Assembly: GCA_027382625.1 (NCBI GenBank)
Contig: JAJKFJ010022318.1
Coordinates: forward strand, 39,263-103,262
DNA: 64,000 nucleotides
From: Tetmemena sp. SeJ-2015
Lineage: Eukaryota; Ciliophora; Spirotrichea; Sporadotrichida; Oxytrichidae
Direction of reading: 5' to 3'
Shown: one piece after another, positions 1 through 64,000 of the stretch
Numbering within the stretch: the stretch's first letter is position 1
How the letters are laid out: every line of letters begins with the position of its first letter
Position numbers and translations under genes: made by a program
Notes under the pieces: generated by a model
Seen by the model: the letters and a program-made list of their open reading frames with translations, nothing else
Database searches by the model: none
Told to the model about the DNA's origin: nothing

Positions 1-299
1 TTTTTAAATAGAGATATGTAGATAATCTTCAAATTTATTAAGCTTCTTTCATAGATCTTTACCTCTCAGTTGTGAATTTTCAGGGGACTTCTTTTAGTAA
101 AATATCGATAAATGAAAGCTCATGCTTGGTTTCCGTGTCTACAACACAATTGACACTTTAAAACGTCACAGTATCGCAATTCTAAAACACTTTTATTACT
201 TCTTAAAAATCTAGCATCTCCATTGTCAACTCCTCTTTTTAAAATATTATAATTTTATCAACTATCATAAATTATGAATTCATTTGAAAAAGGATAGTC

Positions 300-3200
300 A
301 GGCTCAAATTATTCATCGTATTATAAAGGGGACTTGCTCTCAATGCCCATTCTTCAATTCTTAATTTCGATAAAATTATACTTTAAATTAGCTAAATCAA
401 TACTCTAAATCTCTGGATCTAGCTTTGACAGGATTGAAGCTTCAGATTCCTAAGGGGAGCAATATATTTTCAAAATCCCGCTCAGTATCTATCCTCTAGT
501 TAAATAATCTCAAATACTTTTATAACTCCTATTAATGATATTAAATTAAATACCAAGTTTTCTAATAACAAAGCGGCCAATGGAGGAGCAATATATATGA
601 CTGGAGTTAAAGTGCTAATAATTGGCTGCAATTTCACTTCCAATATTGCTTTATAGAAAGGTGGGGCGCTCTACATAGATTTGATAGAACCCTAGAATAA
701 TGAGCAAGCTAACTAGATTCAGTCAAGTCAATTCCTAAATAACTATGCAAGCATCCAGGGTGGAGGAATTCAATACTTTGAAATCAGACCAGAGAGATTT
801 TTGAAATTTTTTCTTCTGGAACAGTATTGTAAACAAGAAGGTTTTTTTCTTTTAATTAGAAGCAGGCATATTTGGAAATGATTACGCAGGTGTAGGCTAT
901 AGATTAGGATTCTTGAAGCAAGAACTTTCAATTGCAAATAACAAGAAGTTTAATTAAGAGGACATTAAATTAGGAGTCTTTGATTTACAAAAGAAAAAAA
1001 TTGGAATCAAAAGGAAGCTGATTGAGTGAATGAAGAAAAAGTGAAACAGTCATTGAGTTAAGTTCTTTTTATCTGAATGCATCAATCTCTGGAGATAATA
1101 GAAAAGTTTTATAAGAATTATGAGATACTGTTTATACTTTGCAGTGGGGAGTAGTCTCTCCTTCAATTGCAGTTATAGGAGAGCCAGGCCTCGATATGAT
1201 AATCCAAGCCTCAAGTTCAAGCAATCCCTCGCTTTTGGAAGCTTAAATTTTGATCCACATCTTGGACTGTGAGGTGGGACAAGTTCTTCAGAATGGCTTG
1301 TAATAATCGCCTTGATAGTTTAAATGATTTACTTTAGATGCGCTGAGTGCGTTTATGGAACCTATGCTCTCACAAATGCTCTATCAAATGTTTAAACCAG
1401 ATTTATATATTTGAATGCAGAGAATATTTGCTCAAGATGCCCTGCTAACGCTTACTGTGAGGGCGGATCTTAGATAATGCCAAACGTAGGATTCTGGCGA
1501 GCCTCAAATAACTTCAGAGAAGATCTTAATTGGAATATAGAACTACAGAAGGAGATTAAATTCTTTTCCTTGCCTGTAATTTACTGTTCTGTAATATATT
1601 TATAGTGGTGGAGGAATATAAGAGTGCTAGGTAGGTTACAAGGGTCCACTTTGCTAATAGTGTCTGGGCTGGGATGAAAAGGGAGAAAAGTACTATGCTC
1701 AAGTCGGAACTGATTCTTGCTAAGAATGCGGAAGTGTTCTTAAGGAGGGTCTAATTCTTTAATTCATTTCCATACATCAAAAATTTAAATTCTTGTCGGA
1801 ATTATGTTAGGTCTAATCGCCTACTTTGTGTTGTAGTTAGTGTAAGAATATTTTATAGTAACTCATTTTCTTGCAGACTTCTTATTAGAAACCCTTCGAG
1901 ATAGAAAGATCATACTTTATAATTATTTACTTTATTGTAACTAAAAATATACTTAAAAAATTATTTCTACGCTTTATTAACAGCGATATTGTTTGAATAC
2001 ATATTAACACATAAATTATTTTTTACAAAATATCATACTGTCTTGTTGAGGATATTGACAACTTATTTCTAAGAGGTCTTGCTTTCATAAACTAGTTTAA
2101 AACACAGAATAGAAATTATATAATTTACTTGTCAAAGAATTAAATTTACAGTGGCCTCAAATAGTCAAAGCATTCTATTTATATATTGCAAATTGATTAT
2201 ATATTTATACGTGGATTCTTCTAGAACTTCTCACTCTTCAGCAGTGCTAATCTTAAATAAAAATTATAAAATAAATTCTATAGCCAATTTTTTTCTAATC
2301 AAAACATGATTAAGGTCAACTGCTTCTTAGAATATGGATAATTAATTATGATATAATTCTTTCAATCAAGTAAGAAGCATAGTGGGTTAATGTTTTGTCT
2401 ATAGCTAAATAATTTGATGGATTCAGTAAATTCGTCTTCAACATGATGTTCTACGCTATGCTTCCACCTTTCATTTTTACCGCTGTTTATCTTGCTTTTA
2501 AACATAAATGGTAATAAGAAAATAGACTTGCATTGAAGCTCATAAAGTGCACTTATATTTAATGAGAATAGGATTAAAATATTTTTAGCACTTGCAGGAA
2601 AAACAATGGATAGGCAGATACTTCAATGACGAATAGCAATTTTTGAGTACAGAAGTATTTATTAAATTTAATTTGAATGCTAGAATCACTGTGGCTTTAT
2701 AATTATGAAATAAATTCAGTATTTTATATTATTGTATTAACTTTGTTGATCTTCATAATCTACCCATCGATAACTCAATATGCTTTTGGAATGTTCAATT
2801 GCCAAACAGTTGAAGGCATCTCCTATCTGCAGAATGACTTTTCAGTCTTATCTTTAAAAGTTGTGTACTATATTTATGTTAGCTTAATTTTTAAGTCGTC
2901 TGTTGGAGTTCAGAGCACGTTAGCTACATATTTACATTTGCTCTGCCAGTACTGATTATTTGGGTGGTTGGGTTTCCCCTTGCTATCTTATTAGCACTAA
3001 GAAAGTCTAGGAAGAACTTGAATGATGTCATTTAAATATTTTAATATTTTATCCTTCTAATTAAACGTCATGACTATAAAGAGACTTGGTCTTTACTACA
3101 TCGGTTTCAGAGATGAGACTTTCTACTGGTAAATATTAGAATAGAAAAAATTGAACTTCATTTGTTTGGTAAATAGGAGTAATTAACATGAGGAGGGTGC

Positions 3201-5930
3201 TATTCATCGCTGTGACTGTGTCCATGTCAAGATTCAAAAAGCAACTTTACTTAAAACTATAAATTATTTCCTCTTAATTGTTATTATGTTACTTTACGTA
3301 AGCTCTACCTCTTTATTACAAAAAAGTTTAGGCAATTGTTTGCTGCTTCATAGTCAATAATAGAATATTATTTAATGATGAGTTGAAATTAAATATAGTG
3401 TATGCATATCTGCAGTTAGTTCGCATTAAGAAGCCTTACTAGCAAGACTACTTGAACTATGTGGACGGCCTGGCTGCTCTCTCCACTGCAACCACAATTG
3501 CTATGGGAATGTTAAAACAAAAATTTGCACAATTTAAACTTTCTATAAAATTTAAGTTCTTTCTGTAGGAAGGCAACGAGGAGAATCAGAGTTACAGTAG
3601 CCCTTCTGTTTACTGTAATTCTAGCAGTTAACTTGAGTTTCATCCTCTACTGGTCTTCTAAAATGATCCCCATTGTTTAAAATGGCCAGACAGAAAATTA
3701 TAACCATCAAAAGCATTTAGTGTTTAATATATTTAAGTTCGTTTAAATTGAGGTGATTAGGAGTTTTAAGATGTCTTTTATGAATTCTGAAAGATCAGCC
3801 TCGAGGAAACAAACCACTCTGAATTACACAAAGAAATAGAGTAAATGAATCTATTTGATTATTTGTCCATATAAATGAAGTATTCGTGGTGATATCAAAT
3901 TCAATACTTATTAATTGTGTGAATTAAGGAACCGAAAATTTCTCTCCAATAATTAAGTACTTGGATAAAGAGAAATAAAAAGCTATAACAGAAATTCAGA
4001 GTCCTATGAAAAAGAAAGCCCTCAAAACGGAGAAAGTTCATAAAGTGCATACACCTGGAGTTGAAGGTATCTATAGCTTAAAATTAGGTGATTGTAAATA
4101 CACCATGCAAAAATAAATATAATTCAAAATATAGATAATTATATTAATGAGAATAAGGACAAATTTATTTACAATAATCAATTTAAACTCAGTTTAAAAA
4201 AGTGAAAAATTTATTTCAGAAATAATTCTTAATCATCTTATATTATTTTAGCAAACGTCTGAGCGTACTCAGGGATTAGAATTCGCCTTTAATAAGAACT
4301 CACATTCACCCATCTCCACTTTTAAGGATCATTTTTTATCTTCTTTTCGTTATTTTAAATTTAGATCCTCAAAGAATCTTTTCTCCCACTACTTTTGATA
4401 TGAATGAAACTCCGAAGATGGGTACCACTAGGTAGATGAATATTAACTATCATCATTATTTTTTTCTAGTGATAAAAATAACTAATTTAGATGAACTTCA
4501 GCATTGACGATTTCTTAGGCTCGCCTTCAAAGAGACACAAAACTTAGTCTAAGTTTTTTAAGAATGACAACGTTGGCAGCTCAGATAGGAATGAGAGAAT
4601 GAACTTATATATGGTTGATTCTTAGAATTCGCCTGGTGAATTAATTAAAATAAAAATTGAAAATCATATTCTAGCTTCAGATTTTAGTTTATTAAATATT
4701 TTTGGATATTTGAGAGTATCTTTCTGAATTTTTTATTATAGCTGAGAATTAAATAAGAGAATTAAATTAGATATTAAAGTAAATGGAATTAAATCGTGAC
4801 TATTAAGGTGTGTCAAATTTAATAACTATTGCACTATGCGATTCAGCATAAAATTATATTATTTTTCATCCTTGCAACCTTTTGTAGGAGAGCTCAATAC
4901 AGAGTTACACATGAGACACAATATTTGTAAATAAAATAGATGATGAAGAATATGATGAATGCGGCGAGCAACATATCTCGCAACTGAGGGAACTTTGAAG
5001 ATTATTAAAGGAGAAACTAATATTAAATTTTTATTCCTCTTTCGAATAAGTAGCAGATCAGGTGGGTGAATAATGCTTTTCATTTATTATTTTAACCAAT
5101 CACCTATTTTAAATTTAATTCTCAACTTTAATGAATTACCCTCGATTATGAAACTCCACCCTCTTAGCCAGGGATTTGAAAACCTGTTTGTAAAGAACAA
5201 TTTAAATGACTCTGAGTTCAAATTGCAAGCAAAGATAAAATATTAATGTATTTTTATCCGTCATTTAAGATCTTTATTTATTTGAAAGTAGGATTAAGGA
5301 GGAAAGAAGAAGAAAAAATAAAGTAATCACATTTTAAGTGTCGTCTGATAAGATACTACTAGAAAGCACAATAAGAGTGGACTGAAATCAAAATTTGCGA
5401 AATAAGAACTTGAGTTTTCAGAAAGATAAAAATAAATAAAGGGTAAAGAAGTAATTGTAAAAAATGAATTTATATTTAACAGAAAGAGAGGAATCTAATC
5501 ATGAAATAAGAGTAATAACCAAGCCAAATAAACGTAAGTCTAAAATCTAATATTTTTAAAAATTAAATGATATGAAAATTAAGCTTTAAGGTAATTTGCT
5601 TTATTTATATTCACAAAATAGGGAGTAAATTCTATAATAAGTTTACATTTTGTTTTTAAGGATTAGGTTTTTAAAAAAGTCTTGAGTTTTAGGTATAAAT
5701 TTAAAGCATTATAAAAGTTTAAATTATAACTTATATTCGAGAGGAGATTCTTGGAAAGGCTAGGAAATTAAAGCACCTCAATAAGACTCTCATCCCTAAA
5801 ATAAAGAAAAGAACTAGAAGGTTAAATAGAAAAGCACCTTTAAGAAGAGCCCTTAAGCTCTGTAGACTATCTTCTTCCCCAAAAATTAAAACCAAAATAA
5901 GGCTGAAGACAAACTAAATTAAAACATCGT
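300..5930 (+). CDS. large multi-pass membrane protein with beta-helix-like repeats and Cys-rich region (MDS/exon-split)
   Basis: Read in the ciliate code (TAA/TAG = Gln). Bases 540-800 give glycine-rich repeats of the GGAIY / GGALY / GGGIQY type, as in parallel beta-helix surface proteins. Bases 1340-1740 give a Cys-rich stretch (CAEC, CSRCPANAYC, CQQC, CQEC). From about 1790 to 3660 several hydrophobic segments follow, typical of the large ciliate family with a beta-helix ectodomain, Cys-rich stalk and multi-pass C-terminal domain. A Lys/Ser-rich, probably cytoplasmic tail runs on to about 5.9 kb. At least two small introns are clear: 829-859 (31 nt, GT-AG) and one ending in TTTGCAG near 1144. 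The frame also changes at other points I could not assign to intron or IES. Start and stop are approximate and the 5' end may lie outside the window. Function unknown; a surface or sensory protein is only inference. Confidence 0.6.
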
Positions 5931-8404
5931 ATACTTTTTTAATTTAAAGACAAGAGAGCGAACGATAATAATATAGACAATTTCGAAGACTATATTTATG
6001 CTTTTGGAGCAGTACCTAATGAATGAATTCATAAATATTCTCCCACTAAGACAATAAATTAACCTCTTCCCTACCATTTCTTCCAGTATATTTGAAGTAT
6101 TAATACTAATAGCTGACTGCTCTTTATTATACAAAAAATTAAAATTAAAGGCAATTTTATAATTAATTTTCAAATTCCCTTATCAAAATGAAAATTCATA
6201 TGAAAATAATAAATAAGCTTCAATTAAAATTAATTTAAGTTATTCTATCAGTCTAATCAATTTACATATTTTATTTGAATCCATTTAATTTAAAGCAATA
6301 AAAATATTATCACACTTTAAAAAATTAAATATTAGAAATAAAAATTTATCTCATCCACTAAATAGATGTTTAAGATAGGATTCAAAGTGAGAAACTAGCA
6401 AATAAACTTAAATTTTGTTTATTGTTGTCATCTTTTATATCTAAAGTTTATTAAAGGGCTGAATACTTTAGAAATTAGAAGTCAAACGAACAAATTATAC
6501 AAAGAAGAAAAAAGTTGATTTATCTGCCTAAATATAATTTATTCGCACTCCAACCCTCCCAAAAACTTCCAAAGCGAGGTCTCTCACTATTTACTAAGTC
6601 TGAGAGATCTCCAAGCTGGTTAAATTTAAATTCGTGATAATTTTTTATTTTATTAACTGATTTCTTTATGAAAGAAAATTATAAAATTATGAAATGCAAT
6701 TTTATTAAGTTATTATTTGTGTGCATAATTTTAAATGTAGCTGCGAGTTGTAAAATAAATATAACTTCATTGATAAATTTATATTGATAATTTAATTTTG
6801 GGAGTTTGAAGCATTAAAGTTAATTTTTTTCATCATCCATAAAATAATATTTTTGTGATTATAATCTTATATGATGATTATTATAAAATGATTAATTTTA
6901 TGAATATAATAATATCCATTGGATGGTGTATAATGTTGGTGAGAGTGGAGGAGATAAGCCGGTTAGTGAGTCATTGGGTTTGATTTGAGTTTTGGGTTGA
7001 TTAAATTTGCGTATTGATATTAGGGCTCCAGGGGTTTAATTCTTAAATTATCTGCATGCTCATTTAAATAGCATTCTCCGCCCATTTTCAATTGAATTAA
7101 GCTTTTCTTTATCAACTCATTATAAAAAAAATAAATTCAAACATAAAACAAAAAGCATAAATAATTTGAATCTCATAAAGGAAATATAAAATGATCATTT
7201 CAGCTTCATATATAAATATTTGAAAATCATAAAATAAATTGCTTTTTAACTCGTCTCTAGATCATTCTTGCAGGATTTCATACAAAACTTAAGAGACAAA
7301 AATAATCTAATTTTTTTCATATAATACCTCTCTTTAAATTAAGAGTGACGCCTATCCGCGTATAAGTTTAGCGAGGACGGGAGCTAGCGGAGGACAGCAA
7401 ATTTTAGAAAGTCCTGGAGCTTAATTCCAAGGATTTATGGAATATATTTAAAATATTTTGGGCGGAAAAAAGACTAGTCTCTATAAAATGATGAGAAAGA
7501 ATATTGGGGTGTTGATATTAAAACCGACTTATAAATGAATTAATATTTAATTGGAGAGTAGAGCAGAGAAACATTTAACTTAACTTTATTACCGCACAAT
7601 TAGAAAAATTTAGTCTCAGAAATTATTAAATTGGAATATGTTTTAAATAACTGATATATTCTTATAAAAATTTGTGTTCTAGTTAGAAATAATTCTTAGT
7701 ACATATTTATTTGTTTTGTGAATAAGGAAATAAATATAATCATAAAGAATACTTTTCTTATGTATATAAATGGATCATAGCTATAATAAACTAAATTTAA
7801 TAAAAAGATCCTTCTATTGTACGAGTAAACAAGAAAATGATGTTAAATAAATATTGATATTGTTTGAATGAGTAGCTAATTTGAATGTAGTGGCGAGTTA
7901 AAATTTATTTGTCTGGTGATAGAGTGTCTGCCGCTGATGAATATATTGATTAAAGTTTGCTGGGGCTGTACCACACTCATTGATACCTCGCTTATCAAGC
8001 TTAATATATTTACAACTCTCTCTTGCCTCTTTGAGCAAGTATAATAATAAAATTAATTTATTTTGATTGAATGAGGATTGAGGAGATGGATTATTTTCAT
8101 AATCTCCTTTCAGGGCGATATCAGAAATGCTCATGCTGTGGCACTTATTGCATATTATTATCCCTCAATCTGTAACTCATTTTAAACTTTGCCAAAATAA
8201 AAACTAATTATTTACTATAACACACAATATAGATAAATACTTATAAGGAATTATAGTTATATGAATTAATAGAATAAACTTATTTCCCTTTTAATTATAA
8301 AGGCTTATCTTTACTTTAAGAATTGAAATTTAAATAAATTACTTTAAAAGATATAGATTAGAGTTGAGATATAAAATGAAAATTTTCATGAAAATAAATT
8401 TAAC
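5931..8404. other. AT-rich germline-limited spacer
   Basis: Very AT-rich, with TGA in all frames at short intervals and no conserved protein segment on either strand. I see no gene here. Probably eliminated DNA between macronuclear loci. Confidence 0.5.
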
Positions 8405-8645
8405 TCTTACTATATTATAGGCTGGCTTGTAGTAATCTTGAGAAAAATAGTTGTTCATTTGAGAATCAGGATCCTCGTAGGACTATGAAGCGTTGCAGCG
8501 CTGTACTTGTGCCAGGGTTTGCTAGAGCTACTGGTGGTGAAAGTGTAGGTGGGGCTACAGTTTAGGAGCTGAGTTTGCGTAAGCTATCAGATTTGCAGCT
8601 TGGGTCTTCTGCCCCAGAAGCGTCTTCTGACTTTCATTGTTAATT
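8405..8645 (-). CDS. isolated Gln-rich MDS fragment
   Basis: An island of clearly higher GC in AT-rich spacer. On the minus strand one ciliate-code frame stays open for about 80 codons, rich in Gln, His, Ser and Asn, with several TAG/TAA codons used as Gln. It ends at a good splice donor (GTAAGA) near 8410. No start or stop is visible and there are no partner segments beside it, so it is best explained as one MDS of a gene whose other MDSs lie elsewhere. Product unknown. Confidence 0.5.
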
Positions 8646-10207
8646 ATGCATGTGACCACAAAATATATTAAAATTCATTGTAAAGAAAGTCGATGAACTG
8701 CTCGAAGTCAGGTTTAACAATCTCTCCATAATGAAAAATCGCTCGGTCAAGTAAATTCATAATCAAATCATACACATGTACATATAGGTATACATTTATG
8801 TATACATTGTGTACTATTTTTACTGTTTACAACCTTTTTCTGTTGATCTAAAGTTTGGGTCATAAATATTTTAGAGTAGTAAATGGTTTGTATGTGTATG
8901 GGTAAGGTTGATAATTAAATAATAATACCATAAAAGATGCTGAAGAGCTCACAGAAGGGTCTCTGGCTGAAAAGCCACTCCCTGAAAACTGTATTAAATG
9001 ACTTAAATCGCTCTTAATCTGTTCTTGGTTAATAATTTTTCTATGTAAACAGCTCTTCTAATATTGCCAAAATTATATATATTTTACGATAATTTTCTGT
9101 TAAAGAATAAAGAACAATTTTTGTTTGTTTATAATAATTCCGCCTAGATTTTAGTCATGGAAATATTTTTCCTTATCCAATCGAATCGTCGTTTGTAAAA
9201 TTTAATCACACATCGAATGACCATCTTAACTCAATATAAACACATTAAGATAAGAAAAATAATACTTACAGATTAAAAATGATCTTAAACTTCACATCCC
9301 CTCTCACTATGATTTTTAAAAATTTTACTCAAATTTGAACTATATAAGAACAGTATACTTAAATTTTCTATGCTGTTGTTTCTTAAAAATCTCATGGAGG
9401 AGGAGGTGATTTCTATTTATACACATGTCTCTATTCTTCTAAAATTTTAATGAAATTATTTATTAGGTGATAAGAGGATTCTCTTGAATGAGATTTGAGG
9501 TTAAAAAAGAATATAATAAGTGTTTGAGGTTGCTTGAGGAATTAAAATTTATTTTTTCTCTAAAGTGGTATCCTCCTCTCTCAATTAATCTTCTATCTAA
9601 AACTATAATAGAATTTGAAATGGAAATTTAGAATCTAGTGTGTAGTAAGTTGCGTGTTTAAATTCTCTACCCTAGTCTATAGCAGGTCTATTCTCTGGGT
9701 GGTAGGTTTCATGGCTCCCAAACTTCCCTGTCCATCCATATAATATATTTATTACATTTAACTTATTTAAGTTAGTCCGAGGGTGTGAGAGTTTGGGAAA
9801 ATTGCAAAACAAGCAGTATCTATAAGAAATTTGACTATTTAATATATTGCCCAATTTGTAATCATTAAATAGCACATTCAAAAAAAATTTAAAGTTTCAT
9901 ATTTTTATCTATTTCAATTTAGAATTGATATAGTGATAATTACTCTAATTTTAGGGGAGAGTGTTAATGCTTGAGCTGTGAATTTAAGGAAAAGCCATTC
10001 TAAATTTCAAAAACTTGGCCGCAGACTTATTCTTATCACTACCAAGTTTATAGAATTAATAATAGAGCATCTAGAAGTTTTAGTCATAATATTTTAGCGT
10101 GAAGGCTAGTCAAAATAACAAATAAAATAATAGAGTTAGTTGAGAAAATACAAGAAAATATTAATGATTTCTTGTTTATTTTAAGTTAGTTTCTTCATAT
10201 AATCAAA
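8646..10207. other. AT-rich spacer
   Basis: Mostly AT-rich. A slightly richer patch near 9670-9800 gives a 69-codon minus-strand frame without recognisable motifs or Gln-stop codons, which I do not accept as a gene. Confidence 0.4.
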
Positions 10208-11074
10208 ATGGTTGAAGGTATTTACAACAAGGGATTGAACAGAGGCAAGGGAACTCTCGTGGGTAACTGGTACGAAGAGCGCTCTCTCAGAGAGTTCACT
10301 GGAGTAGGCAGAACTAAACTCAAATACCATATCCTCTTATTGAATCTAATAGAGGTGCTCTTAAAATAGTTTATCGTAAGGGAGCACATCCCAAAGAGGC
10401 ACCTCAATTTCGAAGAGCCAATCGTAACTGATAAGAAATTTGATAGTACCCACGAAGAGGATCTACGGCGAGAGGAAGGATCAACTCATGTACACTGAAA
10501 ACTTCTACTATGGCGAAAAATGTTGAACAATTTATCATCAATTCTATATCTTACATTCCAAATGGCAAGAGCAAGAACCCCGCAGACGCATTGCCCAGAG
10601 TAGGACAGCTAAACAAGCGCAAGGAGCAGGAGTTCATGGACATCATAGCCAGAGAACTCAAGGAAAAGGAGGAAGAGGAGGAGAGACAGAGAAACGCTCG
10701 CTTCTTTGAAACCACCACCGGCAAGACTAATTATAAGAGAAATTTTTTATCGCTTTGGTATTATGTATTGCTGAAAGACTTTCCAAAAGAAGGATCTGTA
10801 ATAAAACACAGTGGGCAGAAAAGTAATGAAGAATCAAGATGGTGTGCTTGTGCCCTTCGACTAGACTCTTATTAACCTTGACTACTATTCTATAAAGAAA
10901 AAAAACTTATAAGTCAATTCAATATATACAGAATAATTATTCAATAGTGAGAGAAAACCCTTTCGCGATTGGGTAAAGGAGTTTCGCCCAGTTTCGAAAA
11001 GAGGCAATTATATATTCATAACAAAGGAGAGAAGCATGTTTCTGAAGCTGTACGAAATAAAGCGGATGACTTGA
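10208..11074 (+). CDS. small charged protein, possibly cilium-associated (three MDSs, one intron)
   Basis: Begins ATG GTT GAA at 10208; the N-terminus contains GNWYEER. A GT-AG intron (about 10306-10354) is followed by a frame with several TAA/TAG codons read as Gln. Two IESs (10510-10561 and 10723-10774) interrupt it; removing each with one pointer copy restores a continuous frame through a Glu/Lys-rich helix (ELKEKEEEEERQR) and a segment containing TTGKTFQKKDLQ and GRKVMKNQDG. It ends at TGA 11072-11074. About 230 residues. I do not recognise the family. The GNW-EER motif and charge pattern recall small axonemal microtubule-associated proteins, but that is a weak guess. Confidence 0.7.
10510..10561 (+). 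other. IES, 52 bp, pointer ATGGC
   Basis: Pointer copies lie at 10510-10514 and 10562-10566. Excision leaving one copy joins codons TAT GGC AAG AGC and restores the frame; unexcised, the frame meets TGA just after GEKC. Confidence 0.85.
10723..10774 (+). other. IES, 52 bp, pointer AAGACT
   Basis: Pointer copies at 10723-10728 and 10775-10780. Excision joins GGC AAG ACT to TTC CAA AAG and restores a frame rich in Gln codons. AT-rich interior. Confidence 0.85.
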
Positions 11075-12737
11075 TCTAAACTATTTTAACTTCACTTTGT
11101 AAAAGTATTTTGAAAGGGAGGGGATGAAAGTGAAGAACTATATTTGATATTGCTGGCGTATTCAATAATAGAGTGTGAACTTTTTAATTGAGATTTTTTA
11201 TCACAAACGTTTTCCGAACAAGACTGAAGAAAAAAAAGGTAGTGAGGACGAGTGGAAAATTCCTTTTCCCTTATTCGCTTACTTTTTACCCTTGAAAACA
11301 AGGGCTCCCTTATAAATTTTCCACCTGCAGAGCTCCACTAGCTAAAAATAGTTCCCAGCTTTCTATATTTTTTGATCGCTTTGCAAAGTCTCTCTCTCTC
11401 TTTCGAATCATATGAGAGAGAAAAAATAACTTTAACTTTTTTTTATCTAAGAATATAAATGTGATATATGTTTTATATGATTTTTATATATTATATAATT
11501 TTGATTTATGAGGAATATTCGTTGCTGGAATAAATTTTAAGTGGGTGGTGATAGATATCAGAGAGTGTTTGGTGCTAATTAATAGCTAAATTGGAGGAAT
11601 AGTGATTGCAATGACTATTTATAAGTTAAAGTTTAATCTCTACTAAGTATACTAAGAATATTTATGATATGTTGAGGCACATTCAACAGTTTAATAATTT
11701 AATAACCCTTAAGAGAGATTACAAACAAAATACAAAAAAAATATTACAAAATGCATTAAACAAAAAACCCACTTTTCATTTTCTGTGAAAAACATAAATT
11801 TAAATTTAAGATGACCGAATTTACTATCCGAGAGTAAGAGAGAGTACAGATGAGAACTAACTCAAACCAAGTTAAGAAACAAAATTTAGACTCCGAAACT
11901 TAAAACCTTTAAGTCTCCATTTCCCACCCAGAAAATAAATCCAGGCCCTCAATTTAAGCCGGCATCTGCTAGTTTAAGCCCAACCACTCCTTTAAATTTA
12001 TTTTTTCTTTGTGATTACTCTATACAGGAGATAAAGGGATTTAATAGTGAAGGCAAGAACAAGGCGGGGAGTGATGGTGCAAAAGATTCTGGTTAGGGTC
12101 TAAGTTACCATCCAATTAGTTTTCAATATAATTAGGGCGGTGGTGACTCTTTACTATATAGGATAGTCACTAATAAGTAGTAATCGCCTCAGCTTTTTTC
12201 ACACTCAAAAATTGGAAATACACACACACTTACTTATTATAAATAGGTAAATGCACATGCATCCATTTGAATTTATAGATTTTTATAATATTTATAATAT
12301 TTTTTATTTTTTATTATCTAATTATTTTTCGCAAAGAAGCTCTTAAATTTAACAAATTGAGCTTAATAATTGTGAAATCCAGAGATTAAACAGCGTAACA
12401 GTGGCAAACTAGATCCCAGCCTGCGGTTCTTCAATCCAAAAAACTAATTTTAACAGCGAAATTTTCAACAATATAAAAAACAGCCATTTTACCAATCACT
12501 ATTAAAATATCTCACACAATTATTATATTTAATCTTTTCTTATTATAAAGATTTATTTAGGAAATTCTAATTTAAAAATTATCTAAAAATATGAATGCTT
12601 CAAATTTGAATTGTATTTTATAATCGTCAACAGATCTCTTCCTCTGATAAATTTATAATGTGGTAATGAATAGTTTATATTTTATTTTTTTTCAGTGATA
12701 GAGACTTTCTTGAGGAAGAGTAAAAATATAAATAAAA
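11075..12737. other. AT-rich spacer
   Basis: No supported coding segment on either strand. It contains simple AT tracts and short CT and CA runs (about 11390 and 12220). Confidence 0.45.
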
Positions 12738-13017
12738 TTCAGTGGGAGAGCCTGCTAAAATTTAATAAACTAGGAGCGAGGAGGATGGCGATGAAACTCC
12801 TCGCCAGTGGGTGAGGCGATTCCAGGAAGCAAGGGAACGAGGCGAGATGCCCAAAATTGATGGGAGGATGATGGATGTTGACTTCTCCCAACCCAAGGTG
12901 GATATCTCTCATCTTTTTGACTTCAAGAAAATCTTCAATAAACTTGGAGACGCTATTCAAATTAAGAGTCATTTTAAGATGACTTTCTAAGAAATCTCTA
13001 TTCATTATGATTTCTGA
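12738..13017 (+). CDS. isolated C-terminal MDS of an unknown gene
   Basis: In the ciliate code the plus strand is open for about 90 codons and ends at TGA 13015-13017. The segment is acidic then mixed, with EEDGDETPRQWVRRFQEAR followed by a DFSQPKVDISHLFDFKKIF region. Composition is much richer in GC than the surroundings. No start codon or upstream exon fits nearby, so this looks like the last MDS of a gene whose other MDSs are elsewhere in the germline genome. The minus strand has an 88-codon open frame over the same bases, but it lacks the composition expected of these genes. Confidence 0.55.
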
Positions 13018-13348
13018 AGGTAAATAAATAAATGTTCGATGTTGAATTTTAAAGGCGAAAAATAATATATTATCTTTGTGTTGTTGCTGCTTAATTAAAT
13101 TTACAAGCTATAAATAATGAATGGAGTTAGAGAGATCTAGAATAGATCTAGTTAAAGCGATCGTGTTTCAGAATAATTCTTCCTCATGCTAGTGCTTAGT
13201 TTGTTTCTTGATTAGTCCTTATATATTTACAAATTGATCTTACTACAATATCATTACTCCAGATTCTTTATATGCCGATAAGTTAGGTGAATGATGGTGG
13301 TGGTGATCTTAGTTTTATATTTATTGATGGCGATGAATTATAGTTCAT

Positions 13349-15414
13349 TTTAAAGCCCCAAATCTTAAAACAATAAATTTTAAATTGTTTAAAGCATATA
13401 TAAAGGGTTAATTATAAATTCTGATCATAAGAATGAGTTAATTTATTTATCTAGGCAGATTGGAATCCTCTGGTGTTTAGGGCCTCTCTTTGCTTAAGTC
13501 AGAAAAAGCATTCACCCAACTTTTAAAGCCTTATTTAAATTTGTTATGATAAAAATCATCCATTAGTAATTGGATTGGTGCTGTTCATACCCATTGTGTT
13601 ATTCAAATTTTGATCGAAAATTACTCCAGTAAAAGTTTAATTAGGAAAAAGCATGAATATATTCCCTCATAATGATGAAGCTTATAAATTAAGTTTTGTG
13701 ATGGGCAATTCCTTGACCATCGACAAGCAAATCCGCAGAGTTGGGATCTCCAGATTTAGAACTATTTTTCCTCTGCGTTTGTGCGTCATTCATTTTATTC
13801 TAAGCTTCTCCTAAGTTAAGTACTATATTAAAAAAGTTGATAAAAAAAACAATGTGTGCTTCCTAAGTTTGAGATAGAGATTCTATGTTCGAATTACCTG
13901 CCTTCAGTCTTAGAAGAGACCTCTGCCATTCTGGGAGTTTATGGATTGGAGAGGTTTCCCTCTTGCTTCTTAGCATCAATTCCTAATTCAAAATTTTATT
14001 GAAGCAAAGTTTTATTGACTCTAGAGGAAGATGAAGTCAGCCATGATGTCGTTGCTTGACTATTAGTTGAAAGAAGGCGTTTCCTTCTAAAGCTACAATT
14101 TGGGTGCCTGCTAGTCCTGAGATTATTTTTAGGGAGTTTATCCATTATCCCCATTCTTAAAATTGCACAAATCTTATTAAGTTTTGCTCAATGACTGCCT
14201 TGCTTTGCTAAAGCTAGACTTCTTCTTCCTCTAAGTGTGAGCTGGGTTCACTTGATGCTGTCCATTCTAAAATTGCAACTTTATAATAATTTATAAGAGG
14301 TTTATTCCCTTGAGGGGCTAAGATAGCGAAAAGTATTTTACGATAAAGCAGATGTATTATATGGGATAGCGATATCTGAAAAATCTTGTTCTTCCTCTTC
14401 TTGTGGCAACTTTGTGGCTGATTTTTAAGAATTCATCAGCAGTTTATGTCCGCTTTAATTCAACTCAAATTCTCTAAAACACAAAGAATTTACAATACAC
14501 TCAAAATAAAAGTGAATTCTTTGCTGTCTATTGAACTTTTCTTGGATTTGTGAACAACTTCAATTTGTTTAGAAGTGATTGGAGGCAGGCGCCTTTGAGA
14601 GGTCTAGCCGAAGCTAGCTACTTTAGCCACTTAAAATTATGCCTGACTTTAAAATAACAAGAATACACACTACACACATTAGACTATATACAATGAATTT
14701 ATCTGACTTTGAGAAAGCGCAGGTGCTAGAGTTTAAGCGGCCAATATTGATGATCTCTTTTTAGTTTCACTGCTCTGCGGTGCCCCTCTCTGATAGTTTA
14801 AATTTCCTGTTTTGTAGCTCAGATCTATCATCTAACCTTAAAGACACAAATACATAATTATTTTAATGAGTGACATAACTATAATTATTAAACCCTCCAT
14901 AAGTCTGATTCATCTGGAATTGAGACGCACCCACGGAGAGTTTTCTTGTATCCTGAAGCAAGGTTTTATTTTGCAGCATCGTTCCCTAGAAGTTAGAATG
15001 AGTAGTGGCAAGGGAATGAATCATTTAGCTTGTCTCCCCATTTTGAAGACGGACCGCTGAAAATTATTATCCTCAAATTTAGACTAATAAGATATCCTAA
15101 TTCATTTACAATTAATGCTTTTGATATTTTGGATCGGTAAAAGGGATGAATTATTAATTAGGATGATTCGATTTTTCAAACTCCTGAGAGTATTCATTCT
15201 GATTATTCAGGATGTTTGCCTCCTTGCTTTTTTCTGAACTAAATGGGTAATTATAGTAACTGAAAATTCTATTATATTATCTATCTATGATAAATGGGTT
15301 GTGGAAACGAGCTGTGTTGTTGGTGTTTAGAAACTATGAACCTATCTGTGAGTTACTTCTGACCTTGTTCTATCTCTTCCTCGTCAGAGTTTACTCCACA
15401 TTCGGACTATCCAT
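13349..15414 (-). CDS. Ser/Gln/Asn-rich protein of unknown function (multi-MDS)
   Basis: Starts at ATG 15414-15412 (MDSPNVEQTLTRKRQ). Coding segments on the minus strand follow through 15.2 kb, 15.0-14.9 kb (an AAKQNLASGYKKTL stretch), 14.8-14.7 kb (NYQRGAPQSSETKKRSS), 14.6-14.5 kb, 14.4-14.2 kb (LPQEEEEQDFSDI) and 14.0-13.45 kb, ending near TGA at 13351-13349. TAA/TAG as Gln is frequent. The frame switches between segments at AT-rich patches, consistent with several IESs and introns I did not resolve. Low-complexity Ser, Gln and Asn throughout; no domain recognised. Confidence 0.55.
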
Positions 15415-15448
15415 GTTATACTTTATAAGATTGAGTATGATTTAACAA

Positions 15449-16102
15449 TCAATTATTGATGTTGCTAGTTGAATGTTAATGATTGTCGTGGCCACCTTTC
15501 TTGAGGGGATTTTTACTGCTGGCTCCTTCCTCTAGATCTTCTGAGTTATCTTCCTTGCTCCCATTTTCCTTCTCATCGTCCTCCTCGTCATAGTACTCTT
15601 CCTCATCCTCAGCTTCGAGAAAAATTAAAGGCATCTCTTTCATAAGTGTTATGAAAAACGAGTATGGGGACTTCGATGTCTCTGGCTTTGAGGTTTTTAT
15701 AGCACTGCCTTATTAGATCTTGCTACTTATCACTCACGTTTTCGCTATTGTAGAAATTATACAGATCAACTTATAGACAAATTCGTATATCTATGTATTG
15801 AATCAGCAATCTGCTTGGAAGAAATGATAGCCTTGGTAAAGATAAGCTCAGTGAAGGTCTTGCTCTTGCCGAATATCCCCCGCGAACTTTTCTTTACCTA
15901 AGTAACATAGCAGAACGCCTCCCCCTCTATCAGATCCTGCTTCAGCTGCTTGTTGCGGTAAAAAAACTCTTATACTTACATACAAAGAGTCATTTTTAAT
16001 TTATTATATTATATTACGGTACTTAAGGAATACACATACGAGGACAGTGAAAAGTAAGGTGCCGAGGAGGCAACCTATGATAATATAAACCCATGTTTCC
16101 AT
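15449..16102 (-). CDS. single-pass membrane protein with acidic C-terminus
   Basis: ATG at 16102-16100 opens a strong N-terminal membrane segment (IIIGCLLGTLLFTVLVCVF). An IES at 15956-16016 splits it right after the membrane segment; its removal joins KYR to NKQLKQ. A soluble part (GEAFCYVTQVKKSSRGIFG) and a very acidic tail (EDEEEYYDEEDDEK) follow, ending at TGA 15451-15449. A further small intron or IES probably lies near 15.71-15.74 kb, where the frame changes. Family not recognised; the layout suggests a type-III or signal-anchored protein with a cytoplasmic domain. Confidence 0.65.
15956..16016 (-). other. IES, 61 bp, pointer TACCG
   Basis: Pointer (CGGTA on +) at 15956-15960 and 16017-16021. 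Excision joins AAG TAC CGC AAC AAG in frame, directly after the membrane segment. The IES contains an ATG and a GTAAGT that could mislead gene prediction. Confidence 0.85.
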
Positions 16103-16179
16103 TATATTTAAAGAAGTAGTAGTTTATTAGAATAATCTAAATAATTAAAGTAGATACTTCCCACTACCACTATTCAAAC

Positions 16180-16340
16180 AAGCCTTCACCTCCTATTATA
16201 CATGAATCATCATCATCAGCAGCAATAGCATCAGTTTATTAATACTCTTCAACTTAAATAAGCAGCTAAAAATTATTGTTTTAAAATTCACTTCTAATTG
16301 CTAAACTTAAATGCAACAACAACAACAACAAATTAAGAGT
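16180..16340 (+). CDS. possible His/Gln-rich MDS
   Basis: Plus-strand ATG near 16202 is followed by CAT/CAG/CAA/TAG codons (His, Gln), a short mixed segment, and a CAACAACAA run near 16315 ahead of a GTAAGTT donor-like site. It could be the first MDS of a gene or simply low-complexity DNA. Weak call. Confidence 0.25.
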
Positions 16341-16770
16341 AAGTTAAGTTCAAATTTATCTTATATAGTATAAATATATAAATACTAAATGAAATTAATC
16401 ATCTTTAACATTATTATTGATCGTAAAAATAAGATTGAAGAAGTTTAACACCGATTAATTAAAAAAGAAAGTGGGTTGTTTTCCTATTATCCGCCAATAA
16501 TTGCAAATGTAAAATTTTAATAAATCGGCAATTAAAAAGCAAATTATTTCGAAAAAGGGATGATAAGGCTTCTAATGAGCTATCATGAATTTATCAAACG
16601 AGATTCCTCACTTCCAAATCAAACCTAAAAATGGTGATGAGCATAAACATTTTTAGCTTTATTTTAAATAAAGAATCTTTAAGAATAAATTCATAGTAAT
16701 TTTCATAATCTTCTAATCTTGCTTCCATTGAAGTTTCACTTGTTAGTTTTGGTTGGGAATTGCATCCTCA
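16341..16770. other. AT-rich spacer
   Basis: I see no supported coding segment between the possible MDS at 16.3 kb and the stop of the next gene. Confidence 0.4.
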
Positions 16771-19700
16771 TCATTTGATCAGGCTGTGTTTGAGTTGAAT
16801 CATAGGCTGCTAGTTTTGCTCAGCTTCTTGATTTGCTGAGGACTTCTCATTTTCTTATTTAAGAGCTTGCATTCTACTTTAGACAAACTCCTCGTTCAGG
16901 AAATCCTCGTCATAGTCACTCTCACTATCTCCCAAGTCATTGTTGTTGGGGTGTACAGGTGCAGCACCAATCAGCTTGAACAACTCTGTCAGCACAAAGA
17001 ATATCTTATCATAGAGAGTCATCGATGGATATATTATAATGATATTAATTCTAGATTATTGAATTATTGGATCTCTAAATCTTATCTGGCCTAGTCGAGC
17101 AACGTACTCTTGAAATTCAGCAAACTCAATTTAATTGATCGCGTCTAAACTAGTCATCTCATCCACCACTAGCATATAATGAGATAAAGATATGAAATAG
17201 CTTATCATATTTGAGTAGGCGTGTGCTAGTTAAGCGTCTTTAGCTTGCAATCCAAGTCCAGGGCAGCGCCTCACCATCTCCGCTCCATCTTCTAACGTAA
17301 AGTACTTCTTCAGAATGGAAGTGGTGGAAGTTAGATTCTAGAAAGCTTTTTCAAATTTGCTAAGTTGGCCTTTAATAGATCGTCCACTTCGAGAGTCCAA
17401 ATAAGCTGCTATCTGAAATCCCACCACGACAGTGTCTGCGGATCACACAATATAGATTATTGAAGAGAATGAATGGTTTGATATTTAATATGTGCTCGTC
17501 TAGAATCTTGCTCAAAGCTTGATTGGGTGGTAAACTAGGATACTTAGCAATAGCCATTCTGACTAGGATTTCAAAGAACTCATAACGGCAAAGCTCCTTG
17601 TCCGGGTTATCATCTAACCCACCGGGCACTCCTTCAAAGTTGACTGCTATGAAGAGTCTGTCTATGGTGGCAAGAGTCAAGTTCTTGTCAATCACTTTCC
17701 ACTATAGAAATCTTAAAAGAAAAATGCTAACTTACCGTAGCGCACTGATCTGTGAAGTCAATCCACTGAATACTGGGGAAGTTACTCCTCCCACTCGCAT
17801 AGATATACACCTCGTAGATCTTTGAGTAGTTTGATAACAGCACGTCGCACACCTGCTTATTGTGAAGTTTATTAAATTTTATAATTGCAAAATGAATAAT
17901 TGGTATTTAGGAATAAACTCGAGAGGTTCCTTAATAAATTTCTTGATCTTGGAGTACTTCATGTCAGCCTCAAAAGCCTTCTTGTATTCTTGATTTATGT
18001 CTATTGCCCAGCTTGAAAACACGGAGCTCTTGAGTTGGAAGTTTCTAGCTACTCGCACCTTCTTCACTTTCTTGAAACTGAGCACCACCACTTATGCTCT
18101 GTGACTAATCTCAACGCTTTAATTATAAGATAAAACTAAATATGTATTAATTCATTTGTATTGCTTTTAGAGTAGACGAGCCCCTTCTTCTTATTAGATT
18201 CGATGAAGAATTGGGTGTGGCCAGGTGGGTAGAAGTCCGCATGGGCGAAGTACAGCTCATCAGGCTTAAGCTTCAAATTCATCACCTCGTTTATCTTTAC
18301 CAGTTCTTGATGGCCGAAGCGCTCGTAGACCTCATCAAATAGTCTAGGCCATTACTTGTTTCACAAATTTGAAGTAAAATTATATTAAATTTTTATTGTT
18401 GACTAGGAATAGAGACTTGGAAGCACTTGAGGAAGAGTTGAGCAAGTTAGGGTCATCCATAGTAGACTCCCCTCGCTTCAAAAGCTTAGCAAGTGGGTTT
18501 TACTTATTATCGCCATCTTTCTTTGACCCTCCTCCTAGTCTCCTCATTAGGTTCAGTAAGTTAAATGATCACAATAAAGCACTTATACGATTATTTAAAG
18601 TAAGATCTTGGCTTTCTGGAATCGTTCTTTGACTAGTTAATCTATACGCTCATTCTCTTCCTCCTTTACTACTATACGCTATGATGGCTTGAAGTTATCC
18701 TCCAGCTTGTCTTTGAAGTCAAAAAGACTCAGCATAGGCCTCTGCTCGAATCCAGTGGCTTATCCATAGATTATAAATTAAAAGTTTGAATAAAATAGTT
18801 GCCCACATGAGTTCTTAAAAGTGATATCACCATCCGTTTAATAAGAGATTTAATTAGATGATGGGAATATCGTCGCTCACTGATTTTCCTCTCCCAAGAA
18901 TCGACTGAGTCTTACTGCTTTGGGAAGGATCCCTACCAATAGAGCCCTGTCGACTCAAGTTCTCACTTGATATCTAACTCTTGAGTGATCTCTGCTGCTT
19001 GATGCTCTCATAGTTAGGGATTTGTTTATGAGTCTTCACATCATAGAGAGTTTCTCCAACACCCTCAGACCAAACTACGAGCAGATACTGCCACTTCGCA
19101 CAAATCCAGCACACATCTCGCTCAACCCATCTGTGTCCATCTGTTACCTCTTGTCTTCCCAACACTCGCGAGTAAATAAATATATCAACTTATATGGATG
19201 AATCAATTCGATTGGTAAATGTACTAGTCCTTGACTGGGATGTTAGTCTCTTCTATGTTTATGTCATTTAAGGGGCGCTTGTTTCCCAGATCATACCTCT
19301 TCTCCTTCTATTCTTTGATAAGTTTCTTTGACTGCTGCTTGCTTAGCACTTTCTCTGTGGGAGGAGAATTGAGAAAAGGACTAGACTAGTCTTAAATTTC
19401 TGGCCTTACTTGAGAAGAGTCCTTCTTTCCTGGAACCTGAAGAAGAGAAACTTCCCCTCCTTATATGAGGGAGGACGTATTTAGATAGCTCGTAAAATTC
19501 TCAGCCCTTTTCTCTTACTTGCTTTTCTCAGTCTTTTAAGTCTCTTAACTTGCGAACTTGGTCGGTATTATCAGTCCTTGCTCCCTTTCAGCTTTAAAAA
19601 GCAGAATACTATTATACTTAATTCCAGTGATAGATAAATTTATGAGAGCTTTGGTATAGAGGCCAGTGTCTTAGACTATCAAAGCAGACTCTTCCTTGTC

Positions 19701-21828
19701 AAGTCTGGCCTTGAGTATCTCTCTTGCTCGCTTTGCAGTTGAAGCCTCAATCTCATTACCACTAAAGTGAACACTCTAGAGTGTCTTTGATCTCCTCAGA
19801 GATTGAATGACTATCAGAGCGTTCTCACCTTTGAGACCACAGGCAGATAAATTCAAATGCGTGAGAGTCTTAGACATCACTATGAATTACTTGATTGCTA
19901 TTGCAAAGTCTCGTTTGCTTCCTTCTTTCACAGTATTTTTAAAAGATATTCATTCATAATAGAATTCTTAGAATCATGCTTTATAAGTATTGAAGGAGAT
20001 ATTCAGGTTCTCAAGAGAATGATGGCTTGAGCAACTCCTTAGAAGCTCTATGATAGCTTTCTCCTTGAAGAAGCGAGAATAACTGATGTCTAAGTTCTTC
20101 AGCTCCTGAGTACCTCTTATCACTTGCACTAAGCTTAAGCAAGCGTGAAGGTTGAAAGACTACTGAGACAAACCCAACAGCCTCAAAGAGCAGGTCTTCT
20201 TCCTCAGAGTCTCCAGTAGATCTGATACCAATCCTGGTTGGATCTGGCATCCGTTTAAGCAGAGCTCTTAAAGGTTCCTATTCAAGTCATCATCAACTAA
20301 TTTTATTCTCATTTCTGCGAGAATGAGAGAAATTTTATTGATCAATCTAATCACTTACTCAGTCATAGGCTTCGAAACTAGCTATTAGATGCAGGCCATC
20401 GAGCGTCTACCTATTGTATTCGAGATACTGTAAAACCTTCTGAAGTCTTTAATCCCAACGATGGCTTCTAAGATAACCGCCATATTTTTATCAGTGAGGC
20501 TGTTGTTGCTGAATTCCAAACTGTCAATAGGCTTAGGAGCAAATTTCTAATGGAAGATAAAGAGATGATGATAAGAATATTACCTTAAGAGTTCGAGCTA
20601 GAGCTCTGCATATACCTGCTTAGAGATTCATATCCCTCAGGTTCAAGCTGTTTTCCTCTATGTTCTTGTAGATGTTAGGTGGGCTGATCTTCTCAAAAGC
20701 GCATTCTCGAATGAAGTCCTTAACAGCTGCTTGAATGTTTCCGTTATAGGGAAGATAGCTTTCGCTTTGAGAGCTTCCATCAATAAAGTTACATTATATT
20801 ATAGAGACAGACCATTTATTTAAACTAAGAATTTTAATGTTGCTTTGAAGTTGCTTTTACATATCTGAGAGGTCTTGGATCACCTTATTTGCGACGGCCT
20901 TCACTTACTTTGAATCGAACCCCTCTATTTTGAAGCGCTTGATCTCCTTGTGTTGAATGAGATTCTGCAGATTCTTCTGGACCAGTTCTATCTCGTTCAG
21001 GAAGTGCAGCTTGTCTTGGATCTGCTCAGTTCCCTTCTGGAAAGAGATAACCCTGCTTTAAATTGGAATTTCTAATTTAATCTTCATGGCGTTTCCAATT
21101 TATATTAGGATTGGTTTATTCCTGGCAAGTGCATGTTTAACGTTGGAGTTAAGTTCCCCACCCAGAAGTTCCTTGAGTATCTTGCTCTTCATCTTTGCAT
21201 TTTCCTTGCTGGCTACCATCTTCATCTGTTCGTCATTGTAGGCGCTGGAATTCATCTTCTTTTGGATCTCCTGGTCCTCCGTGCCCTCTCTGCCCTGCTC
21301 CTTCTTCTTCCTCTTCTTCTCCTCCGCCCGCTTCTCCTTTTCCTCTGCTCTCTTCTGCTGCTGTTGCAACTACTCTTGGGCTATCTGCTATAGCTTAGTG
21401 CTAGCCTTGTTATCTGACTGGCTGCTCTTGCCCTTAGTGAGGGAGAGCTAGGTCACGCTGATCTTATTCGCCTACACCAGCAGCTACCTCTGGTTTCTGC
21501 TCCTCTACTCCTGTTCCTCTTTTTCTCTCTTGCTTTTATCATCTGCTGGCTGGTTTCCATCTTCTTCATTTTCCTCCTCCTCTTCCTCGTAGTCAGTCAA
21601 GAATCGATTAATATTTAGATAAAATACACAATCAATAGGGCGGGAATAAATTATAAAGAGAGAATGAATTTGAGTGTCGTCTAGTTGCTCTCTCAGATCT
21701 TCCTAGAATTCTTACATCTTGGTTATTAGCTCAGCTTGTCTCATTTTGCGCTCCACTTAGTTCTAGAACCAAAGGGAAACGTCTTGCACCAAGTCAATTC
21801 GAAATTGCTTGCTTGATAGCTGAGACAT
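16771..21828 (-). CDS. leucine-rich-repeat / coiled-coil protein with conserved C-terminal module (multi-MDS)
   Basis: Starts at ATG 21828-21826 (MSQLSSKQFRIDLVQDV). An acidic run (TDYEEEEEENEEDG) is followed by a strongly helical Gln/Lys/Glu coiled coil (21.1-21.4 kb). Leucine-rich repeats lie at 20.7-19.8 kb, e.g. LELCLNGCQI-type and TLTHLNLSACGL units. A Lys/Ser-rich linker (19.6-19.25 kb) leads to a segment with RDVCWICAKWQYLLVVW (19.1 kb), then parts with GHTQFFIESNKKKGLVYS (18.2 kb), IQWIDFTDQC (17.8 kb), NPDKELCRYEFFEILVRMA (17.6 kb) and an acidic tail, ending TGA 16773-16771. IESs at 19172-19214 and 19932-19985 and introns (e.g. about 20317-20360) are resolved; more exist. The LRRs suggest protein-protein contacts. 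The C-terminal module resembles conserved ciliate or flagellar proteins, but I cannot name it. Confidence 0.65.
19172..19214 (-). other. IES, 43 bp, pointer ATTTAC
   Basis: Pointer (GTAAAT on +) at 19172-19177 and 19215-19220. Removal joins KDQYIY to SRVLGRQE and removes an in-frame TGA. Confidence 0.85.
19932..19985 (-). other. IES, 54 bp, pointer AATACT
   Basis: Pointer (AGTATT on +) at 19932-19937 and 19986-19991. It interrupts the leucine-rich repeats; removal joins NISFNT to VKEGSKRD and removes two in-frame TGAs. Confidence 0.9.
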
Positions 21829-21842
21829 CTTAAATATATTTA

Positions 21843-24800
21843 TCAGTTGAGTATATCATCGTATTGACATGAAGGAGCGACTGGGGGAGAATGTCCCTGA
21901 GCCCATTTTTTTCTTTGAAACCTTGAAATGAAACAGCCGCTCTCTAGACAGTTCAAATAATTTAAAGAGAATTAAGAACTATATATGCAACTGATTGTAT
22001 TTAGTTTAGCGTTGAGTTGGAAGGCTTGTCTTTTATTGAGCGTTCGTGCTGACTTGTCGCTATCTCGATGCTCTTTTCTGTTCGCACTTAAAGAGCCGAG
22101 TGTCAGGCCAAGTCTATTCGAATTGGAGTAGTCAGAGAACTCACGCTCAGAATCCTCCTCCTCTATGTCCTCATTAACAAATTCTCAATATTCCTTTAAG
22201 ATATTATAAAAGAAATTAGTGAACATTTTAATTGGAGTTCTTCCTTTCACGGCTTGCAATTGGTTGCTGAGCTTAGGAGCCCTGACTTGCATTTTCGAGA
22301 GCTTACTTAAGCTTCTTTTGCCGCTTAGCATTAAAGTACTCTTTCTTTGAACGCTATCCCTCAAGCATCTCCTTCAGATTTGTGAACTTGCTGCCACTCT
22401 TAGTTATAATACAACCCTGGTGGTCTCTAACTATCTGAATATTATTAATATCCACTACTTAACAGACAAAATATAATAATCTATCAGTCCCTTAGAGCCA
22501 GTGGCCTCAATCAAAAGTTTCTGCATCTCTGGAGGTTGTAAAAATAATTTCTATATCGTAGCATATTCATTATAAACTATCGTTTGAGGTTCCTTAAGGT
22601 TGAATTCAAGGTCATCCTTCACGTTAAACAACTTTCTATTATCCTATACATTTAATTATTGATTGAACTTCTTGCTTTTCCTGGTGCTCTGATCAAGGAT
22701 AGAGTCTTGGCGATAGACATACTGTGGTTCAATCTCCTCATGGGTTCCTTGAAAGAGAGACGAGATCACGAAGGAGTTTATCTGCTCCAGCTTGTGTCTA
22801 AAGTTGACTGTGTTCTCGATGTACTTAAAAGTCGACTGATCGTGCTTGTAATACTTATCAGTGGGTCGAGTTATCAACTCATCCAACTGCTGCTTGAAGG
22901 TATCTCCATCGCATCAATAAATTAAAGTTGTGATGACATGCATGATAGAAGATAAGCTAATAAAGCACTTATCAATTATATTTGCAGAGAGTAAAGTTCT
23001 AGATCACATCCTGCTTCTTGATTGGGAAAATGTTTCGTACGCTCGCTTTACCACAGTTAGCCCACGCTGTCACTCTTCAGATCTCTCATAGTTTCAATCT
23101 TCTGTCCTGACTTGTAAATTCTGCCTTTCCTTTGTCTCCCAGTTGAATTTCCCAGCAGATGCTTTTGAGATGGGATACCTTCTCCACCCTCACCTTGTGG
23201 AGGTAAATGAGAGCGAGACTTGCTGTCAGTGAGACTGAAGTCGTTCTTCTCATTCCTGATTGTTATTTCGCCCTCCTGCACTGCCTACCCTATTTTATCA
23301 TTCTTGCCTAACCTGGAACTAGTTTGAAAACCATAAGCTGATGAGTAAGTGGCTTCAAACCCTCTGGAGGTGTGCTCTTAGATCTTTTGAATCTGTATTT
23401 GCTCCCTTCTTTTGAAGATAGTTTCCAGATTCAAATTCAAAGAGTTCACCTTCTGTCTTATAGTGCTAACTGAACGAGTTTGAGGGAAGAGAATGTTTGC
23501 ATTTGACTTATTAGATTAGAGCTCGTTTCCTCTTTTTGAATGGTCTTTCTCGTTAAAAATATACTTCAATTGTCTTATTAAAATACTCTGTCGTAAAAGG
23601 TTTACTAAGGCCGTTGATGGCTCTATCTGTTTTGTTATTAGAGTAAACTTTAAAGACAAATTCTAAGTAAAGCAATCACTTTATTGCAAGTTTAAGTGAT
23701 ACCAATGCTGCCATGAATATATTTTGAACCTTGATTCTCGCCTCTTTAAAATATTAATGTAAAGTTAAAAGCTCTGTGTTAGTAGTTCCTTTGACTTGCT
23801 TAATGTAAGTTATCCCTGCTTGAGTCCTTGAGTATACTTGTCCCATAGTCAGATATATCTAAGTTAGTTTAAAATAAATTAAAGCAGGTGGATACTTTAA
23901 TGAGAGTTTTCTCTAGTTCTTATCTTGAGGAATCAATCTTCCTCTTCGACTTAAGATGGCTATTTGTGAGTTAGGTTTGTACAGCTAGACCAACAGAGTT
24001 TAAGAGATAGATAAATATTGTAGAGAGTTGTTGTTCTTCATGACTGAAAGTGAATGAAATTGAGTCCTTGATCTGTTCATATAGGGGTTTACAAATTCAC
24101 TGGATTCAAATAAGTAAATAGCATCTATAGAATCTATCGTTTGAATTCATGGTAGTCTTTGATGAAGTCCTTGACGTTTTGATACTGCTCTGAGGCGTCT
24201 CTTGTGGCATCACTCTCGCCCTCATTCCATTTAGGTGCCTTAGTCGCTTGAGTTGTGGGCGGCATGAGGCTACTGAGGTAACTTGAGTGATGAGTAGCAT
24301 AGTCCCTCAGGACTGAACGTGATCGTTGCGTTGATTTTGCCTCCGCTGTATTCATAGACTGACTGATGTTAGGGTTGACAGTTCTCTGAGTTGACTCTCC
24401 TTAAAGCGCGCTGCTGTCTGAGAACTCTTGAATGAAGCTTAACTCTCTTCTCTAAGATTTCTTTGATAGGGATGCTGAAAACTTAACCTTTTTATCCTTT
24501 CTATCTATTCCCGTTAATAGAAGGTATGGTGCTTTGCTTCTTGCTCTGAATCGAGTTGAGAGCATTTCCTTCGCTCCCTTAAATTGAAATGTAACTCTCA
24601 TCTCTCCCGTGATAAGTAAATATTCTCCCAAAACATGCTCTATAATGTTAAAATAAGTTTCTAAATGGCTTTCAAGAATTATCTCATTCTTTCGTCCTGT
24701 TGCCTTCTTTGGCTCTATCTTAGTGGAGATCTAAACTTAAACATCGAATTCTTGAGTATGTCTACTCTCGTTGAAAATTAAAAATTTTAGATTGATTTAC

Positions 24801-25600
24801 CTGAGATCTAAACTGAGGGAGGGAAGTTTCCCCGCCTCTGTGCTACCCAACTTAAAGTTAAGTTTCTACAACTAGGACTCAGATCTCTGTTAAGATTCGG
24901 CTGCTGCCTCATTTCGGCTTTGAGTATTATGGTTAACTGATGAAAATCCCATGGTGTTGACAGTTGAAGGAGTTATATTAGTTGTGTGGTTTTACATCAC
25001 TAAGGAATTAAATCTGTGCTTCAAGCTTTCATTCTCATTCCTCTTCACCAGTGATGACCTATCTGACTTCCTGAAATTCTTGGAGAACTATAAAAACAGA
25101 TTAAAACAGTTTCAACAGTTTCTATTAAAGTTGAAGAGCAAGAATAATTAATTCACCTCTCTAAGAGCATTGAAGAAACTTACCATGAAATTCATCTACT
25201 TATGTACTAGTTCTTAATCGAAAGAGTTCATCAGTTCCTATTTGCTGGATCCTTCAAGTGCAGGCAGTTCTCTTTTGCTTCCTCCGATTCGCTGATCGCC
25301 CTAGTTTGCACCTGGTATGTACTTTGTGTATTCTCCGCCTGCTGCTTCAACCAAAGTGCTCTTGCTGAGTGCCTTCTAACCGTTTCTCCTTTAACTTGCT
25401 AGTAAGTTGGAATTCAGCGCTGCCTGTCAATTGATGATCTTGCTCTGAGACTTTTACTGAAATGGGTCCTAACTGAATAATAACAAATAACTTCATATGA
25501 AAGAGCAATTGTATGTGTATACTTATTGTGAATTGATTGAGTTGCTTTTGATGGAGAGCAGTTAGAAGGTGGTTTGGGGCTGTGTCTCTGTGCTTGACAT
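21843..25600 (-). CDS. long unknown protein with one highly conserved-looking segment (multi-MDS)
   Basis: Starts at ATG 25600-25598 (MSSTETQPQTTFQLL), followed by an intron ending near 25454 and an IES at 25361-25394. Coding continues on the minus strand: a Ser/Asn/Gln-rich region (25.1-24.8 kb), a mixed region at 24.75-24.4 kb, and an Arg/Ser/Thr-rich region (24.35-24.15 kb). A well-structured segment at 22.9-22.5 kb contains PTDKYYKHDQSTFKYIENTV and FRHKLEQINSFVISSLFQG, then QGCIITKSGSKFTNLKEML at 22.4 kb and an acidic/Ser-rich C-terminus, ending at TGA 21845-21843. The 22.9-22.5 kb block is the best search seed. I do not recognise the family. The stop lies 14 bp from the next gene's ATG, so the two might be one transcription unit or one protein. 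Confidence 0.55.
25361..25394 (-). other. IES, 34 bp, pointer AGCAAG
   Basis: Pointer (CTTGCT on +) at 25361-25366 and 25395-25400. Removal joins QLTSK to STLVEAAGGEY in frame. Unexcised, the frame stops at TGA within about 15 codons. Confidence 0.8.
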
Positions 25601-26065
25601 CGAGGTACATTATAAGTTAGATTATAATTATATAATAATAGTTTGGAGTTAATTCTATTCTCATTAGCTATGTTTTTGATTGATAGATAGATTGCTTTCA
25701 ATATAATTTGACTTAAAGATAATTACTAGGATAAGTAGCATTCACAACTTGTGTTGGAATGACTTCGTTTTAAAGCCAATGCTTATTGAAAGCACTTAGC
25801 TAATTCAAAAGCTTTATATAAGTTTAAGGATGAAAATCCTATTCCTATATTTATTTCCCTCGTATAATCAACCAAATATTTTTCTTAAAGAAGGAACTAA
25901 ATTCTTTTATAAAATTCAGAGCATCATTTATTTTAAATCAAATGCACAGAATTTATTCAATAATAGTCCAATTCTAATTGAATTAGTCAGTATTTTTATT
26001 CTTTAAGTTTCATTATGAACAGAGTATAAGAAAACAAAATTTTAATATTTCAAAAACTTTTGGAA
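25601..26065. other. AT-rich spacer
   Basis: No supported gene segment seen on either strand. Confidence 0.4.
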
Positions 26066-26500
26066 TCAGTTGTTTGCTGATTCAACTTGACTTATATTAC
26101 TTCGCATACGAATTGAAATCGGCAGTTTGTTTGCCTGCTTTATTGCTTGCTAGTTATGTCTCTTCTCCTTTAAGAGTGACTATTTAAAGTCCTCTATCGA
26201 ACCCTGTAAGCTTAATCCATATAGCAAATGATATAATAATTACATGAGGTTTTAAAATTCACTCCATAGCTTCCGAATCCAGTGCTTGAATTGCCTTAAA
26301 TCAGTCTCAGATTGGAAGGTGAGTTCTGCATAGTTTAATTCACATGCTTCTAATTCCCAATCAACAACTGAGAGGGCATGGGCACGTTCTTGTTCTAAGC
26401 CCCGTATCCTCCTTACCCTTTATCTCCACCTTTTAGCTGAAGTGATTCCCCTGTGAAGCCGCTGTGCATCCACTGTTACATGCTCTTTTTGAGAGAGTAT
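26066..26500 (-). CDS. isolated MDS block, helical Arg/Gln-rich C-terminal segment
   Basis: The minus-strand frame is open for about 140 codons with TAG/TAA as Gln and ends at TGA 26068-26066. It contains RGLEQERAHALSVVDWELEA, a Trp-containing helix (FKHWIRKLWSEF) and a basic tail. GC is well above the flanks. No start or upstream partner is evident, so this looks like the last MDS(s) of a gene. It could belong to the coiled-coil gene upstream on the same strand, but I could not find a joining pointer. Confidence 0.5.
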
Positions 26501-26809
26501 TTTTCTATGTTATTTTTAACCAGATTCTCACTAAATATTTCCAAAATCAGTGAGTTGATCAATAAATAAATCATTATTTAAGTAAATGAAATGGAACTTT
26601 ATTCCAGTACTCTTTTATTCTGTGGAGGACAGTAATTAGTAATATCTCACTCTTCATTTTTATATTATGTTTAGGTACAACAATTGAAGAGAGCAAACTA
26701 GCATGACATCTTTTAGCAATTTTCAATACTTGTGCAGCTGAGATCGAATTAAAAGTAGCAAGCCCACACTAAGTAAACCAAATTACTCTAATTCTAAATT
26801 AGGTTGTGA

Positions 26810-26985
26810 ACAAGGGAAGCTAATACCTATACCTTACTCAATCTAGAGAGGAGGATTATCTAAATAAAGGTCATACTCTCGATCATCAAGCAAATAAGAA
26901 TAGTGCGATTAAAAAACGCAGACGATGGACATCAATCACTCCAAAAAGAATAAAATGAACAGTAGACTAAGTTCAATGCAGTTTA
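26810..26985 (+). CDS. possible short plus-strand MDS
   Basis: A plus-strand ciliate-code frame (TQSREEDYLNKGHTLDHQAN then KKRRRWTSITPKRIK) ends at TGA near 26957. A second frame starting ATG 26927 also looks coding-like. Short, and which frame is real is unclear. Confidence 0.3.
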
Positions 26986-26999
26986 AGTACCATTTGTCT

Positions 27000-29900
27000 T
27001 ATTCAAACAGCAATGATAAATAAATAATTGAAAAAGTATTTTGCATTTAAAATTGTCTTCTTTTTTGAAGAAATCAATATTACGTTACAAAAAGTCGAAT
27101 ATGGCATTTTAACTTACTATCTTAACCTGAGAATCTGCTTATCCCTTTCTTGGGCTATCCTGATAGCTCTCTCCTAACTCTTCTCCTTGTCAATGATGTC
27201 CAGCTTCTTCTTGAACTCTAATCTCCGCATCCTCTCTCTGGCTTTCCTTATGTCGCCCTCCTTTAGCTTTCTCTCCTCTTACTGGAGCATGAAGTGGTGC
27301 CGCTAGTCACTTAAGTACTCATAGACTAAATGGACAGATGGATTTAACTTTATTACTCTCTCACTGCATTTTCAGAGCGGTCAAGCTTCCTAAGCATGGT
27401 GTCTAACTTAGTCTGCCTATTGTACTCCTCCTCATCTTTCCTCTGAGTCTGCTAATCAATCAACTCTTGTCGCTTGGATCGCTGCTAGTTCACTAATTTG
27501 TTGATGTCTCTCTACAGCGAATGCATCCTCTTCTGCAGATTCAACTCCTTCTCAGTGAACTACACTATCATTCAATTTGCAAGATCAGTAAGAGCAAATT
27601 CTATCTAGAACATGCATATATAAAGAGGCAATATGATCTCCTCCCACTGACTCACTTTGCGTTAATGGACTTTATGCTTGCGAGACAGCGCATCATCATT
27701 TATCTATTGCAGATGGTGAATCTTCTCCTCCTTAGCTTGCTTCGCTCTTTCTTCTGTGTTGGAGAATCTGACCTCTATGCTTGACATGAGATTGATAGTC
27801 TCCATGACCTCCATCTCGTCCCGCTCTGAGATAAATCGCTGTTAATTCTTCCTCTTCCTCCTTTCCTACTCTTCCCTCTGCTTTATCTCCTCAAGCCACT
27901 CACTCATATATAGTAATAGTAATAACTCACTATATATTACTATAAGCCTAAGTTGCTCGAGTTCTTGAATTCTCTTCTCAGCTTTATCAGTTTTGCGTTT
28001 GAGTCTTTCTAGTTGCTTCTCTATCTTGTGCTGCTGCTCCTTCTCCAGCTTGCCCTTGATTTGAACTATCTTAGCATCTCTTCAACTAAAAGGCATATCT
28101 ATATTTATTTGGGATTCTCTGGTCTTGCTGTTCAGAAGAGAGCCTTCCCCTCGCTGTCTTTGCTATATATGAAGGCTAGAGAGAAACTAATAGGCATTAT
28201 ATTCTATTGCTTGACAAACTATTTGATCTGAAGCTAAGCCCTTTCTAGCCGCTGTTTGATGAGTTCCAGTTTCTGCGTCCTGTTGAACTCATCCTTTATC
28301 TTCAGAAGTATTTCTTAAAAGTAATGAACTTTGCAATGACAGTATTTAGTAATTAGTATTGAGGTTTGGGCCTTGAACTTGTTCTTTTCATGCTGCTGCT
28401 GCAGCTCTGATTGGATACTCTCGTCCAGGATCAGCCCAGTTAGGAAAAAGGAACTTGAGTCTACTGAAGAGGTGACTGCTGCTAAGTCCTGTTGTTTGGA
28501 GATAAGCCAAGTGGACTCAAATTTTCAATATAGAGTTTAAAAAATGAATGATTGATAGCATTATTGTAAACTCAAATTGACGTTGGAGGTGTATCCAGTT
28601 CTGTTAAGAGTAGATCCAAAGCCTTTGGCCTTGAGTTGTGGAGAAGCCTGTTAGCTAAAGTATCCTACTGGCTGAGGGGCTCTTGAAGCATTAAACTCTT
28701 TTGAAATTATTGAATATGAAAATTAGAAGTAGCATTTGAGCCAAAGTGGATGGCAGTTAGATTGGCAGTCTCTCTTTTGTTAGCTAGCATCAGGTTGAGT
28801 TTGCCTGAACCTCCAAATGCAGAGCCACCAGACACTTAACTGGCTCCTAAGTTGGTGCTTCCTCCTATAAATTAAAATTCGAATCATCTTATTGAAAACT
28901 TAATCTCTATCGTTGTCTAATTGAACCCTCCCGCAGCATGTGGAAAGCCCTTGGGCCCAGGGGGTGAAACGATTACTGACTTGGAAAGGTCTTTGCTTAG
29001 TTTAGGAAACCTGCCTCCTACTTAGCTGCCTTGAGCTCCCACTCCAAGTGAGGACACGAACTGATTGGGTTGACTATTCTTAGCATTGAATGCGTTACTC
29101 CTTGCTGTTGCACTCTTTGAAAGCAAATTGTTGTTAGCCTACCTGATTAAAATGGCATCCTAATAAACTATGATACTGCTTTTAAATGATTTCGTCTCTG
29201 GCCATTTCCATCTCTATAAGCTTCAATCAGATAATCATTCCATGAAAATAGGTCTCTTCAATTAGTTAATATGGATTCTTACTGATTCTCCTCCTCTCTT
29301 CTAGGAGACGGTTGAGAGTATCTATCAAGCTGTGTTAGTAGTGCTTGAATCTTAGCTTTATAACATCCTCGTCTAGGCCTCTCTTTACAAAGTCCTATCG
29401 CTCTCTATATATCCAATTACACCACCAATCCATAAAAAGTCAGAACCAAAATTCCAAACACCCGAAAACTGGAAAAACTTGGGACAAAAAGCAAAGGCTT
29501 TCCACTTATCTTATTTCTTGAGAATCTTTGATCCACCCTTTTTCATTTCAGCATCAAGGGTACTTACTTCTTTTGGCACTCGTCCTTCGAGACTCCTAAG
29601 TTTTCCATGGCCTGCCTCATCCTTGGTGAGTCAAAATCAAAGTCTATCTTTGCCAGTTGCTTCACATTTTTTAGCTCTCTCACATCGTTCCTGATTATTA
29701 TTTTCTTCTCCTCTACTTCCTCGTCCACTTCAAACTTCTTCTTAAATATAAAGAGCATTAAATTTATTCTATGCATCCTTCTTCTTTGGCTTGGAGATTA
29801 TTGTAGATTGAGCCTAGAATTAGGAGCTATGCGGTGTGGGGTCAAATGAGTATGCGTTATTGCGAGGGGATGAGCCACTCTGGTCGAAATAGTCGTCCAT
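27000..29900 (-). CDS. coiled-coil protein with Gly/Phe-containing middle region (multi-MDS)
   Basis: Starts at ATG 29900-29898 (MDDYFDQSGSSPRNNAYSF). An IES at 29735-29777 is followed by a charged segment ending DSPRMRQAMENLGVSKDEC, a GTAAGT intron donor near 29567, and an exon with RGLDEDVIKLRFKHYQHSLI (29.4 kb). The middle (29.1-28.75 kb) is Gly/Ser/Pro-rich with GGSAFGGSGKLN. A long Glu/Lys/Gln coiled coil runs from about 28.45 to 27.13 kb. The 3' end is uncertain: after ILRLRQ near 27125 the sequence turns AT-rich, and the next in-frame TGA (27005-27003) follows non-coding-looking sequence. The spaced FG-like units are too few to call a nucleoporin. A structural or ciliary coiled-coil protein is the likeliest reading. 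Confidence 0.55.
29735..29777 (-). other. IES, 43 bp, pointer AAGAAGAAG
   Basis: The 9-bp pointer (CTTCTTCTT on +) is at 29735-29743 and 29778-29786. Removal joins ISKPKKK to FEVDEEVEEKK. It is the longest pointer seen here at a non-scrambled junction. A trinucleotide repeat pointer can slip by one codon without breaking the frame. Confidence 0.8.
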
Positions 29901-30076
29901 TAATGCAATAATTTAATCAACAGAGACTCAATACAACAAGCTTATAATTTAACTCGCTTTATTCCTTCCACCAATAATCAAAATAAGAGATGAACATATT
30001 CGGAGCATAGACTAGTGGTTGGTTGATTGGTGGGATGGGTGGAATTAAATTGAATAATTAAAATAGAGATTAGAAA

Positions 30077-32624
30077 ATGTCAACTTCCGCAGCCAGCAGC
30101 ACCGCCTCCACTGCCCAGCATGTGGCTCGCTTCTTGGAGCACGAACATGCAGATGTTAAGTACCTCAAGCGAGACGACATCGGCATCGTCCTCTCTCGAG
30201 CCCTCTCAGAGACCTAACCCCAAATGCACATAAATATTACTTATTATCAGAGGAGACTATCCACATATAGGACAGCTTATTATATGGTTTACCTTGCTCA
30301 GCCAAGCAAGCCAATTGAGTTCTTTGCTAAGTTCCTGCTAAACCATTCCAAAACTCAGAAGAAGTCCCTCGCTGTAAGTTATGAAAATATCGCAAACCAT
30401 TATCAGCGGAATAAAAGTCTTTATTCAAACTGCTCTCATATTTCAAGTGAAAAGTGAAACTTAACTCTTTGGATGATAGGAGAAAGAAAGAGAGAAGTAG
30501 GCCAAGGAGTTGAGAGACCGCCACCGCTACTTCGTAATGGCCAAGCAAGCTGAGCTGGAGGAGCTCGCCAAGGAGAACAGAGCCAAGCAGAAGAAGCAGG
30601 ATGAGTTCTACCAACTCCTAGAGAAATCCACTGACCTTGCAGACAACTTAAATAATAAAAATAATATTTTCTTTTTATTTTATTTTATTCTTATTTTAAT
30701 TATTATTATATTTATTGGACGAGTTGGCAGAGTATTTGCATGAGTTCACTGGAGCAACCGGGGTGTATATTGGCAAGTTGATCCAGCCCAGAAGGGATAT
30801 TGGCGATGATGATGACGATAGAGCCCACATCGATAACGATAACCCGAAGGTGGTGTGGTACACCCACTCTAGCAAGAACCAGGAGTTCATGAAGGGCAAC
30901 ATCCTCAAGGTAGACCAGGGTGTAACGCACAAGGTCTTCGATGCCCCCAAGTCAGCAGCTCAAGAGGAGCAAGTGGATGAGGAGGGAAACCCAATTCCTC
31001 AAGCTCCTAAGTCAACTGATATCTTGGACACTCAGCACCACGTCTTCGTGAGGGAGGTAGTACGCGAACCTAAAATCCACTTCTTCAAAGTCCCTCGCCT
31101 GGGTTCCTACCTGGCTGTCCCTCTGGTTTACAACTCGTGCATGTTTGACGACGCTCTGGACCAATCAGTGGCTGACTACTTCGCAATGATGAAGGCAAAG
31201 GAAGATCAGGAGAAGCAGAAGCATGACTACGAGGAGGAGCAGAACAAGATTAGGGAGGAGAAGGAGAAACTGGGAGAGTACTATGACCCACCTGAACCCA
31301 GAGAGTGGGACCCCATCCTAGAGAGACCCTTCCAAACTTTCGAAGAGCAGTATGTAAACATAGCATACTGTGAATAAGAGAAGTTCTCTCAGTTTATTAA
31401 CGGCTTTAGTGTGCCTTGACACCATGGGATAGGATCGTGAGTTCACAGACACTGAGCGTCGCCTAGCTCTACAGACAGTGATAAACTTCAGAGAGATATG
31501 GGAGCGCACAGAGCAGGAGAACTTGACTAGAGACCGCAACCGAAAGATCAAAATCATGGAGATAGATAAGGAGTTCGTAGATGGAGGAGAAGCTCATAAA
31601 CTCATAGAAGAGGAAGAGAAAAACCTAGAGGAGCAACTCTAAGCCTACATGGGTTAGCACTTAGGACCTGATGGGCAGCAGCTGCCTATCGATGAAGAGG
31701 TGAAGGACTTATTTATGAAGCAGGCTAGACTTACCTTCATTGGAAAGCTATTGAGAGAGCGAGTAGAATGGCAGAAGAGCATCAAACGCCTAACAAAGTA
31801 CAAGGTGCTCAAGATGCCTAGAGTCATGCAAAGTCTTTTCTACTTCTTTAATGAAATGCAAGTGTACCTTATAGTATATGCATATATTCTTAGGATATAA
31901 GAGAGAGCAGGTTTGTGAGAAGGGAACCAATAAATTCTTCTGGAAGGTAGCCAAGCAGCATCTTAACAAAGAGTTCTTCCAAAGACTACTCATAAAGTCT
32001 CTTTTATTATCCATTTCAATTATATTGAGACTGTCTGACTTATCGGTACTTGGCCCAAGAGAGGAACACTTCCCCCGTTATCAAACCTTGAACTTCATAG
32101 AGAGAAACATCGAAGGAGTGGTTGCTGAAGAAGTAGATTCCTACAACCTCACTCTTGGAAAGATGTTCAAGTGGCTGCAGCTAGCGATCAAGACTCGCAA
32201 GGAGGATGTGACTCGCCGTAAAGCCAACGACAAGAAGCAGCGTGAATTTAGAGAGGCGCAGATCGCACTCTCCAAGCGCAGAGAGGAGCAATATGAGAAG
32301 GATCTGAGAGACGCATAGACTAAATTCGCAGAGGACCACAGAGAGGAGATTGATGCTTACAACTCATACCAAACTTAGCTTAACGATAAGGGGATAGAGC
32401 AGCTAGAGGAAGAGGGTGTGTAGCCTGTTCCCTTGGTGGAGTTTAACTAAGCAGAGTGGATGAACCAGTGGGTGCACGACAACCCTTAAGTAGTAATTCC
32501 AGAGCCACTGCCAGAGGAGAAGGACAACGACTGGTACATGACCAAGGAGGAAGAGGACTACATCATCGCCCTCTACTTCCAGGCTAAGGAGCAAACTCAG
32601 GTCCAGCAGCCACCAGGCAAATGA
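30077..32624 (+). CDS. DPY30/GAF-domain axonemal protein, radial spoke protein 2-like
   Basis: Start ATG 30077. Residues about 20-60 form a DPY30-type dimerisation motif (LSRALSETYLAQPSKP then an EFFAKFLLNHS helix), complete only after the IES at 30215-30289 is removed. A coiled coil follows, interrupted by the IES at 30658-30711, then a GAF-like region (EYLHEFTGATGVYIGKL through HHVFVREVVREPKIHFFKVP and LGSYLAVPLVY), then Glu/Lys-rich helices to TGA 32622-32624. About 750 residues. DPY30 plus GAF plus coiled coil matches flagellar radial spoke protein 2, which supports a role in the cilium; other DPY30-domain spoke proteins are possible. Introns: one starting GTAAGT near 30376, and 25 nt at about 31352-31376. 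TAG/TAA as Gln is common. No other gene shares this strand nearby. Confidence 0.65.
30215..30289 (+). other. IES, 75 bp, pointer TA
   Basis: TA at 30215-30216 and 30290-30291. Removal joins GAG ACC TAC CTT GCT and completes the DPY30 motif. The 5' end reads TAACCCCAAA, the 3' end GGTTTA, a weak inverted similarity. Confidence 0.85.
30658..30711 (+). other. IES, 54 bp, pointer TTA
   Basis: TTA at 30658-30660 and 30712-30714. Almost pure A/T interior. Removal joins LADNL to LDELAEYLHEF. Confidence 0.85.
31861..31891 (+). other. probable short IES, 31 bp, pointer AG
   Basis: AG at 31861-31862 and 31892-31893. Removal joins FFNEMQ to GYKREQVCE in frame; without it the frame meets TGA. No canonical GT-AG intron gives the right phase. 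The 2-bp pointer makes this less certain. Confidence 0.5.
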
Positions 32625-32814
32625 ACCACCACCTTCAATCCATTGAAGAAGAAATATAGTTTTCATTATTCTAAGTTAAGCGTTTTATAAAGTAGAAGAT
32701 ATCTACTCTCATAAATAGAGGGAGACACAATATAATGTAAAAGTGTTTTTAATAGAAACTGATCAGCATGACACATTTAGAATGATAATGAAGCAGAGAG
32801 AGAGAGAGAGATAC

Positions 32815-33235
32815 TCATTTAATTAGGAAATCCGCCACGATTGAGAAGTGGTCGCTGGGAATTAAGGGATGGGGCAGGCATAGAATGTTATCCTTCAGGT
32901 ATTTGTTGAATGAGGGCAAGTCTAGCACCCTCACCACTTCCATTCCTTCGCCTTGAATTATAAATTGATCATCATCATCATCATCATCATCATTCAATAC
33001 TTTATTTTTGTCCTTGGTAGAAAATGTAGTCCACAGCTAGTTTGATATTGGTGAAGGAAGTGAAGCAAGGCTCCTTGGTGAAGATACTCATGCGCTTCAG
33101 CCACTCCCTCAAGTCCAAGTCGGGTGCATACCACTTCAAGCCTCCGTAGATTTCCTTCACATCTGGCTTGTAGAAGCTGAGAGTTCTCATGGGGTCCAGC
33201 TTCTTAGCGTCCTAATAAATTTGCTTCTCATTCTA
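32815..33235 (-). CDS. C-terminal MDSs of a CCR4/Angel-type EEP nuclease
   Basis: The minus-strand frame from about 33235 reads KKLDPMRTLSFYKPDVKEIY, then KEPCFTSFTNIKLAVDYIFY. After the IES at 32951-33011 is removed it continues GEGMEVVRVLDLPSFNKYL and PHPLIPSDHFSIVADF, ending at TGA 32817-32815. The lDYIFY segment and the PSDHFSIVAdF motif, whose His is catalytic in the family, are the classic end of endonuclease/exonuclease/phosphatase (EEP) domains. It lacks the N-terminal two thirds of the domain, which is present 2.8 kb away at 36.0-38.0 kb on the same strand; the two parts complement each other without overlap. Confidence 0.75.
32951..33011 (-). other. IES, 61 bp, pointer CAAGG, carrying a GAT microsatellite
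   Basis: Pointer (CCTTG on +) at 32951-32955 and 33012-33016. Removal joins DYIFYQG to EGMEVV. Inside lies a run of (CAT/GAT) repeats at about 32969-32994. Confidence 0.85.
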
Positions 33236-33289
33236 TCCCTCTGTTATCAACTCTAAAATTTAAAATGCATTTTCATTAAGTAAGAGAAA

Positions 33290-34051
33290 TTATTTATACA
33301 TAAAATTTGTAAACTCTTAGACTACATTTAACTCTTCTGGGAGAGTAGAGCTACTAAAGCAGTCCAAATAATCAGCAGGGAAAAGTCCTTTCCCATTCTT
33401 GCTCTAGTTCAAGTAGAGTGTGCTAAAGTAATCTTCAAACTACACACTTGATAAATTAAGAGTAGGTGGTTGAGTAGATTTTGAGAGTAGGCTGACTTGA
33501 AAGCACCAGCTTCGTTCTTAAGTTTAAGGAATTGCCTCTCCTTCATTTCAAGCACTCGCTTTAGACTCTTACCCTGCTCCTTCATATGCTTTGTGACAGT
33601 CCTATCTACTTCCTCAATAATACCTTGGCAGGCCTCTGCCCTGGGGCGCTTCTACTTCATAGAGATCATGTTGTGAGGCAGCAGGTGAGTCAGCTTAAAT
33701 TAGAGAGGCTTGCCAGTGGCTTAATCGAAGGACAGCTCCATTCGAGAGTTACAAAGAATTATCAAACTCTGATAAAAGAGAAACTAGGAGTGAAATATAC
33801 ATGTGCATTTATTTGAAATGCTTTGAGAGTATTGGATTTCTGCAAACCACTCAGCAATGCGTGTATATTCATTCAATGAAGGAGCACAGTCCAAGGTGTG
33901 GCACGTCCTCTGTAGAGTCTACACACTCAACTTACTCAATCATTCATGTATATTATAGAGCAGAATGACTTGATTATAATTTATTTTCCACTTGTGTGTA
34001 ATACTCTTTGAGTTAGTTCATAGCATCAGTGCAAAGCTTCAACTGAGCCAT
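33290..34051 (-). CDS. unknown helical protein, possibly BAR-like (multi-MDS)
   Basis: ATG 34051-34049 opens MAQLKLCTDAMNQLKEYYTQ. After an AT-rich interruption come SVQTLQRTCHTLDCAPSLNE, then ELSFDQATGKPLQF, a long basic helix (TVTKHMKEQGKSLKRVLEM) and a segment with FEDYFSTLYLNQ and PADYLDCFSSSTLPEELNV near 33.4-33.3 kb. The long amphipathic helices suggest a BAR/IMD-like fold, but that is inference. The stop is not fixed: the open frame appears to run towards the EEP C-terminal MDS at 33.23 kb, so an intron or MDS end must intervene if the genes are separate. Confidence 0.45.
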
Positions 34052-34339
34052 CTTCACATCTCAAATTTAAGAATTGCTTGTTAATAAGAATAATCTTAGA
34101 GATTTATGTCAAGTATTTGACCAGAAATGATTCAAATATGAGAAATAGAAACCTAAAATACCATAATTCAACGCAAATAAAAGGAGAAAGAGAACAAAAA
34201 TCCTGCTTATGTAGGAAAGATTTGCCAGATTTGGCTTATGGAGTGCGAAAAAGAGAGTGGGAGGGAATCCTTAGAAATTATGGTTAAGATTATTCATATA
34301 TATAAGCGAGTGATCAAAAGAGCTTCTCGTCCTTAATTA

Positions 34340-34570
34340 CAAACACTTTCAAACTAAGGCTCATAATCTCTCATCGCGCTAATTATAGCTTGGACTGGAT
34401 GAGTTCTGGAGTGAAGGAGGAGACTCATGTTTACTTCTTAAATATAGCACCACTTCAAATGCATCGTTAACATTAAGGTCCTTTATACTTAGAGAGATTC
34501 GAGCCCTTACTAAACGATTGAGTCTGCTTATTTTCCCAAAAAGAGAAAAGATGAGATTTATTCTAGCTTC
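34340..34570 (-). CDS. isolated MDS, unknown protein segment
   Basis: The minus-strand frame is open for about 70 codons and reads FGKISRLNRLVRARISLSIK, then NVNDAFEVVLYLRSKHESPP and a Ser/Asn-rich end. GC is raised above the flanks. It may belong to the tRNA-binding-domain gene just upstream on the same strand or to the gene starting at 34051. No join found. Confidence 0.4.
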
Positions 34571-34984
34571 TCAGTCCTCTTCCTTTTGCCTTATTAAGGT
34601 TCACTCTTTCGCATTCCACTCCAAAGAATTTGACCAAATGAGTCTCGATTTATAGCCTTTTTGGTTAAAATTGGATTCTATTTACAGTTATAGGTTGTCA
34701 CTGAGTATTTATTTTATCAGTCGGCTCTCAGTAGCAGCGCTTGTCGAAAAGGGAGTTCACAAAAATAGGCCCTTGAGATGTCGCTAGGGAAAGGTTCAGA
34801 AACGTCGCCACTCCCCTTTTATTTATTCTTAGGTATTTAAAGAGCGTCTTTAGCTTTTGGTTAATGAATAATTGAATACATGATTGCAAATATTGTGAGA
34901 TTGGTTTGTTAGAGTCTTCTCATTAAACTACCTCAGAGATGAGAGACATGTGTCAATCCAAAAAGTAAGAGTGTTCAAAAATGT

Positions 34985-35600
34985 ATCCATCATTCATTCA
35001 TCTATACTGTATTGAATGTCGGAACTATGAGGGATGACTGGAGGGAGCTCGAGAGTTACTCTCTCGCCTATGCGAGTCCCTTAAGGAGCTTTGAGTAGTT
35101 CTACCTTGGAATAGTCCTCAGTGGCTGTGTTTACGAACATTCCCCTCGAAGTTACCTATCCAAGCTTCTTAGGTCTAACGTTAGCTATCTTCTACAAATA
35201 TAGTCATTTCATTTCGACTCTCTCTATTTATAAGCTATGATAAGAATGAGTCCTTGGTCGAGAATTTAAATTAGCAATTATAATAATCATCATCATCTAT
35301 GTTAGTGGTTTGAATTTGCTGCTGTGTGAAGATGCCTCTCCAAGAGGCTCCAACGATTCTTGGCTCAGGCTCTCCAATATCAATCTCCACCTTGTACAGC
35401 TTGTCCGAATCGGGCTAAGCCACCACAGATGTGATCTAGCCAACTCTCAGTTCAAAACTCTTGAATTTCTCAGCCGCTTAAAGCCACTCGCTCTATGAAA
35501 GTTCGCTCTCTTGGTTTCTCTATTCATGTTCCTGACTGCGAGGGACCTCTTCTGCCCTTAGGATTTCGGCTCCTTATTCGTCTGTGAACACAGATTATAG
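34985..35600 (-). CDS. tRNA-binding-domain (EMAP II/Arc1p-like) protein segment
   Basis: Minus-strand frames read AAEKFKSFELRVGQITSVV, PDSDKLYKVEIDIGEPEPR (35.5-35.35 kb) and, after an interruption, NVRPKKLGQVTSRGMFVNTA, DYSKVELLKAPQGTRIGERV (35.2-35.05 kb). This is the OB-fold tRNA-binding domain of EMAP II, Arc1p, AIMP1 and the C-termini of some Met- and Tyr-tRNA synthetases: the LRVG start, the PdaDkLY motif and the SrGM motif are all present. An acidic, Gln-rich stretch precedes it, with a likely intron acceptor (TTCACAG) near 35590. No synthetase catalytic domain is visible nearby, so an Arc1p/AIMP1-like cofactor is likelier. It lies between the two parts of the EEP nuclease gene. Confidence 0.75.
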
Positions 35601-35997
35601 CATTTAAAACTAGATAACAATATAATTCTAATCAAATACATAACCATATACATACACATTAATATCTATTAAGTTTTTTTTTAGATTAGTCTTGTTGCAT
35701 TTTGTGAATCGATGTTTGAAATTTATTTGAGAGTGCTAGCACCCTGATATTATTACAAAAAATTAAACTATTATTAAATATTGCTGCCACTACTTATAAT
35801 TATCACCAGATGATCATCCCTAATAGAAGACAACCTCCCTAAATGGAGTTCAGCAAAAGTTATATCGCAAACATTATTAACATCAGAATCATCATACAAA
35901 CACACAAATAAGATATCCCTAGTTATTTTTAAACAGACTTTAGAAATACTTGAATTAAGGGAATTAATTTGCGGAAAAAGTCATTTCATGATTATGT

Positions 35998-38015
35998 TCA
36001 GATGCAAAAACACTCTTTACTAGGAATCAATTCTCTATTATGATATACAATGGAACTCAACTTGTCATCATAGCGGAAGGTCCCATGGTACTGGCCACTG
36101 ATAGAGCTCCTCGATAACTTGAGGCAGTCATACTCGCCCTTACGAAGAAAATCGTATACCCCTGATCTTGGTCCTGCGTTGAAATCTCCACAGAATACCA
36201 TGTTCACTTGCTTCTTTTCCACTCAATTCAATCTTTCAGCATAAGTCTATGATCAAATTTCAAGCATATGTGCCAATGATCCATGCATCTTCACATCTCC
36301 TCTGTTGATGTTGAAATATAGATGTGTGTTGGCTACTATAAGTATTTTGTTGGGGAATTCACTTGGCTGCAACACCACGATCAGCAGGACTTGTGGTTTG
36401 CAGTAGAGCTCTGAGTTTTTATTCTAGTTCATGTGAACTTCAAACTTTGAGACTAAGATATGCTTCTCGGGGCGGTAATAGATAGCGCAACCATCCATTT
36501 TATCCTCTTAGTCCTTCATTAGGAAAACACCTTCGTAGCCGAGCTCAGTCTTTATGTGATTCATCAACCCAGTTACAATAATAATTATATACTAGATCAC
36601 ACATTTATAATCTCTATATTGAAAGGGTTAGAGAGTGTTAATAAAAGATAATGATGATAGTGAGTGTGCTCTTCTACTTCTTGCAGACAGAGGATGTCAG
36701 GGTTGAGGAATTCAATCTCTTGCTGAATGGCTGGGATTCTCAAGTCTGGGTTGAGATACTCTGGCTTGCATCCATACTCAAAGTGGTCAGTTAGCATCTT
36801 ATATAGATGGAAATAATTTCAAATTACTTTCTAAGTCAGTGAGTGAGGTGGCAAGTACGTTGTAGCTCATGACTCTGAGGCAATTCTTGGTAAGTATTTG
36901 AGCCCCAGTCTTGGGACACTACTTAGTGAGTTGCTTTTAGATGTTGACGGGTAGTTTGTGAGGGAACCACCCTCTCCCGTATTTAAGGTACTTCCCCAAG
37001 TCTCCTTTGAATTCTCTTATGCTCTAGTCTTGTGAGTTAATTAACGATGTGTACATATATAAACTCATCACTTGTCTTAACTTTTTAAACTGAAGTTCTT
37101 TACGGGTTCTACATATGGCTTCTTAACTTTCTGAAAGTCTGATGCATGTTGTTGAATTGAGTTGTTGTCTTAAAATTAAGCTGCTAGCTAGCCACCATTG
37201 TTGAGATTGATCTACTAATCGACAACCTATTACAGAAAAGACAAAGTTTTATAAGGTACTCCTGCTGAGAAAGGTCAAACACTTGCCTAATGATAAAAAT
37301 ACAATTATGCTGAATTAAATGGAAAGCCTTTATCATTATTACTTGATCAAAATATAAATAATGCTAGCTTGCTCTTACATCTCGGGCTACACTCCATCTT
37401 GCTATTAGTTGAAGAAGTGGTGTCCCTAACTTTATAAGTGCTAACTTTCACTCACGCCCTTTGGCTGGTACATCATTTTCCCACCTTGATGCCCTCCTCT
37501 GTCTCCATAGTTGTTGTGGCCTCTTCCTTTGTTTGCTCTGTAGTTTGGATCATAGTTCTTTCCCTTATAGCAAAAAGAACTTATATGAAATAAAAAATAT
37601 ATTAAATTAGCCACCTTTAATCTCTTGTTATTGATTTTGATTAAAGTGATTCTGGTGAAAATTATTGTGCTAATTGGCTTGGTAGTAGTTTGAATCTGCT
37701 TAATTTGGGTCGGTAGCTACCACTTGACTGATCTAAGTTAGCACATTTTCAAGCGTATACTTCTGGCTCTTATAATATTATAATAAGTCTAAAAACATAA
37801 TAGTGATTTTATTTCTCTGATCGTAGTTCTAATTGCTTTGTCAAAATCTAATATGATGAATTGAATATTATTTGTGTGTGAGATTAATGACTGTAACTGC
37901 TACTCTATTTCATTTCTTCTACTTGATTCTGCCATTATTGTTAATTGTTTGGATGATTGTAAGCTTAGTTGTTTGCACCTGCGGAATTGCTATTTGAAAA
38001 TTAATTGCTTTGCAT
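35998..38015 (-). CDS. CCR4/Angel-type EEP nuclease, N-terminal and catalytic MDSs
   Basis: ATG 38015-38013 opens a Gln/Asn/Ser-rich N-terminus (MQSNQFSNSNSAGANNQAYN), then a Gly/Arg region (ANKGRGHNNYGDRGGH). The nuclease domain follows: LRVMSYNVLATSLTD (36.87 kb), IEFLNPDILCLQEVE (36.7 kb, with the metal-binding Glu), NHIKTELGYEGVFLMKD with DGCAIYYRP (36.5 kb), ILIVANTHLYFN (36.33 kb) and MVFCGDFNAGPRSGVYDFL (36.2 kb). SYNVLA, LQEVE, NTHL and GDFN are the EEP motifs of CCR4/Nocturnin/Angel mRNA deadenylase-type enzymes. An IES at 36786-36834 is resolved; TGAs near 36.23 kb mark another. The final SDH part is missing here and found at 32.8-33.2 kb. Probable role: mRNA 3'-end decay. Confidence 0.75.
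36786..36834 (-). other. IES, 49 bp, pointer ACTGAC
   Basis: Pointer (GTCAGT on +) at 36786-36791 and 36835-36840. Removal joins YNVLATSLTD to HFEYGCKPEYL and removes a TGA. Confidence 0.85.
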
Positions 38016-38459
38016 TTTTACAGTAGTCTAAAGTTTAATTAATAAGGCAGAAATTTATGCTTTAAATTTATTCTACCCAAGTATTTAAGTGTTGGATTCA
38101 AATTGCATAAAAGTAAAATTAAAATATAGAAAGAGTATCAAGTCATTTTAGCATTTTATTTCACAAGATAAGATTGAAAATTATTATTTAAAACTAAAAA
38201 AATTTGACGTTTCTAATTGGATGTATTTAGTATGCTTTTATAAAAGATAATTAAAAAAAATAATTGAATAGACTTTTACTCTTTAACTAAAAATATTCAT
38301 AATAATTAAATTAAGGTACTCACCCATGTAATTTATCTTAAATTATTTCAATATCTTGTCTATAATAAAATATCAGCTAATTTTATAAAGTTGTGACAAT
38401 AAAATTAAAGAAGTTAAGTCAAAAACAAAAGCAAAACAAGCAATTAGTCCAACATTCTT
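38016..38459. other. AT-rich spacer between the EEP nuclease and MTA1 loci
   Basis: Upstream of the nuclease ATG and downstream of the MTA1 stop. No coding signal seen. Both somatic gene ends would be expected here. Confidence 0.45.
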
Positions 38460-41085
38460 TCAAAGCTCGTTGCCTACAGTCACCCAACCGTTGTGCAAAT
38501 TATTCCTCCTACCGAATACCTCCATGTAGAAGCCATTAGGAACTAGAGCCTCAACTATCTCATAGATCTCCTCTGGCTTCTAACTCTATCCTCGTCGCTC
38601 GCTGAAGATCACATCACTCTCAATGTTGAAGCGACACTTTCCACGCATTCAAATAAGAATTCATATCATTCATTCATAAATTAGGCATGTCTCCTTTCAA
38701 GCCAACTAGACAAACCTCCTTCGCATGCTAAAGATAGTAGCCATGCCCTTTGGCTATCTTTCCATTGCAAGTCTGCTTCACCCACTGGATCTCATCTACA
38801 ATTTAATTGCGATTGAGATATAGTTTAATTTATTAACAAGTCTGTAGCCATGATCGTGCATCAGGTCAAGTGCGAAACGGTACTTAGCGTTGATCACCCA
38901 AATGAAGAAAAACCCATTCTTTTGCAGCCTGCCCCAAGGGACTTCCAAAATCTCTCTATCGTTCAAAGTGTCGTAGGAGATCGCCACTCCACGAGTAGGG
39001 TTGGCTGAGGAGAGTTGCCAAGGTGGATCACAGGAAATCACATCAAACAGTGATATAATTAAGTTGAAAAACAATTTAGAACAGTTCCCCATTTGTGTGC
39101 TCAAGTTGCCTAGCTATGAGCACTTCCCAGTCTATGGACCTTACATCTGAGGAGAAGGGCACGCACCAGAACTACTTCATGTGGCAGCGAGACTTGAAGT
39201 TGACTAGGGCTTCCTCGTGCTGCCTCACATTTGTAATACGCTTGAGTTCCTCCTCTCTGTCAGAATCCTCCTCTTCAAAAAACAGTGATTCGTAGTACCT
39301 GATGTAAACCTAATCACCCATCAATGAAAAGCTTTTATCGACAAAAATCCACTATTAATTATGATAGTTTAGTTCTTGACATCTGCAAGCTGGCGCCTGA
39401 TGCTGAATTCATCAGAGGGTAGATTGTCGATGAAAACGGTGTCCTCTTCTTCGCACTCATCTCCCAAATCCACATCCTTGACATTATCAGCTCTAGTGCG
39501 CTTGCTGACTGGGTTGAGTTTGTTGTTCTGCTTTCTCATCTAGCGAGTGTTCTCATCAGAAAGCAGAGACTCATTCTCCAAATCATTCATGTTTATCTCT
39601 CCCTCAGAAGACTCACCCTCAGAACCAAAATCACGCTCTGATGCAGACTCATCCTGCATGTACTTGCGATGCCGCCCTTTCAACTTCTTGCACATATCCT
39701 CATCGTCACTCTCAAAATAGTTACATATGATGAATATCAAAATTATTAAATGTAAATAAACTGATTTAACTGGCTACTTCAACTTTTGAGTCTGAGATGT
39801 TATCAAACTCCGAGTCAAACTCATCCTCAAACATAAACTTCTGGTTGATCTCAATCTGCTCATCCTCAAAAGTGCCCAATCCTCCACTCAACTCTCTAAC
39901 TCCTCTTTCACCAAAGATCATTCTAATCCCAACTTAAGGAATGATAATAATTAGAAAATTATTCTCTCGTACAGAGTAGACTTGTTGAGGCTCATTTCAT
40001 GCTGCTCAAGTTGCTGTAGAAAGCTTGGATCAGACTCATCAAGGAAAAGAGCATTCTTTTGACTTGCAATCCTCGCATCTCTTATCTTCTTAGCTTGCTG
40101 TTTGAGTATAAATTTATCAAAAAGCTATTAAATGCTGAATAGGGTCATGTCGAGCTTCATTTAGCAGTCTCTACTGCAACTTAGTGATGAGTACATCTAT
40201 CTCATCGGGCTTCTCATCTTCAGAAGCATCACCGTCCCTCAGCTTTTTCCTGTTCAAGAAATTTGCAAGAGGGTCTTAGTTGAGTCTGCCTGAACTGAGT
40301 TGCTTCTTCTTACCCCTCCTTCCTTTCTTCTATCCAGTTTGATTCTGGGGAGAAGTAGCTGAGATAGATTTTGATCCGTTTGCTTTCAGTTCCTCCAGCT
40401 TTCTTCTTTCCTTCTACTTTTTCTGGTCTTCAAGAAGCTCCTCTATGCTGGGCATTTTGCTGATTAATTGCTAGAAAGGAGTAAGTTGAGTTTGGAGCTA
40501 TCCCTCATCTCGAGATAGCTTGGAGGTCTGCACTGCGAAAGCATCAGGATCGTACTCAATGACCATCTTCTCAGGATGCTGATTCTTCTGATCAGTGAGC
40601 ATTGAAGTGGACTGTTGGGATTCTCTTGTAGAGGCTTGGTCTCTTCCAAGTCTGTCAAAATAAAAAGGAGAGAGAGGATTTAAATGGATGTCATCAGATG
40701 CAACATTCACTACTTTCATCTTCCCTTCAGACTGATAGGTGAAGTTAGAGAGCAAAAGAGATCGTGGATCATCAGAGTCGACCATTTCTTAATCATCCTC
40801 AAAAAGAAGTCCATCAGGTTGGGAGCTAAGTTGATCACTTGAGAAGCCTTAAGTGAGCTTAGAATCTGTATCCTCAAAAATTCCCAGTTCAGTTTTTGAA
40901 TAGCTTAGAGATTGTTGGTTCTTTGTAGAGTCTTTAGTGATAGCTGGAGGAACATAGAGAGGGTTGGGCTTGTACTTAAACAAAAAGCGCGATTCTCTCC
41001 TAACCACAGATATCAGAGTTTCAGGCTGCTGCTTCTCGGAAAGAATGAGACCTTGCTTATCTTCTAAGTTAGTTGATTTTTCCAT
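38460..41085 (-). CDS. MTA1: MTA1-type MT-A70 DNA N6-adenine methyltransferase
   Basis: ATG 41085-41083 (MEKSTNLEDKQGLILSEKQQ) opens a long N-terminal extension rich in Ser, Asp, Glu and Lys, with acidic runs at 40.0-39.4 kb. The catalytic domain is assembled from MDSs at 39.3-38.46 kb: DVISCDPPWQLSSANPTRG (DPPW catalytic motif), FFFIWVINAKYRFALDLM, DEIQWVKQTCNGKIAKGHG, HAKEVCLVGLKGDM, ESDVIFSERRGQSQKPEEIY and FGRRNNLHNGWVTVGNEL, ending TGA 38462-38460. The SSxxPTRGVAI, GKIAKGHG and SERRGQSQKPEEIY signatures fit ciliate MTA1, the catalytic subunit of the complex that deposits 6mA on macronuclear DNA, better than mRNA-methylating METTL3 or METTL14. Three IESs break the catalytic domain. Divergent from the aquaporin gene, 281 bp between the start codons. 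Confidence 0.8.
38645..38684 (-). other. IES, 40 bp, pointer ATGC
   Basis: Pointer (GCAT on +) at 38645-38648 and 38685-38688. Removal joins VGLKGDM to RGKCRFNIESD and removes a TGA. Confidence 0.85.
38798..38835 (-). other. IES, 38 bp, pointer TTGT
   Basis: Pointer (ACAA on +) at 38798-38801 and 38836-38839. Removal joins HGYRLV to DEIQWVKQT, exactly as in the MT-A70 family. Confidence 0.9.
39046..39079 (-). other. IES, 34 bp, pointer CTGTT
   Basis: Pointer (AACAG on +) at 39046-39050 and 39080-39084. Removal joins HTNGELF to DVISCDPPW, just ahead of the catalytic DPPW motif. Confidence 0.9.
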
Positions 41086-41366
41086 CTAGTGACAAAATGC
41101 AGTTGAGTTTAGATCTAGTTTAGTCTTACAATTTATTGAAATTAAATTATATGATCTCCTATTTGCTTTAAATATGATGCATTAAATTGAGAGTAAGTAT
41201 CTATCTTTTATATTAATTAATTAAATAAAATAATTAATAATTATCTATAATTAGAACAGCAACTGCTGCAGTACTTTGACTCAAGAATTCTAAAGCCAAT
41301 TCACACTATTCAAATCAATTAAGATTAACCTAAATTCAATTAACAACCCTAAATCCACACATCCCT

Positions 41367-42791
41367 ATGGAGGAAAGTAATCTAAAGCTACGAAATACGA
41401 AAACACACCTTCAGCTTTTCTTTTACGAGGTGTTTACAACTGCTTTTTTGGTGATGGCGATAAACTTTTCCCTCTACAATAAGATTATAGTGTGTGGAGG
41501 GGTGTGGGTTTGCTGCATAGTAACTAACACCTTGACAGGAACTCACATGAATCTGGCTTTTTCACTGGCTGTCTACTTTTTCGAGGGCAAGTACAAGAAG
41601 AACTTCAAACCTCTAGTTAACTATGTGATAGCAGGGTTGGTTGGCGCTGCTCTTGGAACTGCTATCACTCACTGGATGCTGGGAAGAGAGTATGTTGTAA
41701 TTTTCAAGCCAGCTGTATACCAGTGGAATGTATTCTACATAGCTTTTGTTGAATTCTTCTTCACTCTTACATTTTTAGATGAATAATAAGTTTAAGAGAT
41801 ATAAATTTCTGTTGGTTGTGATGCATAACAAGACAGTGGGAGTTACGTTAATTAGTGATCTGATCTTGGGAGTGATGGGATCCATGATAGCACTCTACTT
41901 CTCTATCTGTTGCTCTGCATTATACAGTGGAGCTTGCTTGAGCCCTACTGTGGCGATAATCAATCACATCTATGTGCACATTGCATGGGATGATCCATCC
42001 CTGTATTCTCTATTGTATATACATTATATGTAGTTTAGGACAACTTAATTTACGTGTTCACTCCCTCCTATGTTATAGGACCAGCACTTGCAGGTATTTT
42101 AGCAGCTATCTTCTCCAAAAAGGTCTCTGCTAGATTTGCCCCACACCTGAGCTCTACCTCAACCCCTTGCTAGCTGCTGCTTCCTATCCTTCAAATATGT
42201 ATAGGTGCATATTTTCATTGAATACTTTTCTATCCCTACTACGGATATCTAGGATACGGGGCTTACTCACCTGCAACTGTTAACGGATCAGGGTAACTGG
42301 ATTCGATTGCAGCTTATGGAATACAAACTGAAATTAAAAACACCTAGGCACATCTTACAAATTCCACTAGCTTGCCAGTCTCACAGCACAGTACAGGTAT
42401 GCTATTGAGCTCTGATGGCTAAGATAATGGAAACTAGGAGTTACTTGAGAATTAACACTAGGAGATCTTAGTGACAGGAGTTACATATTTATATAATATA
42501 AATGGTATAATTAAACTAAAGGAGGCTTTTAGAGTGGCAGACCAAGTAAAGTTTTCATTGAGGTTTGAAACTAACGATTGCAGATTTAGCAAAGTAGTTT
42601 CAAATACAAATGTGTAAGCTAACAAGCCAAATTAAATTAACCTATCAAATTTATCAAAGAACGGGAGTTAAAAGATATATACTAACTAAGAGAGATTATC
42701 AGTTTCAAAATAAGTTTTAAATCAATCTAGCTTCATCAAGCCTTGTAGAATAGTAAAAGTAGAATTGATAAATAATGACCTCTCAATTTGA
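41367..42791 (+). CDS. unorthodox aquaporin (MIP family)
   Basis: ATG 41367. Hydrophobic helices typical of the MIP fold: FFYEVFTTAFLVMAINF, the first half-helix loop GTHMNLAFSLAVYF, then VNYVIAGLVGAALG, an IES at 41771-41804, LILGVMGSMIALYFSI, the second loop GACLSPTVAIINH and SYVIGPALAGILAAIF. A long polar C-terminal tail (Ser/Gln/Asn-rich) runs to TGA 42789-42791. The two pore boxes are NLA and SPT instead of NPA and NPA, so this is a non-classical aquaporin, comparable in spirit to the deviating superaquaporin group. At least one more IES or intron lies near 42000-42050, since the frame shifts before NLIYVFTPSYVIG. Expected in a membrane, e.g. contractile vacuole; substrate unknown. Confidence 0.75.
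41771..41804 (+). other. IES, 34 bp, pointer ATTT
   Basis: ATTT at 41771-41774 and 41805-41808. Removal joins FFFTLTF to LLVVMHNKTVGV in frame. Confidence 0.8.
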
Positions 42792-42839
42792 TATTCGTTT
42801 TAAATCACTTGAATAAACCACAAACTGCTTTCATTCAAC

Positions 42840-44478
42840 TCAAAGAGGGAGATTGCTGTGTCTTCTGCTTGGCTTGATTCTGTTCTTGCCCTCGAGCACT
42901 TTAAGATTGTCCAAGATGATGTTTCTAGTGTTCTCAGGAATCACGATATCATCCACATATCCGCGTTCTGCAGCCTTGAGTGGGTTAGCGAAAGCATGCT
43001 CGTACTTCTTAGTCTCCTCCTCAACGTTTTTGCCTCTGAAGATGATCTCAACTGCACCCTTAGCTCCCATGACTGCGATTTCAGCAGTGGGCCAGGCGTA
43101 GTTGTAATCTCCGTTAAGATGCTTGCTGCTCATGACATCATAGGCACCACCATAAGCCTTACGAGTGATGAAGTTAATCTTAGGGACGGTTGCCTCAGCA
43201 TAGGCGTAGAGTAGCTTAGCTCCATGCTTGATAATTCCTCCGAACTCTTGCACTGTTCCTGGGAGGAAGCCTGGCACATCAGTGAAGGTCACGAGTGGAA
43301 TCTGGAAAGCATCACAGAATCTCACAAAGCGAGCAGCCTTGGTTGAAGAATCGATATCTAGGCAACCTGCAAGCACTTGAGGTTGATTTGCAACAATACC
43401 GATAACTCTGCCTTCAACTTCTCCGAAGCCAACAAGAATGTTCTTTGCGTAGTCTGGCATAATCTCATAGAATTGGTTACGATCTAATATCGAGTCTACA
43501 ACAATCTTCATATCATAGGGCTTGTTAGGGTCGAAAGGTACGATATTGTTGAGAACCTTGCAAGAGGCTTAAGAGATGCGGTCGAATTGAGTCCATGGGC
43601 GGTGGGCTCTCTTCTCATGGCAGTTTTGAGGAAGATAGGTCATCAAATGGCGAGTGCTTGCAATAGCTTCAACGTCATTTTGGAAGGCTCTGTGAGCAAC
43701 ACCAGAGACGGAGGAGTGCATCTTAGCACCTCCAAGCTCTTCTTTGGTCACAGTTTCCTTAGTGACAGTCTTGACAACCTCTGGGCCTGTCACGAACATG
43801 TAGGAAGTATCTTACACCATGAAGGTAAAGTCAGTCAAAGCTGGAGAGTAGACTGCTCCTCCTGCGCAAGGTCCCATGATTAGGGAGAGCTGAGGCACAA
43901 CTCCTGAAGCATCAACATTACGCTGGAAGATCTCAGCATAGCCAGCTAGAGACTCCACTCCTTCTTGGATTCTTGCTCCACCTGAGTCGTTGAGACCGAT
44001 GCATGGGGCACCTGTCAGCACTGCCTTATCCATGATCTTGCAAATCTTCTCTGCGAAAGTCTCTGATAGTGAACCTCCGAAGACTGTGAAGTCTTGTGAG
44101 AAAGCATAGGTGAGTCTTCCATTGACTAGACCATGTCCAGTGACAACTCCATCTCCGAATATCTTCTCCTTCTCCATTCCGAAGTCATGGCACCTGTGGG
44201 TGACATACTTATCGTACTCCACGAATGATCCCTCATCGAACAAGAGATTAATGCGCTCTCTAGCAGTTAAACATTACATTATAACTTCACTCTAATCTTC
44301 TATTCGCTTCTAAGTTTAGCTTATTAGTGGCATGCTGCTTATCGATTCTCTTCTGACCACCTCCTAGAAGTGCCTCCTTTTGGATATTTTGGAAGCGCTG
44401 CTGGAACTGTGAGAACTCTCTTTGGTTCTTGTTGACAAGTGCCAACTGTGATCTGAGTCTCTGTTGGAACGCCTTCAT
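42840..44478 (-). CDS. PCCB: propionyl-CoA carboxylase beta chain (carboxyltransferase)
   Basis: ATG 44478-44476 ([20 protein letters not shown]), plausibly a mitochondrial presequence, then the family N-terminus [18 protein letters not shown] once the IES at 44267-44315 is removed. Carboxyltransferase landmarks: [143 protein letters not shown]. It ends at TGA 42842-42840 after the typical [11 protein letters not shown] end. TAA/TAG are used as Gln several times. It transfers the carboxyl group from biotin to propionyl-CoA in mitochondria (odd-chain fatty acid and branched amino acid breakdown), together with the biotin-carrying alpha chain. Full family length. A diverged second copy lies at 51.8-53.9 kb. 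Confidence 0.93.
44267..44315 (-). other. IES, 49 bp, pointer TAA
   Basis: TAA (TTA on +) at 44267-44269 and 44316-44318. Removal joins NKL to [10 protein letters not shown] and removes a TGA. Confidence 0.85.
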
Positions 44479-45129
44479 TTTAGTTTATTATGTATATCTA
44501 ACTAAGTGTTAATTGAATGACTAATTAAATAATCTTAACTTATATCTGGCTGTAGATTTATGTAGATATATTATCAAACCCCAGTAAACAGACCGCACAT
44601 ACACACACACTAAACCCTAATACTCTGGTCATAAAAAATACATAGAAAGTTAAAGGATCAGCATTAGCAAGCACTAATGTTATGTGAAAGAGATATAGGC
44701 AATTATATTATTTAGATGCTTGCTAGGTATTAAGAAAATACAGCTTTGCTGTATGAATATGAATCAAAGGAAAATAAAAGATTTGTGGTTATCTTTAAAT
44801 AAGAATGTTTGAATATAGAAGATCCACAACATCGACTGCCACACACACTCAAAATAACTATTTGTATCATCCTAGTAAGAGTAGGTTCACTCTTTTTGAA
44901 TCAAATATACACTTATCATTTAAGATTGCTTAAATCTAGATCACCTTTTTTAAAAAGGTTAAAGAAAATTTGAATATGAAAATTTAATATTCAAGTAGAC
45001 TTTAAAATTTTCTCAATATGCTTATCCAGTGTAAATAAATTTTTTCCAGTCTTCTTAGTTTCCTCAGCAGAAAGATAAATTATTAAATTTCTAATAAAGG
45101 AACTCTAGTCTGGATTCTGCAAATTAATC
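44479..45129. other. spacer between PCCB start and the eRF3 locus
   Basis: AT-rich, with a CA run near 44600. No supported coding segment; it must include the PCCB 5' end and any telomere-addition point. Confidence 0.4.
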
Positions 45130-46411
45130 TTGATTGCGTACTTACTCTTTAAAGTTCAAAATGAATTGGTAACCCTTGGAGAAAATAGGCTTGTACTTTA
45201 GAAGCTCAAGCTTGCTTTAAATAACACTTATAGCTCTGCCTCGAAAAGATCAGAGACGGGGACGAGGTCGGTAGATCTGCACAAAACATCTCCCTTGTTG
45301 ATGAGATTCATAAATCTAGTTAAGCGATGCTCAGAATTCTCAATTGGACGTTTTCACCAGGTTTGGCGTATACTTTAGAAACTTAAGTTTGAATAATTAA
45401 TTAAAGACCAATATTTTTATCTTTAATTTCTTTCTAATAGTTTACCTGACGCACTCGTTCTTGCTGTTATAGATTGTGCTAATCTGGGCAATCATGTTAG
45501 AGGGGAGCAACTGAAGTTGATCACCAAGCTTGACAGTCTTACTAACTCAACCTTTCCAAATACAACTGTACCTCTGTCCTTCATCTTATCGAGGATGGGA
45601 ATTCTCACGGGACCCTTATACCATACACAACTAAAGCTATAAGTCTGGATGGAAGCTCAAGATTGTCCAAGATTTCAAGGAGGGTAGGACAGTAAATGAA
45701 TGGATTTTATTTATAAAGTATGAGTAATCTGTTGCTTAAATATTGATCATAGCCAGTGTTATGGAGGAAAGGCTTGATCATGTAAATTCGAATTATAGAA
45801 ATTGACTTGTAATTTTTCCTTGCTCCATTTAACGCTAGGCTCGTCCATCATAATTAATTAAATAACTTAACTTATTGATTAGAAGTGAAGACCACAACTA
45901 GTTTGTAGATACCTAAACTCTTGGCGAGTTGAATATGCTCTCTGGTTTGGCCTTCCATTTCAAAACCTGCCTCGAATTCTCCCTTCTTAGCACTGATAAT
46001 CAAAGCCCCTACAATTTAACATTTATTCTCTCTCTAACATTAAATGGCTTATAGAAGTTCTCATGATCATGTTTGGTACGTAGTTCTTATGGCCTGGGGA
46101 TATAATAACAACATTTCTTAAAACTATAAAAAATACTTTTTTAAGATCTATATCAAGTACATCAAGTTGCCACTAATGGTTGACTTTGAATAGGTATTGC
46201 TGAATAAGTAGAGGTTGCTTTCTTGGATGCCTTGGCTGCTAATTAATTTAAAATTAAATAAATTCATTAGAATGAAATAGTGTATTGTTTTGAGCAACAG
46301 CGGTCTTCTTCTTAGGGGCAGAGAATATTAAAAAGGAAAATAGTATGTTGAAGGTAGTAGATGCGCTAGTTTCAGCAGCAACTGTTGTAGAAGCTGTAGA
46401 TAACTAGGTAG
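45130..46411 (-). other. eRF3 'even' MDS cluster
   Basis: Holds segments missing from the upstream group: STASTTVAAETSASTT (46.4 kb), KKKTAVAQ (46.3 kb), AKASKKATST (46.22 kb), STISGNLMYL (46.17 kb), HKNYVPNMIM (46.07 kb), SAKKGEFEAGFEMEGQTREH (45.96 kb), EPSVKWSKE (45.83 kb), KPFLHNTGYD (45.76 kb), LLEILDNLELP (45.67 kb), VRIPILDKMKDRGTVVFG (45.58 kb), GDQLQLLPSNMIAQIS (45.5 kb), AKPGENVQLRI (45.36 kb), KGDVLCRSTDLVPVSDLF (45.27 kb) and KPIFSKGYQFIL (45.18 kb). Each ends in a short repeat also found in the other clusters. Confidence 0.9.
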
Positions 46412-49400
46412 TATCTTATAACTAAAATAAGAGCAAAACCCTGAGAACTGCCAAAGACTTATCTCTGTCATGATATAAGAGAAGCATATTTGTGTCCTTT
46501 ACTTTTCAATATGGCCTATTTTATCTTTACTTACTATTAGAAAATACCCCAATTTTTTTGAATATTTATGAAATAACGTGAACACGATATAATATTTATT
46601 GCAACATCTCTATTGTTCGCACGCATGTTTGTAGTTTCTCGACTGCGAGAACTCTTCTGTCCATCTTACTACTAAAGTACTCTTTCACTTCGCTCAATCT
46701 TCCTTCACCTCCCTCACTCTCTAATCAGAATACTTAATAATTTTTAGAATGAAAGGAAAGTGTGTGGGGCAGGTCGAACGAGCGGTTGCGTGGGAATTCT
46801 TCGGTGGCGGGAAGAGGAGAGTGACGGCTGGAGATGACTATACACGGGCTTGGATGTGCAACTGATAGTTAGAGGGTTGAGCTAGAGTAATATCCTAGGG
46901 TTATTATAGTGGTGCTTATTAGTGGTGGGTTTCATAAATATATAGGTAGCATTTGATTAATTAATTAGTTAGAACTACTACCCCTCTCAACTCACTATCA
47001 GTTGGCATCTTCGCCCTCGTCCTCCTCGTCCTCATCCACGGCCTCCAAAGCTTCTTTCTCCTGATTTCTGCGACAACATTCATCATATATTCTCTCTTCC
47101 TTGGTAACAGTCTCGCCAGTTTCCATATCGTACACCAACTCCTCAGTCAATAAATAGTTACAAGCATTACTATTATTATTGATAGTGTATTTTTTGAACA
47201 GTCTTCTTTAAATGAAAAGCAGAAACGGTGCCTGCGATAGCTTGGCCTGCAACGGTGGTAGTTGCTTGAGCAGCAGGAGTGATATAGGCAGTGATCTTGG
47301 TTGGCTTGTATCTGAGAACCTTTCCGACAGCGATGGTTCTGCCCTCATCTCTCAATCTAATCAATATACTATACTACCCAATTGAGGCATCACTTCTGCC
47401 TTCTCCAGAGCAACGGGAACTCTAAACTTAAGAAGTTAATTCTGCAAATGACTCTTGCAAAGCTTTGAGCGAATTGAGCCTTGGCCTTCTCTATGAGTTC
47501 GCCCTTTTCAGTTCTCTCATGTACTAGAATCAGCTCCTTCACTGAAGCCTCCTCGGCAACAGTGTGCAAGTGCAAAATAAATTACTCATTTATTCCTTAT
47601 TCACACTTAAGAAGTTCAAGCAAGTCGAGCTCTGTCTCATTTTAATATTCTAACTACTACATTAATGCTTATAACTTTGATGAGATTTTCGTCAGCTATG
47701 TTCATTTGATATACGTATATCATGAAGTGAGAAGTTATATAGTGAGGGTAGGGCCTTGATACCAGTTGCAAAGTCTAAAATGCAACATTGCTCGTCCATC
47801 TTAAATTTATTAACTCAAGAATGTATAAATTTAATCTTGTTGACGACCACATAAAGAAAATTAATAGATTTCAAAAAGTCTGGGGCATCGAAAATAGTCC
47901 ATCTCTTATTAGAAGTTTCATTTGTTCCAAATCTTCGAGCCACCAAGACTCTCTGTTCTTTTCATTAATTTTTAAATCCTTATCTACAACTAATTGTTGA
48001 CTGTTATAATATAATACAGGGCTTTCTATTCACGCTGCTTCTTCTTCTCTAGACTTTTCTAGTATAATTTGTTAAATAGCAGTGGCATATTGCTCAAATT
48101 AAGTTTATCTTTTACTTTAGATAAATTTTAATTAGACGAATAGAGCCAGTCGAATTGCTTCTAATTCTAGCAAAAAAAAAATTTATTAATTAGAGCTTTC
48201 CAAAGCAGGGATCGTTTGATTTCTTACTAAAATAAAAATGACAATTGATAAAAACAGCATGCTATAATTATTTATGTAAGTATGATAAATGAAGTTTCAA
48301 TTGTAGCCTTGAGCCATGTTGAGACCATCCATTCAAGAGTTTTAAATTAAGAATGAGCTCCCATGGGTTGCTGGTAACCTAATATAATTATAAAGTAATA
48401 TACTGATTGATATAAAATAATTATTTCTGCGAGCGTACTCTTCCTTATTAAATTAAAATTGCTTAAAATCTCATCTCTCAAGGTGAATCTACCCAATTTA
48501 TATGCTTACTTACTTACCCTATTCATTATCTCAATTAATTGATCCTTATTTTAAAATAATTGTAAATATGAGCTTGACAGTACCTGACTCAACCTTCATG
48601 ATTATTGATTAGAGGACCCTCAGGATCTCTGGGTGGAATTTTATGTTTCATATATGCAATGACTTTTGTTGCAAAGTCCTGCTGGTATAGCTTCCTTGAG
48701 GTTAGTTCCATTAAGACCAGAGACAGGCACGAAAGTGATATCCTTTTCAGTGTCATAGCAATTAAAAAGATTATTAAAATTATAAGGCTTGAGACTTGTA
48801 ACGATCTCAGTGAATCTTTCCTTGCAGAATAGATTTATTAGAAAAGATCTTTTTTATCAAAGCTCCGAAATCTGCCATTGAAGCTCCCATAATCAGATAG
48901 ATCATTGGCCTGGGGCATCTTAATTAAGAAGGAGTTTCGATGTTAGCTCTTCCGACCTCAACAGTCTTTCCCTTTGCCTTTTCTTCTTCGTTCTCGTCCA
49001 TGACGTAAGCGAGCCACCAAGATCATTCATCAATTTAACTACTCTTTTTTCCTTGGCCTCTTGTTTATACTTTTGAATGGTTCTTTCGTCGACTGCTCCC
49101 ATCAAGTACATACTATGAATTTCTTGGAGCAACCATTATAAATTGAAGGTTGACTTTCCAGCATCAACGTGACCAATGAAAACCAAACTGCAGGGGGCCT
49201 TAGCCTCATCAACTTCAACAATAGGCTCATTGATAGTAGTAGATGTTGCTTATAAGTTAACTTGGCTGCCTCTTTTTGAAGCTTAAGAGCCTGGGCCTCG
49301 GCTGCTTTCTATTCTAGGGATTCAAACATCGTTCCCTTCATCCATAACATAACTTCTTCTCTGGGTCTTCCTAGATGACTTGAGGCTTGACGGGTGGAGC

Positions 49401-50662
49401 CTTGGGCTTCTTAATTGGCTTGCCTCCAAAGGTATATTCTTCCTCATCATCATCCTGCTATTTCTTATTTTGAACCTTGCCACGTCCTCCCATCTTGGGC
49501 TTTTGACTGTAGGCCTTATCGATTTCAGCCTGCTCCTTCAAATATTGAGCCTGCTGCTCGTTGTAAAAAGCAGTGGCTATTCTCTATACTATGGAATAAA
49601 GTGGAGTCGAATAGAGCATGCATGTTGGGTGCATATTCAGGGTAGTGGGTGAACAAGAACTTCTACTGATCATCGGAAACAATGCGAGGGTTGGTCAAGT
49701 CATCAGCTGGGAACATTGGGTTTGAAGCTGCGAGAGAGAAGAAAGCAGCAGACTTTCCAAAATATGCACACACACTCAAAGTATTGCTAATTCAATACTA
49801 AGAGAATACTTCTTAAGGTTATAAGTGAATTACAAGGCTATACTTTTATAATATCCCTAATTTGATTTCTTAGGTGCTGATTCTTCTTTCTTTTGAGCAA
49901 CTTGGATATCTGGATTTCACACTAAGATGAATTGTTTTTCTTAGGGGCAGAGTCAGCTGCCATGTCAAGGGTGGGGAAAGTCTCCTCGGTCTTAACGATT
50001 TTTTTCTTAGGAATGAAAGCACTAGCTCCAGTGTTGAAGTTAGAGCTATGAATTTTTATGCGAAAACTAGGTAGTGGCTTGAGCGGGCACTCCAACAGCA
50101 GCAGATGCATTTGGTACTGTGCTCAGACTCATGTTACCCATCTGATGATTCACATTGTAGCTTTTAAACAAGTTGAGACCAGCAGCAGGGTATTAGTTTG
50201 CGTAGCCTCCTTGCATTTGCTAATACTGCTGCATCAAAAATTGCGCATTTTGGTCGTAGAATGGCTGAGCATTTTGATCATAGGTTGGCATCATTCCGTA
50301 GCCCTGATTTGCTCCCATTTAGTAGCCCTGAGCTCCTTTAATTTCCTGGCTGGTAACCACCTTGGTAGTACTGCTGCTGCTGGTATTAGGCGGCATTGGG
50401 ATCCTGGTAGTAGCCTGCACCTTACACATTGAACTGTGCTCCTCCCATCTGCACCTAACCATTTGCGTGAACTTGCTATTGCTGAGCGCCAGTGTTGGCT
50501 TGAGCTTGACCGCCGAGGGCTGGGAACTCAAACTTAATACAAATGAGTAGCTTTTTTAGAAACATCATTTCAAGTTTATTACCATTGTTGAGGTTAGCAG
50601 AACCCTGAATAGGAAATTAGGATGAAGATAAAGAAGACTTATCCGTAGTTTTGATTGTACAT
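45130..50662 (-). CDS. SUP35: eRF3 (GSPT/Sup35-type) translation termination GTPase, scrambled germline gene
   Basis: ATG 50662-50660 (MYNQNYG) opens a Gln/Asn/Tyr/Gly-rich, Sup35-like N-domain (e.g. YYQDPNAAQYQQQQYYQGG), then a PAM2-like motif (FNTGASAFIPKKK) for poly(A)-binding protein. The GTPase core is recognisable: GHVDAGKST, the switch region with RESWWLAYVMDENEEEKAKG, DAPGHKNYVPNM, SAKKGEFEAGFEMEGQTREH, NKMDEPSVKW, SGLNGTNLKEA, GPVRIPILDKMKDRGTVVFG, MPQLGRLRDEGRTIAVGKV, and an acidic tail ending TGA 47000-46998. No physical reading frame gives this order: the segments lie in four groups (50662-48550, 47950-47610, 47578-46998, 46411-45130) and interleave through shared pointers. eRF3 helps eRF1 end translation; here UGA appears to be the only stop. 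Confidence 0.92.
46412..46997. other. spacer inside the eRF3 locus
   Basis: Non-coding as far as I can see, between the even cluster and the acidic C-terminus. A GC-richer patch near 46640-46860 has no convincing frame. Confidence 0.35.
46998..47578 (-). other. eRF3 3'-terminal MDSs
   Basis: Encodes the end of the protein: HLHTVAEEASVKELILVHER, EKAKAQFAQSFARVICR, VPVALEKAEVMPQLG, RDEGRTIAVGKVLRYKPTK and the acidic tail to TGA. It joins physically downstream but logically upstream DNA: pointer ATTTTG at 47573-47578 matches the one at 45157-45162. Two very short inserts (17-20 bp; pointers TAG at 47357/47374 and AGA near 47.43 kb) also have to go. Confidence 0.85.
47610..47970 (-). other. eRF3 middle micro-MDS cluster
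   Basis: Carries small pieces needed between the odd and even clusters: KNRESWWL (47.94-47.97 kb), NETSNKRWTIFDAP (47.88-47.92 kb), VVVNK (47.83-47.85 kb), a 13-bp piece KMDE (47790-47802), CNWYQGPT (47.74-47.78 kb), ADENLIN (47.68-47.70 kb) and ELDLLELLK (47.61-47.63 kb). Confidence 0.85.
48550..50662 (-). other. eRF3 'odd' MDS cluster
   Basis: 5' group in physical and coding order: prion-like N-domain, PAM2-like region, linker, G1 loop, MGAVDERTIQKYKQEAKEK, AYVMDENEEEKAKGKTVEVG, a 14-bp micro-MDS (48906-48919), GASMADFGAL, RFTEIVTSLKP, TEKDITFVPVSGLNGTNLKE, RDPEGP and ESGTVKL pieces down to about 48571. Short non-coding spacers lie between them where even or middle MDSs belong. Confidence 0.85.
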
Positions 50663-51829
50663 TTTCTTTAAAGTTTCCCTGCAACTAGTCAGAGGTAATA
50701 GCTAGTTATATTATTTAATATAATAATTCTCCAATTATTTGCGAGCTCTTTATGCTACCCACTCATAATGATTGTTCACAACCATATGAGAAATGTTTTT
50801 AAAGTTTATAAGTAAATAAGCAAATAAAAAGTATAATTTTCAATTTACAAATCGAACTAGATTCGACTTAAGAGGCTCTCCAGGGATAGAAATATCCAAT
50901 ATTTTATTAATAATTAAATTATTCTTTAAAATAATGATTACCAAAACCACCACACTATTTGTATAGAAATACTCACAAAATTGACGAGCCTCTTCGTTTA
51001 GTAAAATTTTAAAACGAAATAAAATAATAATCATAACTCTTCCAAAGTAGTAGTAGTTTAAATTATCTGTTTCGTCTCAAATAACTTCTAGGTAAGCAAT
51101 GATATTTAAAGCTTGCGTAAATTTTACTCAGTTACAGAGAATATAGTTCTTAACTTTGGTAATAAAATGATGATACCACCTTTCTGCTCCTTCTCAAATA
51201 TAAATTCATCACATGGAAGCTTAAGATTGGAGGGAAATGTAAGGAGATTGTGCTAAGTCCTCTGAAATCAGAACTATACTCATCCCTTGGCCAAAAAGCC
51301 GAAAAAAACCATTTTACTATTTTTATAGAAAAGGCAAAGCAAGGATGAGAATTAAGGACTGAAAAACATCTATAAAATAAATCATAGACAAATGTGATCC
51401 ATCAAGTGCCGTATTCATCAAGTTATAGTCAAGAAAGCTGTATTAACATATAAAAATTTCGTATTAAAATATGCATGAATAAAATAGATTTTTTTTCTCC
51501 CACTATTAACAAAATCAATTTCTGTTAAATTCATCGATTTAATTTGAGAAAAAATCTTTAATTTTATAAAGGAAGAAATAATGGATTAATCCAATTAGAA
51601 TTATTCCTTCAATATAAAATTGTCTAGAAAGCATAGATTATAATTTTCCTTAAAAAATAATAAAATCAATCTATTTTATTTTTAAGATTTATCTTTCCAA
51701 TGTTAATCTAAAATATTGAATTGAAACGTTTGAAGAAAGTAAATTCACAAAACATTGAATTTAATATTTATTTATACAAGATTTTTAGTTCATTTTAGTT
51801 CAATCCATAAAATCGATGTCATAATTAAA
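50663..51829. other. AT-rich spacer at the duplication boundary
   Basis: Between the eRF3 start and the PCCB paralog end. A slightly GC-richer patch at 51210-51350 shows no convincing coding frame. Confidence 0.4.
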
Positions 51830-53860
51830 TATTGGTTACTTTCTCTTCTTTGGCTCTAAATCTATAATTTTCTCTAAGATGATTCTTCTAGTGTTTTCAG
51901 GAAGTCCCATCTCTCCCTCTTAATTTATTCTTTAGAATGGTATTGCATTTATTCCATAATTTTAATGATTATTCATGAGAATACTTTGAGGTTGCATAGA
52001 TGAGATTTCAGATATGGACCAGCCATAATTGAAGTCTCCGTTTATATATATATGCTTGTCAAGATGCTACAAGCTCCATCATAACCATTACGAGTTATGA
52101 TGTTAATTTTTGGAGTTTTTGCTTTTGCGTAAGCTTTGAGCAACTTAGCTCTAGAGTTTATAATTCCTCCAAATTCTTGCTCTGATTATATAAGAAAGCC
52201 TGGCACATCAGTGAAGGTCACAAGTGGAATCTGGAAAGCATCACAGAATCTCACAAAGCGAGCAGCCTTGGTTGAAGAATCGATATCTAGGCAACCTGCA
52301 AGCACTTGAGGTTGATTTGCAACAATACCGATAACTCTGCCTTCAACTTCTCCGAAGCCAACAAGAATGTTCTTTGCGTAGTCTGGCATAATTTCATAGA
52401 ATTGGTTGCGATCTAATATCGAGTCTACAACAATCTTCATGTCATAGGGCTTGTTAGGGTCGAAAGGTACAATATTGTTGAGAACCTTGCAAGATGCTTA
52501 AGAGGCGCGGTCGAATTGAGTCCATGGGCGGTGGGCTCTCTTCTCATGGCAGTTTTGAGGAAGATAGGTCATCAAATGGCGAGTGCTTGCAATAGCTTCA
52601 ACGTCATTTTGGAAGGCTCTGTGAGCAACACCAGAGACGGAGGAGTGCATCTTAGCACCTCCAAGCTCCTCTTATTGCAAATTTTCTTTAGCAAAAGTCC
52701 ACTCATCCTAGGGACCAATCAAATTAATGGAGGAGGGATCTTTTACCATTATGGCTAAAATATGATTAGATTATTGATAAAATAATTGCCCAAGGATCTG
52801 AGGTTAAAGTCCTCTTTATCACTTATATTATTTTACTTATCTTTGTCTTATATTTTTTCCTCTCCACTTTAATTTAGTTTTTGAATGCTCTAAATTCTTT
52901 CAAAAGTTCTTGATCTCTGTTTTACTTTAGATTATTCCCTTCAATATATCTTGAAGTTAATAATGCATTAAAGCCGCACTTAATTACACTAGTTGAAATT
53001 TAAGAGCATCTTATATTCGCCTATTTTTATGTACTAGACTCATTTTGTGAATTTACAACGCTTAAAATCGGTTTGGAAAAGTTCAACAAAGTCATTCATT
53101 TCAACTTAAAGGACAGAATAATTTTAAAATTTATCCACTTTTTAAAGAAAATAAACTCTAACCATATATAAAAAATAAGATAATAAACAAAATGATTTAC
53201 TGATAACATTGTTTGAGAGAAATTTAAAACAGAAAAATTAGTGGCGATGGAGGTGCTAAAGAATTCCGTTCTCTTCCACTTCAAATTTATAATTTTAAAT
53301 TGAAGAATGATAATAATTATTCTGACTAAATATATATCGGTAGAAGCTCTATTCATGTTTTAAAGAAAAATTATTACTTTTTACCTCTATTTTCTAATCT
53401 TATTTGAGTCATATTGTAAAATCCGTCTATGCTGATGATTGGATCACTCCATTTGAGCAGCGTCCCATGAGTAGAGAGATTTAAGGTATATATCCTGAAG
53501 CCGCTATATTCCCCTAGCAGATTTTAGCATAGCCAGTTTGAGACTCATGATCTTCTTCAATACTGGAACTAACCTAATCGTAAATACCAATACATGGAGC
53601 TTTTGCCCTTGCAGCCTAGCCAATAATTTTGCAAATTTTCTTTGATTAAGAATTAGAAAGTTCACCTCTAAAGCCTGTAAGGTCTTGCGAGAAAGCAAAT
53701 GCGAGTACTCCATTAACTTTACCACTTCCAGCAACAATCCTCAGATCAATATTTTCTCCATTGAAGTAATTGTCAATCTAACTATCAATTTCATTAAATG
53801 TTCCCTCGTCGAATAGGAGATCTATTCGCTCTTTTGCTGTTAAAATAAAAAAGAAAATTC
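51830..53860 (-). pseudogene. diverged PCCB paralog, probably inactive
   Basis: Read in the ciliate code, the minus strand follows PCCB from AKERIDLLFDEGTF (53.83 kb) through LAFAFSQDLTGFRGEL and LLMGRCSNGVIQSSAQTDF, MVKDPSSINLIGP, then the near-identical block 52198-52668, and on through EFGGIINSRAKLLKAYAKAK to about 52.0 kb. TAA/TAG are tolerated as Gln and long stretches remain open. Key motifs are lost, however: GGARIQEG is replaced by QVSSSIEED and [12 protein letters not shown] by GRCSNGVIQSSA. The N-terminal presequence region and C-terminus are barely recognisable. A decaying gene or a pseudoenzyme; part of the tandem duplication. Confidence 0.8.
52198..52668 (-). repeat. near-identical tract shared with PCCB (43269-43739)
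   Basis: Gap-free alignment at a constant offset of 8929 bp, with 8 differences by eye in about 471 bp (about 98%). Flanks on both sides drop abruptly to much lower identity. Six of the eight differences are synonymous in the PCCB frame; the other two fall in one codon (Ile to Ala). Confidence 0.9.
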
Positions 53861-54379
53861 GATATAAATAATATCTTCCCTATATGTTTAACTTAGACGC
53901 AAGCTTATAATTGATTGTTCTCTAGAAATGTCTTATTTGTGGTTCCCTTTGTATAAATGGTAAGTACTGCTGTAACTATTCGATCTCAATTTTGCGAATT
54001 TTTTCAAAAGATTATCTCCTTGCAGATAAGAACTTTAGAACTTGCATTTAAATATATTTATAAAATTTTCTATTTCATGTTTGTTATTGTAGTGAAGATG
54101 ACTAGTTTATCTGTTAGATTAATAACCCCTTAAAAATCAAAATAATATAAGAAAGTTAGAATAAGATTTGTATTATTATTTTTCTTGTTTTATAAAGTGA
54201 CTATAACATCTGTTTCGTAAAATGATATCTTTACACCTCCAAGTGCTTCCTTTATCTTAGGTAACTAAATTTAAGGTTTAACAGGGTTCTTGATTATTAC
54301 TAGCTAGCTATATAATATCAGGTTTTAATACCTTGCCTATCATATGTTACTTTTTGCAAATTATATTCCTTAATCAGTC

Positions 54380-55350
54380 TCTACTTAAACATTTTAAATT
54401 TTCCATTTCGGTTTCATATCGTATTGAAGTCTGATTGCAATTTGTACTGAACTGTCTAGTCAATAGTGGCTAATAAAGACCTCCCTGCATAACTGGTCTG
54501 ACATATTCACTGTTTCAGGCATCGAATCTATTTGATCCTTGGTCAGAGGATACTTCTCTGATTAAGGAGTACTACCGGGATACCTTATAAGTTTAAGAAC
54601 TGAGGAAGCTTGTATTTAAGTTTTTATGATAAAATCCATCGTTAAATTAAATAAAAAAAGCATTTTATATTAAATCGGAGATATAAAATAGATTGGAATA
54701 AACCTATTTTAATTTATAAAGCGAAGTATTTTCTTTATCTTAAATTAAATTAATTTTAAAAAGTAAAATAAGTATTAAAAAAAAAATGTTATAAAATAGA
54801 ACTACGAGAGGAAGACGAAATAGAAGATGTAGTAGCTTAGTCTTTTCGGAGCAAAATAAAGTAATAAATAATATAGTGGACTGGCATCGAAAAGTCATTA
54901 AGAGCATGAAAGATGAAGCACAGGGTGGACACTACAAGAACTTGACAAAATTCATTTATGGTTGCCTTTTTTTTTGCCTTTTTAAAAAACCCCTGAATTG
55001 GACCAGAGACTGAATTTGTGATCTCAATTACAAAGCCACTAAGCCATCAAGAATGGGACCCAAGATTGACAAAAAACTATAGCCTACTGTGAGTAAAGAT
55101 TCAAACGGCAGAAATTCCTAGTCATTGCTAAATGAAATGAGTGGAGACTCCTGAGTCCTCTTGAGAGTATAATCTGTTGAGCCTCCCTGACCAATAGTGG
55201 AAATTGATTGAGAAAACTAATGATGTATCCGAATGGAGACTTGCCATAAGGAGCTATCAACTCTAGTGGGGAAACTTTGGGATATCAAAAAGTCAATCCA
55301 ATACGAATAAAATGAATATAATTCCTAATCTCTAATCATCATCTCTGGGT
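54380..55350 (+). CDS. inserted MDS-like fragments of an unrelated plus-strand gene
   Basis: GC-richer blocks absent from the original locus. Plus-strand ciliate-code segments: DPWSEDTSLIKEYYRDTLQV (54.53-54.6 kb), VDWHRKVIKSMKDEAQGGHY (54.88-54.97 kb), NYKATKPSRMGPKIDKK then SKDSNGRNSQSLLNEMSGDS (55.02-55.15 kb) and EYNLLSLPDQQWKLIEKTND with SEWRLAIRSYQLQWGNFG (55.16-55.28 kb). The frame changes between blocks as if IESs or introns intervene. No family recognised. A minus-strand frame is also open over part of this, but the plus segments look more protein-like. Confidence 0.45.
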
Positions 55351-55479
55351 ACTATTTAATTATGTTTTGAGATTAATCCTGAAATTTTCATAATGAAATT
55401 GAACGTTGACTATTGTTTTTTGTTCACTCCATTAAAATTAGAATTAATCACTCCCAACTTATTCCAACTCTCCTTTCAT

Positions 55480-57860
55480 ATTATTTTAGGGGTATTGATT
55501 CCTTCTTGCTTTTTTCGATTGTTCTAATCTAAGCAATCATGTCTAAAGGTAGCTACTTGAGTAAATCTTTAAGCTTGACAATCCTAATCCTATTTTACTC
55601 ATCGTTTTCATAATCCTATATAAAGTTATTACTTTATCTTTCATCTTTTCGAGCCCAGAAACTTATGTTGAAATTTAATAATTTGTCTAGATTGATTCTC
55701 AAGATCTTTCAAAATTTCCAGAAGGGTAGGAAATTAATTTATTATACTTCAGAATTCAATTAACGAAAGTGGGAATGAATAAAATATCATGAACGAGAAA
55801 ATCGTTAAAAAATAATTTGATATATTTATAGTGTAAATTATCATATTAAAAACAATTAAATTTGCATTTAAAAGCTAATAATGATGAAAAATCAGTATTA
55901 AATACATTTTTCATTTTTTCTTATGCAGTTTATTGAATTTAAAATATTCAGAATTTATATGCTTCTTATGGATGAAATTAATGGGAACTAAATTGGATAA
56001 ATACCGGAGAATTGAAATTGCTATTTCCAAAATTTTACTTGGTGCCCAAGTTTGTTTACTTATAATGAGGTGGGGTGGTAACTTTATCATGTGAATTTGC
56101 TTTTTTACATTAAATTTTGAGATTTTAATTCATACTAATCTTCTTGATCTAATTTTTTGTGTTAAATGAATATGCTTCAAGCTTAATTTTAATTTTAAAA
56201 AAGGAAATTTGAATAATAAAATTTTAGAAATGAGAATACCAAATTTTCACTCAACACTTATTTTATGAAGAATTATTTATGAATTTCTTTTAAATTTTAT
56301 AGTATAATATTGTTGGAAAAATGTGATAAGTCTCAAATTTATAACCCATAGCCAACTTTTGTTAGAGAAGACTTGATTGATAATTAATTATCATTATCTT
56401 ATTTTTCCTGGCTCCATTTAACGCTATGATCGTCCATTTATAAACATGACTTTTATTTTTTAATTTTGAGACCACAATTAACTTTTAAATACCTACCTGC
56501 TTAGCTAGTTTAATAAGTTCTTTAGTTTGGCGTTTAATTTCAAAACCAACCTCGTAATCTCCCTTCTTAGCACTAACAATCAAATCATCCAATCATTTTA
56601 ACTTTTTTACCTTAAATTAAAGGCTATTTGAAACTCTCATATCAATTACTGGGTGCTTAAACTTGTGGCCTGTTCATAATGATTATTATCAATTAAAGGA
56701 ATAATTTTTAAAAAATTAGTATAAATAAATTAATATTTTGCAGTTAATTATTTGGCCAGCCCGACTCTTATTTAAATATATAAAAACTAAAATCATATTG
56801 TAACAGATTAAAGTTTAAAATAAAAGTATGCCAACTTGACAACAAGTAGATAGAAAGTTGTATAAGGGAAGGTTTGTTAGAAAATGAATCCATCTTATTT
56901 TATAGTAGCGACTTAATCCAACTGATTCTCAAACATATATTTTTTTTTATATCTAAATCCATAGCCCCTCTAACTGCTCCTGTCTTGGAGCAAAATTTTG
57001 TAGCAGGATATATTCATTTAAATGCTGGAGACATATCCAGATGTAATTTTCAAATCCAGCTGAGGCCTCCCTCGCCAGCTTTCTCAAAGTTTTCGCTTTA
57101 TCCTTCTCCTTCTAGCAACCCATTACTTAATATTTTTACTATCAGCTCTGTGGCAGCCCTTCAAAATAAAATAACTCTCATGTGCTCACCTCAGCCGGTC
57201 CTCCGTGTTATTCAAACTACCCGATTCTTGAGAGATCTCAAACAATTTTGTAAAAAAATTAAATTAGAAGGAGGCAGGGAAAATCTCAGAGGCATATGCT
57301 TATAGGAGATAGAGAAGGCTATCTGTTTGAGAAGCAGTTAAATGAAGTCAACACCGTAAAATAATCAGGAATTATTTTCTGATAGTCTTCTCTCTAACTC
57401 CGCTTTCTATTTTATCGCAGTCTTGAGGAATTTTATTTTAAGTTTTAAACATTGGCATTAAAATTCTTTGACTTCAAGCTTTACTTATTTAATTAAGGCA
57501 GAGGGTCTATAGCACACTGCAACAATTAAATTAATTTATTTTTAATTTTACAAAATTAATTCTAATTTTGTAATAAACATCACAAATACGTAATCGAAAT
57601 AAAACAAAGTGCATTATCTTGGCACTGATGGTTGACTTTTATTGGATATTTTTAATTAAATTATTTTACTTACAGACTCCTTATCCTCCATATAATAAAT
57701 ATATGATTTGAATTATTAAATTAATAATCTCTTATAAAATATCTTTTGAGCAACAATAGTCTTCTTAGGGGCAGAGAATATAGATAAAAGACAAATTCAA
57801 TGTTGAAGTGAGTTGACAAAATATTGATATCGCAGGCGTAGTTAAATAGGACATAATTTA
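55480..57860 (-). pseudogene. decayed copy of the eRF3 even cluster
   Basis: Base-level similarity, in the same order and strand, to 45.4-46.42 kb: the block around 55.51-55.66 kb matches 45.46-45.6 kb, 56.41-56.6 kb matches 45.82-46.01 kb, 57.62-57.65 kb matches 46.17-46.2 kb, and 57.75-57.79 kb matches 46.29-46.33 kb, including the 14-bp pointer TTCTTAGGGGCAGA at 57762-57775. Many substitutions and indels; several pointers are eroded and the protein segments are broken. About 0.9 kb (56.7-57.6 kb) is inserted relative to the original. Confidence 0.75.
56860..57310. other. GC-richer insert of unknown origin inside the decayed eRF3 copy
   Basis: Not present at the corresponding place in the first copy. 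The plus strand is open for over 200 ciliate codons (from about 56.83 kb), with a Pro/Ser-rich stretch near 57.06-57.13 kb. Pieces of the minus strand (e.g. NIKQWVARRRRIKRK) also look protein-like, so strand and nature are undecided. Confidence 0.35.
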
Positions 57861-58759
57861 TAAGCCAAATATATTTAAAATTTTCCCCTGAGAACTGGGT
57901 AAGACTTATTGAATTAATAAATAGTTTAGTTATCATCTTCTCTCAACAATATAAATTTCAATATTTGAAAAGTTAGTATTAGTTGAAATAAAAAAAAATT
58001 ATCATTTTCACTATTTAGATAATTGTTTTGATGAATTTATAATTAATCGATATAACTTATAAAATTACTTATTAAGGAAGGATCCTTTTCTATTAAAATC
58101 CTTTAAAGCAGATATTTAATGATAGTTTATAATGCTTGATAAATCTAACATAGGTATCGTTTAGGATTTTAAACAAAAAATTATAAGAGCGTTTTTTTAT
58201 ACATTTTATAAAAAATATTTTTTATGCATTCTAATGCTAATTTAAATGAATGCTTTAAATATATCAAATGAAAGATAAAAATAAAATAAATATTTTAAAT
58301 GGGCTTTCATCTTTACTACGCCCTTTTAAGGTTATTTTCACCATTTTGTAAGAATCCCTAAGTTTTTGTACTGGAGCCGAAATATAAAATGAGATTTTCG
58401 AGCCACATTATCAATTTTAAGCTCAATATATTTAGGACTTCTTCACTTACAATTTTATTAGTGTTAATTCAGTTTGCTGTAATCATTAATTCTCTCTAAA
58501 AATAACAGATAAAACTAATTAAAAGAATAAAATTCATGTGCGCAAATTCATTAAAAAATAATTTTTGAGTAAGTCATTTAAATCAAATATAGAAGATATA
58601 AGGCACAGAAATAGGCTTAAAAAATATTACCATTAGTTGAGCATTACCAAAAATTATTTTAAGAAATGAGTTTAAGTGTGAATAATTAGGATTTATTAGT
58701 ATTTATAATCAAACGAATAAAATACGAAATATTCAAAAATAACTAAACATCCTATCTCA
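57861..58759. other. AT-rich spacer
   Basis: Very AT-rich, no supported gene segment. It corresponds in position to the spacer inside the first eRF3 locus. Confidence 0.4.
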
Positions 58760-61700
58760 GTTTCATTTTGACTCTAAAGTATGGATGTAGGCGCCCTTAT
58801 CAGTAGTAATAGCCAGTTCACAATTTATTAGCCTTTCTCTTTTAGAATTCTCATAATTTACACTCCTTAATCTCCTTACACTCCTTAATCTCCTTAATTG
58901 AAGTTTCATCAGCTTCATTCTGCAAATTAAATTTTTATAACATTAAATTAAACTTTATAAACATTAGAAGTTGAAAGCAAATAAAAAAATGACTGCTTTT
59001 TCCATCTCTCTCTACATCTATATCTTTATAGATAATATATGAATTGATGAGCAAGAACCATAAATAGAATTTATAATAACTGAACAATAGGATAGAATTT
59101 AATTGAGAATTTCAATAATTTAAAATAATTGATAAAAAGCAACAAATTAAAACTAAAATGAGAATTCTTAAGTTTTGAGATTCACTAAGAGAGAACTCAA
59201 TGCAAAGCCTTGTTCATAATTTGTGAAAAATCTGCAAATTAAAATTGGAATAATAGTTCTTTGACACATTCTTTAATTTTTAGCCTATCAGATTGCCATG
59301 TTACATAATAATAGCGCAATATATTTAGCAATTTGTATATTGCAAGTATTTATTTATAAAGAACTCAACTGACAACAAACTACATTCTGAATACACTATT
59401 AGCATAATTCAAATTTACCTTTTCATTTTTATTCCTTATATTTAGAAACGTGCAGTATTCTTCTGATATTTTGATTACGATTTATGTTTCTTAACTCTAC
59501 AGTTTTAGTAGCAAAAATAATATTTTTAAAAATATTTGATACTTTTTATAAATCTGCATTCACATTATTCTAATTTTTATGAGAGGTAGGGCCTTGATAC
59601 CAGTTGCAAAGTCCTTATAAAACAAAATGCAAAGTGTGAATTGATCGTCCATCTTAAATTTAAATATAGCAGAGAATCTAATAGAAATTAGTCAGTCCTA
59701 AAAAAACGATTATAATAACCCCAAAGCCTTTATTAATTATTACTCTTCTTTAAAACTGCTTATTTTTACTATTACTGTAATTACGATTTGATTATGGAGT
59801 TCTTACAGTTATGCTTACGGATTGGACCTTTCGTATTTCCACCACCTCGGCAGTAGTCAGTTCTATCAATCCATGTCTTTATCAGTTCCCTTTTAAATTC
59901 CCAGGTTCAATTTAACTTCAGGATGATTTATGAAATTCGGATATCTTTTCGAAGGAATAAGATATTGCGTTGGACTTATCGGATTATTTCTTAATTGCTT
60001 AATTTATTTAAATTTATGATATTTTTGGATTAAAAGTCAATTCATATTTATTTTAATTCCCGACCGTTGCCTGTTGGCCATCCGGACTCCTCCAGCCACC
60101 TTCTTCAACCCTTTATTTTATACTCCTTACCTCCGTTTTCCCTTTAATTACTCTACTATAATAGTAATGATATTATTTGCTCTTGTTGAGGACCACATAT
60201 ATGGACATAATTTTTTTAAAATTAATTCTGTATCATCAAAAATGGCTAAGCCTTTTGTGGGAGTTTTATATAACTTATTTCCTATATGTTGAGACATCAA
60301 GACCAGTTATTCTTTTACTTTTATTCTTAATAATTTATATTTAATATCAACTCTTTTTTAAAAAATAAAGAATCTTTATTGCTTAATGCTTTCTTTTCAA
60401 TCACTCTCTTTTTCTCGTGCATTTTTAATTTAATTTCCATAAACCAAAAAGCAGTGGCGTATTCCTCAAATAAATATTATATTAATAAAAGTGGATTAAT
60501 TTTTTTAAAGAATAAAGCCAGTCGAATAAGTTATATTTGCTATTTAACTTTTATCAAAATTATGATAAATGAATGAATGAACGCTTTCCAAAGCAGGGAT
60601 CGCCTGATTTTTAATATAAATAAAATATTTAGGAATAATAATCAAGTAAAACTATTAAAGGGCTGAATTTTATTAAGTGTCAACTTTCCATCTAAGTTAG
60701 AAATTATTTTATTCTTAATGAATTGTATTTCTAAATAAAAATAAAAGATGTTACATTAAATCCTAAAAAGAACTTTTATCTTTCAATTTTATTAGGGGGC
60801 TTATCTCAAAACAAAGAGAAATTTTATGATAGCACATTTATAGCACTATAAATGAGAAGTGTTAAAGATAAAATTCAAGAATGCACTTATAATTAAATGT
60901 AATTGACAATCTCACTTGTTACAAGTTACAAGATTGAAAGGGAGATATTAAATTACCAATTAACTACCATGAATCTCAACCGATCTATTATTTTAGATTT
61001 AAAATTAATTATTACCTGTAATAGAATATAAAATTAATTGTAGCTAGGATTAACGCCAAGACCATCCCAAAATTTACTAGCTTATTTAATTATTGAGCTC
61101 CCGTTGGAGGCTGGTAACAAGAATTTTAATAGAACTAATTATATTAGGTTTTTTTTTTTAAAAAAAACTTAGTTATCATAAATTATATTATTAATTACTA
61201 TGCCTACTTATTTTAATAAATATTTTATCTTTATTGGAAAATATTTTTAAGCTTGACAGAATGTGAATCAGTCTAGGGATTCTGCATTTGCGGATCTTCG
61301 CAATCTCTAGATTGAATTGAAATAATTCTAAAATTAAGAATTTAAACGGAGTATGTAGTACCCCCGCAATGGTATGGAGCAATCGCTTAATTAAAATAGC
61401 TATATCAGTGAAGCATTTGTCAACTCATGGCGTCAAAAATGACTGTGACTTAAAACTTCCATCATTACAGGAATCCGTAGACTTGAACTAATTAATATCC
61501 TCACTAGCAAGCTCTTTGAGCTCGTTGACTCTGATTGGACAAGGCTAAGCCAAAAAGACTCTAAGGTTATTGGTTAGTCTTTGACTCCTGGTAGGGCTAC
61601 TGCTTTTTGCAGTGTGAGGTGACACCTTCTAATTGTGTTGCCTGAAAACTTATCCTCCTGAAAAGATGCTAAATCAATACTAAAAATTCCTTTGCTTCTT

Positions 61701-63090
61701 CCTTCAGAGTTCTGTTTGCAATTAAAACACGATCATTACTTTTTGTAAACCCTTCTTGCCAAATAGAAGGAGATAATTAATATACAGTCATAAGATCCAA
61801 CTGGAGAGTATTTTTTTTCTCTCGCATTACTAAAAAAAGATCATCATAATCTACTCACCACCCTACAATTAAATACTCATAATTATTCATCACTTGATTG
61901 ATTACTAGTCTCTGCTAAGATAAAAAAGATTTCGAAGAGTGAAAATCTATAGTTCAAAGTCTTCTTTTAGCGCACGTCATGGAGCTTATATATTAATTTA
62001 ATAATAATATAATTTAAAATTAAATATTGTTGCAAAGTCCAGCTGGCATAGCATACTATATATTCTTTCCATTAAGTGCAGATACTGGCACGAAAGTAAT
62101 ATCTCTCTCAATAGAGCATAGAATCAAATTAAAATTGGGTAATTATTAAAATGAAAAGTAAGGCATCGTAAATTATTTGCAGCTAAAATGGCTCAAAATT
62201 CTTCATATCTGCATATTGTTAGATAGTTAATCATAGATAATATTATTTTTTTTCTTTGATCAACTCATCATCTGTTTCACTCAAAGAAAATATGGGCCAA
62301 GCACAGTATTAAATTCTTACTTTAATTAATATTTACCATTGAGTATCTAAAAAATCTGAGATTAGCTAAAATCCTCATGTTAAAAATTAAACAGCACTTA
62401 AAAATTGATTCTAATAAATAGTTTTAAAATTATTAAATTAAAAAAATTCTACTATCACCTTTTTATTACATTTTAATTAAACTTATATTGCAATTCTGAT
62501 TTCTATTCAAGCTTAGAAATAACATAGCCAACTCGAGCATAATAAAAATTATAAAAGACTTGAGAGATTTGATTATTGTATTGTATCTTTCCTTGAAGTG
62601 TGAAAATTATTGGGGGAGCACATATCTTTACATCTCCTAAAAATCATTAGATTTCAACTCTTTCAGACCTATTTTTCAATGAATAGCACGAAAAAATGGA
62701 TTATTGAATTAAATTCAATCCCTTTATGTCAAATTAGGATTTCTTTTAACCAAAATTTGCGATAATAAATCTAAAATTTTCATTTCTATATTATATATAA
62801 TAAGAATTTTAATTAAAATCGGTGATTGGTTAAAATAATAAATGGAGAGTTGCAACTTCGTGTCAGTTGAAATCGTAGATTCACCCCTTGATCTGTAGCT
62901 TGTTCGATAACTTATCAACAAATAATATGAGTTTCTTCTTTAATCATCTTTATAGCACCTCTCAGCAGCGAGATATGTCGCACGCACTCTTTATCACTCT
63001 CTTCATTTTCGTCATTGAAACTTGTGTCGCTTATAACTCTTGACTGAGCACTCCCATTCAAAAGTTGCAAGGATGAAAAGTTCTTAGAAT
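58760..63090 (-). pseudogene. decayed copy of the eRF3 middle/odd clusters, running towards the window end
   Basis: Same order as 47.5-49.1 kb: 59.58-59.66 kb matches 47.74-47.81 kb, 60.45-60.6 kb matches 48.07-48.21 kb (both contain CTTTCCAAAGCAGGGATCG), 61.1 kb matches 48.37 kb, and 62.03-62.13 kb matches 48.66-48.76 kb. The 11-bp pointer GTTGCAAAGTC is still present at both expected places (59603-59613 and 62029-62039). Most other segments are heavily diverged or lost. The remaining N-terminal part would lie beyond 64 kb. Confidence 0.7.
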
Positions 63091-64000
63091 TTGATGCTGA
63101 ATCGAATGGTGTAATTATTATTTAAATTGGATACACTTCAACTGTCACTGATTTATTTCATTTTAATTTAATATCTAATTTAATTCTCTTTTTTATTAAA
63201 TTCTCAGCTTTAATAATGTTACGATAAAATGCTCTTAATCATGGGGGAATAATTCTTTCTTAAAATGATATCTCCTTTTGGCTATTAAGTTTATCGAAAT
63301 TAATTAGGCCAATACTTTAAGATTCTCTTTAATAAATTATTCTTTACTTTCACAAAGAAGAGAGGTAATAGTACAAAGAACAAAACAACACTCATAACGA
63401 TTTATTGAGCGATAGATAGTTATTGAATAATCACTTTACAATCATTTTAAACTAAAATTAAATTATTATTGCCAATTTAAGGTTTTTAGGCTGATTAATT
63501 AAGTTTCAGAATTAAAGAATCTATATTTGGAATATTTCCACTTAATTTTGTGAAGATAAAGAATAATGTGTAAAAAATAATCTTAGATCATTTGCCTAAT
63601 TAATTTTTATAAACAGCCATATGGAGATCACGCTTAAAGAAAGAATTATTCCATGATTAAGAGCCTTTTTACTTAAAAATCTAATATATTTAAATGAAAA
63701 ATTTAGATTTATTATCGCAATTTTTGGCAATAAAGAACTCTCAATTTGACAAAAAGTGTTTGTGAATTTATATCTATAATGTATTTAATCGTGTTATCTT
63801 CAAAAATAGCAATGAAACAGTCGAAATCGAATTATTTTTAGGAGGTGTGGACCTAATTTCCCCAAAAATAATTATATTACGATATTAGAATTGAATGTTA
63901 AAATTTTTCCAGAAACAAATTAAATTCCTAATCATTAATCAATCAATAATTAAATCAATCACTTATTAAATCATCCTATCCTTTAATCCCAACTTTAGTT
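63091..64000. other. AT-rich end of window
   Basis: No supported coding segment. Possibly spacer or unrecognisable remnants of the duplicated eRF3 N-terminal region. Confidence 0.35.

Follow-up and report, generated by a model that had tools for sequence, protein, structure and literature searches.

A predicted germline eRF3 gene in 53 pieces and four interleaved runs, with a degenerate duplicate downstream

The window analysed here, a stretch of 64,000 nucleotides, carries an eRF3 gene divided into 53 pieces in four interleaved runs, an arrangement predicted with high confidence to be the germline (micronuclear) form of the gene in a ciliate of spirotrich type, its pieces likely being joined at short exact repeats. 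The product, eRF3, is an essential and universally needed translation-termination factor that helps to end translation. An earlier note had described eRF3 here as heavily scrambled in the germline, its MDS clusters interleaving in four groups on one strand, and the reconstructed map supports this description, with four runs and 47 scrambled junctions (Table 1). The nine repeat pairs listed in that note are all exact, and all nine recur in the map as eRF3 junctions. Its count of 25 pairs of 6-14 bp was too low, since 52 junctions are found and 43 of them have repeats of at least 6 bp. The interval proposed for the gene, 45130..50662, is slightly short, as MDS 47 (45124-45099) lies below 45130. 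The suggested alternation of odd and even MDSs with a third cluster was right in going beyond a two-cluster pattern; simple alternation, however, gives way to a weave of runs A, B and C plus a run D.

The reconstruction combines homology with the repeats at segment ends, on the minus strand from 45099 to 50662, under a code in which TAA and TAG are read as Q and TGA is the stop. When the pieces are joined in silico and each pointer is kept once, the result is a single open reading frame for eRF3 that runs through 951 sense codons, 14 of them in-frame TAA/TAG, to one terminal TGA and amounts to 2.86 kb of coding sequence. The 53 segments (MDSs) meet at 52 junctions, of which 47 are scrambled, that is, they do not join germline neighbours, and five are non-scrambled; the gaps between pieces have a median of 27.5 bp. 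All four runs (18 MDSs in A, two in D, 18 in B and 15 in C) are strictly in gene order, and together they form a three-way weave (A, B, C) with D as a two-piece fourth run. Odd-even order occurs in stretches only, and the map as a whole fails the two-cluster odd-even pattern. The pointer word, with loops removed and in our own implementation, reduces completely to nested repeat words; an irreducible (tangled-cord) locus, which had also been considered, is ruled out since the word reduces to nothing. MDS 25 is bypassed by both automatic searches, which pass directly from MDS 24 to MDS 26 via CCCCAG with an identical product; it may therefore be an unused relic, in which case the segments number 52. 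Judged from its sequence, the locus appears to be a genuine, dense, multi-run scrambled gene of a well-known kind, finely chopped in this case.

Table 1. Positions in the window of the runs and segments of the eRF3 gene and of the parts of its downstream duplicate
Feature	Position	Strand	Pointer	Remarks
Run A	48571..50662	-		MDSs 1,2,4,6,8,10,12,15,17,19,21,23,25,27,32,34,37,39 (18), gene order
Run D	48423..48498	-		MDS 49 (RFTLRDE), MDS 52 (YARRN)
Run B	46998..48379	-		MDSs 3,5,11,13,14,16,22,24,29,30,35,42,44,46,48,50,51,53 (18)
Run C	45099..46411	-		MDSs 7,9,18,20,26,28,31,33,36,38,40,41,43,45,47 (15)
MDS 1	50639..50662	-	TAA	predicted start codon; pointer to MDS 2, non-scrambled, by eye, less certain
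MDS 2	50349..50619	-		may hold one more in-frame 42-bp IES, between TAA at 50578-50576 and 50536-50534
MDS 3	48354..48379	-	GGTTACCAGC	entry pointer, by eye
MDS 4	50172..50336	-	GGAGCTCA	
MDS 5	48300..48326	-	TGGTCTCAAC	by eye
MDS 6	50065..50161	-	GCTACAAT	by eye
MDS 7	46346..46411	-	ACTACCTAGTT	by eye; in the earlier note's list
MDS 8	49938..50039	-	CTTCAACA	
MDS 9	46288..46322	-	CTCTGCCCCTAAGAA	by eye; in the earlier note's list
MDS 10	49861..49901	-	GTTGCTCAAAA	by eye; in the earlier note's list
MDS 11	48196..48226	-	TAAGAAATCAAA	
MDS 12	49605..49761	-	TTTGGAAAG	
MDS 13	48128..48155	-	ATTCGACT	
MDS 14	48078..48102	-	TTAA	non-scrambled, by eye
MDS 15	49353..49577	-	GCCACTGCT	by eye
MDS 16	48021..48050	-	AGAGAAGAAG	
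MDS 17	49261..49314	-	GAATAGAAAGC	
MDS 18	46214..46239	-	GCAGCCAAG	
MDS 19	49148..49251	-	AAGCAAC	P-loop GHVDAGKS
MDS 20	46152..46187	-	AAAGTCAACC	
MDS 21	49047..49111	-	ATGTACTTGAT	
MDS 22	47936..47963	-	GAAAA	
MDS 23	48933..49022	-	TCTTGGTGGCTCG	
MDS 24	47880..47919	-	GAAACT	
MDS 25	48906..48919	-	GATGCCCCAG, CCCCAGGCCA	by eye; 14 bp, two overlapping pointers only
MDS 26	46066..46099	-	CCCCAGGCCA or CCCCAG	from MDS 25 or from MDS 24, respectively
MDS 27	48856..48895	-	TGAT	
MDS 28	45890..46006	-	GCTTTGAT	
MDS 29	47834..47851	-	TGTGGTC	
MDS 30	47790..47802	-	AAGAT	non-scrambled
MDS 31	45815..45849	-	GATGGACGAGC	
MDS 32	48784..48825	-	GCAAGGAAA	
MDS 33	45747..45777	-	TCAAGCCTT	
MDS 34	48668..48759	-	GCTATGA	
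MDS 35	47744..47775	-	GACTTTGCAAC	
MDS 36	45644..45688	-	CCTACCCTC	
MDS 37	48614..48632	-	CCAGA	automatic search took adjoining match TTCCA, same place
MDS 38	45545..45616	-	AGGGTCC	
MDS 39	48571..48596	-	AAGGTTGAGT	
MDS 40	45443..45537	-	ACTGTCAAGCT	
MDS 41	45331..45370	-	TA	non-scrambled
MDS 42	47677..47704	-	TGA	short; join based on homology
MDS 43	45232..45308	-	AATCTCATCAA	
MDS 44	47616..47634	-	CAGAGCT	
MDS 45	45157..45211	-	GCTTGA	
MDS 46	47439..47578	-	ATTTTG	
MDS 47	45099..45124	-	ATTTGCAGAAT	beyond the earlier note's interval
MDS 48	47374..47424	-	TAGAGTTCC	
MDS 49	48470..48498	-	AATTGGGTAG	
MDS 50	47199..47355	-	TTGAGAGATGAG	
MDS 51	47094..47148	-	GACTG	non-scrambled, by eye
MDS 52	48423..48446	-	AAGGAAGAG	
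MDS 53	46998..47073	-	TCGCAGAAAT	terminates at TGA stop
Stop codon TGA	47000-46998	-		in run B
C'	55493..57816	-		degenerate run C copy; BLAST-alignable parts of MDSs 7,9,20,28,31,36,40
B'	59580..60625	-		degenerate run B copy; alignable parts of MDSs 11,13,14,30,35
A'	62027..62594	-		degenerate copy of run A, gene-3' part; holds MDS 34 and a weaker trace of MDS 32

The eRF3-like proteins of relatives align along the joined product: P0001 over residues 1-931 (60.5% identity), P0002 over 308-930 (86.3%) and P0003 over 341-892 (84.1%). P0001 is presumably an Oxytricha protein, and the identity of about 60% to it suggests that the window is from another species. For a first hand-joined core of 448 residues, the match to solved eRF3 has E=6e-126 and the best HBS1 match 2e-90, and the six best solved chains for this rough core are all eRF3. 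The domain families PF00009, PF03144, PF03143 and PF22594 score above their cut-offs in the product, which, on these comparisons, is predicted to be a translational GTPase nearest to eRF3 and not EF1A or HBS1.

The repeats at the 52 junctions have a mean length of 8.5 bp, while mispaired segment ends, used as a control, share 1.4 bp on average and reach 6 bp in 0.08% of cases; the eRF3 lengths are inflated because the repeats helped to choose the junctions. Pointers are longer at scrambled (mean 9.0 bp, n=47) than at non-scrambled junctions (3.8 bp, n=5), with four scrambled junctions having repeats of merely 3-5 bp (TGA, TGAT, GAAAA and CCAGA). Placement blind to repeats gave 33 joins, the shared repeat being 6 bp or longer in 16 of them, and all 16 belong to the 23 joins that span at least 300 bp. 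The corresponding controls gave 10/1357 with 20 shuffled profiles, 1/68 on the plus strand and 0/68 in another part of the window. No 6-bp repeat is present in the remaining seven of the 23 long-range joins, at least three of which are misplaced with respect to the map. An automatic path search over the whole gene, based on the relatives' profile plus repeats, made 73 jumps. These include 39 of the 52 junctions in the map; the other 34 jumps are absent from it and are mostly noise in the glutamine-rich N-terminus. Other departures of this path concern MDSs 13-14, the inside of MDS 15, MDS 25, junction 36 and the stretch between MDSs 50 and 51. Thirteen junctions lie off the path (1, 2, 4, 5, 6, 8, 9, 13, 14, 24, 25, 36 and 50): on account of the N-terminal noise and the further departures, 12 were set by eye, with a check that the repeats are exact and the frame stays open, and at junction 36 the search used the adjacent repeat TTCCA instead of CCAGA.

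Between 55.5 and 62.6 kb, the window contains a degenerate duplicate of the locus that keeps the A-B-C order of the runs. Thirteen of the 53 pieces have at least 12 bases in BLAST alignment, C' holds weaker traces of MDSs 26 and 33, and the alignment of MDS 26' has indels; the third-position and MDS-versus-IES contrasts of the duplicate were drawn from BLAST-alignable stretches only. The window sequence ends at 64000, beyond A'. In favour of a second working gene, no stops occur in 171 aligned codons; dN/dS is 0.43, which by our reasoning is about what one constrained plus one neutral branch would give and thus is not decisive. The 31-base perfect match in MDS 35 is weak evidence, since we estimate that one such match among 53 pieces at 83% identity is not rare. 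With 13/53 pieces alignable and indels in MDS 26', a second working eRF3 was rejected as the less likely reading. The duplicate probably arose after eRF3 was already scrambled, and it looks as if it were decaying. A candidate inverted copy of the eRF3 3' end near 46859 was also discarded, with a score of 24 where shuffles reach 27.

If reads from an intact gene had been mis-joined, the order would be an artefact of assembly, and two haplotype-like contigs do stop near the locus (C3945 opposite window position 46680 and C269 opposite 44119). Misassembly, however, would not create exact repeats at the ends of consecutive protein pieces. Moreover, the order of run C is unchanged in C3945 (97.5% identity over 7121 columns), and the diverged downstream copy repeats the layout of the runs; for these two reasons an assembly error is highly improbable. 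Alternatively, the locus could be an ordinary gene with introns beside decayed tandem partial copies, several copies side by side giving the appearance of scrambling. Scrambling is indeed thought to come from local duplication and decay (PMC9797194). Against such copies, the runs complement each other, consecutive pieces having only the pointer in common and each run lacking the content of the others, and the IESs show on average no excess similarity to the MDSs that they replace (mean z 0.05, range -1.5 to 3.0, for the 25 testable of 31 pairs). This explanation has hardly any likelihood.

A shuffled pseudogene that is never joined, with a working eRF3 supplied from elsewhere, would be compatible with the degenerate copy nearby and with the fact that the joined product was not seen in the species. 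A colinear eRF3 was not found in a search of the own-genome assembly, which may or may not hold somatic DNA. From that search, in which 49 candidates were scored, came 38 matches; outside the window's contig and C3945, the matches are pieces with 28-52% identity, which argues against a working gene elsewhere, and by identity alone these are taken for EF1A/HBS1-like or bacterial genes. A telomere pattern had 21 hits in the assembly, on three contigs, and its reversed control 28, hence it is uninformative; a scan of viral contigs for a relative's nanochromosome gave 13 pattern matches, none confirmed. A dead gene is further opposed by the joined frame, which stays open through all 951 sense codons and in its conserved part shares 84-86% identity with two relatives, and by the run C MDSs, which differ from those of C3945 by three substitutions in 790 bases. 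A never-joined pseudogene is therefore very unlikely.

With a scrambled germline gene as the preferred reading, the eRF3 pieces would be joined at the matching repeats while the somatic nucleus develops. By analogy with hypotrich ciliates, one pointer copy would be retained per junction and the gaps removed together with the second copy, parental RNA templates may guide the joining, and telomere addition would yield a small eRF3 chromosome. In Oxytricha trifallax and Tetmemena, too, scrambled genes have permuted MDSs and pointer repeats. Whereas odd-even hypotrich genes have two runs, eRF3 here has three main runs and a small fourth. Its full reducibility is shared with 96% of scrambled Oxytricha genes, whose patterns reduce by nested repeat words (PMC5940158), and its longer pointers at scrambled junctions follow the trend given in PMC9797194. 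The same paper gives as records 204 scrambled junctions in Tetmemena and 195 in Oxytricha, in genes of 14.7 and 13.7 kb, against 47 in the 2.86 kb of eRF3. No earlier report of a scrambled eRF3 was found in the literature searched.

A duplication-decay model of scrambling reportedly goes back to Gao et al. in 2015 (PMC4684698). It has been tested in Oxytricha and Tetmemena, with a weak positive correlation between the lengths of IESs and replaced MDSs (PMC9797194). Here, too, IES length correlates weakly and positively with the length of the replaced MDS (rho 0.39, p 0.032, n=31), whereas average sequence similarity between the two is absent, as expected of an old event; with a weak correlation and no average similarity, duplication and decay are a candidate origin of the scrambling here. 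As for the duplicate, a 77-kb tandem duplication in Oxytricha has produced a pair of paralogous chromosomes that share their chord diagrams (PMC5940158). There, as here, a scrambled locus was copied nearby with its layout kept; unlike the Oxytricha case, one eRF3 copy looks degenerate.

The eRF3 locus offers a nearly complete and checkable scrambling map for a universally needed gene, apparently from a hypotrich outside the usual model species. Since an intact scrambled locus stands beside a degenerate duplicate of the same layout, scrambling can be dated against duplication, and the decay of pointers and pieces can be observed. Two pointers differ in the duplicate at both of their copies: pointer 30, GATGGACGAGC, reads ...GACGATC at 59653-59643 and 56437-56428 (3.2 kb apart), and pointer 32, TCAAGCCTT, reads TCAAGTCTT at 62563-62555 and 56376-56368 (6.2 kb apart). 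That distant pointer copies evolve in concert, pointers 30 and 32 each having gained the same base twice after the duplication, is a tentative and rather doubtful proposal. If true, before the duplicate decayed either its descrambling went on, with selection keeping the pointers matched, or germline conversion took place between pointer pairs, and concerted change would then be a testable statement on how scrambled loci stay assemblable.

The eRF3 gene, which the earlier note had read as a scrambled germline gene with interleaved clusters, can be joined in silico from 53 minus-strand segments (MDSs, numbered in gene order) running from 50662 to 45099, at 52 exact repeats (pointers, pointer n joining MDS n to n+1). 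All nine repeat pairs quoted in that note are present, letter for letter identical. The map was obtained by a path search with a profile of nine homologous proteins and the end repeats, and then completed by eye; the automatic path coincides with it at 39 of the 52 junctions and differs at 1, 2, 4, 5, 6, 8, 9, 13, 14, 24, 25, 36, and 50, in the case of 36 solely by the choice between two adjacent repeats. Pointers have a mean length of 8.5 bp (at least 6 bp in 43/52, at least 8 bp in 35/52). With TAA and TAG translated as glutamine (14 such codons are used), the joined gene is a single frame of 951 sense codons ending at a TGA (47000-46998). The product contains the eRF3 domains, and the solved structure nearest to its core (first hand-joined form) is eRF3. 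The homologous proteins retrieved from relatives include P0001 (935 aa, from its number presumably an Oxytricha entry), P0002, and P0003, with identities to the product of 60.5% (residues 1-931), 86.3% (308-930), and 84.1% (341-892), respectively. MDS 2 possibly holds an additional TAA-bounded IES of 42 bp (50578-50534), open and in frame, encoding residues seemingly absent from P0001.

The layout is a weave of three long runs and one two-piece run, as given by the germline order of the segments, each run keeping the gene order (see table). Five junctions (1, 13, 29, 40, and 50) are ordinary IES junctions with pointers of 2-5 bp; the 47 scrambled ones have a mean pointer of 9.0 bp. The pointer word of the map is reduced to nothing by removal of loops and repeat words, which places the gene in the common, fully reducible class known from Oxytricha (PMC5940158). 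MDS 25 (48906-48919) consists of 14 bp, namely its two overlapping pointers, with no base of its own. Both automatic searches go directly from MDS 24 to 26 via CCCCAG and the product is unchanged, so MDS 25 is possibly a relic, and dropping it would leave 52 segments joined at 51 junctions.

Features of the eRF3 locus and its duplicate (window positions)
Feature	Position	Strand	Content
Run A, first in germline order (18 MDSs)	50662-48571	-	1,2,4,6,8,10,12,15,17,19,21,23,25,27,32,34,37,39
Run D, second	48498-48423	-	49,52
Run B, third (18 MDSs)	48379-46998	-	3,5,11,13,14,16,22,24,29,30,35,42,44,46,48,50,51,53
Run C, fourth (15 MDSs)	46411-45099	-	7,9,18,20,26,28,31,33,36,38,40,41,43,45,47
Carboxyl transferase gene	42843-44474	-	one open frame; PF01039, E=6e-183; adjoins scrambled eRF3
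Carboxyl transferase, partial	51976-52818	-	shortened duplicate; accompanies degenerate eRF3 copy
Run C stretches repeated (C')	55493-57816	as main locus	downstream
Run B stretches repeated (B')	59580-60625	as main locus	downstream
Run A stretches repeated (A')	62027-62594	as main locus	downstream

Since the repeats had served in building the map, a second, repeat-blind search was run on the conserved part of the gene, placing joins by protein similarity alone at a flat cost per jump. It made 33 joins, 16 of them with a repeat of at least 6 bp, and all 16 fall among the 23 joins spanning at least 300 bp (at least 4 bp at 19 of these 23). The other seven long joins comprise four junctions of the map whose repeats are short (GAAAA, TGAT, TTCCA, and TGA) and three off the map, one omitting MDS 14 and two reading RFT in run A rather than in run D. 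No 6-bp repeat was found at the 10 short-range joins; one corresponds to the map's TA junction, and the rest lie mostly where the search overlooked a short segment. Twenty column-shuffled profiles gave repeats of this length at 10 of 1357 joins and never scored above 399, compared with 1917 for the real search; the plus strand gave 1/68 (score 286), a different part of the window 0/68 (361), and the duplicate region (53801-64000) 5/60 (606).

Contig C3945 of the same assembly, 97.5% identical to 39584-46680, carries run C in the same order; on this comparison, the scrambled order is unlikely to be an assembly artefact. Within run C the two differ by 3 substitutions in 790 MDS bases, while the IESs show 3 substitutions over 523 bases and, in addition, three indels; one substitution hits pointer 42, in the single copy of it seen on that haplotype. 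Contig C269 (12000-22422) matches 33707-44119 with 93.7% identity over the first 10 kb and 100% over the final 423 bases. Both contigs are apparently haplotypes of the window, and both terminate close to the eRF3 locus. The assembly (146 Mb, 5213 contigs) is probably one of mixed cells, because at least one contig (L001) looks bacterial by composition. In another contig, C3322 (G000), four consecutive elongation-factor-like GTPase matches lie at 30.8-40.3 kb.

Downstream lies a degenerate duplicate of the locus, whose carboxyl transferase copy is 86% identical to the first (43074-43829 vs 52001-52759). Run order and several IES positions are common to both loci, so the duplication probably came after the scrambling. 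Eight BLAST-aligned stretches cover at least 12 bases of 13 of the 53 MDSs; A' possibly continues past the end of the contig. In these stretches, identity is 82.9% in MDSs (469/566 bases) and 74.6% in IESs (176/236; p=0.008), divergence is higher at third than at first and second codon positions (p=0.0006), and dN/dS is 0.43 over 171 codons with 0 stops. This ratio is compatible with a constrained branch paired with a nearly neutral one, but the duplicate may also be under weak constraint. The MDS 26' alignment has one 1-base and one 2-base indel, and across MDSs 41-47 the alignment is only weak. Inverted repeats of 71-76% identity are found at 4733-5122/62803-63216 and 62630-62818/63667-63848.

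Seven pointer pairs (13 and 30-35) can be aligned on both sides in the duplicate. Pair 34 has kept its sequence at both ends, while 13, 31, 33, and 35 have lost the full match; in pair 35 the sequence reveals a one-base insertion in the B' copy. In each of pairs 30 and 32, the two distant copies share the same substitution (56368-62563), as direct inspection of the sequence confirmed; in pair 30 the acceptor copy is now mismatched at its first base. Because the amino acids encoded by the main locus at both pointers are also those of P0001-P0003, the changed copy is judged to be the duplicate. The probability of two being shared by chance is about 0.01-0.02, counting three substituted donor-side pointers. 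Given the tiny sample and the after-the-fact noticing, a concerted pointer change is a lead only.

Regarding the origin of the scrambling, the length of an MDS correlates weakly with that of the IES it replaces (rho 0.39, p 0.032; 31 simple one-for-one cases), and in the 25 pairs of sufficient length sequence similarity is absent on average (mean z 0.05, range -1.5 to 3.0). Both results agree with those for older scrambled loci in PMC9797194, a likeness of pattern that does not by itself establish the mode of origin. A search of literature listings found no earlier report of a scrambled eRF3, and scrambled genes in general are common (13.6% in Tetmemena, 3371 genes; PMC9797194). The scrambled eRF3 is therefore a genuine, dense, and well mapped added example of an already known gene class, and its degenerate twin is informative.
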